64,000 bases of DNA from Tubulanus polymorphus (taxonomy: Eukaryota > Nemertea > Palaeonemertea > Tubulaniformes > Tubulanidae), in contig NC_134036.1 of assembly GCF_964204645.1 (NCBI RefSeq), forward strand, positions 372,001-436,000, in the 5' to 3' direction. Shown piece after piece: positions 1-64,000 of this stretch (the first letter of the stretch is position 1; each line of letters starts with the position of its first letter). The notes under the pieces are model-generated. The model was given only the letters and a program-made list of their open reading frames with translations, did no database searches and was not told where the DNA came from. Position numbers and translations under genes: made by a program.

Positions 1-3000
1 AAGATGTAAGTAATTCAACGATTCCTCGTGAACTGTTAGAACTGTATAAATCATGCTCATGTTCCTCACTCTCTCACTCTTTCCTCTCTTATTATATTTT
101 CAGTATCTGGATGATTTCAATATGTCGTCATCTAAAGAAATGAAGTTGGTATTTTTCCTGGATGCGATGGAACACGTATCGCGTATTGCTCGTATGATTA
201 GACAGGATCGCGGTAATGCTTTACTCGTCGGTGTCGGTGGTACCGGTAAACAATCTCTCACCAGGTGCGTAGTATCTCGGGAATTCTCATACATTGAATT
301 CTTTGAGTGTCTTAGAAGAATCTTTAAGTTGATGAAACATTTTGAGTTCCGTATTGAGATGATAGTATAGAATCCCACTATGATAATATAAGAGTTTTAG
401 AATCTTAGACAACGTAGATTCATGTCTTAAACCTCTGGGGCCGGTTCCTCAGTTGAGACTTAAGTCCAAAAATGGTCTTAAATTTTAAGACTGGTTTTAA
501 GTTGTTAAATGGGTTATAGAACTAAGATGGTCTTAAATTGGTCGTAAGTCTAAGCCATGACTATGGAACTGGACCCAGAGTCTTAGAATAGTTAGGTAGG
601 ATTACGAACTATTTACTGGTAGCTTCTATCAGGTTTGAAGATTATGCTATGCCTGAATAGGTAGAACGTATTCTAGTTGAAATGAACACACCTGAAGAGA
701 CCTCTCTGTAGTTTGTTGATCAAATCCTGCCTTAGAATTTCGTCATAAATTTGTCATAAATATTCTCTTAACTCAACCGCTGGTCTATGAGTATTTTCAG
801 ATAATATAGATGTTTATTTTTCTGGTTGTTATATTTCAGATTGGCGTCACATATTTGCGGATATCGTTGTTTCCAGATCGAACTTAGTCGTGGTTATGAC
901 TACGCTGCGTTCCACGACGATCTGAAGAAATTGTATCAATTTGCCGGAGTGAAAAATGAGAATACAGTTTTCCTGTTCACAGATACGCAGGTTAATTCTA
1001 AGAGTCGCTAATTCAGGAAATTCTTTAAAAATCTTAAACTGCCCTTTTTCCCCCTATTGCTGATATTTTGCAATGCCTCTGACTAATTTGCCGTTTCAGA
1101 AAATTCTTCAAGATCTTCACAAGTTAAACCGCCCCTTTACTACTCGATACTAACGCCCCCTGGTGTTGTTTCTATATTTCATATAGATCGTAGTCGAAGA
1201 GTTTTTAGAAGACATCAACAATATTTTGAATTCCGGTGAAGTTCCGAATTTATTCGAAGCCGATGAATATGAACAGTTGATTATTGGTTGTCGCCCGGCA
1301 GCGAAAGAACTCGGAATCGCCGAGGGCAACAGAGAGGCTATATTTGATTTCTGTATCAATAGAGTCAGGTATGAGTACTATGTATCATCTGTAGTAGACT
1401 GAAGTTAAGCCTAACCCTAACTAGTGCCGTACAGAGTACAGTGACCAGTGACTGCGGTCTTATCATTGTAAACTAGTGGATATAGAAATTCTACTTACTG
1501 ACTGGAATTAGTGTTGATATTTTGACAGTTTTAATCCAATCCTCTAAATCCAAAAATCCAATAGTTTGTCTTCAGGTTTAGCTGATCAATTAATCCATTT
1601 ATGATAAATCCTGTTTCAAACGATCTCCTGATTCACTGGAATCCTCTTGATAAATCTCTCCTAGTTAAAACAGTTAATAGAGCGAATTGTTTTGTTTATT
1701 TATCAATCCTTAAATTGAGTAATTAGTTTTAATGTAAGTTCCTCAGGTCAATGGAGTCTTATGTATTCACATACTGCTGGTATAGGCCTTAACAACAGGG
1801 CTGAGGTGTATGATCTATGTGCATTGAACCATAGCAAGTGACTGACTGAGTGAGAGGGCTTCACTGTCACTTGACACCTTGGGGCTAGCTCCAGTTGTCA
1901 ATTAGGGTTAGCCAGTATCCAATCATAACCCTAGGGTTAGGGTTAGCTCCTCCCACCAGTGACCCTAGGCTTGTGATTGGTTTAGAGCTGGGTGTGGCAC
2001 CCATACAAGTAAATACACATAATCAACAGCAAATTATTGAAATTTTATTGAACTTAGATGGAAAGTTTATGAGGTTTTGTCTGTTTTAACAGATCCTGAA
2101 GGGTTCTGAATGGACCCTGAGGGTTCCACTAGGGTATTCAGAGACGAACATGTCACTGTTATCCAAGGCATACAGTCAAACAGATAGATCTCTTATCTGA
2201 ATACTATGCCCCTAAACTATAAATGCTACATATATATTTCACTATTTTTCAAATAAAATTCCAGAACCCAACTCACCCACTTAACTCCACTTTACATGAA
2301 TATTATTAGTTAATAATTAAGTTGGTAATTTGTATTAGAATAAATAGATTGATATAAAATAGAATATTTCCATAAATTAAGCAAAAGATTACATGGATCT
2401 CACATTGATGTGCTACACTGATCATATCAAAATACAATTGAAGAATTATTTTTGTCTGATCTGATATTTCAGGAATAATCTACACGTCGTACTGTGTATG
2501 AGTCCTGTAGGGAACGCTTTCCGCAGTAGGTGTCGTATGTTCCCGTCACTAGTCAACTGTTGTACTATCGATTGGTTCACCGAATGGCCACGAGAGGCGC
2601 TACTGGACGTATCAAATTCGTTCTTCGAACATATCGACCTCGGGGATGATTCGTTGAAAGTAAGAAACAAGGAATAATGTCATAATCTTTTCACTGAATT
2701 CTAAACAAAACTTATTTCATTTAAAAATAGAATATATTGATAACTGATTCATATCAGAACATCTAATGTAGTCTATGATATCAGTTTGTGCAGCTGGCAT
2801 CAGAATCACTTTTTAGTGAAGAAAAGAAAAGTTGTCCAAAATCACTTACAAAATTCAAATAGTAATGTAATGATTTAATTCATGTATAAAAGATATATTG
2901 AATATATTTTTGAAATGGGTTTGAACCATGAAAAGTATGATATCGAAATCTCAATTGTCAAAAATAACTTTAATGGTCTATATTTAATGAAACAATTTGT

Positions 3001-6000
3001 TGATTCTAGAAAAAAAACTGTTTTTAACTGTCTTTAATTTGATTTTGATGAAATATTTTATGAAACTGACAGTAAGTGAATGATGTATTTGTTAACAGGA
3101 GATGGCATCAGAAATGTGCGTAGCTATCCATACGAGCGTCAGTGAAATGGCTGAACGATTCTATACGGAACTGAAACGCCGATACTACACGACGCCGACC
3201 AGTTACCTCGAGTTAATCAATCTGTATTTATCGATGCTCGGCGAGAAGAAAAAAGAATTGATTTACGCGAGAGATCGAATAAAAAACGGTCTGCAAAAAC
3301 TACTGGAAACGAATGAACTAGTTGCCAGTATGGAGGTAAATATACACAGCTGTCAACTGTCTCAGATTGTGTCTCAGATTGTCACCCATGAGGGTGTTTT
3401 TTTATGGTATTGAAAAAAACTATTGTTGTTTCTGAAACTATTTTCTACTGTCTCTCTAAAAAATTGTTCTAACTCTTAAATTACTTTTTTCCCTGATGCA
3501 GTAATTGATGAGTTCGCCGGTCTGAATATAACATCAGCAACTTATACTGGATCAGTTCCATTAACTGAATATTATATTGATATAGTATTTTACTGTAGGG
3601 ATATAACATTGGAAATTATATGATTTTAACTCAACTGATATATACTCAGTTAAGAAGAAGATAAATGACCCTTTAATGTTTCTTTGAAGATGGGATTTAG
3701 AGATTTGTCTCAAAACTGTTAGAATGTAAGATATCATTGATTGTGGGATCATTGATCTTAACTCTTCATAATTGACCGACGCGTAGAACTGGCTCCTGGA
3801 TGCCTCATTAGTTAAACCATCTTTCATAAATATTGAAAAAGCTTCATAAACTTAAGTCTTGTCTTGTATTCCTGATAGAATATACTTCATTTGTGTTCCA
3901 CTTATTATCTCACCTTGCCTGTAATTAGTCTAATAACAAGAATTATTAATTTCTCATAATAAATACACTTCCTCTTATATTATAGGTTGAATTGGTAGCG
4001 TTGGAACCGGAGTTGAAAAAGAAATCGGCAGATACGGAAGCTTTGATGGAGAAACTGGTCGTAGATCAAGAGAAAGCAGACGCCGTTCGTAAAGTAGTGA
4101 AAGAAGATGAAGCGGTTGCTAAAGTAAAAGCTGAAGAAACTCAAGCGATCGCTGACGACGCTCAGAGAGATTTAGACGAAGCTCTACCCGCTCTAGAGGC
4201 GGCTATCAAGGTACTTACTGCTAAACTAATTAACCCCCTCCCTCCACAGTTGCCCCTGAGTGGAGACAGGTAACAGGTATATGTATCTTGCCCAGGGACA
4301 CTTAAGTTCAGGGGCTGCAGTTGCATAGTCATGGCTTAGACTTAAGACCAGTCTTAGTTCTATAGCCGATCTAACAACTTATGACCAGTCTTAAGATTTA
4401 AGTCCACTTATGGACTTAACGTCACAACTATGCAACTGGCCCCAGGGCTGCAGTTGCTCAAAAGATGATTAAAGATGATTTGATGGATAGATACTATAGT
4501 AATAATAAACTTTCAATCATCTCTTTGTAAACTATCCACTGGTTAACTCTAAACAACTTTTCAGCAACTGGCCCCAGGGTTCAAGCCCATGGTTGATACA
4601 TTCTAACCAACCATACCTCAATGAATTCAAAGTATTCAAAAGATAATAGTTTGTAGTTTTTAGTGTGGAATTTACATCTAATTGACGATATGACCTGTTT
4701 CTACAATGTAGATGATACCATTTTGTTCTGATAAATATGATATTGATATATCTGATTTCAGGCTTTGGACGCGCTGGATAAAAACGATATATCAGAGATC
4801 CGAGTGTTCAGTAAACCACCAGAACTCGTGCAGACCGTGATGGAAGCCGTCTGCGTGCTACTGAACTGTAAAACTGACTGGCAATCCGCCAAGGTCGTCC
4901 TCGGCGACAACAACTTCCTGAAGAAGCTGTACGAATACGATAAGGATAAGATTCCCGAATCGACTTTGAAGAAACTGAAAAAATACATCGAAAATCCGAA
5001 TTTCACGGTCGAGAAAGTGGAGAAAGTATCGAAGGCTTGTAAGTCGATGTGTATGTGGGTGAGAGCTATGGATTTATACGCGAGGGTTTTCAGGACGGTG
5101 CAGCCGAAACGCGACCGTCTCGCGGCGGCCGAGGTCGAACTCGAGTCTACGATGAGTTTACTGAGAGAGAAACAAGCGAAACTACAGGACGTCGAGGATC
5201 AGATCGCTACGTTACAGAAACAATACGACGACAGCGTCTCCGAGAAACAGAGACTCGTGAAGAACATCGGGCAGACACAGGGTCGATTGAAACGAGCTTC
5301 GAAACTGACGACGGCTCTCGCCGACGAGCAAGGTCGCTGGAAGGAAGGGGTCGAGAATTACGAGCGACAGATCGGGAATATAATCGGGGATGTGTTTATA
5401 GCGGCGGCGTGCGTCGCGTATTACGGAGCGTTTACGAGCACGTACAGAGAGGAACTCGTACACGGCTGGATCAAACACTGTCAGGATTTAGGAATCCCCG
5501 TCAGCGAGGGTATCTCTCTAATCTCGATACTCGGAGACCCGTTCGAGATACGTCAATGGAACACCGACGGGTTACCGCGCGATCAGGTATCCACGGAGAA
5601 CGCGATTCTCGTCACTAGGGGGCGTCGATGGCCGCTGATGATCGACCCGCAGGATCAAGCTAATCGTTGGATTCGTAATAAGGAACAACGAAACGGATTG
5701 AAATGTATAAAACTAACGGACGGAAATTTCCTGCGGACTCTGGAGAATTGTATCCGAATCGGAATGCCGGTTCTGCTCGAAGAGATCGGTGAATTCTTAG
5801 ATCCAGCCCTCGAGCCCATCTTACTCAAACAGACATTCTTATCGGTACGTTTACAAGACAATTTCAAATTTCTGCCGTTCGTTTAAGAGCAAAACTCACA
5901 TTGAAGTCTTCATAGTTAGGACGAGCATAATGATGACTTACATGTAGTAAATAGAATTTTTAGTAGAAATTGAGACTCAATGTTAGAGACAACATCATCA

Positions 6001-9000
6001 GGTTTTACTGTTGAACATTCTAAAATTGTGAAGACAAAAAACTGATCTAATTGAGAAATATTTCTAATTGATATTTTACAGGGAGGTCGATTGTTGATAC
6101 GTTTAGGAGACAGTGACATCGAATATGACAAGAACTTCGCGTTTTATATGACGACTAAAATGTCGAATCCTCACTATCTTCCGGAAGTGTGTATTAAAGT
6201 GACGATTATAAACTTTACAGTCACTCCGGCCGGTCTGGAGGATCAATTACTCAGGTACGTCATACTCCAATACTTTCTGGAGGACATTTTTTACAAAATC
6301 TCCTTAAACTTTACTATTAAGAATCACGAGTTTTCGGTAGTCTGTTCACCTGGAGGAATGGTAGTATAAATCCCTATAACTCCAAGGTTCATCAAGTATA
6401 TGTCTCATATTTTCTGGAGGAGTTGCGTCTGAAAGTTGGTTAATTATGTGGTTATATTTGTAGCGATGTCGTAAGATTGGAGCGGCCGGATTTGGAAGAG
6501 CAACGAAATCAATTGATCGTCAGAATCAATGCAGATCGAAATCAGCTGAAAGCAATCGAAGACAGAATTCTAAAATTGATGTTTGAATCGGAGGGAAATA
6601 TTCTAGATAATGAGGAACTTATAAATACATTGAATGAATCTAAGGTAAAGACACGAAGATTCAGTTTCATAGCTGTTGGTTATGGTTAGACTCAGGGCCC
6701 AGTTGCACGGTCTCGACTTCAGTCTAAAAGTGGTCTTAACTACTAAGTTTGGTCTCAAGTAGAACTAAGATGTCTTCTTAGACTGGTCTTAGATATAAGC
6801 CTTGAATGTGCAACTGGACCCAGAGTTTCAGTTAGAATGAATCAAATCTGAGTTGAATTTAACTAGTCTATCGAAGCTAACTTTAGTCTATAGAATTAAA
6901 GTTAGTTCATTCCCAATATTTTCATCTTTAGTCTATAAATCTCTAGTAATTCTATTACCTAAAAGTTACGATATCATTCATTATTCAACTATTCTATAAC
7001 AATAGGTAAAGTTGCTATTTGATATTGATGTTAATGCTGTTTTAAATGCTAATAGGTAACGTCAGGAGTGATATCTCAGAGATTAGCCGAAGCAGAGAAG
7101 ACGGAGGATATGATAACAACCGCTCGTGAGAAATATCGATCTGTAGCTAAACGGGGATCGATCATGTATTTCGTTGTAGCCAATATGGGTGAAGTCGATC
7201 CTATGTATCAATTCTCTCTGAAATACTTCAAATCGGTAAGTAGCGCAATTACAAACCAGTCCGTTTAACGTCACAGTTCTAATCATATTTCTGTTCTTAC
7301 TGTGATCATTTACTTAAAATTCAGGGGCCGGTACCATAGACAAGACAAATCTTATGACTTCTCTTAAGTTGTTAGATTGGCTATAGAACTAAGTTGGTCT
7401 TCAATCGGTCTTAAGTCTAAGCCCTGACTATGGAACCAGACCCTGGGGTTAACTCAATTGAAAATGAATTGAGTTAATTAAAGATAATACCGATCTATAA
7501 AACCGGGCCCTAGCTATCATAAATACACAATCTGAAATATTTTAAAAATGATTGATAATCTTTCAGTAATTAGATCAAAAGCCAGTTCCACAGTAAATGG
7601 TTAGATTAAAGACCTAAGCTCATCATTACTCTATTGCTAAACCAAAACCTTAGGATCAGCGATATGTTATTTGAAGACCAGTTTCTACGTGAAAGTTACA
7701 ACTGTAAAACTAGGTTTAGACTTTGTTTCAAAATATGAAAATCAACTCTTAAATCTTACTAATAAATATATTTTCTCTGTTTCTAGTTGTTTAACGCGAC
7801 TATTGAGAACTCGGAGAAGAACAGCGATTTAGTAAAACGTCTAGAGATACTACTGAGTGAAACGACGCGTGTAATTTACGAGAATGTCGCTCGCGGTCTG
7901 TTTGAGAAAGATAAACTAGTATTCTCATTCCTGCTGTGCGGAGAGATTCTCCGTGGAGACGATGAAATCACCGATAACGAATGGAACTATTTCCTACGCG
8001 GAGCGGTCGCTGTCGATAAGGTGAGTTTTTAGAAATGTTTAAAATTTCTCTCAGAGTCCAGAATTTCGATAAGGTTAATAATAACTCATATTTTTATAGA
8101 AATGTTTAAAATTTCTCTCAAATTTATGAGTTCAGAATTTTGATTGTCTTTGATGTTTTTACAGGAGCGTCCTGCGAAGCCGGAATTTGATTGGTTAACG
8201 TTGAATCACTGGTACGCCACCTGTGATCTGGAGGATGCACTACCGGCGTTTAAAGGAATAAGGAAAGCGTTGGTTTCGACTCCAGTTTCCGCTCAAATAG
8301 GGGAATTACTGGTGAGTAATAATCTATTAAACCAGGGGGCGCTGCAGTTGCTGAAAAGGTTGTTGTAGTTAACCAGTGGATGACAAAAGTACTCGGTAGC
8401 AAAAGTTCATTGTTATTATGGTATCTATCCACCGGTTATCTTGAACCAACTTTTGAAAAGCAACTTCAGCCCAAGCTGTTAGTAAATTTTTCAATTTCAA
8501 AACTTAATGATTTGAATTAGATTCATAGAAATTACTGAATACAGTCGACTACAGGCTTGCCTCGGTTCTCACTGAGCCGGATAAATCTTCTGTAAGGCAG
8601 CGGTTGAATTGCATGGCAGACGAACGATGGGTTGTCATCACATGAATTAAGAGTAGGGAAACATTTTGTCCCCATGCGGGGTACGGGATAATCTGAAGCA
8701 ACCAGCTCGGTGGCAAGCGGGTGCGGTTTATTGTATATGAAACTGTCTAGTATGATTTAGATACGTGTGGTTGTATATTCAATTATTAATTACAGATCGC
8801 TGCGAATCCTACGGAATCTCCCAGCTATGGTCCGATGCCTCCAGAACCGACAGCAGATGAGGATCCTAATTCAGACGCTGTACGAGGACATTGGAATAAA
8901 CGACTTTCTAGTTTCCAGAAACTCATCTTCATCAAAACATTCCGTGACGAGAAGGTAAATTATATAAATACTCCACTAACTGCACTGACATCAACTTTCA

Positions 9001-12000
9001 CTATAACAGTATCCAGATCGACCCACTGAGCACCAGTCACTCGCTCGAAAGTCGAAAGTTGGTTGCTCGAAAGTCGGTTGAATTAAGAATCAGAGATAGA
9101 TATCATCGTAACAATACAGTTTTAATTGTCGCTATGTCAACTATCCTTTGGTGAACTGTAACCTACTTTTGAGTAACTGCAGCCCCTGAGTATGATTAGC
9201 AAGTTTGATGTTTCTTATTCCATGAATCAAAGGAGACATACCCAGAGAAGAACCTTCGACCAAGAAACACCTTTCAACTCTACCAAATTTAGTCAACATT
9301 GAATTCTAAATAGTTTCTATGATTGTTTCTACTTGCAGGTTATTTTCGCGGTGACAGATTTTGTGAAAGAGAATCTTGGTAAACAGTTTGTAGAAAGTCC
9401 ATCGACAGATCTACACCTATTGTACGGGTCGATGAATAAAATAACGCCGTTAGTGTTCGTTTTGAGCACCGGTTCGGATCCAATGGGTTCATTCCAACGG
9501 TTCGCTAAAGAGAAAGGATACACGGACAGGTATAGAGACTGATCATTAACACTGCCTCAATTCAGGGTGCCGCCACTGACCTGGAAAACTCTAGAAAAGA
9601 AATCTGGGAAAACTGGGGGAATTTGACAAATTTTGCGAAACCCTGGAACACTCGGAATTCGGATAATGCATTGACCACTATTGTTTCTTTATCAATTCGT
9701 GATTCAATGAAAAATTAATGAATTGTAACATTTTAAACCTAGAAATTTCTCTGATTCATTCAGGGGGAATTTGTGTAATCACATCGAAAAATCTGGGAAT
9801 TTGTATTGGTGGAAAGTGCTATTCAAAATGTAGGCCTATTTAGAATTTTCAAAATATCCTTGGGGGATGACTTTGCATTACCGGTATGTACTAATAGTTC
9901 AAGGAGGAATGTACGTCAATGAAGAAATTAGTAAACTCAAAACTTCCCCCTCTCCCCTCATATCTCAGCAGATATTAGTATTGATATTGCGTGTTTGTTA
10001 ATTGCAGGATACAAGCGATATCACTTGGTCAGGGTCAAGGTCCTGTGGCTGAAAAACTGATTGCAAATGCAATAAAAACAGGAGACTGGGTTTTCTTACA
10101 GGTACAGATACAATAGATATGTTTATTATAACTTCCTTATCTAAGTCTTTCATTTGAAATCAAGAAAATATTTTCTTGAAGAATTTAATGAAATCATAGC
10201 ATGCCACAGATGCTGAGTAAAGTAGACTCTGCTCAAATCTGAGCTTTATGAATGAAAATGTCCCACACTTGAGAGTGATATCAGAGTTGGATGGTACTGG
10301 TTTACAGGGTCAGAAAAATATTCTAGAAAAGCCCTAAATTAAACACAATCTACTGTAGCATCCACTAGGCTGATAGATGAATTTGAAATTCAAATGTATA
10401 TTAACTGTTTGTAGTAATGAATATCTGACCAGTAGAGACTGATGATATAAATGTCAATGTTATTTTGATTCCTCTGATGATGGTGATAGATGATGAAGTT
10501 TCGTGAAAACTTCAAAACTATCAGAATAAACTAAATGTTATATCATCAACTGTGGGTTTTGCTTAATAATCAAATGTTAGCAATAAATACTGAACGGAGC
10601 AAACTGCAGTAGAATGGATCATACAAATACAAACCAGTGAATAAATGAGGGAATTGAAACGGTACAATGATCGCCTCTTCAAAATTGTCAGAAAACTGGT
10701 ATCCCATCAACTGTGGGTTTTGCTAATTAATTTAGGTAACTGGTTGTATTGTATTTATAGAATTGTCACTTGGCCGCGTCATGGATGATCAGTATGGAGA
10801 ATCTGATCAAAGACCAAGCAGAAAATCCGACCGATATTCACGAAGATTATCGTCTGTTCCTCAGCTCGATGCCGGCGAAATCGTTCCCGGTAACCGTTCT
10901 ACAGAACAGCGTTAAAGTAACGAACGAACCGCCGAAAGGTCTCCGCGCCAACACCAAACGAGCTTTCAGCGAAATCACACCGAACTTCTTCGAGGAAAAT
11001 AGTAAGTTAATCTGTGAATGAAACATGGTTCGATTTTATAGTTTAATACTCGGGAACCCCTGTAACCGGTTGCACAGTCACGGCTTAGACTTAAGACCAG
11101 TCTAATACCAACTTAGTTCTATAGCCAATCTAACAACTTAAGACCAGTCTAAAGATTTATGACCTCTTTTGGACTTAAGTCTCAACTGTGCAACCGGGCC
11201 CTGGAGCCTTGGTTATAATTGTATGAACACTATGTGTGGGGTTAGTTCTATCTCTATCTATTTGCCTGCAGTGCTGAAGAATTACTAGAATGTGAACCCA
11301 TAGTTAAAATGCTATGAACACTATGTGAGGGGTCGGGGCTATCTACATCTGTTTCCCTGCAGCGCTGAAGAATTTACTAAAATTGTCATCTGTCTTTGTT
11401 TTTGAATCACAGTTCTCGGAATTCGATGGAGGAAGGTGATATTTGGAGTTTGTTTCTTCCACGCGATTATACAGGAACGTAAGAAGTTTGGTCCACTAGG
11501 TTGGAACATACGTGTAAGTGTCATCATTCATTGCTAGCAACTGTTATTGATAGTTCACTCTGTCTGAAAGAAGTCAGGGTTTTTATCTTATTCCCGGAAG
11601 CTTCCCTTGAATTCAGGAATGGAGAGTCTCTCCTTGTAGTATTTTATTTGTATCGACTAGTGTTCTATGTAAAGGAACCTTAAAGCGGTCAGAATTTTGT
11701 AAATCTAAAATCGATTTAATTTCTCAATGACTTCAGTAAATTGATATAGAAATATAAGATATTTTTGTGAAACTGTGTTCACAGTAAGACAGTAGTATTG
11801 ATGAACTAATGTTTGTTTGTGTTTCAGTATGAGTTCAGTGATAGCGATAGGGAATGCGCGTTACTCAATATGCAGATGTTCTGTGTTGATGGTGAAATAC
11901 CGTGGGACGCTTTGATATATATCACAGGAGAGGTGAGTAGTATCATACACCCCTCATAACCCCCAAACATACTGAGTACTGAGTCTCGGACCCCTCATCC

Positions 12001-14723
12001 TCCCTTTATCAAAACATGCTGAGTCTCAGCTTGTTTATTAATTACCAAGAGATGCCTTGATATATACCACTAGCTGGGGAGGTAAGCTGTATCATAGACC
12101 CTTCATAACCCCCAAACACGGAATTTTGTTAAATTTATTACCTTATATATCACAGGAGAGGTGTATGTATTATCATAGACCCACATCCCCCCTTAAACCA
12201 AACATACTTAGTCTCTGCTTCATTATTCATTTAATGAGTCAATTTAAGGAGCAATAAGATAAAAAAGAGAATTTAACTCTTGAACTAGTTGAGGGGGAGG
12301 TTTACTGTAATTTCACTTGAAGCATGTAATTTCATTCCTTGAAATTTAATCTTGTAATTTTTTGTCTTCATGTATAAATTACTGGGGCCAGTTGCTCAAA
12401 AGTTGGTTAAAGATAACCGGCCGTTAAATACCATAGTAACAATGAACTTTTGATTGTCACCATATCAACTATCCACTGATTAACTCTAACCAACATTTGA
12501 GCAACTGGACCCTGAATGATGAGTCGTCAGTTTTAGGATGTTTACGGTACGTTGATCGTTTGTATTTTTAGATAACGTACGGCGGTCGTGTAACAGACGC
12601 GTGGGATCAGAGATGTCTTCGTACGATTCTCAAACGTTTCTTCGCGCCGAACACGATCGACGACGGATACAAATACTCGGAATCGGGAATTTATTACGGA
12701 CCGAATTTAGACACGCTTCAGGAATATCGAGATTTCATCAGCGATTTACCGATTATCGATAATCCTGAGATTTTCGGAATGCACGAAAACGCTAACATCG
12801 CCTTCCAGGTAAAATAGCTATCGATCACGGTGGCGCCACCTATTTGAAATTCAGGGAAAGTCTGGGAAAAATCTTAAAATCAGGAATAGTCATTGAAATG
12901 AGATTGCTAGATCGCACGTAAGATCAAACAGTTTCTGTCTATGTCTTACATATTTGACTGCGTTAATTGATCGGATTGTTAGCAGATCAAGTCACGGAAA
13001 ACAACATGCTTGTCAGGGAACGGTCGGGGGAAAGTTTCACACTCTATTTCACTCATGTTGATTATTCATGATATTTATAGAATTCTATTTCATGATGAAT
13101 AGAATTCATAAAAAATAAATCCTAGTCCATAGTTCCTGGTTAACTTTAGACTCTTATCTACAGATAAAATGAGTTTATTTCAAATGTTTTTGACTCGCGA
13201 GTTGAATTTTAACTGACAAACTGCAACGGTCATTGCAAGTGTGGTCCTAAATCTTAAGCCCGGTCCTAAGTTGTTAGAATAAGAACTCTAAATGGTCCGA
13301 TGTAAGCTATCACTGTGCAACTGATTCCTGAGCTCAGAGCTCAATTGTTCCAGGGTGGTTTTAACTTTTCTGTTCGTCGTGGTTCGATAAAAGTGTTAAT
13401 TGAATAAATGAATGAAATCTATGTATATTTTCACAGAGACAAGAAACTCACGCGTTGATAAATACAATCCTTGAAGTTCAGCCTCGTATGTCTAGTGGAA
13501 CAAGTGGTAAATCTAACGATGATATAGTGTACGAATTAGCCGATAGTATTCTAGAGAAACTCATGGATAAACTCGATCTGGAGGAGGCTAATCAGGAGAT
13601 GTTCGAGGTCAGTATTTCATTTAAAGTTCATGAAATCAATGTTTCAATAGCTGTTTCTTTTTGACGCGTTTCATCGCAAAACCGACGAGCTTCACTTAGC
13701 TACAATCAGAAGGCCTTCCATTATTTCTTTCATTAAATGCGCGCTATGATTTCTAACTTTTTCACAAAATCAGGCTCTCGAGAAGCTAGCTAGTTCCACA
13801 GAGCTGGATCCTGATCTAATTGCTGCACTCTGTGGAACTGAGTCCTGTTTATCGCGTTCTATCACTGAATGATTGTGTCTGTGTTCATACATTTGTAGCC
13901 GGATGAAAAAGGAAGATTGAATTCTCTGACGACAGTTTTAACGCAAGAAGTCGACCGATTCAACAAGTTGCTGCAGGTCATAAAGGTAAGATTCGTGCTG
14001 CCCTCTGTAGACTGTATCGATAACTACTCTCGAGGATTGAGCCAAGCTTTGTGTTTATTCATTAAACATACGCGGCTTATGAAAGTAAATTCCAACACTG
14101 TTAAATAAATACAGTGGCATTAAGATGAAGAGTGCTGTTGGAGTGTTATACAGTATAGGCTTGAAGTATTGGAATATAAAGAAGCTTCAAGTCAGGGAAG
14201 CATCCTTCCTGCGTGTCGAAGTGTCTAAGTTACCCCTAGGGATAAATCCTCAATCTAGGTGACAATCAACCATATAAGAAACAGCAGAAATAACTGATGA
14301 ATTTCAAAAATGTTCCCAGGGATTATTTTACCCCCCACGTCTCTGAAACTCTGCCAGGTTTCTAAATGAATAAATAAGAATGATTCTCTTTGCTGCACTC
14401 AGCCTTTCGATGTTATAAATATATTGAGCTCTTAATAGTGAAAGCTTCAACATCATAGCTATAAATAACCTGCAAGAAATTGTCGAATAAATTTGCAAGT
14501 CTCTTTAAAACCCCTATGAAATATGTGAAAATTATTAATCTGAAACCCCTGCACTATGTGTCTATGAGCCCCTAATGAGACTTATTCTTATGTGCATGCA
14601 TGCAATTTAAGTTTATAAGCATAAAAATGCCTTCTTCGATAGCCGTGAATCTGTTATGATCAGATTGAAATACATCGCGTTACATATCCATTGCATGCAT
14701 CAAATATATATATATATATATAT

Positions 14724-14804
<81 letters not shown>

Positions 14805-17800
14805 AGCTGGTATTCATAGCGTGCAATGTCTTCATTCATATCAGAGATATCGTTATATCTATGAATTATTAAATTCAATCTGTTACTGACTTGAACAAAC
14901 AATTTCCTATCTGTAAAAACACGCACCTGACTAACGCGCGCGTCGACAGCTGCATCCGATTTCATACGTTCAATCAACGAGAATTTATATCATCAGAAAT
15001 CATCTTTATTTCCATAAAATAAACATTAAATTTACACATTGACGTATTTTATTTTTCACGGATGGTTGAAAAAATGGGTTTAAACAAACTGTTTGATTTT
15101 GATCCTAATTTACATTTTGAAATACAAACTTACTGTCTGGGGTAAATATACAGTATTGTTATTGCAGATCTAGTGTGATCTGTGCTGATAAACGGCGTGT
15201 TAATCGGTCTTGATTATTCATAAATCTGTTATATCCACAAGTCCTGAATTCAGTTTTAAATTCAATGAAACCTAATAATAACAACTTATTAACGCATCCC
15301 CTGGCTCGAACTCACCCGGGATTCTGCTGTTAATGATCAATAAAATCTGTTTATTAATTCATTGAGTTCAGCTCGAACGCTAACAGCTGATGTTTAGCTC
15401 AATTCGTGCAGCTGGTGTCATTCTTCTTGGTTATTAAACAGATTTAACATCATTTGATTTAACGCTAAATTGGTAGTCGTTCATTTACCCTCCTCCATCC
15501 CGACCCTTTGACTACCGCAAAACTTTTGATCATATTATTGCAGAATTAAAAAAACAACTCTAAATTCATTCGTTAAAATTTGAGCGTCGTAAAAAAAGTC
15601 ATTACGAAATTAAAATGAAAAACACCTGAATTCGTATTAATTCTGTGATATTGGAATGAAAAAGTTACAAGTTTTACAAGTTTTTACAACAAAGATGACA
15701 AAACTTCATAGAAATCGTTAATCGTTATTTTCGTTATAAGGTAATTCTCTGGGGAACGATTCGCGAATGTTTTGTCCTTTATCGAACCAGTATTGACAAT
15801 TCAGTTTATCGGTTTCCGCGTCGTAAACTTCCTCCCAATATTGCGATATTTTCGAACCGGCGTTGAATCCCGACGGTATGTGTCCGAATATCGCCTTCGA
15901 CTTATTCCCGATCAGTCCCCCGTATACGTTAACACCGTCCTTATAATCGAGGAATAGATCTCGACGTCCGGTCTGTACGATACCCGCTTTAACCGCGAGT
16001 ATCGACATGTAGATATAATCGGGGAACATTAACGGAGTTCGCTCGGCTATCGTCGATAGTTTAAACACGGTATCGTTAGTCATGAGAATATACGGACGGG
16101 ATAAATACGGAGGATACAGAGAATTAGTCCACTCGATACGTCCCGAGCTCTGATAGTGATCGGCGGAGAGCGAGTATTTCTTACCGCCAACTAGTACCGG
16201 CCATTGCTGCTCGGCGGCGCCGCCGTCGGCTACGCGTACTAAACTGCGGCGGATGTTACCGAACATGAGGTTGCGGTCTCTGAGCCGACCGCTCTCAAGG
16301 AGTCGGATCAGTTTAAACGGATTCAATAGGATATTCTCGGTAATTCGCAGAGTGTAACGAGCATTAGAACAGAACTCGCTGACCCAGTTCAATGCCGCGA
16401 CGTTCTTACGCGTCAGATTATAATAACTATCGACGAAATCCCGTTGAATGACGTCTTTATTTTTAAAATGTTCCTTAACGATTAGATACTGATTGGAGTA
16501 ATACTCGTTAGCGACGGTTTCCGTGCCGACGATGAACGCGAGTCGTATCTCGCGCCCGTACGCGACCGATAAACGACCCCAAGTCTCGCGGATAACTTTC
16601 CTTACGTAATACGACCCGACCTCCGACATCACGACCACCATCAAATACAAATCTTTCACGTTACACAAACTCGGGTTATTAATTACGTAACGATCGCCGT
16701 ACGGTTTCCACGGCGACGACGGTTTATTGTTGAAGTATTCGGCGGGTATCGGTGAACTGCGTTTCGGTTTGTGATCTCGTACGGCGGCTCGACGTCGTTT
16801 CAGTTCGTCGTTACCGATATAGTTATACCAGTGAGGTTGAGGTAGACCGCTCTGAGCCATCTTAAACAAACGATCGATCTCGACCTGAACCTCGGCGATA
16901 TTCGCTAGACTCTCCTCGACGGTCAACTCGCGTATACGAGTCCTACGCACGGAGATTACCTCGCGCTTATTACCCTCGTCGCTCCTCGCGAGGTCGCCCT
17001 CGGCAGCGGCCGGTACAATTCGACGGATCACGTCGATCTGATTGAAATCACGCGACGCTATGATACGTTTACGAGCGGCCGGTCGCCGAGCGTTGTTGTT
17101 GCTGTATAAATTAACATCGGAATTCTGCATATAAAACGCGTAGAATACGAACGTACTCAACGAGAATACGACAATAATCAACAATAGAAACGAGATAGTT
17201 ACTCGTTTAGAGCCGTTACCGTGGAAACCAGCACGCATTGTTATATCACACGCGCAATTGACTAACGGTTAATTAATTAAACCACTTCAGAGACGGAGAG
17301 CTGGAGAGAGGGAGCCTTTCCTCTTCATGCGTTACTGCGATCTATAGTCAACAGTTTGAAACTCTGAAATATATAAATATATGATTGAACGAACTGTGTA
17401 TTTACTGCAGCCTTTAGATTATTATCAAAGCCATCAGGACGACATCTCATCGGCGAACTGCAGGCCTTCCAACTATCAATTCAATTACAGCTTATTGATT
17501 AAATATTGATCTATCCCAGTTACAGCCACAATGCGAAAAGGTCGACTGAATCCAAGCGATAAGTAGTTTCAGAGTTTTATGTATCAAGTATTCACGCAGC
17601 TGATGCTTAAAACCGATGTTCCGTTGTTGTTAGGATTTAGTCCGAGATAGACATACGAATATCAGTAAATCGTCATCAAATCTCCTTCAACCCTCGATCA
17701 TTGCAAAATCTACTCACTGTCGCTTGAAATAAGTCTGACTATTGACAAAAATAAGGAAATACCTCGCAGGTTGTGGGAGCTCTGAACCTGATGGTTACAA

Positions 17801-20800
17801 GTGTAAACATGAATCCACTGACATTGATGGCACTTTTAAATCCCTGTTGGTAACCTATACGTGTAGCTCGAGTTCTCGATATAGTATGCGTGTATATATA
17901 TATATATATATATGAGAGTATATATTTGTGACCTGGTCTTAGTAAGCTCCTATACAATACTTGTTAGCAGTGCTGAATACAATCCCTCCTGGCGAACATT
18001 AAACTCATGCCTGAAATAAACAGGCATTCATTCAATTGAAACTTTTATTACCTAGCTTTTTAAACGTTTTATTCAAAAGAATCTCTGAAGCGCGTTTTAC
18101 AATAAAACAGTCAAGTATTAGGCGGGCTAAAAAAAATCAATAAGATACCAGTACCAGGACATGTGCAGCAATATCAGATATAGATACCAAATCAATATCA
18201 GTGGTACGACGTTTTAAAGCTGGTGCTATATTGAACTATATAGACTAGCGGACAATGTGTTCATACGGGGTCAATTACTGGTTTATTGCTATGGTTACTA
18301 TTTACGAGAGTTTGTTTATATACTGGTCAAAGCCTCTCTGATCAGTTTTTATCCCTCGTCGTGAATAGAATATGTCTACTCAACAATATGATCCTGTTTT
18401 ATTTTTCACGATTCAATTATTTCACCTCAATCATGCATATGAACGTGCACGCGTTACCATAGAAACTAACACGAATACGCACACATTTAGACGTCGGGAG
18501 TTGGTTTTTATGTGATTTAATGTCGCCGAGTGATAGACAGGTCGCGGGGATGAAAGTGGGGTTAGGAGTGTTAATTAATACGTCCGGCTGGGTGGATCCG
18601 GTAGGGTGGATCCCACTGGGTGGATCCCCGTATGAAAAATATACTGCACTTAGTCTAATAATGATAAGCCAATATTTTGTTGTAAAGTTTAATCAGCCGT
18701 GTGGAGATGTGTGTTTTATATGAGGTTGGCTAATATCAAATAGATCGTTCTATTCATACTACACTGTGCATATATCTCACCCTGTTAAACTGGTATATCT
18801 CTGTGAACACTGCTCAGCAGTGCAGTATGGGTGGTAATTATAAATTACACACAGTCAACTCATTACTAAAAACCAGTCGTCAATTTATTAATTAGCCACG
18901 CTTGTAGCCTTCACTTGGCTAGTTGCTAAGTAACGTGTCACACAATGGCGAGTATTCACCTACCTGTAAACAATAGCGCGCACAGAGCAGAGGAAAAATA
19001 TCCAATACCTTAAAATCTGTAGCTGCTCGTTACAGGGTCATTTATTATTAACTCACATTAATCTGGAAATATTTGATTTCAATTTCAACATTGTGCGTTG
19101 TCCGTCGTCCGATAGTTCTCATGTTTATTTAGAAAATATAAATATACCTTTATCTTATCAGAGACACTAGCTAACACATCCCTGGAGGCCCCTGGAGTAT
19201 TGTCGCGGGTTAACTCTGTCATTAGGATATGATTGTAACCTAGTGTTTCTATTCAACTATACCGATATATATACACTCGGTATAAGGGTATCACATTACC
19301 CTGTACTGGCTATTCATTGGATTCTTGTATAAAATTGTTCTTAATCAGTCTAGTATCAATGATATTCTGCTGGTAGTTTTGATTTGTGAACTATTAGAAT
19401 TAAGATAGCTGAAGTTATCCCCTCGTTAGAACGTCCCCCCCCCCCCCGCCTCCTCTCCTGGATCAGTGGATATTGAGTGGTGATGAGTGGTACTCTTAGA
19501 GACCACCCACTGCTACTCATCTATTCACTCAATACACAGTGTTCCAAAGAGTGCATACATCTTTTAGCCTTCTATTCAACTCTTTTTCAACTCTTTTATG
19601 TCTTATAGAAAATCAGTTCATTTGTTGAATTACATACACAAACATTACCTTGTATTAGTAAACAGTATGCATTAGTATTTAGAGTCCATATTTAAGAGAC
19701 ATGATTGAGACACAGACAGCATCAGTGAGATACAGAGTGAATACATCCTCTCCTCGTCGGTCTCTCTCTCTTCATCGCCTACTGATCAATAGTCTATTCA
19801 TATATCCGCTAGATGGCACCACTGATAACTGCTTGTGTGTGCTTGTGTCATTAGGCGTCAAATTTGAACGCGAATTTAAACAGCTAACTTTCATGCTATC
19901 ATCAAATACATCATATTCTTAAACAACTTCAGTATTTGATCAAAAATACATGTATTTTTGATGATATATATTATATTTATGATGAAATATTTTATAGCTC
20001 GATCCTTGTTAAGACTATAACTATTTGAGTTTTAGAATATGAATTTTGAAATTCATATATAAACATGAATTAATGTTGTATATGTTTATTTATTTGCAGA
20101 ATTCATTGCATCAATTAAAGAAAGCGATAAAAGGTTTTGTAGTAATGAGTGATGTATTGGAGATGGTTTATACTGCGTTCCTGAATAACCAGGTTCCGGA
20201 GCTATGGGCGAACGCGGCGTACCCGTCGTTAAAACCACTCGGTAGTTGGGTTAAAGATCTTATATTGAGATGTTCGTTTATCGACCTGTGGATTCATCAT
20301 AACCAACCAAAATCATTCTGGATCTCCGGATTCTTTTATCCTCAAGGTAAACTATTCAACTATTAACTGTGATAATTAGTTGCTGTTTGTGAAACGGAAT
20401 CGTATTTGACGTGATTTCAAATGATTGCTCCAAGCTAAAATAGAGGGTCGATTAGGTCCTGGTGTATCGCAAGTGAAACTATCATCCTGCCCTAGAGCCC
20501 AGGGGCTGCAGTTGCTTAAAAGTTGGTTAAAGATAACTGGCAGACTACCGTAGTAACAATGAAGTTTTAATTGTCACAATGTCAACTATCCACTGGTTAA
20601 CTCTAAGCAACTTTTCAGCAACTGTAGCTGCTCATGATAAGATTTTTAAGTCGTTATTTACTGACACCTACGAGCAATTATCTTTAGATAATTACTACGA
20701 GCTGAGACTAGGGGTCAGTTTAGAAAGAGAATGATGACAAACTTCTGAATTAAGATTTCAGATGAAGAAATTTAATCGAAATTGAATAAAAACTCTTTTA

Positions 20801-22522
20801 AATGTATAGAGATATCTATAAGAAATGAATTGATGGTTTTGTTTTACAGGTTTCCTGACGGGAACGTTACAGAATCACGCGAGGAAGTACAACCTACCGA
20901 TCGATCATTTATCATTTAAATACGTTGTGTTACCGAGTTACAGAGATCAGGCAGACGTCGCCGAGGGAATGAGTAAATTACAGTTTGGAGAAGAATTAGA
21001 TATGGATAAAGAGGTAGGGAATAATACACTCTATTCTATAATACGTGGCCTCTTTAATCGAACAAGTGGCAATTTATGTCAACTTGAAGTGAATGTCTAA
21101 ATGTACGTGACTCATTTTCGTACTTGAAATGAAATATGTATTGATAGATGATTTGTGAACACGGTCTTGCCTTCTTTTCTTATCTCACCTTCTCCTTTCC
21201 TCCCACTCAACTCTCTGCTTATAATCTCTTGCATCTATACAACGAACATTCAAGTTTTTAGTGATTAGAGAAATTTGCAACCGAAGAAATTGTAGAATTT
21301 TAGAATTAATTGAAATAAAGCATCACACGCGTCCTTCAACAAAACAACATCGGAATAATCATAGTTCAGTTCAAAAATGAGAAAATTTTGATTAAGAAAT
21401 ATTTGAAAAACAAAATCAACCGAATATTTTAGAATTTATGAAGGTAATCGATACTCTATTAGATGCATGGTCCTCGAATTCAATGCATGATCCTCAAATA
21501 CATCGCATGATCCTCAAATACAACGCATGATCCTCAAATACATCGCATGATGCTCATATTTCATATTTCTGAAATTAGGCTTTGATTTTAATACAAATCT
21601 AAAATCTGAATCTGTATAATGCAGTTTATAATAACTAGTTCATGTTTCTCTCACCAGATGGAGTCACCTGAAGACGGTGTATTGGTACACGGTTTGTTCA
21701 TGGATGGATTCCGTTGGGACGACGAGCGCCACCTATTAGCCGACGCGAAAGCCGGTGAAATGATGTCGTCTTTGCCGATGTTACATATGGAACCTCAAAT
21801 GGACTTCGAACCGGACGAAGCGAATTACGTTTCACCGCTTTATAAAACGGGTGAACGTGCTGGAACCCTTTCTACAACAGGTCAGTGACACCAGGGCGGC
21901 GCCACATACCTGCAAATCAGGGGGATAAGTCTGGGAAATTTCTTTTCTTTGAAGAAGTTAGGGAATATTGTAATTTTGTTAAAGAAGCTAAAAATCAGGG
22001 AAATTTGTTGGGATTGCTAATAGTCGGGGAAAAAGTGGCCACCTTGTCCTAGTTAACGACTAGCAGCTATAGAACTATTCTACAATGATATAAGTCAAGC
22101 TCTCTACTAATGTTGTGTTGTGATCAGATGAATTGTCAAGTCAATTTTGGTCATCCAAGTCAATTGTCTAAGTTTAGTTTGTCGGCATAATGATCTTGGT
22201 CCCAACAACAACTACTTTCAAGTTTCACCGTATAAAATATAATTGATTTCATCCCTTAGAGTAGATGTTTCTGGTTGATCTCAACAAAGGTCTATTTTGA
22301 ATTATGAACAAATGAATTTGTTTTCTGAATCAAATATCTCACAAAACCCTAATGGTCGGGCTTTTAATGAATATTTGAATTGCAACTGATTCGTGGTTCT
22401 CCTCCATTCTATTTTCAGGTCACTCGACTAATTTTGTGGTAGCTGTTTATTTACCGTCTGACCGCCCTCAGGATTACTGGATCGCGAAGGGTTCCGCTCT
22501 ACTCTGTCAACTCAATGAATAA
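1..22522 (+). CDS. DNAH6: Axonemal inner-arm dynein heavy chain, DNAH6-like (C-terminal part)
   Basis: Motor heavy chain of a ciliary/flagellar inner dynein arm; only the 3' part lies in the window. Exons inferred from GT/AG sites and reading frame: 1-5 (donor edge), 104-264, 840-990, 1187-1368, 2473-2659, 3099-3335, 3986-4210, 4762-5844, 6082-6254, 6464-6644, 7056-7235, 7787-8020, 8165-8311, 8796-8954, 9339-9529, 10008-10101, 10761-11001, 11413-11513, 11828-11932, 12572-12808, 13437-13607, 13899-13985, 20100-20346, 20850-21013, 21658-21880, 22419-22522. From 104 they sum to 5265 nt, an exact multiple of three (1754 residues plus stop). The AAA4 P-loop GVGGTGKQS is at 230-256. The stalk coiled coil and microtubule-binding domain span 3099 to about 5340, AAA5/AAA6 follow, and the protein ends [14 protein letters not shown]. 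The stretches [30 protein letters not shown] and [10 protein letters not shown] point to DNAH6 rather than DNAH7, from remembered family sequences. The large exon 4762-5844 and the 6.1-kb intron with a nested gene stand out. Confidence 0.93.
437..576. mobile_element. Family A foldback (palindromic MITE-like)
   Basis: Near-palindrome starting GGGGCCGGTTCCTCAG and ending CTATGGAACTGGACCC, with inner words GACTTAAG and TTAAGTTGTTA. Located in a DNAH6 intron. Confidence 0.75.
4311..4444. mobile_element. Family A foldback
   Basis: GGGGCTGCAGTTGCATAGTC to ACTATGCAACTGGCCCCA; the interior matches the copy at 437 in reverse orientation. It directly abuts a family B copy. Confidence 0.75.
4445..4578. 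mobile_element. Family B foldback
   Basis: GGGCTGCAGTTGCTCAAAAG to TTTTCAGCAACTGGCCCCAG, with the inner words TTAAAGAT and CTATCCACTGGTTAACTC typical of this family. Confidence 0.75.
6695..6824. mobile_element. Family A foldback
   Basis: GGGCCCAGTTGCACGGTCTC to GTGCAACTGGACCCAG, with GTCTTAACT/AAGATGTCTT arms. DNAH6 intron. Confidence 0.7.
7324..7512. mobile_element. Family A foldback followed by family G foldback
   Basis: A copy: GGGGCCGGTACCATAGAC to CTATGGAACCAGACCC (to about 7443). Immediately after it comes a small palindrome with AACTCAATTGAAAATGAATT and AGTT in the centre and CTATAAAACCGGGCCC at the end (to 7512). The G type recurs at 36648. Confidence 0.65.
8332..8476. mobile_element. 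Family B foldback
   Basis: CAGGGGGCGCTGCAGTTGCT to AAAAGCAACTTCAGCCC. It begins 20 bp inside the intron after the exon ending at 8311. Confidence 0.65.
8540..8745. other. Unassigned GC-richer, hairpin-rich intronic segment
   Basis: A DNAH6 intron segment of higher GC than its surroundings, with local hairpins such as GGTTCTCACTGAGCC and TCCCCATGCGGGG. It could be a SINE or structured RNA relic. I could not match it to a tRNA, snRNA or snoRNA class. Confidence 0.3.
9040..9188. mobile_element. Family B foldback (diverged)
   Basis: Ends in CTACTTTTGAGTAACTGCAG CCCC; contains AACTATCCTTTGGTGAACTG, matching the family B inner word with substitutions. Confidence 0.55.
9553..9830. mobile_element. 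Family E repeat (GGCGCC-ended, GGGAA-rich)
   Basis: Starts GGTGCCGCCACTGACCTGG and contains runs of TCTGGGAAAACTGGGGGAAT type and CAGGGGGAATTTGTGTAATC. Similar sequence is seen at 12829, 21888 and 26589. Confidence 0.5.
11063..11203. mobile_element. Family A foldback
   Basis: ACCGGTTGCACAGTCACGGC to CAACTGTGCAACCGGGCCCT, with GACTTAAG arms and TCTAACAACTTAAGACC in the middle. Confidence 0.75.
12384..12513. mobile_element. Family B foldback
   Basis: GGGGCCAGTTGCTCAAAAGT to ATTTGAGCAACTGGACCC. A well-preserved copy in a DNAH6 intron. Confidence 0.75.
12829..13045. mobile_element. Family E repeat
   Basis: GGTGGCGCCACCTATTTGAA then AATTCAGGGAAAGTCTGGG; a later part has TCAGGGAACGGTCGGGGGAA. 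Same word set as the other family E copies. Confidence 0.55.
13221..13332. mobile_element. Family A foldback (decayed)
   Basis: Keeps GGTCCTAAATCTTAAGCC, CCTAAGTTGTTAGAAT and the end word TGTGCAACTGATTCC. Confidence 0.5.
14214..14330. mobile_element. Family C repeat
   Basis: Shares GTTA(C/T)CCCTAGGG(A/G)TAAATCC, TAGGTGACAA and TTTCAAAAATGTTCCCAGGG with the copy at 26107-26246. Confidence 0.6.
14704..14801. repeat. (TA)n microsatellite
   Basis: About 98 bp of TA dinucleotides with one CAAA interruption near 14725. Unit seen directly. Confidence 0.95.
15718..17238 (-). CDS. GT31-family glycosyltransferase-like type II membrane protein, probable pseudoenzyme
   Basis: Single-exon 506-residue protein on the strand opposite the host DNAH6 gene. 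It has a short basic N-terminus (residues 1-12), a hydrophobic signal anchor (about 13-36), a basic stem, and a beta-1,3-galactosyl/N-acetylglucosaminyltransferase-like domain from about 195. Family signatures visible: IRETWG (216-221), FIVG (235-238), [13 protein letters not shown] (267-279) with an N-glycosylation sequon at 274, and the conserved Cys at 290. At the position of the catalytic DDD motif, after C..ARYTLRI, the sequence reads T-E-N (300-302; nt 16333-16341). The usual EDV near the C-terminal part is PDY (406-408). The fold appears kept while metal binding is probably lost. A Golgi location is inferred from the anchor. The start at 17238 was chosen because it places the anchor at the usual distance from the N-terminus. 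Codon use is GC-richer than the surrounding intron, as expected of a real coding exon. Confidence 0.85.
   Translation of the reverse strand: MRAGFHGNGSKRVTISFLLLIIVVFSLSTFVFYAFYMQNSDVNLYSNNNARRPAARKRIIASRDFNQIDVIRRIVPAAAEGDLARSDEGNKREVISVRRTRIRELTVEESLANIAEVQVEIDRLFKMAQSGLPQPHWYNYIGNDELKRRRAAVRDHKPKRSSPIPAEYFNNKPSSPWKPYGDRYVINNPSLCNVKDLYLMVVVMSEVGSYYVRKVIRETWGRLSVAYGREIRLAFIVGTETVANEYYSNQYLIVKEHFKNKDVIQRDFVDSYYNLTRKNVAALNWVSEFCSNARYTLRITENILLNPFKLIRLLESGRLRDRNLMFGNIRRSLVRVADGGAAEQQWPVLVGGKKYSLSADHYQSSGRIEWTNSLYPPYLSRPYILMTNDTVFKLSTIAERTPLMFPDYIYMSILAVKAGIVQTGRRDLFLDYKDGVNVYGGLIGNKSKAIFGHIPSGFNAGSKISQYWEEVYDAETDKLNCQYWFDKGQNIRESFPRELPYNENND
20512..20632. mobile_element. Family B foldback
   Basis: GGGGCTGCAGTTGCTTAAAA to ACTTTTCAGCAACTGTAGC, with AACTATCCACTGGTTAACTC inside. 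Confidence 0.7.
21457..21560. repeat. 20-bp tandem repeat, about 5 copies
   Basis: The unit CATCGCATGATCCTCAAATA repeats with few changes in the DNAH6 intron before the exon at 21658. Confidence 0.9.
21888..22050. mobile_element. Family E repeat
   Basis: CCAGGGCGGCGCCACATACC at the left and GGGGAAAAAGTGGCCACCTT at the right; AATCAGGGGGATAAGTCTGG inside. Confidence 0.55.
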
Positions 22523-23529
22523 GGAAATGTGAAATGTTTGTAAATATAACTGTGATAGAAACAATTGATTCATTCTCCTAAATCCGTCCAGAGATTTTAA
22601 CAGATATTTGTGATTGAATATTTTGAATACTGCTGTGATGTGTTGCTATTCTTCTATGACACAAAATATTGTTTATTTTTTTTGTTGAAATTGTGTAAAA
22701 CCCCCGTATAACAAAAATAGGCCTAAACGACAGATTTATATTTATTCAGAATAGTTTTTAACTATAGATTTAATCCGTCCTATGATTTTGATATATTTGT
22801 GATGAAAAATGATATTCGTATTTTTTGAAGTGATGAATTTTTGACGGCGAGACAAATAAAAACCGATCTTCGCTTGTCTTCAAGCTCCGTCCTGTTATAC
22901 TATTATTATTATACATATATTGAAATAGATTGTACTGAATATTGAAACAAAATTGTTGACTTGTTCTTTTTCAAGATGTTTTTGCATTTTCTTTCAGCTA
23001 AAACAAGTTTTCGCCGAGTTCAAATCTGCTTCATACATTCCAAATAACTAAATAAAAACACAAAACTCTTGTAAACATTGTTTTAAATTAAGTTTATTTA
23101 TTTTGTATAATACATGAATAGAAAGATACAGTTGAACCTCGTTAATAACTTGACAATTTTGTATTAACGAGGTTCTACTGTGTATTACAACTATTTCGTT
23201 TGGTTTCAGCACTCGTTACAATGCAGTAGATACCAGTTCTTATTCAGCGCTAGTACTTTATTACATTTCATGATTCTTAAAACATTACCAGATATTTGTG
23301 TCTAGGAATTGTTAAAGTTATGCTTACACTCACACACTATTAACATCACCGCAAATCCTGCTAAACATACTACTGTCCTAGTACAGATCCACCCCCCGAA
23401 TATCACTATACATTCCTGGCTCCAGTTCCGCATGTTCGAGTTAGGAGTTAAACACGGCACACTTTCGATGAGTTAACTTGGGGGGAGTCGAAACTTTCAG
23501 GTGCAGCTCTGCGCGATTCAAACTGTCAT
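22523..23529. other. Convergent 3' UTRs of DNAH6 and MCCC2
   Basis: About 1 kb separates the two stop codons. On the plus strand an AATAAA lies at 22855-22860, which suits DNAH6 polyadenylation. On the minus strand AATAAA-type signals (TTTATT on plus) occur at 23093-23102, which suits MCCC2. A small palindromic repeat (23129-23181) lies in the MCCC2 3' UTR. I see no further coding sequence. Confidence 0.6.
23129..23181. mobile_element. Small TIR remnant (GAACCTCGTTAA ends)
   Basis: CAGTTGAACCTCGTTAATAA and TTAACGAGGTTCTACTGTG face each other over about 50 bp. The ends resemble those of pogo/Tc1-like MITEs. Related words occur at 39230-39372 and near 57612-57722. Confidence 0.5.
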
Positions 23530-26500
23530 CTACATGCGAAAAATTCCAAAGTTCGTTTCCGGAATTGGCGCGTTAAGTGAAGCGCTTAAACTGAGTCCTA
23601 GCACATCTCTAGTATCAACTGGATCGATAACACCGTCGTCCCATAACCTATAAAACAATATATACATATATACAGACCAGTGGTACGTGTGTGCGTCGAC
23701 TGATGATGGCTAACAGTTGTTAGCCGAAACGTCGCTCCTCAAATACAATCATTCTGATATAGAATTTTTCAATTTTGGCTTCGTTATTGTGGGATTTCTC
23801 TCGTCATCATCATACACGGATATTGTGTATCTACTCGTCTAAACGTGTGTGTGTGTCTTGTAGTAATGATAATATTGGACTGACGGCTGAGATGTAGCAC
23901 GTACCTAGCACTGGAGAAATAAGGACTTCCTTCGGCTTCATATTTCTGTATGACCGGATCTTTTAAAGCTTTTTCTTCATCTTCATTCCACTAAAAAATA
24001 TCATAAAAACAATCGCTTTCACATGTGAACTCGTCAGGACCTCGACCTCTCATCGATTGTGGCTGATGATATAGTTACCTCTTTACCCTCTCTCTTTCTC
24101 TGTTCTCTAGTGATTTGAGCGAGTACGTTCGCAGCTTGTTCACCACCCATTACTGATATACGAGCATTTGGCCACATGAACATAAACCGCGGACTAAACA
24201 TGAGAAAAAATAATTACAACTAAATCTTACTAAGGCTGAATACATTTGTCATCTGGGTAAGTCGTCACATTACTGAAGTCATCTCTATTCTTAGATATAC
24301 AACTTATAAGTTGTCATTTGGATAAGTCGCCAGATTACTGAAGCCATCTCTAATTTTCAGAGTCTGTATTTCTAATTCAATTTACTAAGTATGAGTCGTC
24401 ATTTGGAAATAAGAGTCATCACATTACTGAAGTCATCTCTATTTTTGAGTCTATTTGTGAATTTACTCAGTGTAAGTCATCAATATCATGATTGTTGACA
24501 CTATGTTAATGCAGAGTTTCGCTGTAATGCACATAAAACTAATAGCACACTCACCCGTAAGCTCGGCCGCACATTCCATAGTTTCCTGCTCCGTAAGAAC
24601 CTCCGACTATCACAGTGAATTTAGGAACTTTAGCGCAAGCAACAGCAGTTACCATCTTAGCGCCGTGCTTCGCGATACCGCCAGCTTCGGCCTCTCTTCC
24701 AACCATAAAACCTTTTAACGCAACAACAAGAATTGTGAAAACCACTAGTCATCAGCAAAGTGAAAATAGATTATTGAAGATAATTCAGTACTTTACCTGT
24801 GATGTTCTGTAAGAATATCAGAGGTATGTTTCTTTTGCTGCAAATTTCTATAAAATGCGTTCCCTGCAAACAGACGAACAAAACTCCATGTATTGTAAGA
24901 GCGGAATTGAAATTTGGAGAGAATTCAGGAATATTTAAGAGGTTTTTATACCTTTAAAGCTGATTCGGCAAATAATACACCATTATTACCAACAATACCG
25001 ACAGGGTAGCCCCATAGTCGAGCAAAACCTGAAATAAATAAACAAACAGTTATCCCAGGGTCCCTATAGATGGATATGAAGAGTTGGAAAGGAGATAATT
25101 TCAAATTTTGAGGAGTTTCTGCATCACTATCATATCCAATTAACAGTAGACTCCTTAATCAACCTGAAACCTGTAATTCCATTTAGGCATAGTTTACTGC
25201 AAACTAGATTAAAATTTCTTGTTGCCTTTTTCTCAGAATGGAAGGATTTTAAAGGAGTTTCAAGAAGCATCTTTGAAAGCATTTTCTGTTTTTAAGGAAT
25301 CAAGGAGTCGTATGGACGTTCAAATAATAATGAGACACATAGGTCAAATATTTCAATCACCTGTTACCAGTGTATCTCCATACATGGCTTTAAACTCATC
25401 GAATTTACTGCCATCGACAATTCTAGCGATCACTTCTCGTATGTCGAACGTTTTCTTCAGATTCTCGCTGACGATTCCGTATAATTCATCAGCTGCATGA
25501 ATCGGCGATTCGGGTTCTTCAATCGTTACCTAGTAACAAGCGTATTATTGGATTTTGATTAATTTCAACTCAGTCTCGAGAATGATTTAATATGATATTT
25601 TTCAAACTGACTTGTGGATTTTTTTTGTAGTTGAGATTTTTGATAGCTCTTCTCGCTAAATGCAAAGCGTGTTGGTCGTCTATAGCATAGTGGTCAGTTA
25701 CACCGGACTTACTGAAAATACAAATTTAAATACAAGTTACTGCTGAGCACTCTTACGATGAGTATTTTTAGCAGGTAAGACTTTTGTTGTTAAATCACTG
25801 AGTTGGCCGGTACTGATGTGTTCTGCCTGAATAAGATGGTTTCAGTAGGATTTGAACCCATAACCTCTCGACTGTTACTCTCTTTAACACCTTATCCACC
25901 AAGCCACAACACAGGATTTTGAAGGCCAAAATACAAATCAAATCAACATTGTTTCTGATTTGAAATCGACACAGATTTATAGACGCATATTTTACCTGCA
26001 ATGTAAATTAGCTCCGCCTAAATCCTCAGCGGAGACTGTTTCACCGGTAGCTGCCTTTACCTGATGAGAAAAAACACCAAACATTTAAAACCTGAACATA
26101 AAATGCCAGGGCCAGGTTTCATAGACTGAGTATCAAAGTTATCCCTAGGGGTAAATCCACAATCTGGGTGACAACCATCATAGTAACAATGAGAAACCAT
26201 GGATATAACTTGACGAATTTCAAAATGTTCCCAGGGACTATTTTTCTTCCACATCTGGATTATTGGTTACTTGAATCACTGCATAAGATTGACTATTTTT
26301 TATAAGACTTACGAGAGGTGGCCCGGCCAGGAAAATTGTGCCCTGTTTTTTTACGATGATGCTCTCGTCAGCCATGGCTGGTACGTAGGCCCCGCCCGCC
26401 GTACAGCTGCCCATCACTACAGCTATCTGAGGAATTCCTAACGACGACATGTTCGCTTGATTGTAGAATATCCGTCCGAAATGATCTCGATCTGGAAACA

Positions 26501-27707
26501 CGTCGGCTTGACGAGGTAAATTAGCACCTCCGGAATCAACTGTAAATAATCACATCAATTTAAACTCTCCATTTATATAACCATCAAACAGGGTGGCGCC
26601 AGTTACTACAAATTACAATTATCTGAGACTTTTACACAAAATTCCCTGAGTGTAAGTGAATCAGAGAGATTTTTTTAGATTTAAAAATTCAGTTCAATTA
26701 TCATTGAATCACGTATTGTTAAAGAAACACGTGGTCAATAGCATTATCAGAATTCCCTCCCGAGTTCTCCAGGTTTTTGGTAAAATTTGTCAAACTCCCG
26801 GAATTTTTCTGATTCACACAGTTTTCCAGGTTAGCGGCGCCACCCCGCTAAACACATTAAACAATACACACCTAAATAAATGCATGGAAGATGATTTTGT
26901 TGAGCTATTTCCTGAGCGCGTAGATGTTTCTTCACAGTTATCGGATAGTAAGAGCCTCCCTTGACAGTCGGGTCATTCGCTACTATCATACATTCAACTC
27001 TACACCAAAAACAAAAAAATTAATAAATTACTTATCATAACACGATTTAGAAAGAATCAAATCTAAAACGATGATATTAGTTTTACCCAGAGACGCGACC
27101 GATTCCCGAAATGATTCCACCGGCCGGCACGTCCTCTTTACCATACAGCTCATAACCGGCTAACTGTGACATCTCCAGAAACGGCGAACCTGGATCTAAT
27201 AGGCTGGTTATACGATCGCGTGGTAACATCTTACCTCGCGATGTCTGTCTCAATCTCGCTTTCTCACCGCCACCTATTGGAGATTATATACATCACACAG
27301 CTCGATTTCGACAATCAGAGTAACGGCCTAAAACCGACGGATCAGAATTTCGCGCCTACCTTGAACAATTCTGGATACATTTGATTTCAATTCGTCGACG
27401 ATCTCCTTCATTCGGCCATAATTACTCTTAAAATAGAAAAAATATTTCAGCTCAGAAAAAAAAACCATGCTTGCTACTGACCCTGTCCCTGCTGAACAAA
27501 CTCCAATCCAGACTGAAGAAATAGGCAAAACTTTAAATCGATCGATCGATGTCCGGCGGGACGTACCTGATATTGTTGCGAGTTGTACTCTGGTTTGGTA
27601 CCGATCGTTGGACAGCGATCCACGTGATATAATCTACTTCTCAAACTGACAGTTCGGGCAATTAAAACACAACCAGTTCTAAAAACAGGCGACGATGACG
27701 GAATCAT
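23530..27707 (-). CDS. MCCC2: Methylcrotonoyl-CoA carboxylase beta subunit, mitochondrial (complete, 14 exons)
   Basis: Carboxyltransferase subunit of 3-methylcrotonyl-CoA carboxylase. It moves carboxyl from biotin (on MCCC1) to 3-methylcrotonyl-CoA in leucine catabolism in the mitochondrial matrix. Exons, in order: 27707-27567, 27426-27360, 27273-27087, 26999-26872, 26539-26313, 26060-25996, 25711-25612, 25529-25361, 25028-24952, 24863-24797, 24711-24555, 24193-24079, 23990-23905, 23647-23530. They sum to 1704 nt (567 residues), close to the human 563. The N-terminus is rich in Arg/Ser without acids (matrix targeting). Hallmarks are [48 protein letters not shown] and [16 protein letters not shown], ending in NFGIFRM. 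MCCC2 is chosen over PCCB from these and the C-terminus. At exon 8 a cryptic donor seven bases inside the exon was rejected because it would delete V-T of the conserved LVTGFAR. All splice phases are consistent; no lesions seen. Confidence 0.96.
23700..23730 (+). ncRNA. Hammerhead-ribozyme-like motif
   Basis: CTGATGA, one T, a perfect 7-bp stem (GGCTAAC..GTTAGCC, 4-nt loop), then GAAAC: the order of core 1, stem II and core 2 of a hammerhead. The extra T before stem II and the lack of a clear stem I/III make activity doubtful. Such motifs are known in Penelope-like elements and retrozymes. It lies in the last MCCC2 intron. Confidence 0.4.
25805..25918 (-). mobile_element. tRNA-derived SINE in an MCCC2 intron
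   Basis: On the minus strand a tRNA-like head is visible, with an A-box-like TGGCTTGGTGGATAAGG (about 25890-25907) and a B-box-like GGGTTCAAATCCT (about 25847-25859). They are about as far apart as in a tRNA with a long variable arm. The acceptor stem is not intact, and the element continues into a non-tRNA tail, so a SINE rather than a functional tRNA gene. It lies between MCCC2 exons 6 and 7. Confidence 0.7.
26107..26246. mobile_element. Family C repeat
   Basis: CCAGGTTTCATAGACTGAGT to TGTTCCCAGGGACTATTTTT; matches 14214-14330. MCCC2 intron. Confidence 0.6.
26589..26852. mobile_element. Family E repeat, both ends visible
   Basis: Left CAGGGTGGCGCCAGTTACTA and right GGTTAGCGGCGCCACCCCG are inverted partners; the interior has CAGGTTTTTGGTAAAATTTG. 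MCCC2 intron. Confidence 0.6.
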
Positions 27708-29168
27708 CCTGCAACAAACAAACTTTACTGTACGGCAAATTTTTCCTACAACTTACGATATACAACCTACGACATCATGACTACCGTCCGCTAGCGCCAC
27801 CTCAGGGTATTTGTATGGACACCGGTACCGGACTATTGATTGATTACTCGGACTACTGGCGTTGCTGGCAGCGTCTATAAATACTTATTGCACCGCCAGG
27901 CATTTAAGGATTTTTGCCGAAGTATTGCTACTCCGTCCAGCGCCCATAGTGGACACTTATGAGGCCTTTTTATGAACCAGCAAAATCGAAATAGATTAGC
28001 TATATAGATTATATAGCCGATTAGTGTCAATTAGCATAACCGGGTATGTTGGTTGATAAAAACGCCAGGTAGAAAATATTCAATTATGGCCTACTCAGCA
28101 GCGACTTCTACCGAGAACACCATATCGGTTGGATTAGATAATCGGCATACTTGCTCGCCGAGCGAGTATGCTGAGTATGCTAATCGATTATGATAACCAA
28201 TGTTCATAAAAATGACGGATTATGACATAATCCATGCTCATAAAAACGTTTTGCATACTCGAATATACTAATCGAGTGTTCATAAAAAGGCCTATGGTCA
28301 GCTAATGAGAGTAAGCACAGGGAAGCGAGTTATACCGTCGGCGCTAGTCGATAAATAGTATGACCGGAAATGTGATAATTTTGCGATTTGCTCGAGATTT
28401 TTCGTTTTCAACTGCTTATTTATCAAATGTGAGTTGAATTGATAGTTTGAAAACAGTTGATATGGAATTTAGAGACTGTTCAGAATAAGATGCAGTAGTT
28501 GTCATCAAACTGAAATAAACGGAAACTCATCAGGTTTTACGATATATTTCCCCGACCCCATCTGATGACAATTCGTACCCTGCATATATACAACGTGTCC
28601 CCACATTTCGACAAGCTATTTACAAATCCTACTTAACTGAATCATATATTTTCCTGTTTATCATCTGACTATTTTCTGTTTGACATCAGATTTGGATCTA
28701 GCTAGGGGCTGTAAGAACATAATTGTACTATTCCAGTATTCTGATAATGCTTCCACAAGCAGAGTTGTAAAATTTTGTTGGCAAGACGCGTATGAAATGT
28801 CCAGAAACTAACAACAGGATTTGAGCATAGTCCGGTATATTGGAAAACTTTTAAAAATGAGTTAATGAGCTACGTCATGAGTTGACTATGACATCAGTGA
28901 TCTGATATAGTTTTTGAAAAGTAAGAACTATAGGCCGACAGCTGATACACTGTTGTAAAATTCATTGATGTTACGCAGTTTCAATTATGGCTTCATTTGT
29001 TAAACTATAAACTCTTTGTATCACTGTTTTTATAGCCCAACAGGACTGACAGATTTTCACGATGATGAGCTCTATGTGAGAAGTGTTTGATGAGTGTTAA
29101 CTTCCGTCCATGTTTCTGTACCGTCCACTCTCGTCCACTTTCTCGTCCGACCAGATATCTGATGCAAT
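27708..29168. other. Intergenic region between MCCC2 and the first ZO candidate exon
   Basis: These 1.46 kb lie between two divergent gene starts, so they should hold the MCCC2 promoter and perhaps the most distal ZO promoter. A 332-bp inverted-repeat element occupies 27962-28293. A CTCF-core-like word (AGCGCCACCTCAGG) lies at 27793-27806, just upstream of MCCC2. No gene recognised. Confidence 0.5.
27962..28293. mobile_element. 332-bp MITE-like element with perfect 16-bp TIRs
   Basis: AGGCCTTTTTATGAAC at 27962-27977 and its exact complement GTTCATAAAAAGGCCT at 28278-28293. The interior has more TCATAAAAA words and a strong hairpin, CATACTTGCTCG/CGAGCGAGTATG, near 28147-28171. No coding capacity. 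Confidence 0.75.
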
Positions 29169-29434
29169 ATGAATAATGCTGAATACAGGTATGTCAAAAA
29201 TTCACAATAATTTCGATGCAGAATTTTATTTTATTAATTCGTTTATATTTCTTAACTCCTCATCTCTTAACTAGTAAATACACTTGGAACTATGATACTG
29301 CTGACGCGAGGACACGCCCGGGTCCGCGGGCTCAACCACCGCATACTGATGCGAGGAACGGCCCTTACTCTCAGGATACAGCTGATACACGGAGAATTGA
29401 TCCTAACCCGCAAACTAATAACATTCCAGAAACA
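29169..29434 (+). CDS. Candidate alternative 5' end of ZO gene, isoform start 1 (two exons)
   Basis: ATG at 29169 opens a 20-nt exon (29169-29188) before donor GTATGT. The acceptor at 29273-29274 joins in frame to 29275-29434, which ends at donor GTAAGT. Together they encode exactly 60 residues, beginning MNNAEYSKYTWNYD, rich in Arg, Pro, Thr and Asp with two DTAD(A/T)R motifs, and end in phase 0. The first common ZO exon at 49023 starts in phase 0 and lacks a start codon before PDZ1, so this end could splice to it across about 20 kb. No domain recognised. It could instead be the 5' end of an unrelated gene. Confidence 0.45.
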
Positions 29435-30725
29435 GTAAGTTGAATTTAATTCTTATTTTGGCAGAAAGTTGGATATTTTGATATCTCATTTGGATGGTAC
29501 AGCAGACTCCGCTCAAGTCTGATCTTTTGACTTGAGAGTGATATCTGAGTTGGATGGTACAGTAGACTCCGCTCAAGTCTGATCTTTTGACTTGAGAGTG
29601 ATATCTGAGTTGGATGGTACAGTAGACTCCGCTCAAGTCAGATCTTTTGACTTGAGAGTGATATCTGAGTTGGATGGTACAGTAGACTCCGCTCAAGTCA
29701 GATCTTTTGATAACTGAGTTAGATGATACATAATTCAAGGGTAAAAAATCCATGATTTGGTTGGATCTTGGACTGATTTTACTATATTTCTCAATTGTTC
29801 GGTGTTTATATTTAGAAAGTACGAACAAACATTCTGCATCAATCGCCAGAACAGTTGACAGGTTGTGATAAAATTACTGACATTCATTAATATCAAATCG
29901 CTTTATTTCGTCAGCCAGGAAATTTTACCAATTTGGTAAGTCAGTCTCAAAAATACCTTTAAAAAGAAGTTTTTTTCGTATAACCTAGGAATGGAATCTA
30001 TTTTCGATACTTTCGTTGTCATCGGTTGTGATTTGATTAGCGAAAATAAGAAGCCGTCGTAATTAAGGGTAAATAGTTGATGTAAATCAGAGGGAGTCTT
30101 ATCCATACATTCCACTGTATATTACCAGTTCGATCAAATTACATATACACGTATAGTAAGAGTTCCTATTGTTTTAAATCACAGACCACAATGAGTCAGA
30201 CTGCTAGTCGCGACTCTCGCAGTCTTACTGACTGACTCCTGGATGACTGGATAACTTTTCTTCCGATGAAGAATCAAGTTTAGTTTTCGGTTTTTGTCCG
30301 GTTTTGGAAGTCAGCGTTTTTTCGTTGAAGGAATACTGATTTCAGCAACAACGCGCCCTGGAGATTATTGTGTCTATTTTCGGCTTTCGACGAACTCACC
30401 TCACCTGCCTGAGCCTCCTTCTATATCAGCTGTTCATTATTTCAATCATTTTATGGTGAAACTTTAGTTCGATGATATCTCGCCAAAGTGTTTATACTTG
30501 ACAAACTCGAACCCGGGAACACGACGTATCTGACTAACGCGCTATTGTCTCAGAAGTTCAAATTCTTCTAACTCTGTTTTACAAAGTCAATTGTTCTTAT
30601 ACTTGAAATTCATATTCAGGAAATTGAAACAGATTTAGGAAATTGAAACAGATTTTTCATTGCGCAGTTGAAGTTTGGACACTGGTTTAACTGTAGCGAT
30701 TGTTGTAGGATTGATCGATTTTACG
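29435..30725. other. Region between candidate first exons 1 and 2
   Basis: Contains the 60-bp tandem array (29490-29715) and otherwise AT-rich DNA. I see no exon with both a start codon and a convincing donor, and no known RNA gene. Confidence 0.4.
29490..29715. repeat. 60-bp tandem repeat, about 4 copies
   Basis: The unit contains GATGGTACAGTAGACTCCGC and the hairpin arms CTCAAGTC/GACTTGAG. Copies are nearly identical. A single diverged copy lies at about 10205-10300. The minus-strand reading frame across it is a by-product of the 60-bp period. Confidence 0.9.
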
Positions 30726-31019
30726 ATGGCTCGAAAAAAGGATCAGAAAGAATCGAAAAATCTGCATTACTCTAAACGACTTGCGCCCCCTAGGGGTAGA
30801 TACGGTCACCCGGTGGTGCCATCTAGAGGCAGATACGGTCACCCGGTGGCGCCCCCTAGAGGTAGACACGGTCACCCGGTCCCGTACTGGTATGGGTCGT
30901 TACCACATTTTCATTCGGCGTGGTGGGATTTCGAGGATAGTTTGAGAGAAGGTGAATGGACTTCGTCCCGGCACCGTTCGCCCTATTTACCGTACCCCAG
31001 CCCGCACGGACGCAGTAGG
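30726..31019 (+). CDS. Candidate alternative first exon 2 of ZO gene
   Basis: ATG at 30726 (MARKKDQKES..) opens 98 codons ending R at 31019, directly before a GTAGGT donor, in phase 0. Residues about 20-52 are three tandem 11-residue units of the type PPRGRYGHPV. The rest is Trp/His/Ser/Arg-rich (WWDFEDSLREGEWTSSRHRS). The exon is clearly GC-richer than the flanking DNA, which supports coding. It fits as an isoform-specific N-terminus for the ZO scaffold, whose common part begins at 49023 in phase 0. No known domain; the link to ZO is inferred. Confidence 0.45.
30783..30881 (+). repeat. 33-bp tandem repeat (3 copies) inside candidate exon 2
   Basis: Three 33-bp units (starts 30783, 30816, 30849) keep the reading frame. 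Each begins with a word resembling the CTCF core on the minus strand: GCGCCCCCTAGGGG, GTGCCATCTAGAGG and GCGCCCCCTAGAGG. The coding reading is an 11-residue repeat. Confidence 0.85.
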
Positions 31020-31712
31020 GTAGGTTTAACTGAATTTATTTTTGAACTATGATCGTGTCGTAGCTGAGTTCAGAGTTTCAGAGGAATGTTAAACAGCTGT
31101 TGATATAAATATCATATCGATATTTTACAGATATATCATATTACACACGAGCGGGCGTCGGTTACATTTCAATATCAATTTCACTATTCTATGTTGTTGT
31201 ATATATACATATGGTAACCTTTAAAAAGGGAAACATTTGTTGAAAATAAATGTTTGAAAAACACTTTTTTAACAGTTTAATTTCGCATGTAATTTATTTT
31301 GATAATTGCTCGTATTAAACGTAAGGGAGGTGATTTTTAGAATATCGGTAAAATATTTCTACGATGAGACAGATGTTTTCGAAATGTTGAAGTGTTTTGT
31401 CAGGAGGTGGAGAGAGTGAGAGAGAGGGGGGGTGACGTTGTTAAGTAATTTGTTTCTATCTGTTATTCTGTGTGTTGAGTAGTAGTAGTTGTCGATGTGA
31501 TCAGAGTCCGGTGAACGAAATCTTCTTTGAAACCAGAATCAAAACTTTCTGTCGTCATCTTCGGGAAAACCATGATTTTCTGAATGCTCGAATTTTCGTC
31601 GTTGGTCGTCGGTATTTTTCGCCTGATATTATTTTCGATTATTTCGCGGCGTGTAATTTCGTGGATTTTACACCGACGACGACGACCGCTGCCACCAGGG
31701 GGAGACGCCGAG

Positions 31713-32171
31713 ATGCCGTTTGCTAGGATCGTCTCGTTGTCGAGGTTGGATAGCGTGAGTTTATTGTCGCTACCGGTCGGAGAGATCACTCCGGATGATA
31801 AATCTCTTCAACACGGTTTAAATACTGATTCAGTTTCAAACTGTGAAGATAACCCTCTCTTGGAGCAGCTGTTCGATGAACGCTCATCCTCCAAATCGGA
31901 TCATACGGAAATTCAGTTAAATTCTGGAGAGGAAGATGAGAAATTGATTCAAACTGTGACTCCTCTACCGGCGGAGTCGACTCCGGAAGTCGACTCCGAA
32001 CAACGGGATACGTTGTTACCTGCTCTGAGCGTCTATACCGTTTTACCTGACCAGCACCAGGGGGAGACACCTGATGGAGGTATAATTTCGCCTCCGGTAG
32101 GATTTCGCACGTCGGAGGAGTCGATCCGTCTGCTCCCTTCACCTCCTCCGAATATCAATACTTTTCGATCG
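31713..32171 (+). CDS. Candidate alternative first exon 3 of ZO gene (long, acidic)
   Basis: ATG at 31713 (MPFARIVSLSRLDS..) gives 153 codons that stop exactly at TCG (32171) before donor GTAAGA, in phase 0. The product is acidic and Ser/Pro-rich (NCEDNPLLEQLFDERSSS, GEEDEKLI, LPSPPPN), looks disordered, and has no domain I recognise. The exon is GC-rich within AT-rich surroundings. CTCF-like words CCACCAGGGGGAGAC (31692-31706) and ACCAGGGGGAGAC (32056-32068) sit just before and inside it. Phase and strand match splicing to the ZO body at 49023, but it could belong to a separate unrecognised gene. Confidence 0.45.
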
Positions 32172-32320
32172 GTAAGAAATTTCAATCTCAATTTATTTCT
32201 TCGACGCTTGATTTTATCAAATGCAATAATAAGGGGGATATATAGTTGATGCTACGATATCAACTTGAATTCTGCATTTGAGAGATGTCTACTTTATAGC
32301 TAAATAGGACTTGACCAGAC

Positions 32321-32570
32321 GCGGATCCAGAGTGGGGTTTCAGGGGTCGTGACCCCCCTGCTCAGCTACCAAAAAAGTTTTTTGTCATTTTCTTGAAGAA
32401 GTTATGTACTCAAGACAAATCGGGCGGACAGTACCGGTACATAATCGGTACCCTATCATCTTATGTTTGGCCCAACAATATGCCGTCTAGGCCATCTATC
32501 AGAGATTTTAGTCAGCGGTTTAACATAAACATTCTTTATTAATCCCTTCTGGAAAAAATCCTGGATCCGC
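32321..32570. mobile_element. 250-bp element with GCGGATCCAG TIRs
   Basis: GCGGATCCAG at 32321-32330 and CTGGATCCGC at 32561-32570. The interior begins AGTGGGGTTTCAGGGGTCGT. No coding capacity. Confidence 0.6.
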
Positions 32571-35500
32571 ACTTGTTGACTAGTCGAATGGGGTCCCTAC
32601 ATGAAAGGTAAAATAGACTGTGTCCTAGCTCGTCGTAGAATAGGGTCTGTAGGTAGAATAAGTTGTGTACTTGTATGAGTGATTATTGTTGAAAGCCTGG
32701 GACTCTCTTTCTCGATAGTCTAGTCCTACTGGGTGACGCTGTCACGTACAGTACTTTACAAACAATGGGCTCGTTCCAGGGTCTCGCTGTAAAATATATA
32801 TATCTATATATATATATATATACACAGTCCACGAGGTGTATTAATATACACACATGTAACAAGGAGTACTACAGACGATTACTACAACGCGTTGTAGTCT
32901 AATACTAATCATTTATAACTGAGATTATAATTCATTATGGTATTAAACATATTTACTATATATCATTAGTGATTATGATCGGTGTTTTGTTTGGAGTCTG
33001 AGAATTTGTGAATATTTCAAGCGTGTTCGCAGGGATTTATTATTGAGTTATGTCTACTATGAAGGTATTCAGGGATTATTTTAGATTAGTAGCTTTCCAT
33101 TCATATTCGCTTAACTTTTTACTATGATACATATTTTTATTACGTAGATGCTTTTTAACTGTTATCTGAGACACTAAGTTTATATAGAGGAACAGCTACT
33201 TTTTGAGAATACTGATTTTACTGATAATCAAAATAGGGATTAGAGAGAATAGAATTTATACGTGACATAGATTTGAATAGTGTAATATATGTCAATGTAT
33301 AGATGTATAATTTTTTAAACATTATCAATATCAGTTACTTTAACTAGTATTTTAACTGTATTGGATATCATTAACTGTTCTACGTTTATGATAAGACAAT
33401 TTTAAATAAGATTGGATTAGATACTATTTAATTAATCCATGACATGTGAATTAACATTTTCAATTTGAAAACATTGTCAATATTGGTTATTTTTCTAACT
33501 AGTATTTTAACTGTAGGTATCGGATCATCCTGTTCCAATTTCACATGGAGAAACAGATAAACAATTTGTAAAGGGTTTGAGTATCTTATGATGTCATTAT
33601 ATGTTAAAATGAAATGTAATGAATTTATTAGAAATGGATCATGCATAAACACATATAACAGCGATGTGTGACGTACTACAGCAGTATTATAGGAAATATA
33701 ATACTTCAAAAATCTATTGAATGTTTAGAGTGTCAATGCAGCCCCCAGTCTATACACAACGACATTGCTGTTATTCATTTCAATTTAAACAGTCGAAATA
33801 TATCCAATTGAAGTTATTCGATTCAGGCAAATTTCTATGGAATTATTGTTCACTCGTGGTGCAATTATTGTTTTATTCGATGATTTCTTTACCCTGAGGA
33901 TATGAGTAACATCTATATCAATCAATCTATACCTGTCTATCTCTCTCGAGGAAATGGCTTCAATTCATATTTATTTGTTTATTTCTTGACCTGTCAGGTT
34001 TTCCTGAGATAGATATCACCTCACAACATCGAGAGAGTAAATATGAAGGTGTCCTAACACGTCCTGTATTCAAATTGACCTTATTTACTTTACTTTTAAA
34101 TGGTTGAATTCTACTATAATTGGTGTCTATATCTCCGGGCTATGTTTGTGTAGGGGCTCGTTAGTATTATTCATGTAGTATGGATTTCATTGTCGCCGAT
34201 CTAGAGCTAATGAGCGTAGAAAATTGTAATTCACATTTCTTAACAACTGTTTTTCACGCTGTTCTGTGAAATTTCAGGTAATTAAATTCAGAATCGGGTA
34301 TTGATTGAGTTGATGATATTTTAGCTCGGTTTTAGTAGATATCTTTAGGCTATTTGTATTAGGGGTTAGGGGTACAGCGAGGTCTGGCTGAAATCTGCTG
34401 TTATATTCTGGGAAAATGACTGTTTGATTAAAGCAATAAGAAAACAGAATGGTGTAATGACAAATATTAGTTTTATAAGTTATAGTTAGGATAGATGTTG
34501 GTTCTTAGCCGGGACAGTTATATTCTTGCCTACAAGTTTAAACATTCAAAATTCTCAGAGATTAATTATTAAAAAAATTGCAGAAATTTCCAGTATAGAA
34601 AACTCTCAAATACACGATATATGTGTGATACCTGTTAACTGGATTATCTGTTGAGAAAACTGGATTATCTGGAGATTAAACTGGATTAAGACAAGATGGT
34701 AAAGGATTATGAATGGATGCAGGTGACAGAGGTTTGTATATTGTTTGTCATATTTTTATAAAAGGGGGCAGGGGGTGGGGGGTTGTAGAGTGTTTGAATT
34801 TTTGACAATGTTAGATGGTGTAGAACTTGAGGGAGGGGATGGCAGGAATAAAAATAAGGAGACTTATATTAATCTCAGTATTCAGAGTTTATGAATAAAA
34901 AACCCACGGTTTATTTTGTGACAGTTTCAAATTAAACTTCTTCGTCAGAGAAATGAAAAAAATGAACTAAAACGTGTGGACATGGAGTTGAGAGGGTTGT
35001 AGTAGTATAGGTTATACCTATAAAAAATAAAAACCAACCATGTACAAATCTAAAAGCAAAATTTATTATTCAATTATTGAAAATTGAAAGTTCTTTATAA
35101 GAGCGTTTTATATATTTCCTGTACTGAATTTCTAGTTTAAATATTTTCCAGTGCTAAAACAACTTGTTCTTGTCACTACTAGAAAAACATGCAGCTTAAA
35201 AAGTGTCAATTGACGAGTAACCTAAATACAGTCAGTACATTTACTTTCATATAATGTCGCGTTGTAAAGGGTGACAAGTTTATTCCATAGAGACAATAAA
35301 AGATAAATGTCTATTTTGAATTCTGGATTTCTAGAACTATCATTGTCGTTTCATAGTCAAATTGCGATTACACGTTTGGTACAATTAATATATATAGAGG
35401 TTTATTGCAGATCAGTGGCCATTTACCTTTACTGGAATATTTGTAGTTTTAAAGTTGACCTAACAGATTTTTTCATGAATCTGTCGCGAAGGACGTATTT

Positions 35501-36060
35501 TAAAATCGTTTTGATGCAATTTATTCAGTTTAAGTTTAATTTTATTCACTCGCGTTGATGCAGTAGATCAAACATTTCTAGAATCAGATATTTGATCATA
35601 ATTAGTGATCACACGGAGAAAATTTGGTGCAGGCCAAAAATGCTTGTTCAATCGCAGCTATAGTGTAAATTTGACAGTATTACGAAAAGCTATCGTTGAA
35701 ATCTGGTGAAGAATTTTCAGTGTTCCATATGTTAAAGGTGTTATATGTACTGATCCAATATGTGTGTAATTCAATCTGTAATCAGTTTATATTTGACTCC
35801 CTTTAATTACATTATACTTCTAATCTACATATATATTACTTTCTTCTTTTCGCCCTGAATTATACATTCATGTTTGAGTGATTTAGATAAAATGAATTGG
35901 GCCTTAAATCAAGTACTGTATGCAAGCAGTGGGGCCTTACATGACCTGATCACTACTCACTCACTGAGGTCACGTGACCACTCAGTGACCATCAACAGTC
36001 AGCATAGAGACCTAGCCAATCACAGAAACCCTAGCAGACCACTCTAGTCTGCATAGAGAC

Positions 36061-36124
36061 CTAGGGTTAGGGTTAGCCAATCACAGTAGCCCTAGCAAAC
36101 CATGTGACCTAGGGTTAGGGTTAG
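36061..36124. repeat. Telomere-like GGGTTA words
   Basis: CCTAGGGTTAGGGTTAGC occurs twice within about 60 bp, and a similar string lies at 1931-1947. The flanks (CAATCA..AGCCCTAG) are also shared, so these look like one dispersed repeat and not true telomere arrays. Confidence 0.55.
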
Positions 36125-36647
36125 CGAATCAGATCAGCTCTAACAACGACCAATCAGCATTGTCCTACTGGTAGGGTTTGGGCCTGATATGTCATGATAT
36201 TGACACACACTTTTGGACATAAAAATATCATTGGGAGCCTCAACTTGAACTAGTACCACACTAGTTGAAAATAAGCTCGAGTTAGAAATGAATGTAAAGA
36301 GAGTTTAGTTCAGTTTATTACCGCCAGGTGTCGGATAACATCATTTGTACGTTTAGATGTATTTACAAAGAAAAAACAAGATTTTCAAAAGATAGAATTC
36401 ATCATGTTCCATATCCTCACACAATTTACAAACAAACAAAATGATGATCCATTTCTCTACATTAATACCAAACCTAAATGTATATATTACACTAAACAGT
36501 GTTAGCTGTTTAATAGTTAAATGTATTGAAGTCCATATATTTCTCAATGAACTATTATTTCTCTAATCATTTCGGAACAATAGGCAGTGCTGCCACATTG
36601 TGGTAGATATACTCACTAATACTGTCTAGCGCACAATAATGGGCTGA

Positions 36648-36748
36648 GTTTAATAGACTGGTATTTACTTAAACCTGGGGGTTTACTCAATTAATAATGA
36701 ATTGAGTTGGGTTTAAGTTGTTAATACCAGTCTATAAAACTGGACCAT
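36648..36748. mobile_element. Family G foldback
   Basis: TTAATAGACTGGTATTTACT to AATACCAGTCTATAAAACTG around a central ACTCAATTAATAATGAATTG AGT palindrome. Confidence 0.65.
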
Positions 36749-37667
36749 GGTATTTAAGTTAGTGGAATAGTTGAATATCTTATGAATCTGTGTTTAACAA
36801 ATTTTTTTCATTATTCGAGCAGTTTTTATTTCCTGGAAAAATGCTAAACATTTTCAAAAACTTCCAAAATGACCAACGGAACAATAACTGAGACAATCCT
36901 GTTGAAACAGTGATGATGGTTGTTTGACGGTGCTTTGTATCAATCTATTGTTAGTGGATGATGAACCATTTTCCTGTCATTTCCCGTTGGACAAATTTCA
37001 TTGTCAATAACTGAAGAATAGTTTCTACACCTAAAATGTGTTTTTCAATGATTTCATTAATTGAAAAAGATGCTGTTTTTATGTACGTCAAAGAAGAAAC
37101 CCTTTTTTATCAAGATGAAAAAGATACAATATGATAATAGCTGAATATGTGTCATTTTATGGATAATGAATTCAAAGTTGTTTCTTTTGATGAAATATTC
37201 GAGTAAAAAGGCTCGGCGAGTTTGCGCAGCGGTCATCTCTGATATCGGTAACCGTGGGAAACCAGACCCCTCGATTGTAACAATTAGCCCGCATGTTGTC
37301 GTTTTGTGTTTCTTTGTACAAAAAAAAGTAGCGATGGTTTTTGACGGATTTCGATAGCTCCCTCACATTACAAAAGTTCCTATACATATTTTTGCCCTCG
37401 GTTTATTTATTTAACACGCAGGAAATGGTGAAAAAATAACAAGTATAATTTAATGCTCGGTGATAAAGTATTCTTCATGTGTGGTCAGTGCGGGAATCTG
37501 AAATGGACATTTCATTTAGACTGCTCCCGGCTTGTGGCTAATTCCTTCAATGCGTAGTTTTTTCTATGAGTTTCCTCCAAAGATTCATGTATTTCAAAGA
37601 ATAAAATGAAATCGTTTGAAATTATTGGATAAAGATGTGTGGAATTTTCAACCTTAACTCAGTATTC

Positions 37668-37698
37668 CTGAAGATGACTATTAGAATATAGTCGAAAT
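37668..37698 (+). ncRNA. Second hammerhead-like motif
   Basis: CTGAAGA, one T, a 6-bp stem (GACTAT..ATAGTC), GAAAT. It has the same layout as the copy at 23700, including the extra T, but a different stem sequence kept by compensatory changes. Confidence 0.35.
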
Positions 37699-38259
37699 GT
37701 CGGATAGACTACACTTGCTTTAGGAATCATATTCAGTCATTATTGTTGTGAAATTATTATTACCTGTCATTATTTTTTTGTCATTAAGAAATTAGAAACT
37801 TGAAGTAGACTCTAAGCGCACCAAGACTGTGATTTCAATGCCTAAAGAATTGAATATTTGAAGATATTTCAACCTTTATTCACCGGGCGTTTATCGGGTT
37901 CCTGTTTAGAATATTGCGGTCAGTTGACCTACTCACAAGTCAATTCATGCAAAGTTCATGAATTTTTTAGTTTTTGTCATTTTAACCTTCACCTAAAGAT
38001 GTCTTCATAATCAAATATGGGAAATTCTGAGAAGGTAATAGAACTGTTTCCAGGCACCGCATCTCGGACAAAGTCGTTTTTGAAAAAATCTCATTCCTTT
38101 TTAAAGGTCACTAGGTTTCCAGACCAGGAAATATTTCCCAGGTTCAACGACAAACAATATTATCAATATCTCTTCTCTTGAGACGCATCAACCTGATGAT
38201 TATTGATATCGGGTTCAATTATCTTTTTCATCAGCTCAAACTACCAGCAATGAAATCAT

Positions 38260-38418
38260 GGGCTGCTGTTGCTCGAATGTAGGCTACCAGTGGATAGTTG
38301 ACAGTGACGATTCAAAGTTCATTGTAACATTGTTACTATGGTATTTTTATCTGCCAGTTATCTTTTGAAAATAATAATTTATATTATAATTTAACCAAGT
38401 TTTCAGCAACTGGCCGCA
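38260..38418. mobile_element. Family B foldback (diverged)
   Basis: GGGCTGCTGTTGCTCGAATG to AGTTTTCAGCAACTGGCCGC, with CCAGTGGATAGTTGACAGTG inside. Confidence 0.6.
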
Positions 38419-40675
38419 GTGGTTTTTTTCAAGGTGTTCCCACGCTCACTCGCTCGATGGATTTTTTCTTTTTAACTTTTTTTACTATTTCCCCCTTCGT
38501 ATATTGTCTTGTTTTCTAAAGGTATCCAGGGTTAGATAGATTGACCCTCCGGTCGGAATTGCTACTGATATTACACTTTACCATCCTGTTTGCCTTTCAT
38601 TACTTCTTTCCTCGTATTGTGTCCATTTTTTCGACCCTGGTCCGCAGTAAGAACTGGCCGTTGTTTGTACTATTGTCTAACCTGATCCAGGGGTTACTCA
38701 ACAACCTGTTCAGCCGTCTTTGAGGTTCCTGGACATCGCCGCGAGCGCAACAATGAAAAACTTGTTTTTCACCGTGGCAACCATTTATATAATGTTTTTT
38801 AGCGGTTCCCACAGGTTTTACAATAACAGTGATGGCCTCTTGACCACATGGATGGATTAACCTCACTATTTGTCATCGTCCGACAATAGTCTCGGTCCTA
38901 ACGATAATTGACTCAGATCACCGGCAATTGTGTTTATTTCACTTTTATTTAGTCTCGGGATTTCTATAAACCGGTCAAGCATAAATTTGAGTAGAATGGT
39001 CTGCGTTGTTTCACGTCACAACACGTCGTTGACCAGACGTATCCCTAGATCACCTAGTAAACCCTGCACCTGAACTACTGATCTCTATTTACCCCTTCAC
39101 CCAGTGCTGCTGTGCCTGGACCGCGTGAATAGAATGCATCAATTTATTGAAATGAGCTAAGCTGGAATACCAAACTCTAAGTTGAGTTTCTTAGAAATTC
39201 TTTGATGGATGTTGATGTTGAACTTCGTTAATATGATTCAGTTTAATCCGTTTGTTAAGCATTAATTTCCAGCATGTCCCAGCTAACGTATTTATATCCA
39301 TCCAGATTTGAAAAATATCAATACCACAATTTCACTTTTGCCGACAAGATTCATATTAACGAGGTTCATTGTATTACTATTTCTATGATTTGCATAGAAA
39401 CCCGTATGTCGAGCAATTTCTACAAAATTGTCTTTGATTTAATGAGATTCATCGGAGAAGCCTGTAGGCTCCTGAGGGACAGTGACAGCGGTCAGTATCG
39501 CGAGGACAGACAGTCATCACTGACCACTCGCTGACCACTCATTGACCCCTAGTTTGTTCCATCCATGAAATCTACATCTGTCGTTATAATTAGTGCAACA
39601 ATCTGTTTAGTGACAATTTATCTGATTTATTTTATCGCAGATTCACACATGAAAATTTGATATTTCACTCTCATAATGTGGTTTATCAATTTTTGATATT
39701 TCACTATCATAATAGCGTTGATATATCTGATATTAAAGCGATGCTGATGGCATCCATTAGTTTAATGAAAATGATTTTTCTCATATCACCTTCACTTGAA
39801 AATCTTTGAGATTTTCTAATGATATTCTCTTGAAAGCGTTTGCGAGATTCTAATGATATTATCATCGATCAGTTTATGATGAAATGATAGAGTGATATAT
39901 CTGAGATTACAGCAGTAACGCGCCTGCACGATATACATGACTATAGTGCCTCCACACGTGCGCGCGCGCAATAACTTGTCATCATTTTACTAATAGATTA
40001 ATTTCATGAAAGCTTTCAATACATTTGTAATTAGAAATGTCTAGGGTTTTATATGATTCACATGGCCCAGCGCGAGGCAGACAGATCACGAGGGCCTGCG
40101 CGAAGCAGGCAGGTCACGAGACCTGGTGCGAGTTAGGCAGGTGACAGATAGTTGTAGCAGATGTAGACCAACTATTGACACGGAAAAAGTGGCTTTACTT
40201 ATTGAATTTTTCCGGAGCAGCTGCCTGCCACCCAAAATTACAATAAATGATTCTATCGATGAATTGTTATCGATAAATTTAGAAATCAAATGATCTCGTT
40301 GTCGATATTGTAGAAAGTGTGCCGGTTTGTGTCTGAGCTGCAGCTGGGGTCTAGTACCAGCTGGTCGCGTCGCCGAGCAAGCGCTAAAATGTACAAATGA
40401 ATCGAGAGATTTTGTTAAAAAGATTTGAAGGGTTTTTGTGTTTGATAATGATCTCTTGTGTAAAACATAGTGTAGACGACACGTGTCACCCTATACATGT
40501 GGGATATTCACATCTTTTATCAAGGAAGGATGGGCCGATCCTAACCTCTCCGTGTCTACCCGTGTGTTCATTGTCACATTGGATCATATGATATCTAGTA
40601 TTAGGTTGACTTCATTTTATTATGCAGAAACATGTATTTGATCAAGTAGATCAATGATGTAGCCTATACCAGCCT

Positions 40676-40815
40676 TTCCCAGTTCCACACTTTGTGAGTT
40701 AGTGTAAACTCTGAACTCAGGATTCATTTCCACAGTTGTGAGTTAGAGTTAACTCTGAACTCGGGATCCATTTCCACAGTTGTGAGTTAGAGTTAACTCT
40801 GAATTGAGATCAGTT
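40676..40815. repeat. Family F repeat, tandem units
   Basis: Three units of about 50 bp of the form CCACAGTTGTGAGTTAGAGT TAACTCTGAACTC. Each unit is partly self-complementary (GAGTTAGAGTTAACTCTGA). Confidence 0.7.
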
Positions 40816-41732
40816 CATATTCAGTCTTTTAACTGATTTCTAGACTGACCTTTTGTCTATATTATGTACAATTGTTTGTTAGGACTTTGTTCTTAACCAC
40901 ACAGACCTGTAAATCACGATCCAATAGGTCAAAAGTATTGCCTAATCGTCCGTTCGATCAAACATTTCTGGTATTTGTAGTTTGTATTTATGTAAAATAA
41001 AGCTAGAATTTATCACCAAATAAACCACTGAATTGTATAACACTATAGCGATGTTTGTCTGGATTTAAAAATAATAAACTAATATTATATAATAGCATAG
41101 GAGTTAGAGTATAGTAACCCAGAATAAACAGTTGGTTGTGCAGCTGATATGTCCAGGAATCAAAATATCCTAAGCTCAGGAATTTGACGAATCTTGAAAA
41201 GAATATTTGAAATTCTCAAATTTAGATTTCAATCTATTGTTTGAATTGTGGGTTGGATTGTTTAACTGCCCGTGATATTCACTGGTTCTAAATCCAATAT
41301 GTCACTAGCTACTACCGCCCACGCTTTATTCCCTAGAGCTATGAACCAAAATTATGACAGATTTTATTACATAATTCGATGTGAGTTTTATAATCGGCTG
41401 ATCTCCGTAGAAATCCTCTTACTCGTAACTCGTAACCCCGCTGATCTCCCCCTGTAGCTCACCCCTGACTCACTCACTATCCAGTGATGTTGTGAAATAT
41501 AGACCAGCGATTGTGAAATCACACAGTGAAGTGTTTGGACCGAGGCCGCTCGGTGAATATTTCGCAATAATCTACAGAAATTTCCTAAGCGAAAAAGATC
41601 AAAGCTTTTGAACGAAAACAAAGATCACAAACTTCAAAGATCGCGATCGACTTCAAAGTGTTCTGGGTATCGATCGTTTCAAGGCTTTCAATTGAATTCT
41701 GAACTGAAATAGTTTGAAGTTTTCTGGACACG

Positions 41733-41798
41733 ATGAAATTTATTAAAAAAGGAAAAAGACAATTATTGAGAAAGATCGCAAAGGATTATTTAGAATTA
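41733..41798 (+). CDS. Weak candidate first exon of ZO gene (22 codons)
   Basis: ATG at 41733 encodes MKFIKKGKRQLLRKIAKDYL plus two residues and reaches a possible GTGAGG donor after 41798 in phase 0. Very basic. Its donor is less standard than in the other candidates, and the exon is short enough to arise by chance. Confidence 0.2.
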
Positions 41799-42154
41799 GT
41801 GAGGATTACTGTTTTATCGATATTAAAAACATATGCGTGCGGTAGCTAAGCTAACTTCCCCGTACACTGTATAATAGACCAGTCTATTCTAGTTCACCTG
41901 CCTTGCCGGGTCAATTCATTATCGGGTATAAGAGGTCGGTTGACTGGCGTTTATTATTATTGTGACACATTCTCGTCGAACATGTTTAAACGCGTGCGGC
42001 TGTAGCTCCAGCCTCCTCCGGGTTTTAACAGGTAGCAGTTCATCTCGCCGATCAGTTGGATGCAATCACTCACCAAGTGATGAAATCTATTTCATATTGA
42101 TTTGACTAAGAGTTTAATAACAACACACGGCGACGTTCACAGCAGATATCAATT

Positions 42155-42173
42155 CTGCTGCTGCTGCTGCTGC
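42155..42173. repeat. (CTG)6 microsatellite
   Basis: Six CTG units about 190 bp upstream of the candidate first exon at 42360; possibly in its 5' UTR. Confidence 0.9.
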
Positions 42174-42359
42174 AATTATAAAAAAGAACGGACTGGAAAA
42201 CTGCTGCATAGATGATGTTTATCACGTATGGATTAAAGGATTAATGGATTCAAAGAGTTAATCTAGTCGATTTAATCTCAATTCAAAACGCGCGCATTTA
42301 TCACACTCGGGTATTTGAATTTATTGCGTATTAATTAGCGAGACACTCTAATTAGCAAA

Positions 42360-42434
42360 ATGTACATTAACGAAGAAACAGAATTCAAATATTGGAAAAA
42401 TAAAATATTTGATTGGCTCGAATGTATTCTATTG
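42360..42434 (+). CDS. Candidate alternative first exon 4 of ZO gene (25 codons)
   Basis: ATG at 42360 encodes MYINEETEFKYWKNKIFDWL and five more residues (ECILL), then a perfect GTAAGT donor after 42434 in phase 0. About 0.5-0.9 kb upstream lies comparatively GC-rich DNA that may be a promoter and 5' UTR. Short N-terminal exons of this kind, driven by separate promoters, are known in vertebrate ZO genes. Joining it to 49023 would give a protein of about 1341 residues. Support is splice and frame logic only. Confidence 0.4.
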
Positions 42435-45400
42435 GTAAGTGATTTTACTTATAAATCTAAAGTATTATTATGATTTTGATAATAATAATTATTATTATTA
42501 TCATTTACCATATTCGGTGAGTTATTCAATGGGATATTGTTTTAAGCAGGCACTATCAAAAAATATGTATACATAATTAATTAAAGTGTGGCTAATTATA
42601 AACTTGAATAGAAATATAGGAGCTGATCTGAAATGGTTAAAATAGGTAAATTGAATAGAATATTTGGAGGAAGATCAATTAGGCTAATTACAGAAATTTA
42701 TTCATTCCGAAATATTCAATGAGATAATATGAATGAGGGGTTAGTAGAGACCGTGGGATTAGTTTAGTATCTGCATGTGAAATATTTCTCTTATTGTGCA
42801 ATGATATTGTGAACTGTGAGACTGGTTTTTCATGAAATTCCTTATCAAATTCGAACACAGTTAGTTGTCTATCAGCGACCAGTGATCATTATGTGTGTGG
42901 GAGGAACTTCAAACAATTCATACGTATTGACTTTCAAATATTTCTTTGCCCTATGATACAATTCTATAATTTATCGATTTCAATAATTAATGTATTGCTC
43001 GTGTCTTGATAAGATATAACAGGCATTTTATCTGAGCTTATCGGTTTAATATTCCCTAGGCTTATTTGAAACTATGACAACATTTCAATGATTGAGATAA
43101 ATTGATATTATAGAGCCATTGCCTCTTAAAGCATCAATCGATGTTGATGATTATTTTGATATTTATTAAGTCCACTTACCTCCGTATCAGTCATTCAGAC
43201 TATTGTCGGGAGCCAAGTAAATTAGCTCACTTAAAGTCGCATGAGTTTAGTGCGGGCTTCTTAATGAAGTGGCTCTGATAAGATGACGCGAACCCTCGGG
43301 CACACATCCTGGGTTGAACCCTCGGGCACACGCATGTGGTACACACTATTATTACACAGATGATTTATTCAAATATTTAATTTTTATTCACTCCGTTGAA
43401 AGTTGAAAGTCATATTTGAAAAGTCATTTGACAGATGTATTGAATTGTGTTTGTTTATGTGGATGTAATAACCCCTCTTATGTTTACTGTACTCAATTTA
43501 CCTCGTATAGTAAACATGCAATGATATCTATATTGATATTTGATACGTATTGGTGTGATGGAAACATGGCGCAATAGAGCGATGGTTTTAGCAGTTGTGT
43601 AGAGAGGTGTTAATGTATATAACATATATTTTAAATGTTCTGTTTTAATGTATTGATTTTCTGGTCATATGGAAATTGATTTTCAATATAGGCATGAATG
43701 CATTGAGAGTCTCTGCAACATTAGCTGTAAAGCTATATTTCATATTGTGTGAATTGAATCCAATATGCGACTGTAACACCTGCCTCATGTGACCGCTAAC
43801 TCAACTCTATACATCAGTCTATTGTTTCCACGGTGATGAGATCATCGGTTTATTAGTTATTGTGATGGCGTTAGTGTATATAGTTAGTTAAATCACTGCG
43901 GGTGCAAAGCAGAACCTTGCTTTATACCTATAAAACCTGCAATCGGTTATTCGTAAGAAATATTTTTTGGCAAGGCTTTACAGATTCGGGATTAAGCAAT
44001 TACAGTTAAATGAATCTGAATATAGTTTTGCGAAAGACTTTTATAATGATAATTATTATTAATTTTATTGAATAAAGATAAAGCAATATGGAATAGGTTA
44101 TAAATATGGGGGTTATATTGAACTGGGTAGAGGTGCAAGCGTGGGAATTTACTGAGGAATTTTTCAAGTGGGTTTAAATTCACTAGTGATTACATTCCAT
44201 GTTTATATGAATTGTTCTATTTGGTCAACGGTCAGAACATTGTCACTCCTTAAAACTGTACCGGTAGTGGTGGTCAGTAAGGTCAAGCTAATGAGCGAAT
44301 GGTCAGTTTACTGGTCGGCGTCATTTCACGATTTACCGCTAGAAAATCGAATCGAATCGAGCTTATTGTCCGTCGATCAAAGAATTCTTTTATTTTTCAA
44401 ATCTAGTTATGCTGAAAATTCTTTTATGTTTTTAATGTTTTGCGCAAAGAATGAAGAAGATTGCTTTCAGAAATCTCTCCCTCTTTCTCTCTATTTTTTT
44501 CTCGCTGTCCCTGTCTGTTTCGGGTCTTGTGGTTTAAGCAATGACAATGAATGCGCTTAACTTAAAATATATATACACATGAGACATTAGAATTCCAAGC
44601 ATTTTTGGCAATAGACAATTATTTGAGGCTCGCGTTTGTGTCACGGTGACATACATTGTACATTGTTTATTGTATTATCTTAACGCGACTGTCTTTGTGA
44701 ATTCCTTATGAAAAATGAATAATGTCGTCATAGTCGGTTATATCGCGGTGGAGATTATGGGTTTTGATTTCGAGGTGCCTCAAATTGTCGTCAGTAGAGT
44801 TAAGATTGCTGTTATGTAGTTTGAATGTGGCGTGGAATTGTTTTAACTCATGGTTGTGATCAGTGATGGATATCACAATGATTGGGCAAGTATTTTAAAT
44901 ATCTCAATTCTCTGGTCCAGAGTTTGTGGGCTAAAGTTAGAATCAGTTCAGTTGCAATGTTTCAACCAGGTTTGATAGTGATTCAGAATTATATTGTTCG
45001 AATTGATATCTGTAACTATCTGTATTATTTGCTTGAATTGTAAATCAATGATTTAAAATCCATGGTTAAGATGAATTTTTAACTCCTAGATGACCACCTG
45101 ACCAACCTGACATGACTTTCAACCAAGAGGTCAATCTTATAAATAACTATTCACAATTTTGTAAAAACTATTGTCAAATGACATATGTTTGATTAATAAG
45201 AATCAAATTAGGCCGTAATTTTCTGAGGTGTCTTGGTCAATGTAAAGATGATTATTTTTATCGCGTGGGTTCAATGACAGTTCTTGATATAGGTGAAAGT
45301 TAAAGAGTTAGGTATATGTTTTGAACGTGTATATCACCCCTTGATGAATTTCAAGTATTCATATATTATACACTGAAGTATTGTCTGAATTCATTAATAT

Positions 45401-46241
45401 CGATAGAAATGTCAGAGGAAATGATAAGGACGGCGGCTAGACTTACTCTATTAGTTAAGGGTGGTCCCTCACTAAATTCCTCTCTATCTTTATCTTTGTG
45501 ACAGATACTCACGATTATTCCGTCCAGTTCTATGATTCCTGTCTTTGAGGTTTCAACTTCGTTTTTAAGAAATTTTTAAGAATGTACTAATAACTATGTG
45601 TACACGTCCTACGCAGTTGTCCATCATCCAGTTGATAATAATTTCGATATTTCATATGATAATTTTGATAACATCAATACCACTGGAGTGTGTTGTAGTT
45701 TTATAAGAGGAATCAGTTAAGTGCGAGCTGTGAACAGATGCGTTGCGAGTAATTGCCGATTTTTGACAGCTTTTAATAATATTTTGCGAATTCGCTTCAA
45801 TTTCGTCCAAAACATGTTATTAAAAAAAGAAATGTCATCGAGTAAATTATTGCCGGCGGCCGCCGCTGATAAATACAGTATATATAACAGTAATAGCTAT
45901 TTATTATAAGTGAGTAGAACGGCTGTAAACTGTGACGAGGAGCTATCGTCTTGTTACCATGGTTACTGTTTCCGTAGTTGTCTCTGTTCAAACATTTATA
46001 AGATGTCGACTGATGGAGAGAGTCATACAACGCGTAATTAGTCTGTCTTATTTGATAATTAGCGTGATTTGATAATAGCGCCGATGATGCGTCCATCCTC
46101 CTACTGTGCGTGCGTCATGCTTCATCACAGAGAAATATCAATTAGATAGAACTTCTCATCTTTCAAAAAGTTTGTCAAAACTTTTGCTTTGATTTGTGAA
46201 ATCAATGAATTTCTAATTTGTCTTCTCAGCGATCTCTTTGT

Positions 46242-46347
<106 letters not shown>

Positions 46348-47280
46348 TTTCCCCCTCTTTCTTCCTCTCTCTCTGTCTCTCTTCCTCTCTCTCTGTCTCG
46401 TGTCTTTGCTGTTTGATCTGTAATGTTACATGCTTCAAACTTGTGTTAGATGAAAATCATTTTGATGAAAACTGTTTTTTTTTTAAAGGCGTGAGCTACA
46501 GACCTTCATTTATCCAGTTTGATATATCAGCTGGATATCAAACTCATTAATTTTCTATTGAAATTAATGATGTTTAAGACTGAAGGAGTTTATGGTATTT
46601 AGTGGTAAGACCGAATGGTTTATCTTTAATCTAAAATTCTCACGATGAGGTCCCAATTGTCTGAAATACTCCATCCATCATCATCATTATCTATTTGACT
46701 GGTTTCATCCCGTAGAGAGATTGCCTCACTCCTCCCTGCTCCCCACACCCCCGGGAGATTGAAGAGACTAATTCCCCTCCCCTCCCCGCCCGCCTGCCGG
46801 GAGAAGCTGCTATTATTGATTCTAAGCACGAAATTCACCATTAATGCGATTACTTACGAAAATTAATCAGTAGGTCGTAACCGCGGTAACGCGTATGAGA
46901 CAATCTCCCGTCGCCGAGGGAACGAGGTAAGCAGCGCCACCAGTGCTGATAAGAGGAACAAAGTATCGGAGTGTATTTAATAAAGTCTCCGATGAAGAGC
47001 TACTCTTCACTATATCGGAATATTTCAGAATATCGAGATTTTAATAAGCGCATATCTCGATAATATCGCAGATTATTTGAGATGTAGGGATACAGTGAGA
47101 TAGACTGTGTGATATTTGTAGGATTTCTAAAACGATTTGTGCGGAATTTTCATGTGGATTTCTGACTGTTCTGAACGGTTTCTAAACTTCTTGGATCTAT
47201 AGTTAATCAGGCTATTTCCGATTTAAGAGAATTGTAGAATTGCTATTTGATTTTTTTTCATTTGCGATTTTTCTATATAT

Positions 47281-47422
47281 GCCTGGATCTAGTTCCAAAG
47301 TTGTGAGTTAGAATTAACTCTAAATTCTGGATCCAGTTCCACAGTTGTCAGTTTAAGAGTTAGTGTGAGTTGAATTCAGTTGATTTTCAATGAATTAACT
47401 CTGCACCGTGGAACCGGGTCCT
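47281..47422. mobile_element. Family F foldback
   Basis: CTGGATCTAGTTCCAAAGTT to CACCGTGGAACCGGGTCCTT; contains two GTGAGTTAGA-type words and TGAATTAACTCTG. Confidence 0.65.
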
Positions 47423-48446
47423 TAGTTAGTATTTATTGAATATATAGTCAATCATGCAGATATCTGCCTATTCTGCGTTGTTATGTGTTGGTAACTGAGT
47501 GATAACTGGTCATATTCTCTATAGACTAGAGAATGGAATAGTTTTAATAATTTAAACCACGCGATTCTTTCATTTACAAAATGAATATGTATTAATTCAT
47601 TTGAAAACCCATGAGAATAACGGCCATTTCTGTATTGCGATCGTCAAATTTTAAACATTCGCGAATAAATTGTTCGGAAAACTTTCCTCCATTCAAATCG
47701 ATGTTCGTTACATGATTCGCCTTTCATTTACTTTTTCAAAATCGTTGATAATTTTTTTTGCAAACTCTTCTAATATTGATGATGTGAAAGCTTTCTCATG
47801 TGATACTGCGGTTATAGGAGTTTTTGCCGGAGGGGTCTTATCTCATCTCATCTCATCTGTTTTCTCTTGTTTTCTATTGAATAGTTTTTCTAATCTGCCT
47901 CAGTATTCTCTGATTAGATTTGATGACAATCATTCACGGAGATTTGATGACAATCACTCACGGTTTCTCATTTGCTACAATTTTCATATCGACGTCTCTG
48001 AATTTGCTGCTGCTTAGTGTGACCGGTTATGTAAATGATAACCGCCCTGATTGTTGAGGGGTTTCTGATGCCTTTCACAACTCCGGAGTGACATCGGTTA
48101 TTGATAGCGCGGAGTGCCTGAGTGCCGGGATACAACGCAGTTTTAAATTAATTTGTTATTGCCTGTTGTAATATTTGCGGGAAGTCAAGTTATTGTTGAC
48201 TTTGGATGAAATATTATATTTACGATATTCAGCGAGCGTCACGCGACGACCGACCATTCTGGAATATGTTAGCAAACGTAAAGCATATTCAAATTGGATT
48301 TTTTCGCGTAAATTTTGTAGCAAAATGTAAAATTCTTATTTGACATTTGCTACAAAAATTAGTATAACGCTAATTCAGCATCGAGCAGCGCAGACAGGCG
48401 ACTAAAGGGATTGTGACAATTTTAAAACAGTGTTTAGAACAGAACA

Positions 48447-51400
48447 ATGAGATTTTATCATTTTAAAGGGCACAGGGTTGGATTACCAGAGGATTATGAG
48501 TGGAAATGTATTAAAAATCAGATTTGGCAACTGGTAAGTTCTGAGTTCAATCTTAGACCTCATGTTGTTGTTCGATGTATTTTTGATAACTCGTGGTTAC
48601 ATTCATGTGCTCACACTCCTCTCCCTCTCTCTATCTCTGAAGAGAGTGATGTTTGCTTCCAATCCCATCTCATGGATACTACACAAACAGATAAAACTAT
48701 TAATGTTATTTCTCTGGTAACAGTTTTCTGAGATTGTGAATGAATGTTTGGAGGTGTGTTTGTGTGTGGGGGAGATGTTGGTGGTGCACTGGGGATGTTA
48801 TTCCTTATCATAATACGTGTTACAGAATAAACAGACAAGATTTTACAAATAACCAGTTGAAAAAAATGATATCTATTATTTTCGATTTTTATCCCAGACA
48901 CAAGCCAGTAAAAACCACTGCTTTCAGGGGTTACACAGAAATTTAAAAAACCATTTTCTATTCTTATCCCTGAAATGAAATTCGTTCTATTAATTCCATG
49001 TTTGATTATGCTGTATTTTTAGGGAGGAGGTGACCGGTTTATTTGGGAGACGCACCACGTGACGTTGAATAGGGTCGCCGGGTTTGGTTTCGGTATTGCG
49101 GTTAGCGGTGGTAAAGACAGTCCACACTTCACCAGCGGAGACCCTTCCATAGCTATATCCGATGTGCTAAAAGCCGGCCCGGCTGAAGGCAAACTACAGT
49201 AAGTCAAATCATCTTTATATTTGAAATTCATTAAATTGCGATTTTATCATAGGTTCACTGAACGGATCTTGTGGATTAGGGAATTCTGACTGTTATCGTG
49301 AAAATCAGGGAATTTGAATTTTTGGTGTCTATCTAGCTCTTGCTGGTGATGAGTGGCAAAAGGAACCTCCTAATAAGCAGAAACAGCCCTCACTGAGGGT
49401 ACCTTATAATCTAAACAGAGAATTCTTATTATTAATCACGAAATGTTTTAAATAATGAAATGTGTTTATTTTCTAGTATCAATGATCGTGTGATATCTGT
49501 GAATAACGTGCCTTTAGATAATGTCGACCACGCGTACGCTATCTCATTACTGAAAGAATCTGGAAACACCGTTAATTTAGTAAGTACAATCAAAGAAATA
49601 TCTTAAATCTTTGAGATTGAAAAGTGGGTTCTAAAACCGGGTTCTTATGTTATTCGCAGGTTGTTAGTAGGAAACTAATGATAGGAAACAATGAACCGAC
49701 TCCGGAACCAGTCAAAGTGACGTTAAACAAGAAAAATAAAAAAGATGGTAGGTTACTTGAAAAACTGAGAGAAATCCCACAATAGATTCAGCCAAAAATG
49801 AAAACTTCTATATTAAAATGATATCTATACATTTGAGCAATGTTTTTGCTAAATACTAATAGCCATCATCAGGTGTACTTTTCATTTTTGGCTGAATTCA
49901 TTATGGGATTTCTCACGTTATTCATCATACACGGATATTGTGTGCATCTTCTCGAGTGAAAAATCCCGAAAATTCACAATTTTTGAGTTTTAAATCTTGA
50001 ATCTTTTCCGTCGCTTAATTTCGAATCTGATTCTGATTTTTGTAGAATATGGAATCGTTCTCGGTTGTAAACTCTACGTCAAAGAGATCACGGGGAATAG
50101 TCTTGCCGCTCAGGACGGCGGACTAAAAGAGGGCGACACCGTACTGAAAATTAACAACGCAACAGCCGAGAATCTGTCGCTGACGGAAGCGATGAAAATC
50201 ATCGAGAAATCGAAGGATAAATTGAATTTGATGATTTCGAAATCGACGAAAACTTCGCCACTCGACATTAAACATAAAAAACAAAACAGTGAACCGACTA
50301 TAGATAGTGAGTAACTCAGCCACTAGAGGGCTCTTTATAATAATCATATCAATCTTCAATATGAAATATGTTAATGTCCTCTACATATCAATAAATACTT
50401 GTATTTAAAAAATGAATGCTTGTTATTTTCAGATTTCAATTTCCCGAAATCCGAAGCTCGACAATTCACGCCTAAACTCGATAACACGGAGAGGGGAGTC
50501 GGGAGAGCCGGTACGCAGTACGGTGCTGCCCCCTATGCCGATCGACATTATAACCAGACGTATGAAGCTAATTCAGATGGAGGCTCGGGGTCGCCGTACG
50601 AGGAACCCCCTCCACGTCCCCCGCTGCCGGATATGGATATAAAAGCTGGTACGTTTCATTGCATCCAATATCTGATCATATTCCGGGAATATCTTATCTG
50701 AAATGTTTGAAATATTCAAATCTTACAGAACCTCCGCCGAGGCCTCCGACTCCGGGCAAAGAAGCGTCTCATCCGGCGTACCGCGGTCATCCTAGTCACA
50801 TCGCAGCGCCATCTAGCTATAAATCGGTGAACAATAATGAACTACCAGCCCCGTCGGTTAGACAGCATAGCTTGTAAGTATTAATCCCTATCGAGTATAA
50901 ACAGTGTTCATCGCTCAAATTGAGTTTGAAATTAATTATTCTCATTCAGGATTCGTCAAATCAACTCCCCTTTCTGTAGGTAATGTATATAAATGTTTTA
51001 TGTGGCAATTTTGTGCATTTTTGCTCGGGTAATTTTTCCTGAAAAGAACGACGATTTGGCTTTTCTGCAAATCTTTTTTCGCTTTAAAATTCATCGAAAT
51101 TCTTTTGAAAATGGAATAAGCCTTTTGAGATATCTTTCTTGTTGATAAATGAAAGCAATTTAGAGCAGATGATTAAAGAGTTGCTATACATCACTGAGTT
51201 GTGTCTATTCACTGATGTAAACAGTATTTAGCATGATCTACCATTACGATATTTTATGGTCTTGAAATCCCTTTCACAGATGTGTCTCTTTCACCTCCAT
51301 CAGTTACCGGGTTGTCACAGAACTATATTGTATGTTCTCTATCATTAATCAGTTTTCACAAAATGCCTTTGGTTGAAGTTTGGTTTTTCTGGGCTCTGGT

Positions 51401-54400
51401 TCTCGGTAAAAACTAAAGATCATCAAAACAATATTTCTAATGTAACATTTTTTTGTCTCTTACAGTCCGGAACCTCGGCAGGTGTCTTTCTACAAAGAAG
51501 ATTCTAATGTTGGTATCAGACTCGCTGGTGGCAATGCTGTGGGTATTTATATAGCGACAGTACAGCCCGGTAGCCCAGCTCACGAACAGGGCTTGAAAGA
51601 GGGAGATTTATTGTTACAAGTAAGTCGAGTAGATTCTAACTCGGGAAACCTCCATCGCTACTGTAGCAATCGAGGATTCCACTTATGGCAAGCGAGGATC
51701 TCTTGTAGTTACTCAATCTTTTCTCTTATGAAATCCGCTCAATTCATCGTATTCAACATGCGTCTGTTTTCTGTTTAGGTGAATAATGTAGATATGAGAG
51801 GTAAAACTCGAGAAGAGGCCGTGCTGTTGTTACTGAGTTTAAATACACAAATAAACCTGATCGTTCAGCATCGTAGAGAGGATTACGATCGATATATTCA
51901 TAGCAGCGAGTTCGGTGATTCATTTTACATCAGGTAGGGGGCGCTAGCAATCAAGTGTGATTAAATACTATTTTTTGTAATGTGCTAAATGGATATTGTT
52001 TGAATTTTGTGCAGGACTCATTTCACGCACACGGATACTGAGAATGGTTTGATACAGTTCGGTATCGGAGATGTATTCCACGTTACTGATACATTACACA
52101 ACGGAGTTGTCGGCTCGTGGCAGGCTGTGAGAATAGGAGGCAATAATCAGGAAACACAAAAAGGAATCATTCCTAATAAAAACAGGTTCGTCGAAAAAAA
52201 ATGCTATCAAATACCATGATACATCACAGAAAAGATTTTGAAATGATTCCTTGAGCTAGACGTGTTTATTTGACTATATCCTAATTGTCATCTTCAGGAA
52301 TACTGTATTCCTTGAGCTAGTGTAGTTTATTCGACTATCCTGATCTTCAGGAATACTAGTGTTAAAGCAAAATAAGAGATTTATATGCAATCCAGAATAT
52401 AAAGAGACAAATTAGATAATTAAATATGATACAACCTTGGCCTGATATACAGCATAAGCATGTTCTCAACTGAAGTTGGATGGTTAGATTGATAAACTAT
52501 GTTTGAATTGTTTTTCTAGAGCGGAACAGTTGGCTCTTGCTCAACGTCAGAAAGCAAGTACGACCGAGGATAGCAAAGAGACTCAACCGAAACGCGGATT
52601 TTTCTTCAGAAGGAAGAGTGCCAGACGTACTAAGTCGTTGAGTAAAGAGCACTGGGAAGAGTTGATATTCTGTAAGTATCAGTACAGCGCCATCTAGATT
52701 TAAACTGTGTAATTAACAATGTTAGTAAAAGAGTGTTGTTGTAATTTTTGTGATTTAGCTAAATTCAATGGTGAGTTAGTGAACGCAGCCTTTCTCCTCC
52801 CTCCCTCCTCTATCTATATAGAGTTGCACTGCATGATATATCTTGAAGCTACGAACAAAATATGTATCAAATCATCTATTTCTGTAAAATATTTATCAAT
52901 ATTTCTTTCCTCTGGAGTGCTAGAGGGGATCAGTCTGTCTGGAGTGGTACTTAACTATCAGGGAGATCAGTCTGTCTAGAGTGCTTCTATCAGAGCTCAG
53001 TCTATCTGAAGTGCTAATATTAGGGGAACAGTCTATCTGAAGTGCTACTATTAGGGGAACAGTCTATCATGTAATATATTTCACCACTGTACTAGCTGCC
53101 TGTCTTACTAGCTACATTTCAGAACCTATCATCAAATATAGTTGATTCAATGCTCAAATATTCCAAAAACTTAATCACTTTCATTTAAAGACTACAATAC
53201 ATTCTGAACCTTGTGAATATTTATGTTGAATATTTTCTACTCTATTTTCAGCGAATCCAGTCTCGAAATTCCCTGCATATGAAAGAGTTTTATTACGACA
53301 AGGTATTGAATCTCACTGTCGCTAAAACCGTATGAAAAACTTCAAAATTAATTTCTCGAATAAAACAACTTGATCGCTGTTTCTAATTTTAGCGAATTTC
53401 GTGCGACCCGTTGTGATTTACGGAGCTATTGCCGATGTTGCCAGGGAACGATTATTAAAAACAAGTCCTAAATATATGTCTCCACGTAAGTGTTCACTGA
53501 TCACATTTGAATAATGAAAGGGTTTGCTGCAAAATAACAGAAACTGATGATGATGAATTCTAATGAACTGTTTATACTCGGTATTTCAGAAGCTGATCAG
53601 CAGGGTAATAACCCGGGTATCATAAAGCTAGGTTCCATTCGTGAGATAATGGACCTCGATCGTCACGCGTTACTAGACGTTACCCCTAACGCCGTGGATC
53701 GATTAAACTACGCCGGTTACTACCCGATCGTCGTTTATCTGAAGGCAGACGGAAAAAATATGATTAAAGAATTGAGGCATAAATTCGTGAAGGGTTCGCC
53801 GAAAAGTTCGAAGAAACTTTATGAGCAGTCGGTCAGATTGGAACAGGTTTACGGTCATTTATTTACTGGTAAGTTATATTGCTGGATCTGGTTCCAAAGT
53901 GTTGAGTGAACTCTCAAGTTAAATGATTCCAAATGATTAAAAAATGATTTTTAAAAATTTAATCAAGTTAAATGATTTTCAACGAGTTAACTCTTAACTT
54001 ACAAGGAACTGCATCATTGTTCCACAGACTGACTAAGATAAATCACAAAGTGTTCCATAGGAAAATTTGCAAATTATTGAGATATTTATTTTCTGTAGTT
54101 TAAATTCATCCCATTCTTGATTTAGAATTTCTTAAAAATTTTGTATTTTGTCATGAATTTCTAGGTGTTATTCCTTTGACTTCAACGAACGACGACTGGT
54201 TTGAAAAAGTGAAACAACTGATTGAAAACAGTCAAGGTCAGGCGATTTGGATGTCGGAAGACGATCAAATGGACGCGGCCAATCAGGATGACTTCCTGTT
54301 CCCGATGTCGACTACCGATCGTCATAGTTACGCGTCGTCGCCGGAGTCTGAGCTGGAATCTGCTGCGGCGTTGACGCTAAGACATCACAGCACGGCGACG

Positions 54401-57400
54401 CCCGGATCACCTCAATATCCGGCTTACGAGAGGAAGAAAATATCGAGGACAACTTCAGATCCGAGCTTAGCGACGAAAACCGCGGTAGCAAATCATCCAA
54501 TAGCTGATTATAGGAAGGTGCGTTAAACTGACTCTTAGTGGTGCCATCTGGTTGTATTTACCAGTATTCTATTAATAATGATCTGTTCTATTTTGATATT
54601 TATAGAGTGCGTATGAACCTGGTCAGTCGTACCCGTCGTCTCAAACACACCCGGCGTATTACGAACCCAACAATGATGACGTCTTCCAACGCGATCCGGC
54701 GAACGCGTTGCCTGGCGACCGGTATTACAACAATACGCAGTTCACACACCGCAGTTTACCTCGCGATGCGCGAGCTCAAATAGATCCGTACGCAACACTG
54801 ACACCTAGTGAGCGTTTACGGTACCAACAACAGACTAATGGTCAAGGTAAGGGAAGAATGAAAGATGGATGAATATTCTTATGAATTTCATCAAATTGTG
54901 ATATTTCTAATTCCGTGTCTGTTATTATTTTAGTTGATCCATATGGAATGACGTATCAACCTCCAGTTCCACCTAAACCTCAAATATCTTACAATTCATC
55001 TGCAGCAGCGGTATATCGTGTAGAGGGGCCCTCTAGCGGTGACTGGGAACAACGCACATTCGAAAATAAGGTAGGACATGTTTTCTCTATCAGAATGCGA
55101 CGAACAAGATGTTCATCAAAAAAAAAAAATTTCAATTTATTTCATATTTTGCATGATAAAGAAAGTAAGCATGAACACAGTAAACAATGGTTTGGAACTA
55201 TGAAACAGTAAACTCAGTATTTTCATCCTCAAAACCATGAAACTGATTTACGAAGATAGATATAATAGGGCATACAAGCATATTTTGATGATAGTTCTAC
55301 CTTGTGCAAGTCTTATTCGTGACACATATTTGGCTGGTGACGACCTACGTTTGATAACTGCTCAGGGGCCGGTTCCATAGTCAAGACTTAAGACCAAAAG
55401 TGGTCTTAAATCTTAAGAATGATCTTAAGTTGTTAGATTGGCTATAGAACTAAGTTTGTCTTAGACCGGTCTTAAGTCTATGGAACCGGACCCAGTAGTG
55501 TACTGTGTTCAGTTTATTTCTGCATGATTTCCTCAAACTGAGGCGTTTTTATTTAATTTTCGATTCTAGATGAACGCTGAAACTCACAGTTCCAGCAGCG
55601 ATTCTTACTCTAAATACACGTCGAACCCTGCGAATAAACACGATGATTCGAAACTACGCGAGAAATTCGGCATGATTCCCGGAATTCCACCACCTCCTCC
55701 GAATCGTAACACGTCATCGGGGGATGCGTATAAATACACTCGTAGTACGGCTAATCCGTATAACCGCGTAAATCGGTCGAACGTCGATAAAGCGAAGTTG
55801 AACGATTTGAGTCGGCCGTTGGTCGCGCCGAAACCGGCTTCGAGATCGAAGTCTGAATCGACTCTCGATCCGGTTCGACCGGACCCATCTTTAAAACCGT
55901 TCTTAACGGCGCCGTCGATGTTTCCGGACGACGATTCTAAATTAAAACAGCGCAGTATGCCTGACATCGATAGATACAACGCGATGAGATATACAGAGCC
56001 ACCTGGTGGTCATACAGCCAGGTAAGATTCATTCGACTTCACGCATTATTTCACAATTTCTAAATGAAGGAAGTCAATTTGAATGACATTGATGTGTTTT
56101 ACCTATTTGTAGACAAGATGATAGTGGAAGGTCCTATGATAATGACTCCTATATGGACCCTTACAATCGGCAAATCTCCAGAGCCAGGTAATTATTCGAC
56201 TATTCAATGTTTGTAGATGTGGTCTGTTCTGTTCTGTTCTGTCTTCTAATATCAGTGTAAATGTGAACTTTAGGGCTCGCAGCGCCGGAGAGACGACCTC
56301 TGATACGCATCAAGGTCGTATACGCCATAGTTTCGGTTCGCATCAACCCGCCACCAGGGCGGCGTTGTACGGTGATAATAGGCGTCATAGTTACTCGAAT
56401 AGGTACCTGACTCTAACAGTAGTTTAGTCTGCTATGGGAAATAATATTTATGATATATCAACCCTTGAAAAGCTTTAGAAACTAAAACTCATTATACTCT
56501 ACTCTAATGACTAGCTATGATATATTTCTGTAATACAATATTCTTTCTGAGTTGGTGCTGAATATTGGCATACCCCTGTATCATACTATCTCACTGTACG
56601 CTTTTAGTATTAACCTTTGCATAATTCTGGGTTAGAGATGCAAACTTTCATTTGCTAGTTCCACTCCAGGTCAACAGCATTTTTCTAAGCTAACCTGGGG
56701 CCAGTTACTCAAAGGTTTGTTTGGTGGACAAATACCATGGTTATGATGTGAATTCATTTGTCACTATGTCAACTATCCACTGGTTAACTCTAACTAACTT
56801 CTTTTGGTTAAATCTGCAGCCTCTGACCATTAAACCCATATCTATTATGTCTACAAGACACATCTTTGTAGATTAAGAAAAATTATTTCTAAAACTATTT
56901 AATCAAAAGGAAATTAATACTCTACAATGATTCGAATTTTGACTATAACCATGTTTATCATTTGTTCAGGTCTGCGTCACGAGAACGTTTACCAATAGAT
57001 GGCGCTCCGCCTAAACCGGTATCGCATCACGATATGAAGGATATGGATGATCTGAATGGACAGACGGTGGTCGCGACGGCTCAGGGCATGTTCGATTATA
57101 ACGGAGGGGTCCTCGAATCTAGAGAAACTGGTAAGATTTATATACTTCACCTAAATTCTGAAATTGTTCATTGATTTGACGAGAATGATTTAGTATGGTA
57201 TTGTTGTTATTTTGTAGGAGTCAGTATTCACATACCTAAAGGTGCTATACCACGCGGTGTAAATCAAGAGGTTTACTTTAAAGTTTGTCAGGATAATAAC
57301 ATTTTACCTCCACTCGATAAAACTAAAGGTATGAATTACATTAATTTCAACGATTGATTTATCAATTAAAAATCGGATCATAACTTCATTCGTAAATTAT

Positions 57401-58131
57401 CTACAAACCCATGAAGAGGGAGTGTACAAAAAATCGTCCACTTCTTCCTACATTGGAACCATGTTACAGCAAACTTCAAGGGACCAGAAAATCCCAGTTT
57501 CACAAAAAAGTTTGATTCAAATTTCTGATGTAATCGCCATTGATTACTTCGTATTTTCAATGAGGACAACAATTAATAACCGTTTTAGGCTTAAATTTTT
57601 TTCGTGAGACTGGTTCGTTATAACCAATAATATCAAATTTTTCTTATTTTGGACGAAATTCTATACTTGTTGTATCCGATGAACCGTTGTATCTGAGTTC
57701 GTTATAACAAGGTTCCACTGTATTAACTTATTGGTTGGTATTCCTTAATTCATGCGGGTTAACAAAATCTGCAGCAACCTTACCATAAAACTCAAATCTA
57801 TTTTATTTAATTCCTATGACCATGCCTACTTAATCGATGACCCCTACCTTTCTATCTTTAATCATATCTTCCTTTATTTTCAGGTGAAACCCTTTTGAGT
57901 CCGCTCGTGATGTGTGGTCCGCACGGACTGCAATTCAAACAGCCCGTAGAGTTAAGGTTACCGCATTGCGCCTCGATGAATCCCGACAGTTGGTCATTTT
58001 CCCTGAAATCAAGCGACTCACCGACCGGTCAACCGACGCACTGGAAAAACATGACCCTCGCCGGTATCGACGGCGTAGCTCAAGGTCGCGTGGAGAAAAA
58101 CAGCGTCGTCGTAATGGTCGATCATTTTTGA
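48447..58131 (+). CDS. TJP1: ZO-1/TJP-type MAGUK junction scaffold (common body plus proximal first exon)
   Basis: Scaffold linking junctional membrane proteins to actin at epithelial cell contacts. Proximal first exon 48447-48533 (29 codons, phase 0, GTAAGT), then 49023-49198, 49477-49579, 49660-49747, 50046-50306, 50433-50648, 50729-50873, 51466-51619, 51779-51933, 52015-52185, 52520-52671, 53252-53302, 53393-53485, 53590-53868, 54165-54517, 54606-54846, 54934-55070, 55570-56021, 56113-56187, 56274-56402, 56970-57130, 57218-57328, 57884-58131. The common part is 3951 nt (1316 residues). Domains in order: PDZ1 ([11 protein letters not shown]), PDZ2 ([14 protein letters not shown]), two EPPPRPP proline motifs, PDZ3 ([16 protein letters not shown]), SH3 (52015-52185), GUK ([16 protein letters not shown]), a disordered region, and ZU5 ending SVVVMVDHF. 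The IWETHHVTL start of PDZ1 and the ZU5 mark ZO-1 rather than ZO-2/3; invertebrates usually have one ZO gene, so the symbol means the family. Each intron keeps phase. Confidence 0.93.
49768..49962 (-). mobile_element. Foldback element with a decayed hammerhead-like core
   Basis: Inverted ends of about 35 bp (GAGAAATCCCACAATAGATT.. at 49770-49806 and its partner at 49880-49915) flank a minus-strand CTGATGATGGCTA core whose second half has decayed. The same flank words (GGGATTTCTC, CATACACGGATATTGTGT) accompany the 23700 copy (23790-23835), so both belong to one dispersed family. It lies in a ZO intron. Confidence 0.6.
52915..53072. repeat. About 40-bp tandem repeat in a ZO intron
   Basis: About four to five degenerate units carrying CAGTCT(G/A)TCTGGAGTGCT(A/T) and ATTAGGGGAACAGTCTATC, between the exons at 52520 and 53252. 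Confidence 0.75.
53881..54010. mobile_element. Family F repeat (diverged)
   Basis: GGATCTGGTTCCAAAGTGTT then CGAGTTAACTCTTAACTTAC and GGAACTGC. ZO intron. Confidence 0.5.
55364..55494. mobile_element. Family A foldback (best preserved)
   Basis: GGGGCCGGTTCCATAGTCAA to GTCTATGGAACCGGACCC; the whole unit folds back with GACTTAAGACC arms. ZO intron. Confidence 0.8.
56696..56825. mobile_element. Family B foldback
   Basis: GGGGCCAGTTACTCAAAGGT on the left, AACTATCCACTGGTTAACTC inside, degraded right end. ZO intron. Confidence 0.6.
57612..57722. mobile_element. TIR remnant (GTTCGTTATAAC / GTTATAACAAGGTTCCACTG)
   Basis: GGTTCGTTATAACCAATAAT on the left and TTCGTTATAACAAGGTTCCA on the right in a ZO intron; ends akin to the 23129 element. 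Confidence 0.45.
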
Positions 58132-59369
58132 AACTCGACCGATGATAATGTGATGCATTTATCGCCAAATTTAAAAAGAGGATAGAATTTGGATAAAGTG
58201 ACTGATAAGATTTGACAATTGGGAAAAACTTTGAGATCATGAAACCAAAATAAACGTGTAAAAAATGTGTACGATGAACTATAAATAGCCCTTTACTGTA
58301 CATAGTTTACAGGTGAACCCTGAAAATGGAGGGATCTGTAATCAGTTTATGTATAAGATTTTTTCTACTTGTTAAATCTAAATTCCGAGTCTTACTTATT
58401 ATTGTTATTCCATTTGAAAATAAAAAACATATCAACTTCTATTTATTAGGAATTCTATCTGGTTGAAGTGAAGCATTTATTGATTAATTTCAATAAACTT
58501 AGAGACTTCAAATGATATAGAATTCATACCTAATTAAAAGTGATTTAATTCTGGTCTCTCTTTGTGTTTTGTAATATTTCAGTTGAAATGTATATTATTA
58601 ATATATAATTATTTAAGCTAATAATAAAGTTATCAATTAATATTAAATTTGAGTTTAATTTGTACTGGTTTCGTCCCCTCAGAAGTGATCAGTAGACAAC
58701 AGTCTGTATTTCTAAAATAAATAGAACTTTTTTATTCAACAAAAACAAAAGAAACAGAACACGCAAAAAGACATTTAACATTTTGTACTCAAACAATCTG
58801 CATAAGGTATTTCCTTATCATAGAACTCATTTACAGAATGTTTTTACCTGGAACTCTTGAAAAACAGTTAACTTTAAAACAGTAATATTCAAATAATATA
58901 ATCTCTTGAGATTGATTGCACAAATTGATACTAGATACACAGTCTGCATACAGTATTTTGTATTAACTTAACAATAGTAAAGACACTTTTAACAGAATGT
59001 ATTCTCTTAAATTGTGATAAACCACTTTATATAATATGTGATGAATAACATTAACAGTGATAATAATATTGCATAATAGAGATTAAACACAATCAAATAT
59101 AAAGTAAAACTATCATTTGAATAATCGCTCTCTCTTGAAGAAAAAAATTACTTGTTCAAAATGATACATAGAGCCTCAATGGATACTCGGGGGCAACTCC
59201 TATATAATAGATGAAATCTTTAAACTACATATGAAAACTTCAACTGAAAATATATGTTGATTGCACAAGATTGTAGGAGACCACGAACAAATTAACAATA
59301 ACAATTACGAGGAGAAAGGGAGAGATTGACACTATATAACAATACTTCATGAAATAACAGTTATTGAAG
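58132..59369. other. Convergent 3' UTRs of ZO and PRDM9-like genes
   Basis: The stop codons are about 1.2 kb apart. A plus-strand AATAAA at 58419-58424 suits ZO; a later plus-strand AATAAA is at about 58621. A minus-strand AATAAA (TTTATT at 58731-58736) suits the PRDM9-like transcript. The DNA is very AT-rich with no other gene. Confidence 0.6.
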
Positions 59370-62300
59370 TTACACAGAATGTTTGGTTTTTTTATGGTAA
59401 TATAGACCAGCGCGTTGAGTGAATGATTGATCACATAAATCACAATGATATGGCTTTTCACCACTGTGCAGTTTCATATGTGTCTGTAGATTACTACTCC
59501 GAGTAAATCTCATACCGCATATACTACATACATATGGCTTTTCGCCTGTGTGTATTCTCATATGTGTCTGAAGATTACCGCTATCGTTGTATGATTTATC
59601 ACATATTGAACATCTATATGGCTTCTCTCCACTGTGAATTCTAAAGTGTCTCTTTAAATTACCATTGTGAGTGAAAGTTTTTCCACATACATTACACTCA
59701 AACTGTTTTATCCCTGTATGGACACTAATGTGTGTCTGTAAATTACCATTGTGAGTGAAAGTTTTTCCACATACATTACACTCAAACTGTTTTATCCCTG
59801 TATGGACACTAATGTGTCTTCTCAGATCGGCGGCTCTACTAAATGTCTTACTACAAACTCCACATGTTTTTTGTTGTTCATCAGTTTTTTGCAGTTTAAT
59901 GTAAATTTGATCGGCTACTTTACGAACCTCGGCGGGGTCGGCGTCCGGGTGTTTCCGACGGATGTGTTCCATCAGTGTATTGGCCGTACTCAACGCTGGC
60001 CAGATGCAAAACGGACAACGATATTTATCGGCTAGAAAAAGAAAAACATCAATTTAGACTCTTTATTTGAGGCAAAATTGAGAAAATTGGATGAATTAAT
60101 TGGTACCTTGAACCGGTGAAATGTTGAGTGTCGAAGATTTGATTTCGCCGAGCGGTTTAATTTCCATATTCTTGGGTCGATTTTTCGAGATGATTTTCAT
60201 CGTTGTTTTCACGGTTTTATCGCGTGACGATTTCCCCCAAGCTTTCGATTTACAGTCGATACCGATTTCCTTCGCGTAATCTTCGCCGTACCAAACCAAC
60301 AGTTCACGACCTTTAAAACAATTTCATACGAAAAATGATTCTTTTCGATCTTAAAATGATAATGTTATCTATTTTAATGGTATAGATAGAATCTAATGAT
60401 TCTAGCTGATGACGAAATGGCAGATTATCGCGAAGAAACTTTTCCTACCGGGATTAATGTGTTTGATAGTTCTATAGTAGATTTCTCCGTTATATTGAAA
60501 CGCTTCTAGATTCTGTTCTTCCTCGTTTCGCGCGCAATTCACAAATCTCATCCAGTTTGATAAACTCACGTCACTGGCATCGATGAAATGATGTGGTTTA
60601 CCGTCTCGACAAATCTGTAAAATAACGAGGTAAAACTGCGCATGAATCACGAGAGACAAGTAAGATGTAAATCCCACAATCACGAGATCGAAAAAGTTAT
60701 TTAAAAGATTTTTTTCGAAATTTTTTGAAAACCCAAAATTTCGGAAACCCAAATTTTCGGTTTGATGCTAAAAACCATTTTCAAGGAATGAACTTGGGAT
60801 TTACATTTTAAATCTGTAAAATACAAATTCAAAATTCTCACCTAAGTTCAGTAAACCCTGCACATCATTGAGACCAATGAAAATAATCCATGTCAACAAA
60901 ACCCACTCAATAATCTGGTAAACTATTTGAAATCATGGATCTTGATTTTACTTACGAGCCAGGCGTAACCAGATTTATGAACCTCCATTTCGTCGTAGCG
61001 TGATCGCAGTTCTCCTTCGTACGGTCCGAATCTAAGACCAGTTAACAGCAGTTTATCGGTAAACACACCTCTTCCAGCTCGCGGTATTTTCGATTTCTTC
61101 ACCATTAAACCGTCGGGTACCGTCTCAAACGCTCTATCGGGTTTTCCCTTCGGCACCTGTGAAATAAATTCAATCTCTTCTTCATTTCTTGTTTCTATTT
61201 TCAAATGATTTTGAAAAATCTCTTCATACAAATTACTTTCGAGTCGTTGATTATGATGAATTTTCCGTGTTCCTCGCAACCATCCAGATATTCTTGATTA
61301 CAAATTTCACAAACTAAAAAATATTCCACAAATGAACAATATGACGCTGGGATCAGGGAGATCAAAGGGGTTGATCTCTGAACACTTACATATAAACTTG
61401 TCATCCTCGGGCATTTCTAGTTCGGAATAATTTTTGCGCGCGATGTTACGTTGCGGCCGGTTTGATATTGGTTCCGTCTCATACAGTTCACAAAGGGGAA
61501 GCTGAAAATAAATTTGGTTACAATTCAATTGACTCCATACCCAAACTAGATGCCGTATTAGATATAAAACTCACTTGAACTCTGGGTCGTTTAGTCTGAG
61601 GTGCCGGTTTATGTTGCCCTAGAATTGAAGACAATCCCATTAATAATCCCTTCAGATATTGCAGTAGTCACGAGGTGTCTATTTTGCTCTTACTGGGCGG
61701 CACGAGGGGTTTGAAAATGTTAGCCATCGGTTCTGGTTTAGGCTTCGCGTTCCACTCCTTGTCGGGATCATCTTCTTCGTCGTCTTCTTCGACAGTTCTT
61801 CTTTTTTCTTTCTTGTAACGTTTCAGCATGAAATCAGGTTTTCTGGCCGGAATTCCTGGAATCATATTTAGAATTCATTTTAAAAGTTATTTATGGCCCG
61901 TATCCAAGCCTTGCAACTAGACCAGTTTGAATAGATTCATTTAAATCTAGACAATTTTCTTAAAGAGTTTGGGGTATCCTTCACTGATGAGTAGGATCAC
62001 AGCTTATAGAGCACTGAGACTGGAGACTGTCGACACCATTTCTAGAACTGCATGAAGGAACTTGAGTCGACTCAATATCAACTCTGGCCAGTCAGCTTTT
62101 CATCTTTTGATCTTAAAATAGGGATTGACCCTGTGATTTATTTGATTGGTAAATTTCGTTTGATTTTTTGATTTGGTGTCCCTTACAAACCCACCACACC
62201 TGCCGGGAAAGAAACAGGGGGTTTGATTTTGAAATCGGAAATCGAAGTACAAATATAGTTGTGTGATCGGCGGTCGAGTTCACAGAATTTTTTGTTTAAA

Positions 62301-63677
62301 TCGAAGTACATAATTTGAAATTTTCGGTTCCGGTTCATTCTAACAATCTTAGCCACTGGACATAGGGCACAAGCCAACTCAATTAGTTTGTCTCAGTGAC
62401 TGGACACAAGGCACAAGCCAGCTCAATTAGTTAGTCTCAGTGGCTGGACACAAGGCACAAGCCAGCTCAATTAGTTTGTCTCAGTGACTGGACACAGGAC
62501 ACAAGCCAGCTCAATTAGTTTGTCTCAGTGACTGGACACAAGGCACAAGCCAGCTCAATTAGTTAGTCTCAGTGGCTGGACACAAGGCACAAGCCAGCTC
62601 AATTAGTTTGTCTCAGTGACTGGACACAGGACACAAGCCAGCTCAATTAGTTTGTCTCAGTGACTGGAGACAGGGGCACAAGCCACCTCAATGAGTTTGT
62701 CTCAGTGACTGGGCACAGGGCACAAGCCACATCAATTAGTTTGTCTCAGTGGCTGGACACAGGTCACAAGCCACCTCAATTAGTTTGTCTCAGTCACTGG
62801 ACACAGGGGACAAGCTAGCTCAATTAGTTTGTCTCAGTGGCTGGACACAGGGCACAAGCCAGCTCAATTAGTTTGTCTCAGTGGCTGGACACAAGGCACA
62901 AGCCACTTCAATGAGTTTGTCTCAGTGACTGGAGACAGGGGCACAAGCCTCCTCAATTATTTTGTCTCAGTGACTGGACACAGGGCACAAGCCACTTCAA
63001 TTAGTTTGTCTCAGTGACTGGACACAGGTCACAAGCCACCTCAATTAGTTTGTCTCAGTGACTGGACACAGGGGCACAAGCCACCTCAATTACTTTGTCT
63101 CAGTGACTGGGCACAGGGCACAAGCCACCTCAATTAGTTTGTCTCAGTGACTGGACATAAGGCACAAGCCACCTCAATGAGTTTGTCTCAGTGACTGGGC
63201 ACAGGGCACAAGCCACATCAATTAGTTTGTCTCAGTGGCTGGACACAGGTCACAAGCCACCTCAATTAGTTTGTCTCAGTGACTGGGCACAGGGCACAAG
63301 CCAGCTCAATTAGTTTGTCTCAGTAATCATGGGTTGAGCTTCACTGAAATAAGAACATTAGTCAGAACGACACAAGGACTATAGAGCCTGATGGATGCTT
63401 CAAGAACTGTGTGAACTGCACATCCCCTGCTATAGTGATAAAACATTGATGAGGAATTGTTTGCATTGTCGTTACCTAAACATTTCAGCATTTCATAATT
63501 CCGACGAACGTTTCCCAAATGAAGTCTTTCGTACGCGCCGATTTTCTTCCATTCGGTTTCCGTGAAAAATTCCTCGATCGTCAAATTTTCCACTTCCTCT
63601 AACTTTGCTTTATCGACCCCTGGGAAACCGTCAATCGTCTCTCCCGAACCACTACCGGCGCTACTGATATCGGCGCG
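59370..63677 (-). CDS. PRDM9: PRDM9-type histone methyltransferase with KRAB-like, SSXRD-like, SET and zinc fingers
   Basis: Exons in order: 63677-63476, 61855-61694, 61618-61575, 61501-61390, 61313-61237, 61156-60956, 60614-60449, 60310-60107, 60031-59370; 1830 nt, 609 residues plus stop in this part. Visible modules: KRAB-like (FFTETEWKKIGAYERLHLGN then VRRNYEML), SSXRD-like (DDPDKEW), the CEIC..C..H zinc knuckle before SET, PR/SET (GLRFGPYEG, NWMRFVNCARNEEEQNLEAF, IYYRT, ELLVWYGEDY), an isolated C2H2 finger (CPFC..HIRRKH) and a six-finger C2H2 array. The tyrosines of IYYRT and WYGEDY match those required for H3K4/K36 methylation in vertebrate PRDM9. In vertebrates this protein marks recombination hotspots in meiosis; that role here is inferred. 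The first exon in the list begins in phase 0 after an acceptor, so a start exon lies further upstream. PRDM7/9 is chosen over other PRDMs because only it joins KRAB, SSXRD and SET. Confidence 0.92.
59375..59880 (-). repeat. Zinc-finger coding minisatellite (84-bp units)
   Basis: Six C2H2 fingers of 28 residues lie in register in the last PRDM9 exon. Inferred contact residues (-1,2,3,6) in N-to-C order: RADR, HGNT, HGNR, DGNT, RSNT, QAGY. Fingers 2 and 3 are identical at DNA level over about 77 bp (59657 onward versus 59741 onward, exactly 84 bp apart). Their linkers read TGIKQFE instead of TGEKPY. Confidence 0.9.
61868..62349. other. Intron sequence of the PRDM9-like gene
   Basis: AT-rich sequence between the SSXRD-like exon and the 44-bp array. 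I see no exon or RNA gene. Confidence 0.5.
62350..63325. repeat. 44-bp minisatellite, about 22 copies, in the PRDM9-like intron
   Basis: A 44-bp unit (for example TCTCAGTGACTGGACACAGG followed by GCACAAGCCACCTCAATTAG and TTTG) runs almost without interruption through the intron between the KRAB-like and SSXRD-like exons. Copies differ by scattered point changes shared between neighbours (GGCTGG/GACTGG, GCCAGC/GCCACC/GCCACA), and some carry one extra base. Higher-order blocks are visible, with the first few units repeated in the same variant order. Long reading frames across it are artefacts of the period. Confidence 0.95.
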
Positions 63678-63924
63678 CTAAAAAATAATGAGAAAATATA
63701 CTTGTAAAGGGAGAAAAAGATTTACTTCTCACAAACACCAATGTTCCCAGGGTTGCACATATCCTTATGCAAATGTTATTGTTTTATCCAACTGCCTTTC
63801 TTGGGTTTCTTGCCTCGGCCCCCCCAGGGGTTGTTTTGCTCATTTTTTTGGGATGCAATTCTACTCGTTTCTATCATCTATTTTCAGGTTTTTCAATGTT
63901 TACTTTTCTAAGTACACAACGTAC

Positions 63925-63969
63925 ATTAATTTGGAAATATCGAGCAGTTCCAAAACGCTCAGAATCCAT
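63925..63969 (-). CDS. Candidate start exon of the PRDM9-like gene
   Basis: On the minus strand, ATG at 63969-63967 opens 15 codons (MDSERFGTARYFQIN) that end at a GTACGT donor in phase 0. The KRAB-like exon begins in phase 0 about 250 bp downstream, so this would complete a 624-residue protein. It is short and has no homology support, so the true start may lie beyond the window. Confidence 0.35.
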
Positions 63970-64000
63970 GAGAAAAGAGACCAATTTTTCTTGAAAACTT

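Follow-up and report, generated by a model that had tools for sequence, protein, structure and literature searches.

Candidate alternative first coding exons in a ZO (TJP) gene of the nemertean Tubulanus polymorphus

ZO scaffolds tie junction proteins to the cytoskeleton. The zebrafish tjp1b gene is described with three starts, which give the Alpha, Beta and Gamma isoforms of ZO1b; RNA in situ experiments, tagged proteins and mutants showed that these isoforms differ in expression and synaptic role, and the choice of the N-terminus sets the isoform needed for robust channel localisation at electrical synapses (PMC10703405). In the case of human TJP2 (ZO-2), the promoters PA and PC are described and six spliced transcripts are mentioned (PMC6747478). 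For mouse Dlg2 (PSD-93), six N-termini from alternative promoters are described, plus further ones (PMC6389146), and alternative promoters are used also by the clustered protocadherins (PMC4835542). Among the matches listed from open-licence PMC papers, no paper on the first exons of an invertebrate ZO gene was found.

The window, i.e. the whole stretch of DNA analysed here, comprised 64,000 nucleotides of T. polymorphus (NC_134036.1, positions 372,001 to 436,000 of the forward strand). Its sequence is best explained, with fairly good probability, by an invertebrate gene of the ZO (TJP) type in which several first coding exons are used alternatively, and the number of interchangeable starts is probably four, perhaps five. 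The candidate exons and the ZO body were located as follows.

29169..29188, plus strand: candidate start exon A1 (MNNAEYS.., 20 nt), donor CAG/GTATGT with a score of 10.9; doubtful
29275..29434, plus strand: candidate exon A2, phase-0 donor GTAAGT; doubtful
30726..31019, plus strand: start exon B, 98 residues, basic, with three 11-residue repeats
31713..32171, plus strand: start exon C, 153 residues, donor GTAAGA; acidic and Ser/Pro-rich by eye
42360..42434, plus strand: start exon D, MYINEETEFKYWKNKIFDWLECILL, with a strong donor (10.1)
48447..48533, plus strand: start exon E, donor 12.5; the body begins 489 nt further on
49023..49198, plus strand: first common exon, in phase 0, with the beginning of PDZ1 and the shared acceptor
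49023..58131, plus strand: common ZO body, 22 exons, 1,316 residues plus stop, with PDZ1-3, SH3, GUK and ZU5

As described for tjp1b, one ZO body would be combined with unique first exons which carry their own ATG and are spliced in before PDZ1; judging from a printed oligo (PMC10703405), the tjp1b Gamma first exon comprises nine codons and likewise ends in phase 0. The Alpha isoform of tjp1b has a CARD (PMC10703405), whereas the five N-termini of the present locus gave no Pfam match at E values up to 1, hence no CARD-bearing N-terminus among them. They gave no match in NCBIfam either, a library made for prokaryotes. When A, B, D and E were each compared with the N-termini of zebrafish Beta and Gamma, the best p value of the 8 comparisons, 0.044, was obtained for A and Beta; it was not significant after 8 tests, and the similarity was rejected. 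The TJP2 gene resembles the organisation proposed for the present locus in that ZO N-termini arise from alternative promoters, and the 23-residue difference described there is close to the size of D and E (PMC6747478). The closest case in the number of N-termini is mouse Dlg2, also a MAGUK gene, which is however a DLG and not a ZO gene and has palmitoylated and L27 N-termini (PMC6389146). The set of starts had been called unusually large in the preliminary description. With four or five starts this would be appropriate in comparison with the three of tjp1b (PMC10703405) and the two promoters described for TJP2 (PMC6747478), but not among MAGUK genes in general, as at least six N-termini are described for mouse Dlg2 (PMC6389146).

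The exon model and the domain searches resulted in a complete open reading frame of a ZO-like scaffold. Three PDZ stretches (E 1.3e-42), SH3_2 (6e-7) and Guanylate_kin (7.2e-10) after PDZ3, and a C-terminal ZU5 at residues 1182-1279 (E 1.9e-34) were detected with Pfam. DLG proteins are not known to have a ZU5. The nearest solved structures of PDZ1 and of the PDZ3-SH3-GUK part were ZO-1 PDZ1 (E 7.1e-35) and ZO-1 3tsw (2.2e-94), respectively. The first common exon was confirmed to start in phase 0 with no ATG ahead of PDZ1: the PDZ1 core spans residues 13-95 and the earliest Met of the body is residue 100. In addition, the TAG of the acceptor before 49023 is an in-frame stop, so that an upstream phase-0 start exon is needed. 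The score of the 49023 acceptor, 13.7, was the second highest of the 22 ZO acceptors (range 5.3 to 13.9). Trans-splicing occurs in some invertebrates, and such a strong acceptor could also be joined in trans to a spliced leader, at 49022, which would make the upstream frames irrelevant. The product would, however, lose the well-conserved PDZ1, given the first Met at residue 100, and this origin of the 5' end is considered extremely unlikely.

Frames running from an ATG to a phase-0 donor over at least 25 codons were found at exactly five loci, A-E, on the plus strand between 28000 and 49022. The coordinates given earlier for B, C, D and E were confirmed; in A, the second exon would begin at 29275. 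The donors were all in phase 0, as had been reported, with the sequences GTAAGT (A, D and E), GTAGGT (B) and GTAAGA (C). The exons had been described as GC-rich, which applies to A2 (51%), B (55%) and C (49%) against the window mean of 37.6% but not to D (25.3%), E (34.5%) and A1 (30%). An intervening gene had been said to be absent, and the statement stands for tRNA and Rfam families: in the window, neither a tRNA nor any Rfam match reaching the gathering score was detected. In a weak motif scan no core-promoter motif was consistent among the loci, and within 400 nt TATAWA occurred at just two of them, A (-163) and D (-183).

Exon B contains a 33-bp tandem unit at 30783-30880, which codes for repeated RG/GHPV peptides, and the net charge of its peptide is +11. 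The ATG lies in the context tttacgATGG with zero upstream ATGs within 150 nt. The codon score of B, 0.23, was within the range of the ZO exons, and one antisense frame outscored the sense frame (0.30 vs 0.23). In exon C, the open frame extends upstream as far as an in-frame ATG at 31584, which would give 196 instead of 153 residues; the codon score was frame-specific over 31713-32171 and not over 31584-31712. Exons B and C are both coding-like. The donor of B (5.7) was the weakest among the five. The GC content fell from 0.61 to 0.35 past the donor of B and from 0.52 to 0.28 past that of C, the mean drop after the donors of the ZO body being 0.45 to 0.31. It is improbable that either B or C is part of another, short gene or of a non-coding transcript instead of ZO. 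Such an origin would be in accordance with the 17-18 kb between B/C and the body, with the long tandem-repeat-bearing interval in between, and with the lack of Pfam or NCBIfam matches of both exons, but the two donors are in the exact phase needed by the ZO acceptor and are directly followed by the drops in GC.

The donor of exon E equals the best ZO donor. Among ATG frames of at least 5 codons that end in phase 0 on the plus strand of the 21 kb, D and E alone had a donor score of at least 9.5. Both exons have A at -3; four upstream ATGs (-116 to -148) precede D and one (-122) precedes E. The codon scores of D and E were intron-like, and the GC content remained almost flat past the donor of E (0.37 to 0.35). 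The N-termini had been described as unrelated in sequence, and nine of the ten pairwise comparisons were in agreement with this (p 0.24-0.81). The exception may be the pair of D and E, which are similar over a 13-mer (pairwise p 0.0645); the two peptides may be related and share the motif E-[FW]-K-x-x-K-N-x-I-[FW]. No further exons of this kind were found when a two-row profile built from D and E, and therefore circular, was run over six frames of the window, and only D and E passed its cut-off.

In the case of exon A, six ATGs were found within 150 nt upstream of A1. The A2 acceptor scored -4.0 compared with 5.3 to 13.9 across the 22 ZO acceptors, and the codon score of A2, 0.13, was not frame-specific. 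An uninterrupted frame from the ATG at 29216 runs to the same donor as A2; an undivided exon A beginning at this ATG was rejected, with the first 20 codons being intron-like (score -0.36).

The thresholds of the chance estimates, 25 codons (the length of D) and a donor score of 5.7 (that of B), were chosen after the exons were known. At the looser threshold, seven phase-0 donors were counted at the five loci of the plus strand against one on the minus strand of this 21-kb interval; by phase, the plus-strand frames were divided into seven of phase 0, none of phase 1 and four of phase 2. Block shuffles yielded 2.08 +/- 1.57 frames at this threshold, and seven or more in 1.3% of 300. Three frames of at least 98 codons were observed versus 0.03 expected, which was matched in 0 of 300 shuffles; the lengths of B and C both exceeded chance in the shuffle test. 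With donors of at least 10.0, two frames (D and E) were observed versus 0.12 expected. Antisense to the ZO body, two comparable frames were present in 9.9 kb, one of them 94 codons long. The candidates differ in quality: B, C, D and E are reasonably supported as four start exons, and A is doubtful as a fifth. It is possible, although rather unlikely, that no more than three, or even just one, of the five loci are real start exons, B and/or C and one downstream exon being the most likely, and that the rest, including A and one of D and E, are chance frames beside cryptic donors. The frames obtained by shuffling, the codon-neutral composition of D and E, the lack of frame specificity in A2, and the poor acceptor and upstream ATGs of A are in line with this possibility. 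On the other hand, the donors of D and E are both strong, which 0.7% of 300 shuffles match, they have no equal in phase 0 in the 21 kb, and their peptides may have a motif in common.

Between 28000 and 49000, the cut-offs were passed by no internal exon that runs from phase 0 to phase 0, and in this respect the locus differs from tjp1b, where Alpha and Beta are described to share extra exons (PMC10703405). The best acceptors near A, C, D and E scored at most 4.4 (130-290 nt searched around each start), which is under the range of the ZO acceptors. Since no in-frame serial route passed, alternative first exons are favoured. It is very unlikely that A, B and C follow one another in a single long 5' transcript, with or without splicing to the body. 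The three lie within about 3 kb, and near B acceptor-like sites at 30709, 30697 and 30668 just reach the scores of the weakest ZO acceptors (6.2, 5.6 and 5.3, respectively). However, the sites at 30709 and 30697 enter in phase 1 and are unusable from the phase-0 donor of A, the site at 30668 runs straight into an in-frame stop, and the best acceptor near C scored just 3.6; splicing in the order A, B, C and body was rejected for want of a phase-compatible internal exon. It is conceivable that B is preceded by a non-coding exon to which it is spliced. The earlier proposal that alternative first exons lead into a single ZO body is consistent with the geometry of B-E and the shared strong phase-0 acceptor, and is doubtful for A.

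CTCF-like cores were searched with the consensus CCASYAGRKGGCRS and were found at the following positions in exon B and beside exon C.

30783..30862, minus strand: three CTCF-like cores in exon B, one per tandem unit, 1 mismatch each
30839, plus strand: fourth CTCF-like core in exon B, 2 mismatches
31689..31705, both strands: overlapping CTCF-like cores, 2 mismatches each, ending 8 nt before the ATG of C

The window contained 22 cores with up to 2 mismatches versus a mean of 5.0 with 300 permuted patterns, and 9 with up to 1 mismatch versus 0.38. At 3 mismatches, the count of 64 versus 47 was not clearly enriched, as 6.7% of the permuted patterns reach 64. Six of the 22 matches are located in B or beside C and none at A, D or E. 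Five of the 22 begin in exons of the ZO body, and the matches in B and C may therefore partly reflect GC-rich coding sequence. The putative CTCF-like elements in B and beside C are suggestive only. The clustered protocadherins have exonic CTCF sites, and their variable exons are homologous copies. The present locus is similar to them in the array of first exons leading into a common body and in the CTCF-like motifs in or beside two exons; it differs in that at most D and E are homologous. A combined scheme with five promoters, with GC-rich distal exons chosen by looping through CTCF-like coding elements and with D and E as an old exon duplication bearing an aromatic-basic anchor motif, has a low probability as a whole.

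In the preferred reading, with alternative first exons, transcription would most likely start separately at B, C, D and E, each of which would supply its own ATG, and the phase-0 donors of all four would be spliced to the one strong phase-0 acceptor before 49023. One PDZ-SH3-GUK-ZU5 body would thereby be given different N-terminal peptides, with A as an uncertain fifth start. It is proposed that downstream start exons are skipped because they have no good acceptors. The peptides would be basic and repetitive in B, acidic and Ser/Pro-rich in C, and short and aromatic, perhaps amphipathic, in D and E. The choice among the starts may depend on the tissue, and the N-termini might steer the localisation or the partners of the scaffold, if the ZO1b isoforms of zebrafish are a guide.

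Alternative ZO starts are already known in related animal genes, and the gain lies mainly in their number and the invertebrate setting. If four or five N-termini are indeed used, alternative initiation of ZO either predates the vertebrates or evolved repeatedly, and the gene would offer a simple system for asking what role the region before PDZ1 has.

The common coding part of the gene (49023-58131, forward strand) was modelled as 22 exons with consistent phases, GT/AG internal borders and a single terminal stop, resulting in a protein of 1,316 residues. Three PDZ domains, SH3, guanylate-kinase and ZU5 were matched by Pfam. The closest solved structure to the PDZ1-2 stretch was ZO-1 PDZ1 (7.1e-35), and that to PDZ3-SH3-GUK was ZO-1 3tsw (2.2e-94); judged by its predicted protein, the gene is a ZO orthologue. 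The first Met of this body is residue 100, past the Pfam PDZ1 match (residues 13-95), which bears out the preliminary description of a first common exon (49023-49198, phase 0) having no ATG before PDZ1. The acceptor of this exon scored 13.7 and ranked second of 22 with a matrix trained on the same 22 acceptors. It contains a TAG in frame with the body, therefore the body frame cannot run upstream without splicing. The ZO body needs an upstream start. Upstream of and divergent from the gene, a carboxyltransferase piece was located (26241-26549, reverse strand), methylcrotonoyl-CoA carboxylase beta-like by eye.

The start exons proposed for this body were:
29169-29188 and 29275-29434, forward strand: candidate exons A1 and A2, together A
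30726-31019, forward strand: candidate exon B
31713-32171, forward strand: candidate exon C, its frame open to an ATG at 31584
42360-42434, forward strand: candidate exon D
48447-48533, forward strand: candidate exon E

Frames that start with ATG, span at least 25 codons and end in phase 0 at a donor no weaker than that of B were counted, using a donor matrix trained on the 21 donors of the ZO body; the length and donor thresholds were both chosen after the candidates were known. The plus strand of 28000-49022 contained 7 qualifying donors at 5 loci, exactly those proposed, and the minus strand 1. Shuffling in 500-base blocks gave 2.08 ± 1.57 frames, 7 being reached in 1.3% of 300 shuffles. 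Three frames of at least 98 codons (one of B, two of C) were observed vs 0.03 expected (matched in 0 of 300 shuffles), and two donors of at least 10.0 (D and E) vs 0.12 expected (matched in 0.7%). By phase 0, 1 and 2, the frames numbered 7, 0 and 4 on the plus strand and 1, 1 and 0 on the minus strand. With the limits set to at least 5 codons and a donor of at least 9.5, the plus strand had D and E as its only phase-0 frames, two frames in phase 2 and none in phase 1, and the minus strand had none at all. As counter-evidence, two such frames, one 94 codons long, were counted antisense to the ZO body over 9.9 kb.

Serial splicing of the start frames into one another would require internal exons. 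In 28000-49000, no candidate exon with an acceptor of at least 5, a donor of at least 5.5 and a length of 45-900 nt had an open frame both entered and left in phase 0, and no acceptors in the ZO score range were present within the stretches searched around A, C, D and E. Three sites by B were barely within that range, two entering phase 1 and the third hitting an in-frame stop immediately. The start frames are thus not chainable in frame via good sites; B is possibly preceded by a spliced non-coding 5' exon.

Codon log-odds were trained on 14 non-ZO segments of the window, picked partly by eye. The per-codon scores of B and C were 0.23 and 0.18, the 22 ZO exons spanning -0.13 to 0.48; 2.2% and 3.7%, respectively, of the stop-free 60-codon intron windows (n = 134, overlapping) scored as high. 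The score of C was frame-specific (-0.03 and 0.03 in the other frames), that of B less so (0.16 and 0.08, with one antisense frame at 0.30). A2 scored 0.13, matched in 4.5% of 201 windows, without frame-specificity (other frame 0.11, antisense 0.17). The values of D (-0.13) and E (-0.20) were intron-like, which may reflect short AT-rich exons. GC fell past the donors of B and C, as in body exons, and hardly past that of E. The start context of B was good (tttacgATGG, 0 upstream ATGs within 150 nt), and those of C (31713), D and E were fair, all with a purine at -3; the upstream ATGs within 150 nt numbered 2 for C, 4 for D (all beyond -115), 1 for E and 6 for A. The acceptor required by A scored -4.0, outside the 5.3-13.9 range of ZO acceptors. 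A 60-bp tandem array (29479-29710, 3.9 copies, 97%) begins 45 nt past the A donor. The frame extension of C (31584-31712) would, if translated, bring in a hydrophobic segment, FSSLVVGIFRLILFSII, whose hydropathy averages 2.3 and which is a possible membrane anchor; the codon use of the extension was without frame-specificity. We would order the confidence as C > B > E > D > A. The proposal of five alternative start exons was sensible in its gene structure, which is real, and partly overstated: about four are supported and one is doubtful, with promoters and splicing putative.

The best ungapped match between the D and E peptides was EETEFKYWKNKIF vs 13 residues of the partner. The full-peptide local score was reached by 6.5% of D shuffles and 6.4% of E shuffles, and the best 13-mer statistic by 1.7% of D shuffles. 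Nine of 5,709 stop-free 25-residue window peptides reached the 13-mer score, six being D and E themselves and three representing one further place at about 59.5 kb. The two peptides may be related, which qualifies the view of the N-termini as unrelated; the likeness is suggestive only, since ten N-terminus pairs were compared.

The window was also scanned with CCASYAGRKGGCRS, which we take to be the CTCF core consensus. Allowing up to two mismatches, 22 matches were found, compared with a mean of 2.75 in 20 dinucleotide shuffles; 300 column-permuted patterns gave a mean of 5.0, about fourfold below the window, and a count of 22 was not attained by any of them. With three mismatches allowed, the enrichment was unclear (64 vs 47, with 6.7% of the permuted patterns reaching 64). 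Six of the 22 cores lay within 30783-31705: four in exon B, inside a 33-bp repeat and hence not independent, and two overlapping, 8-24 nt 5' of the C ATG. Five started in ZO body exons, and none at this stringency was found at A, D or E. The motifs would be consistent with promoters at B and C, provided that this animal is similar to others in this respect, and are a lead rather than a result. At echinoderm TAD boundaries, CTCF-motif enrichment is reported to be modest and without orientation (PMC13317027), therefore vertebrate-like CTCF looping is not to be assumed here.

Elsewhere in the window, a dynein heavy-chain stalk and AAA region was detected at 4756-5883 (forward strand). A long single frame at 15721-17268 (reverse strand) encodes a galactosyltransferase domain (PF01762, 1.1e-22). 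It apparently lies inside the dynein-like gene, the limits of which were set by eye, in antisense orientation. A PR/SET and C2H2 zinc-finger gene occupies 59373-61297 (reverse strand); the closest solved structure to its SET piece (60405-60767) was PRDM9 (3.7e-15), and within its finger array an 84-bp repeat (59600-59819) is present in 2.6 copies. A tandem array of 44-bp units (22 copies, 91% matches) covers 62355-63324. The segment 63330-63677 (reverse strand) resembles by eye what we take to be a KRAB box; Pfam gave no match to it at 0.01.

Zebrafish tjp1b is reported to have three starts with unique N-termini joined to a common exon 5' of PDZ1, and its isoforms to differ in expression and synaptic role (PMC10703405); for human TJP2, two promoters named PA and PC are described (PMC6747478); and six N-termini are described for mouse Dlg2, with further ones in the same paper (PMC6389146). 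With these precedents, the proposed mechanism is already known. Work on invertebrate ZO first exons was absent among the matches listed in open-licence literature. The possible novelty is the extent of alternative starts in an invertebrate ZO gene.
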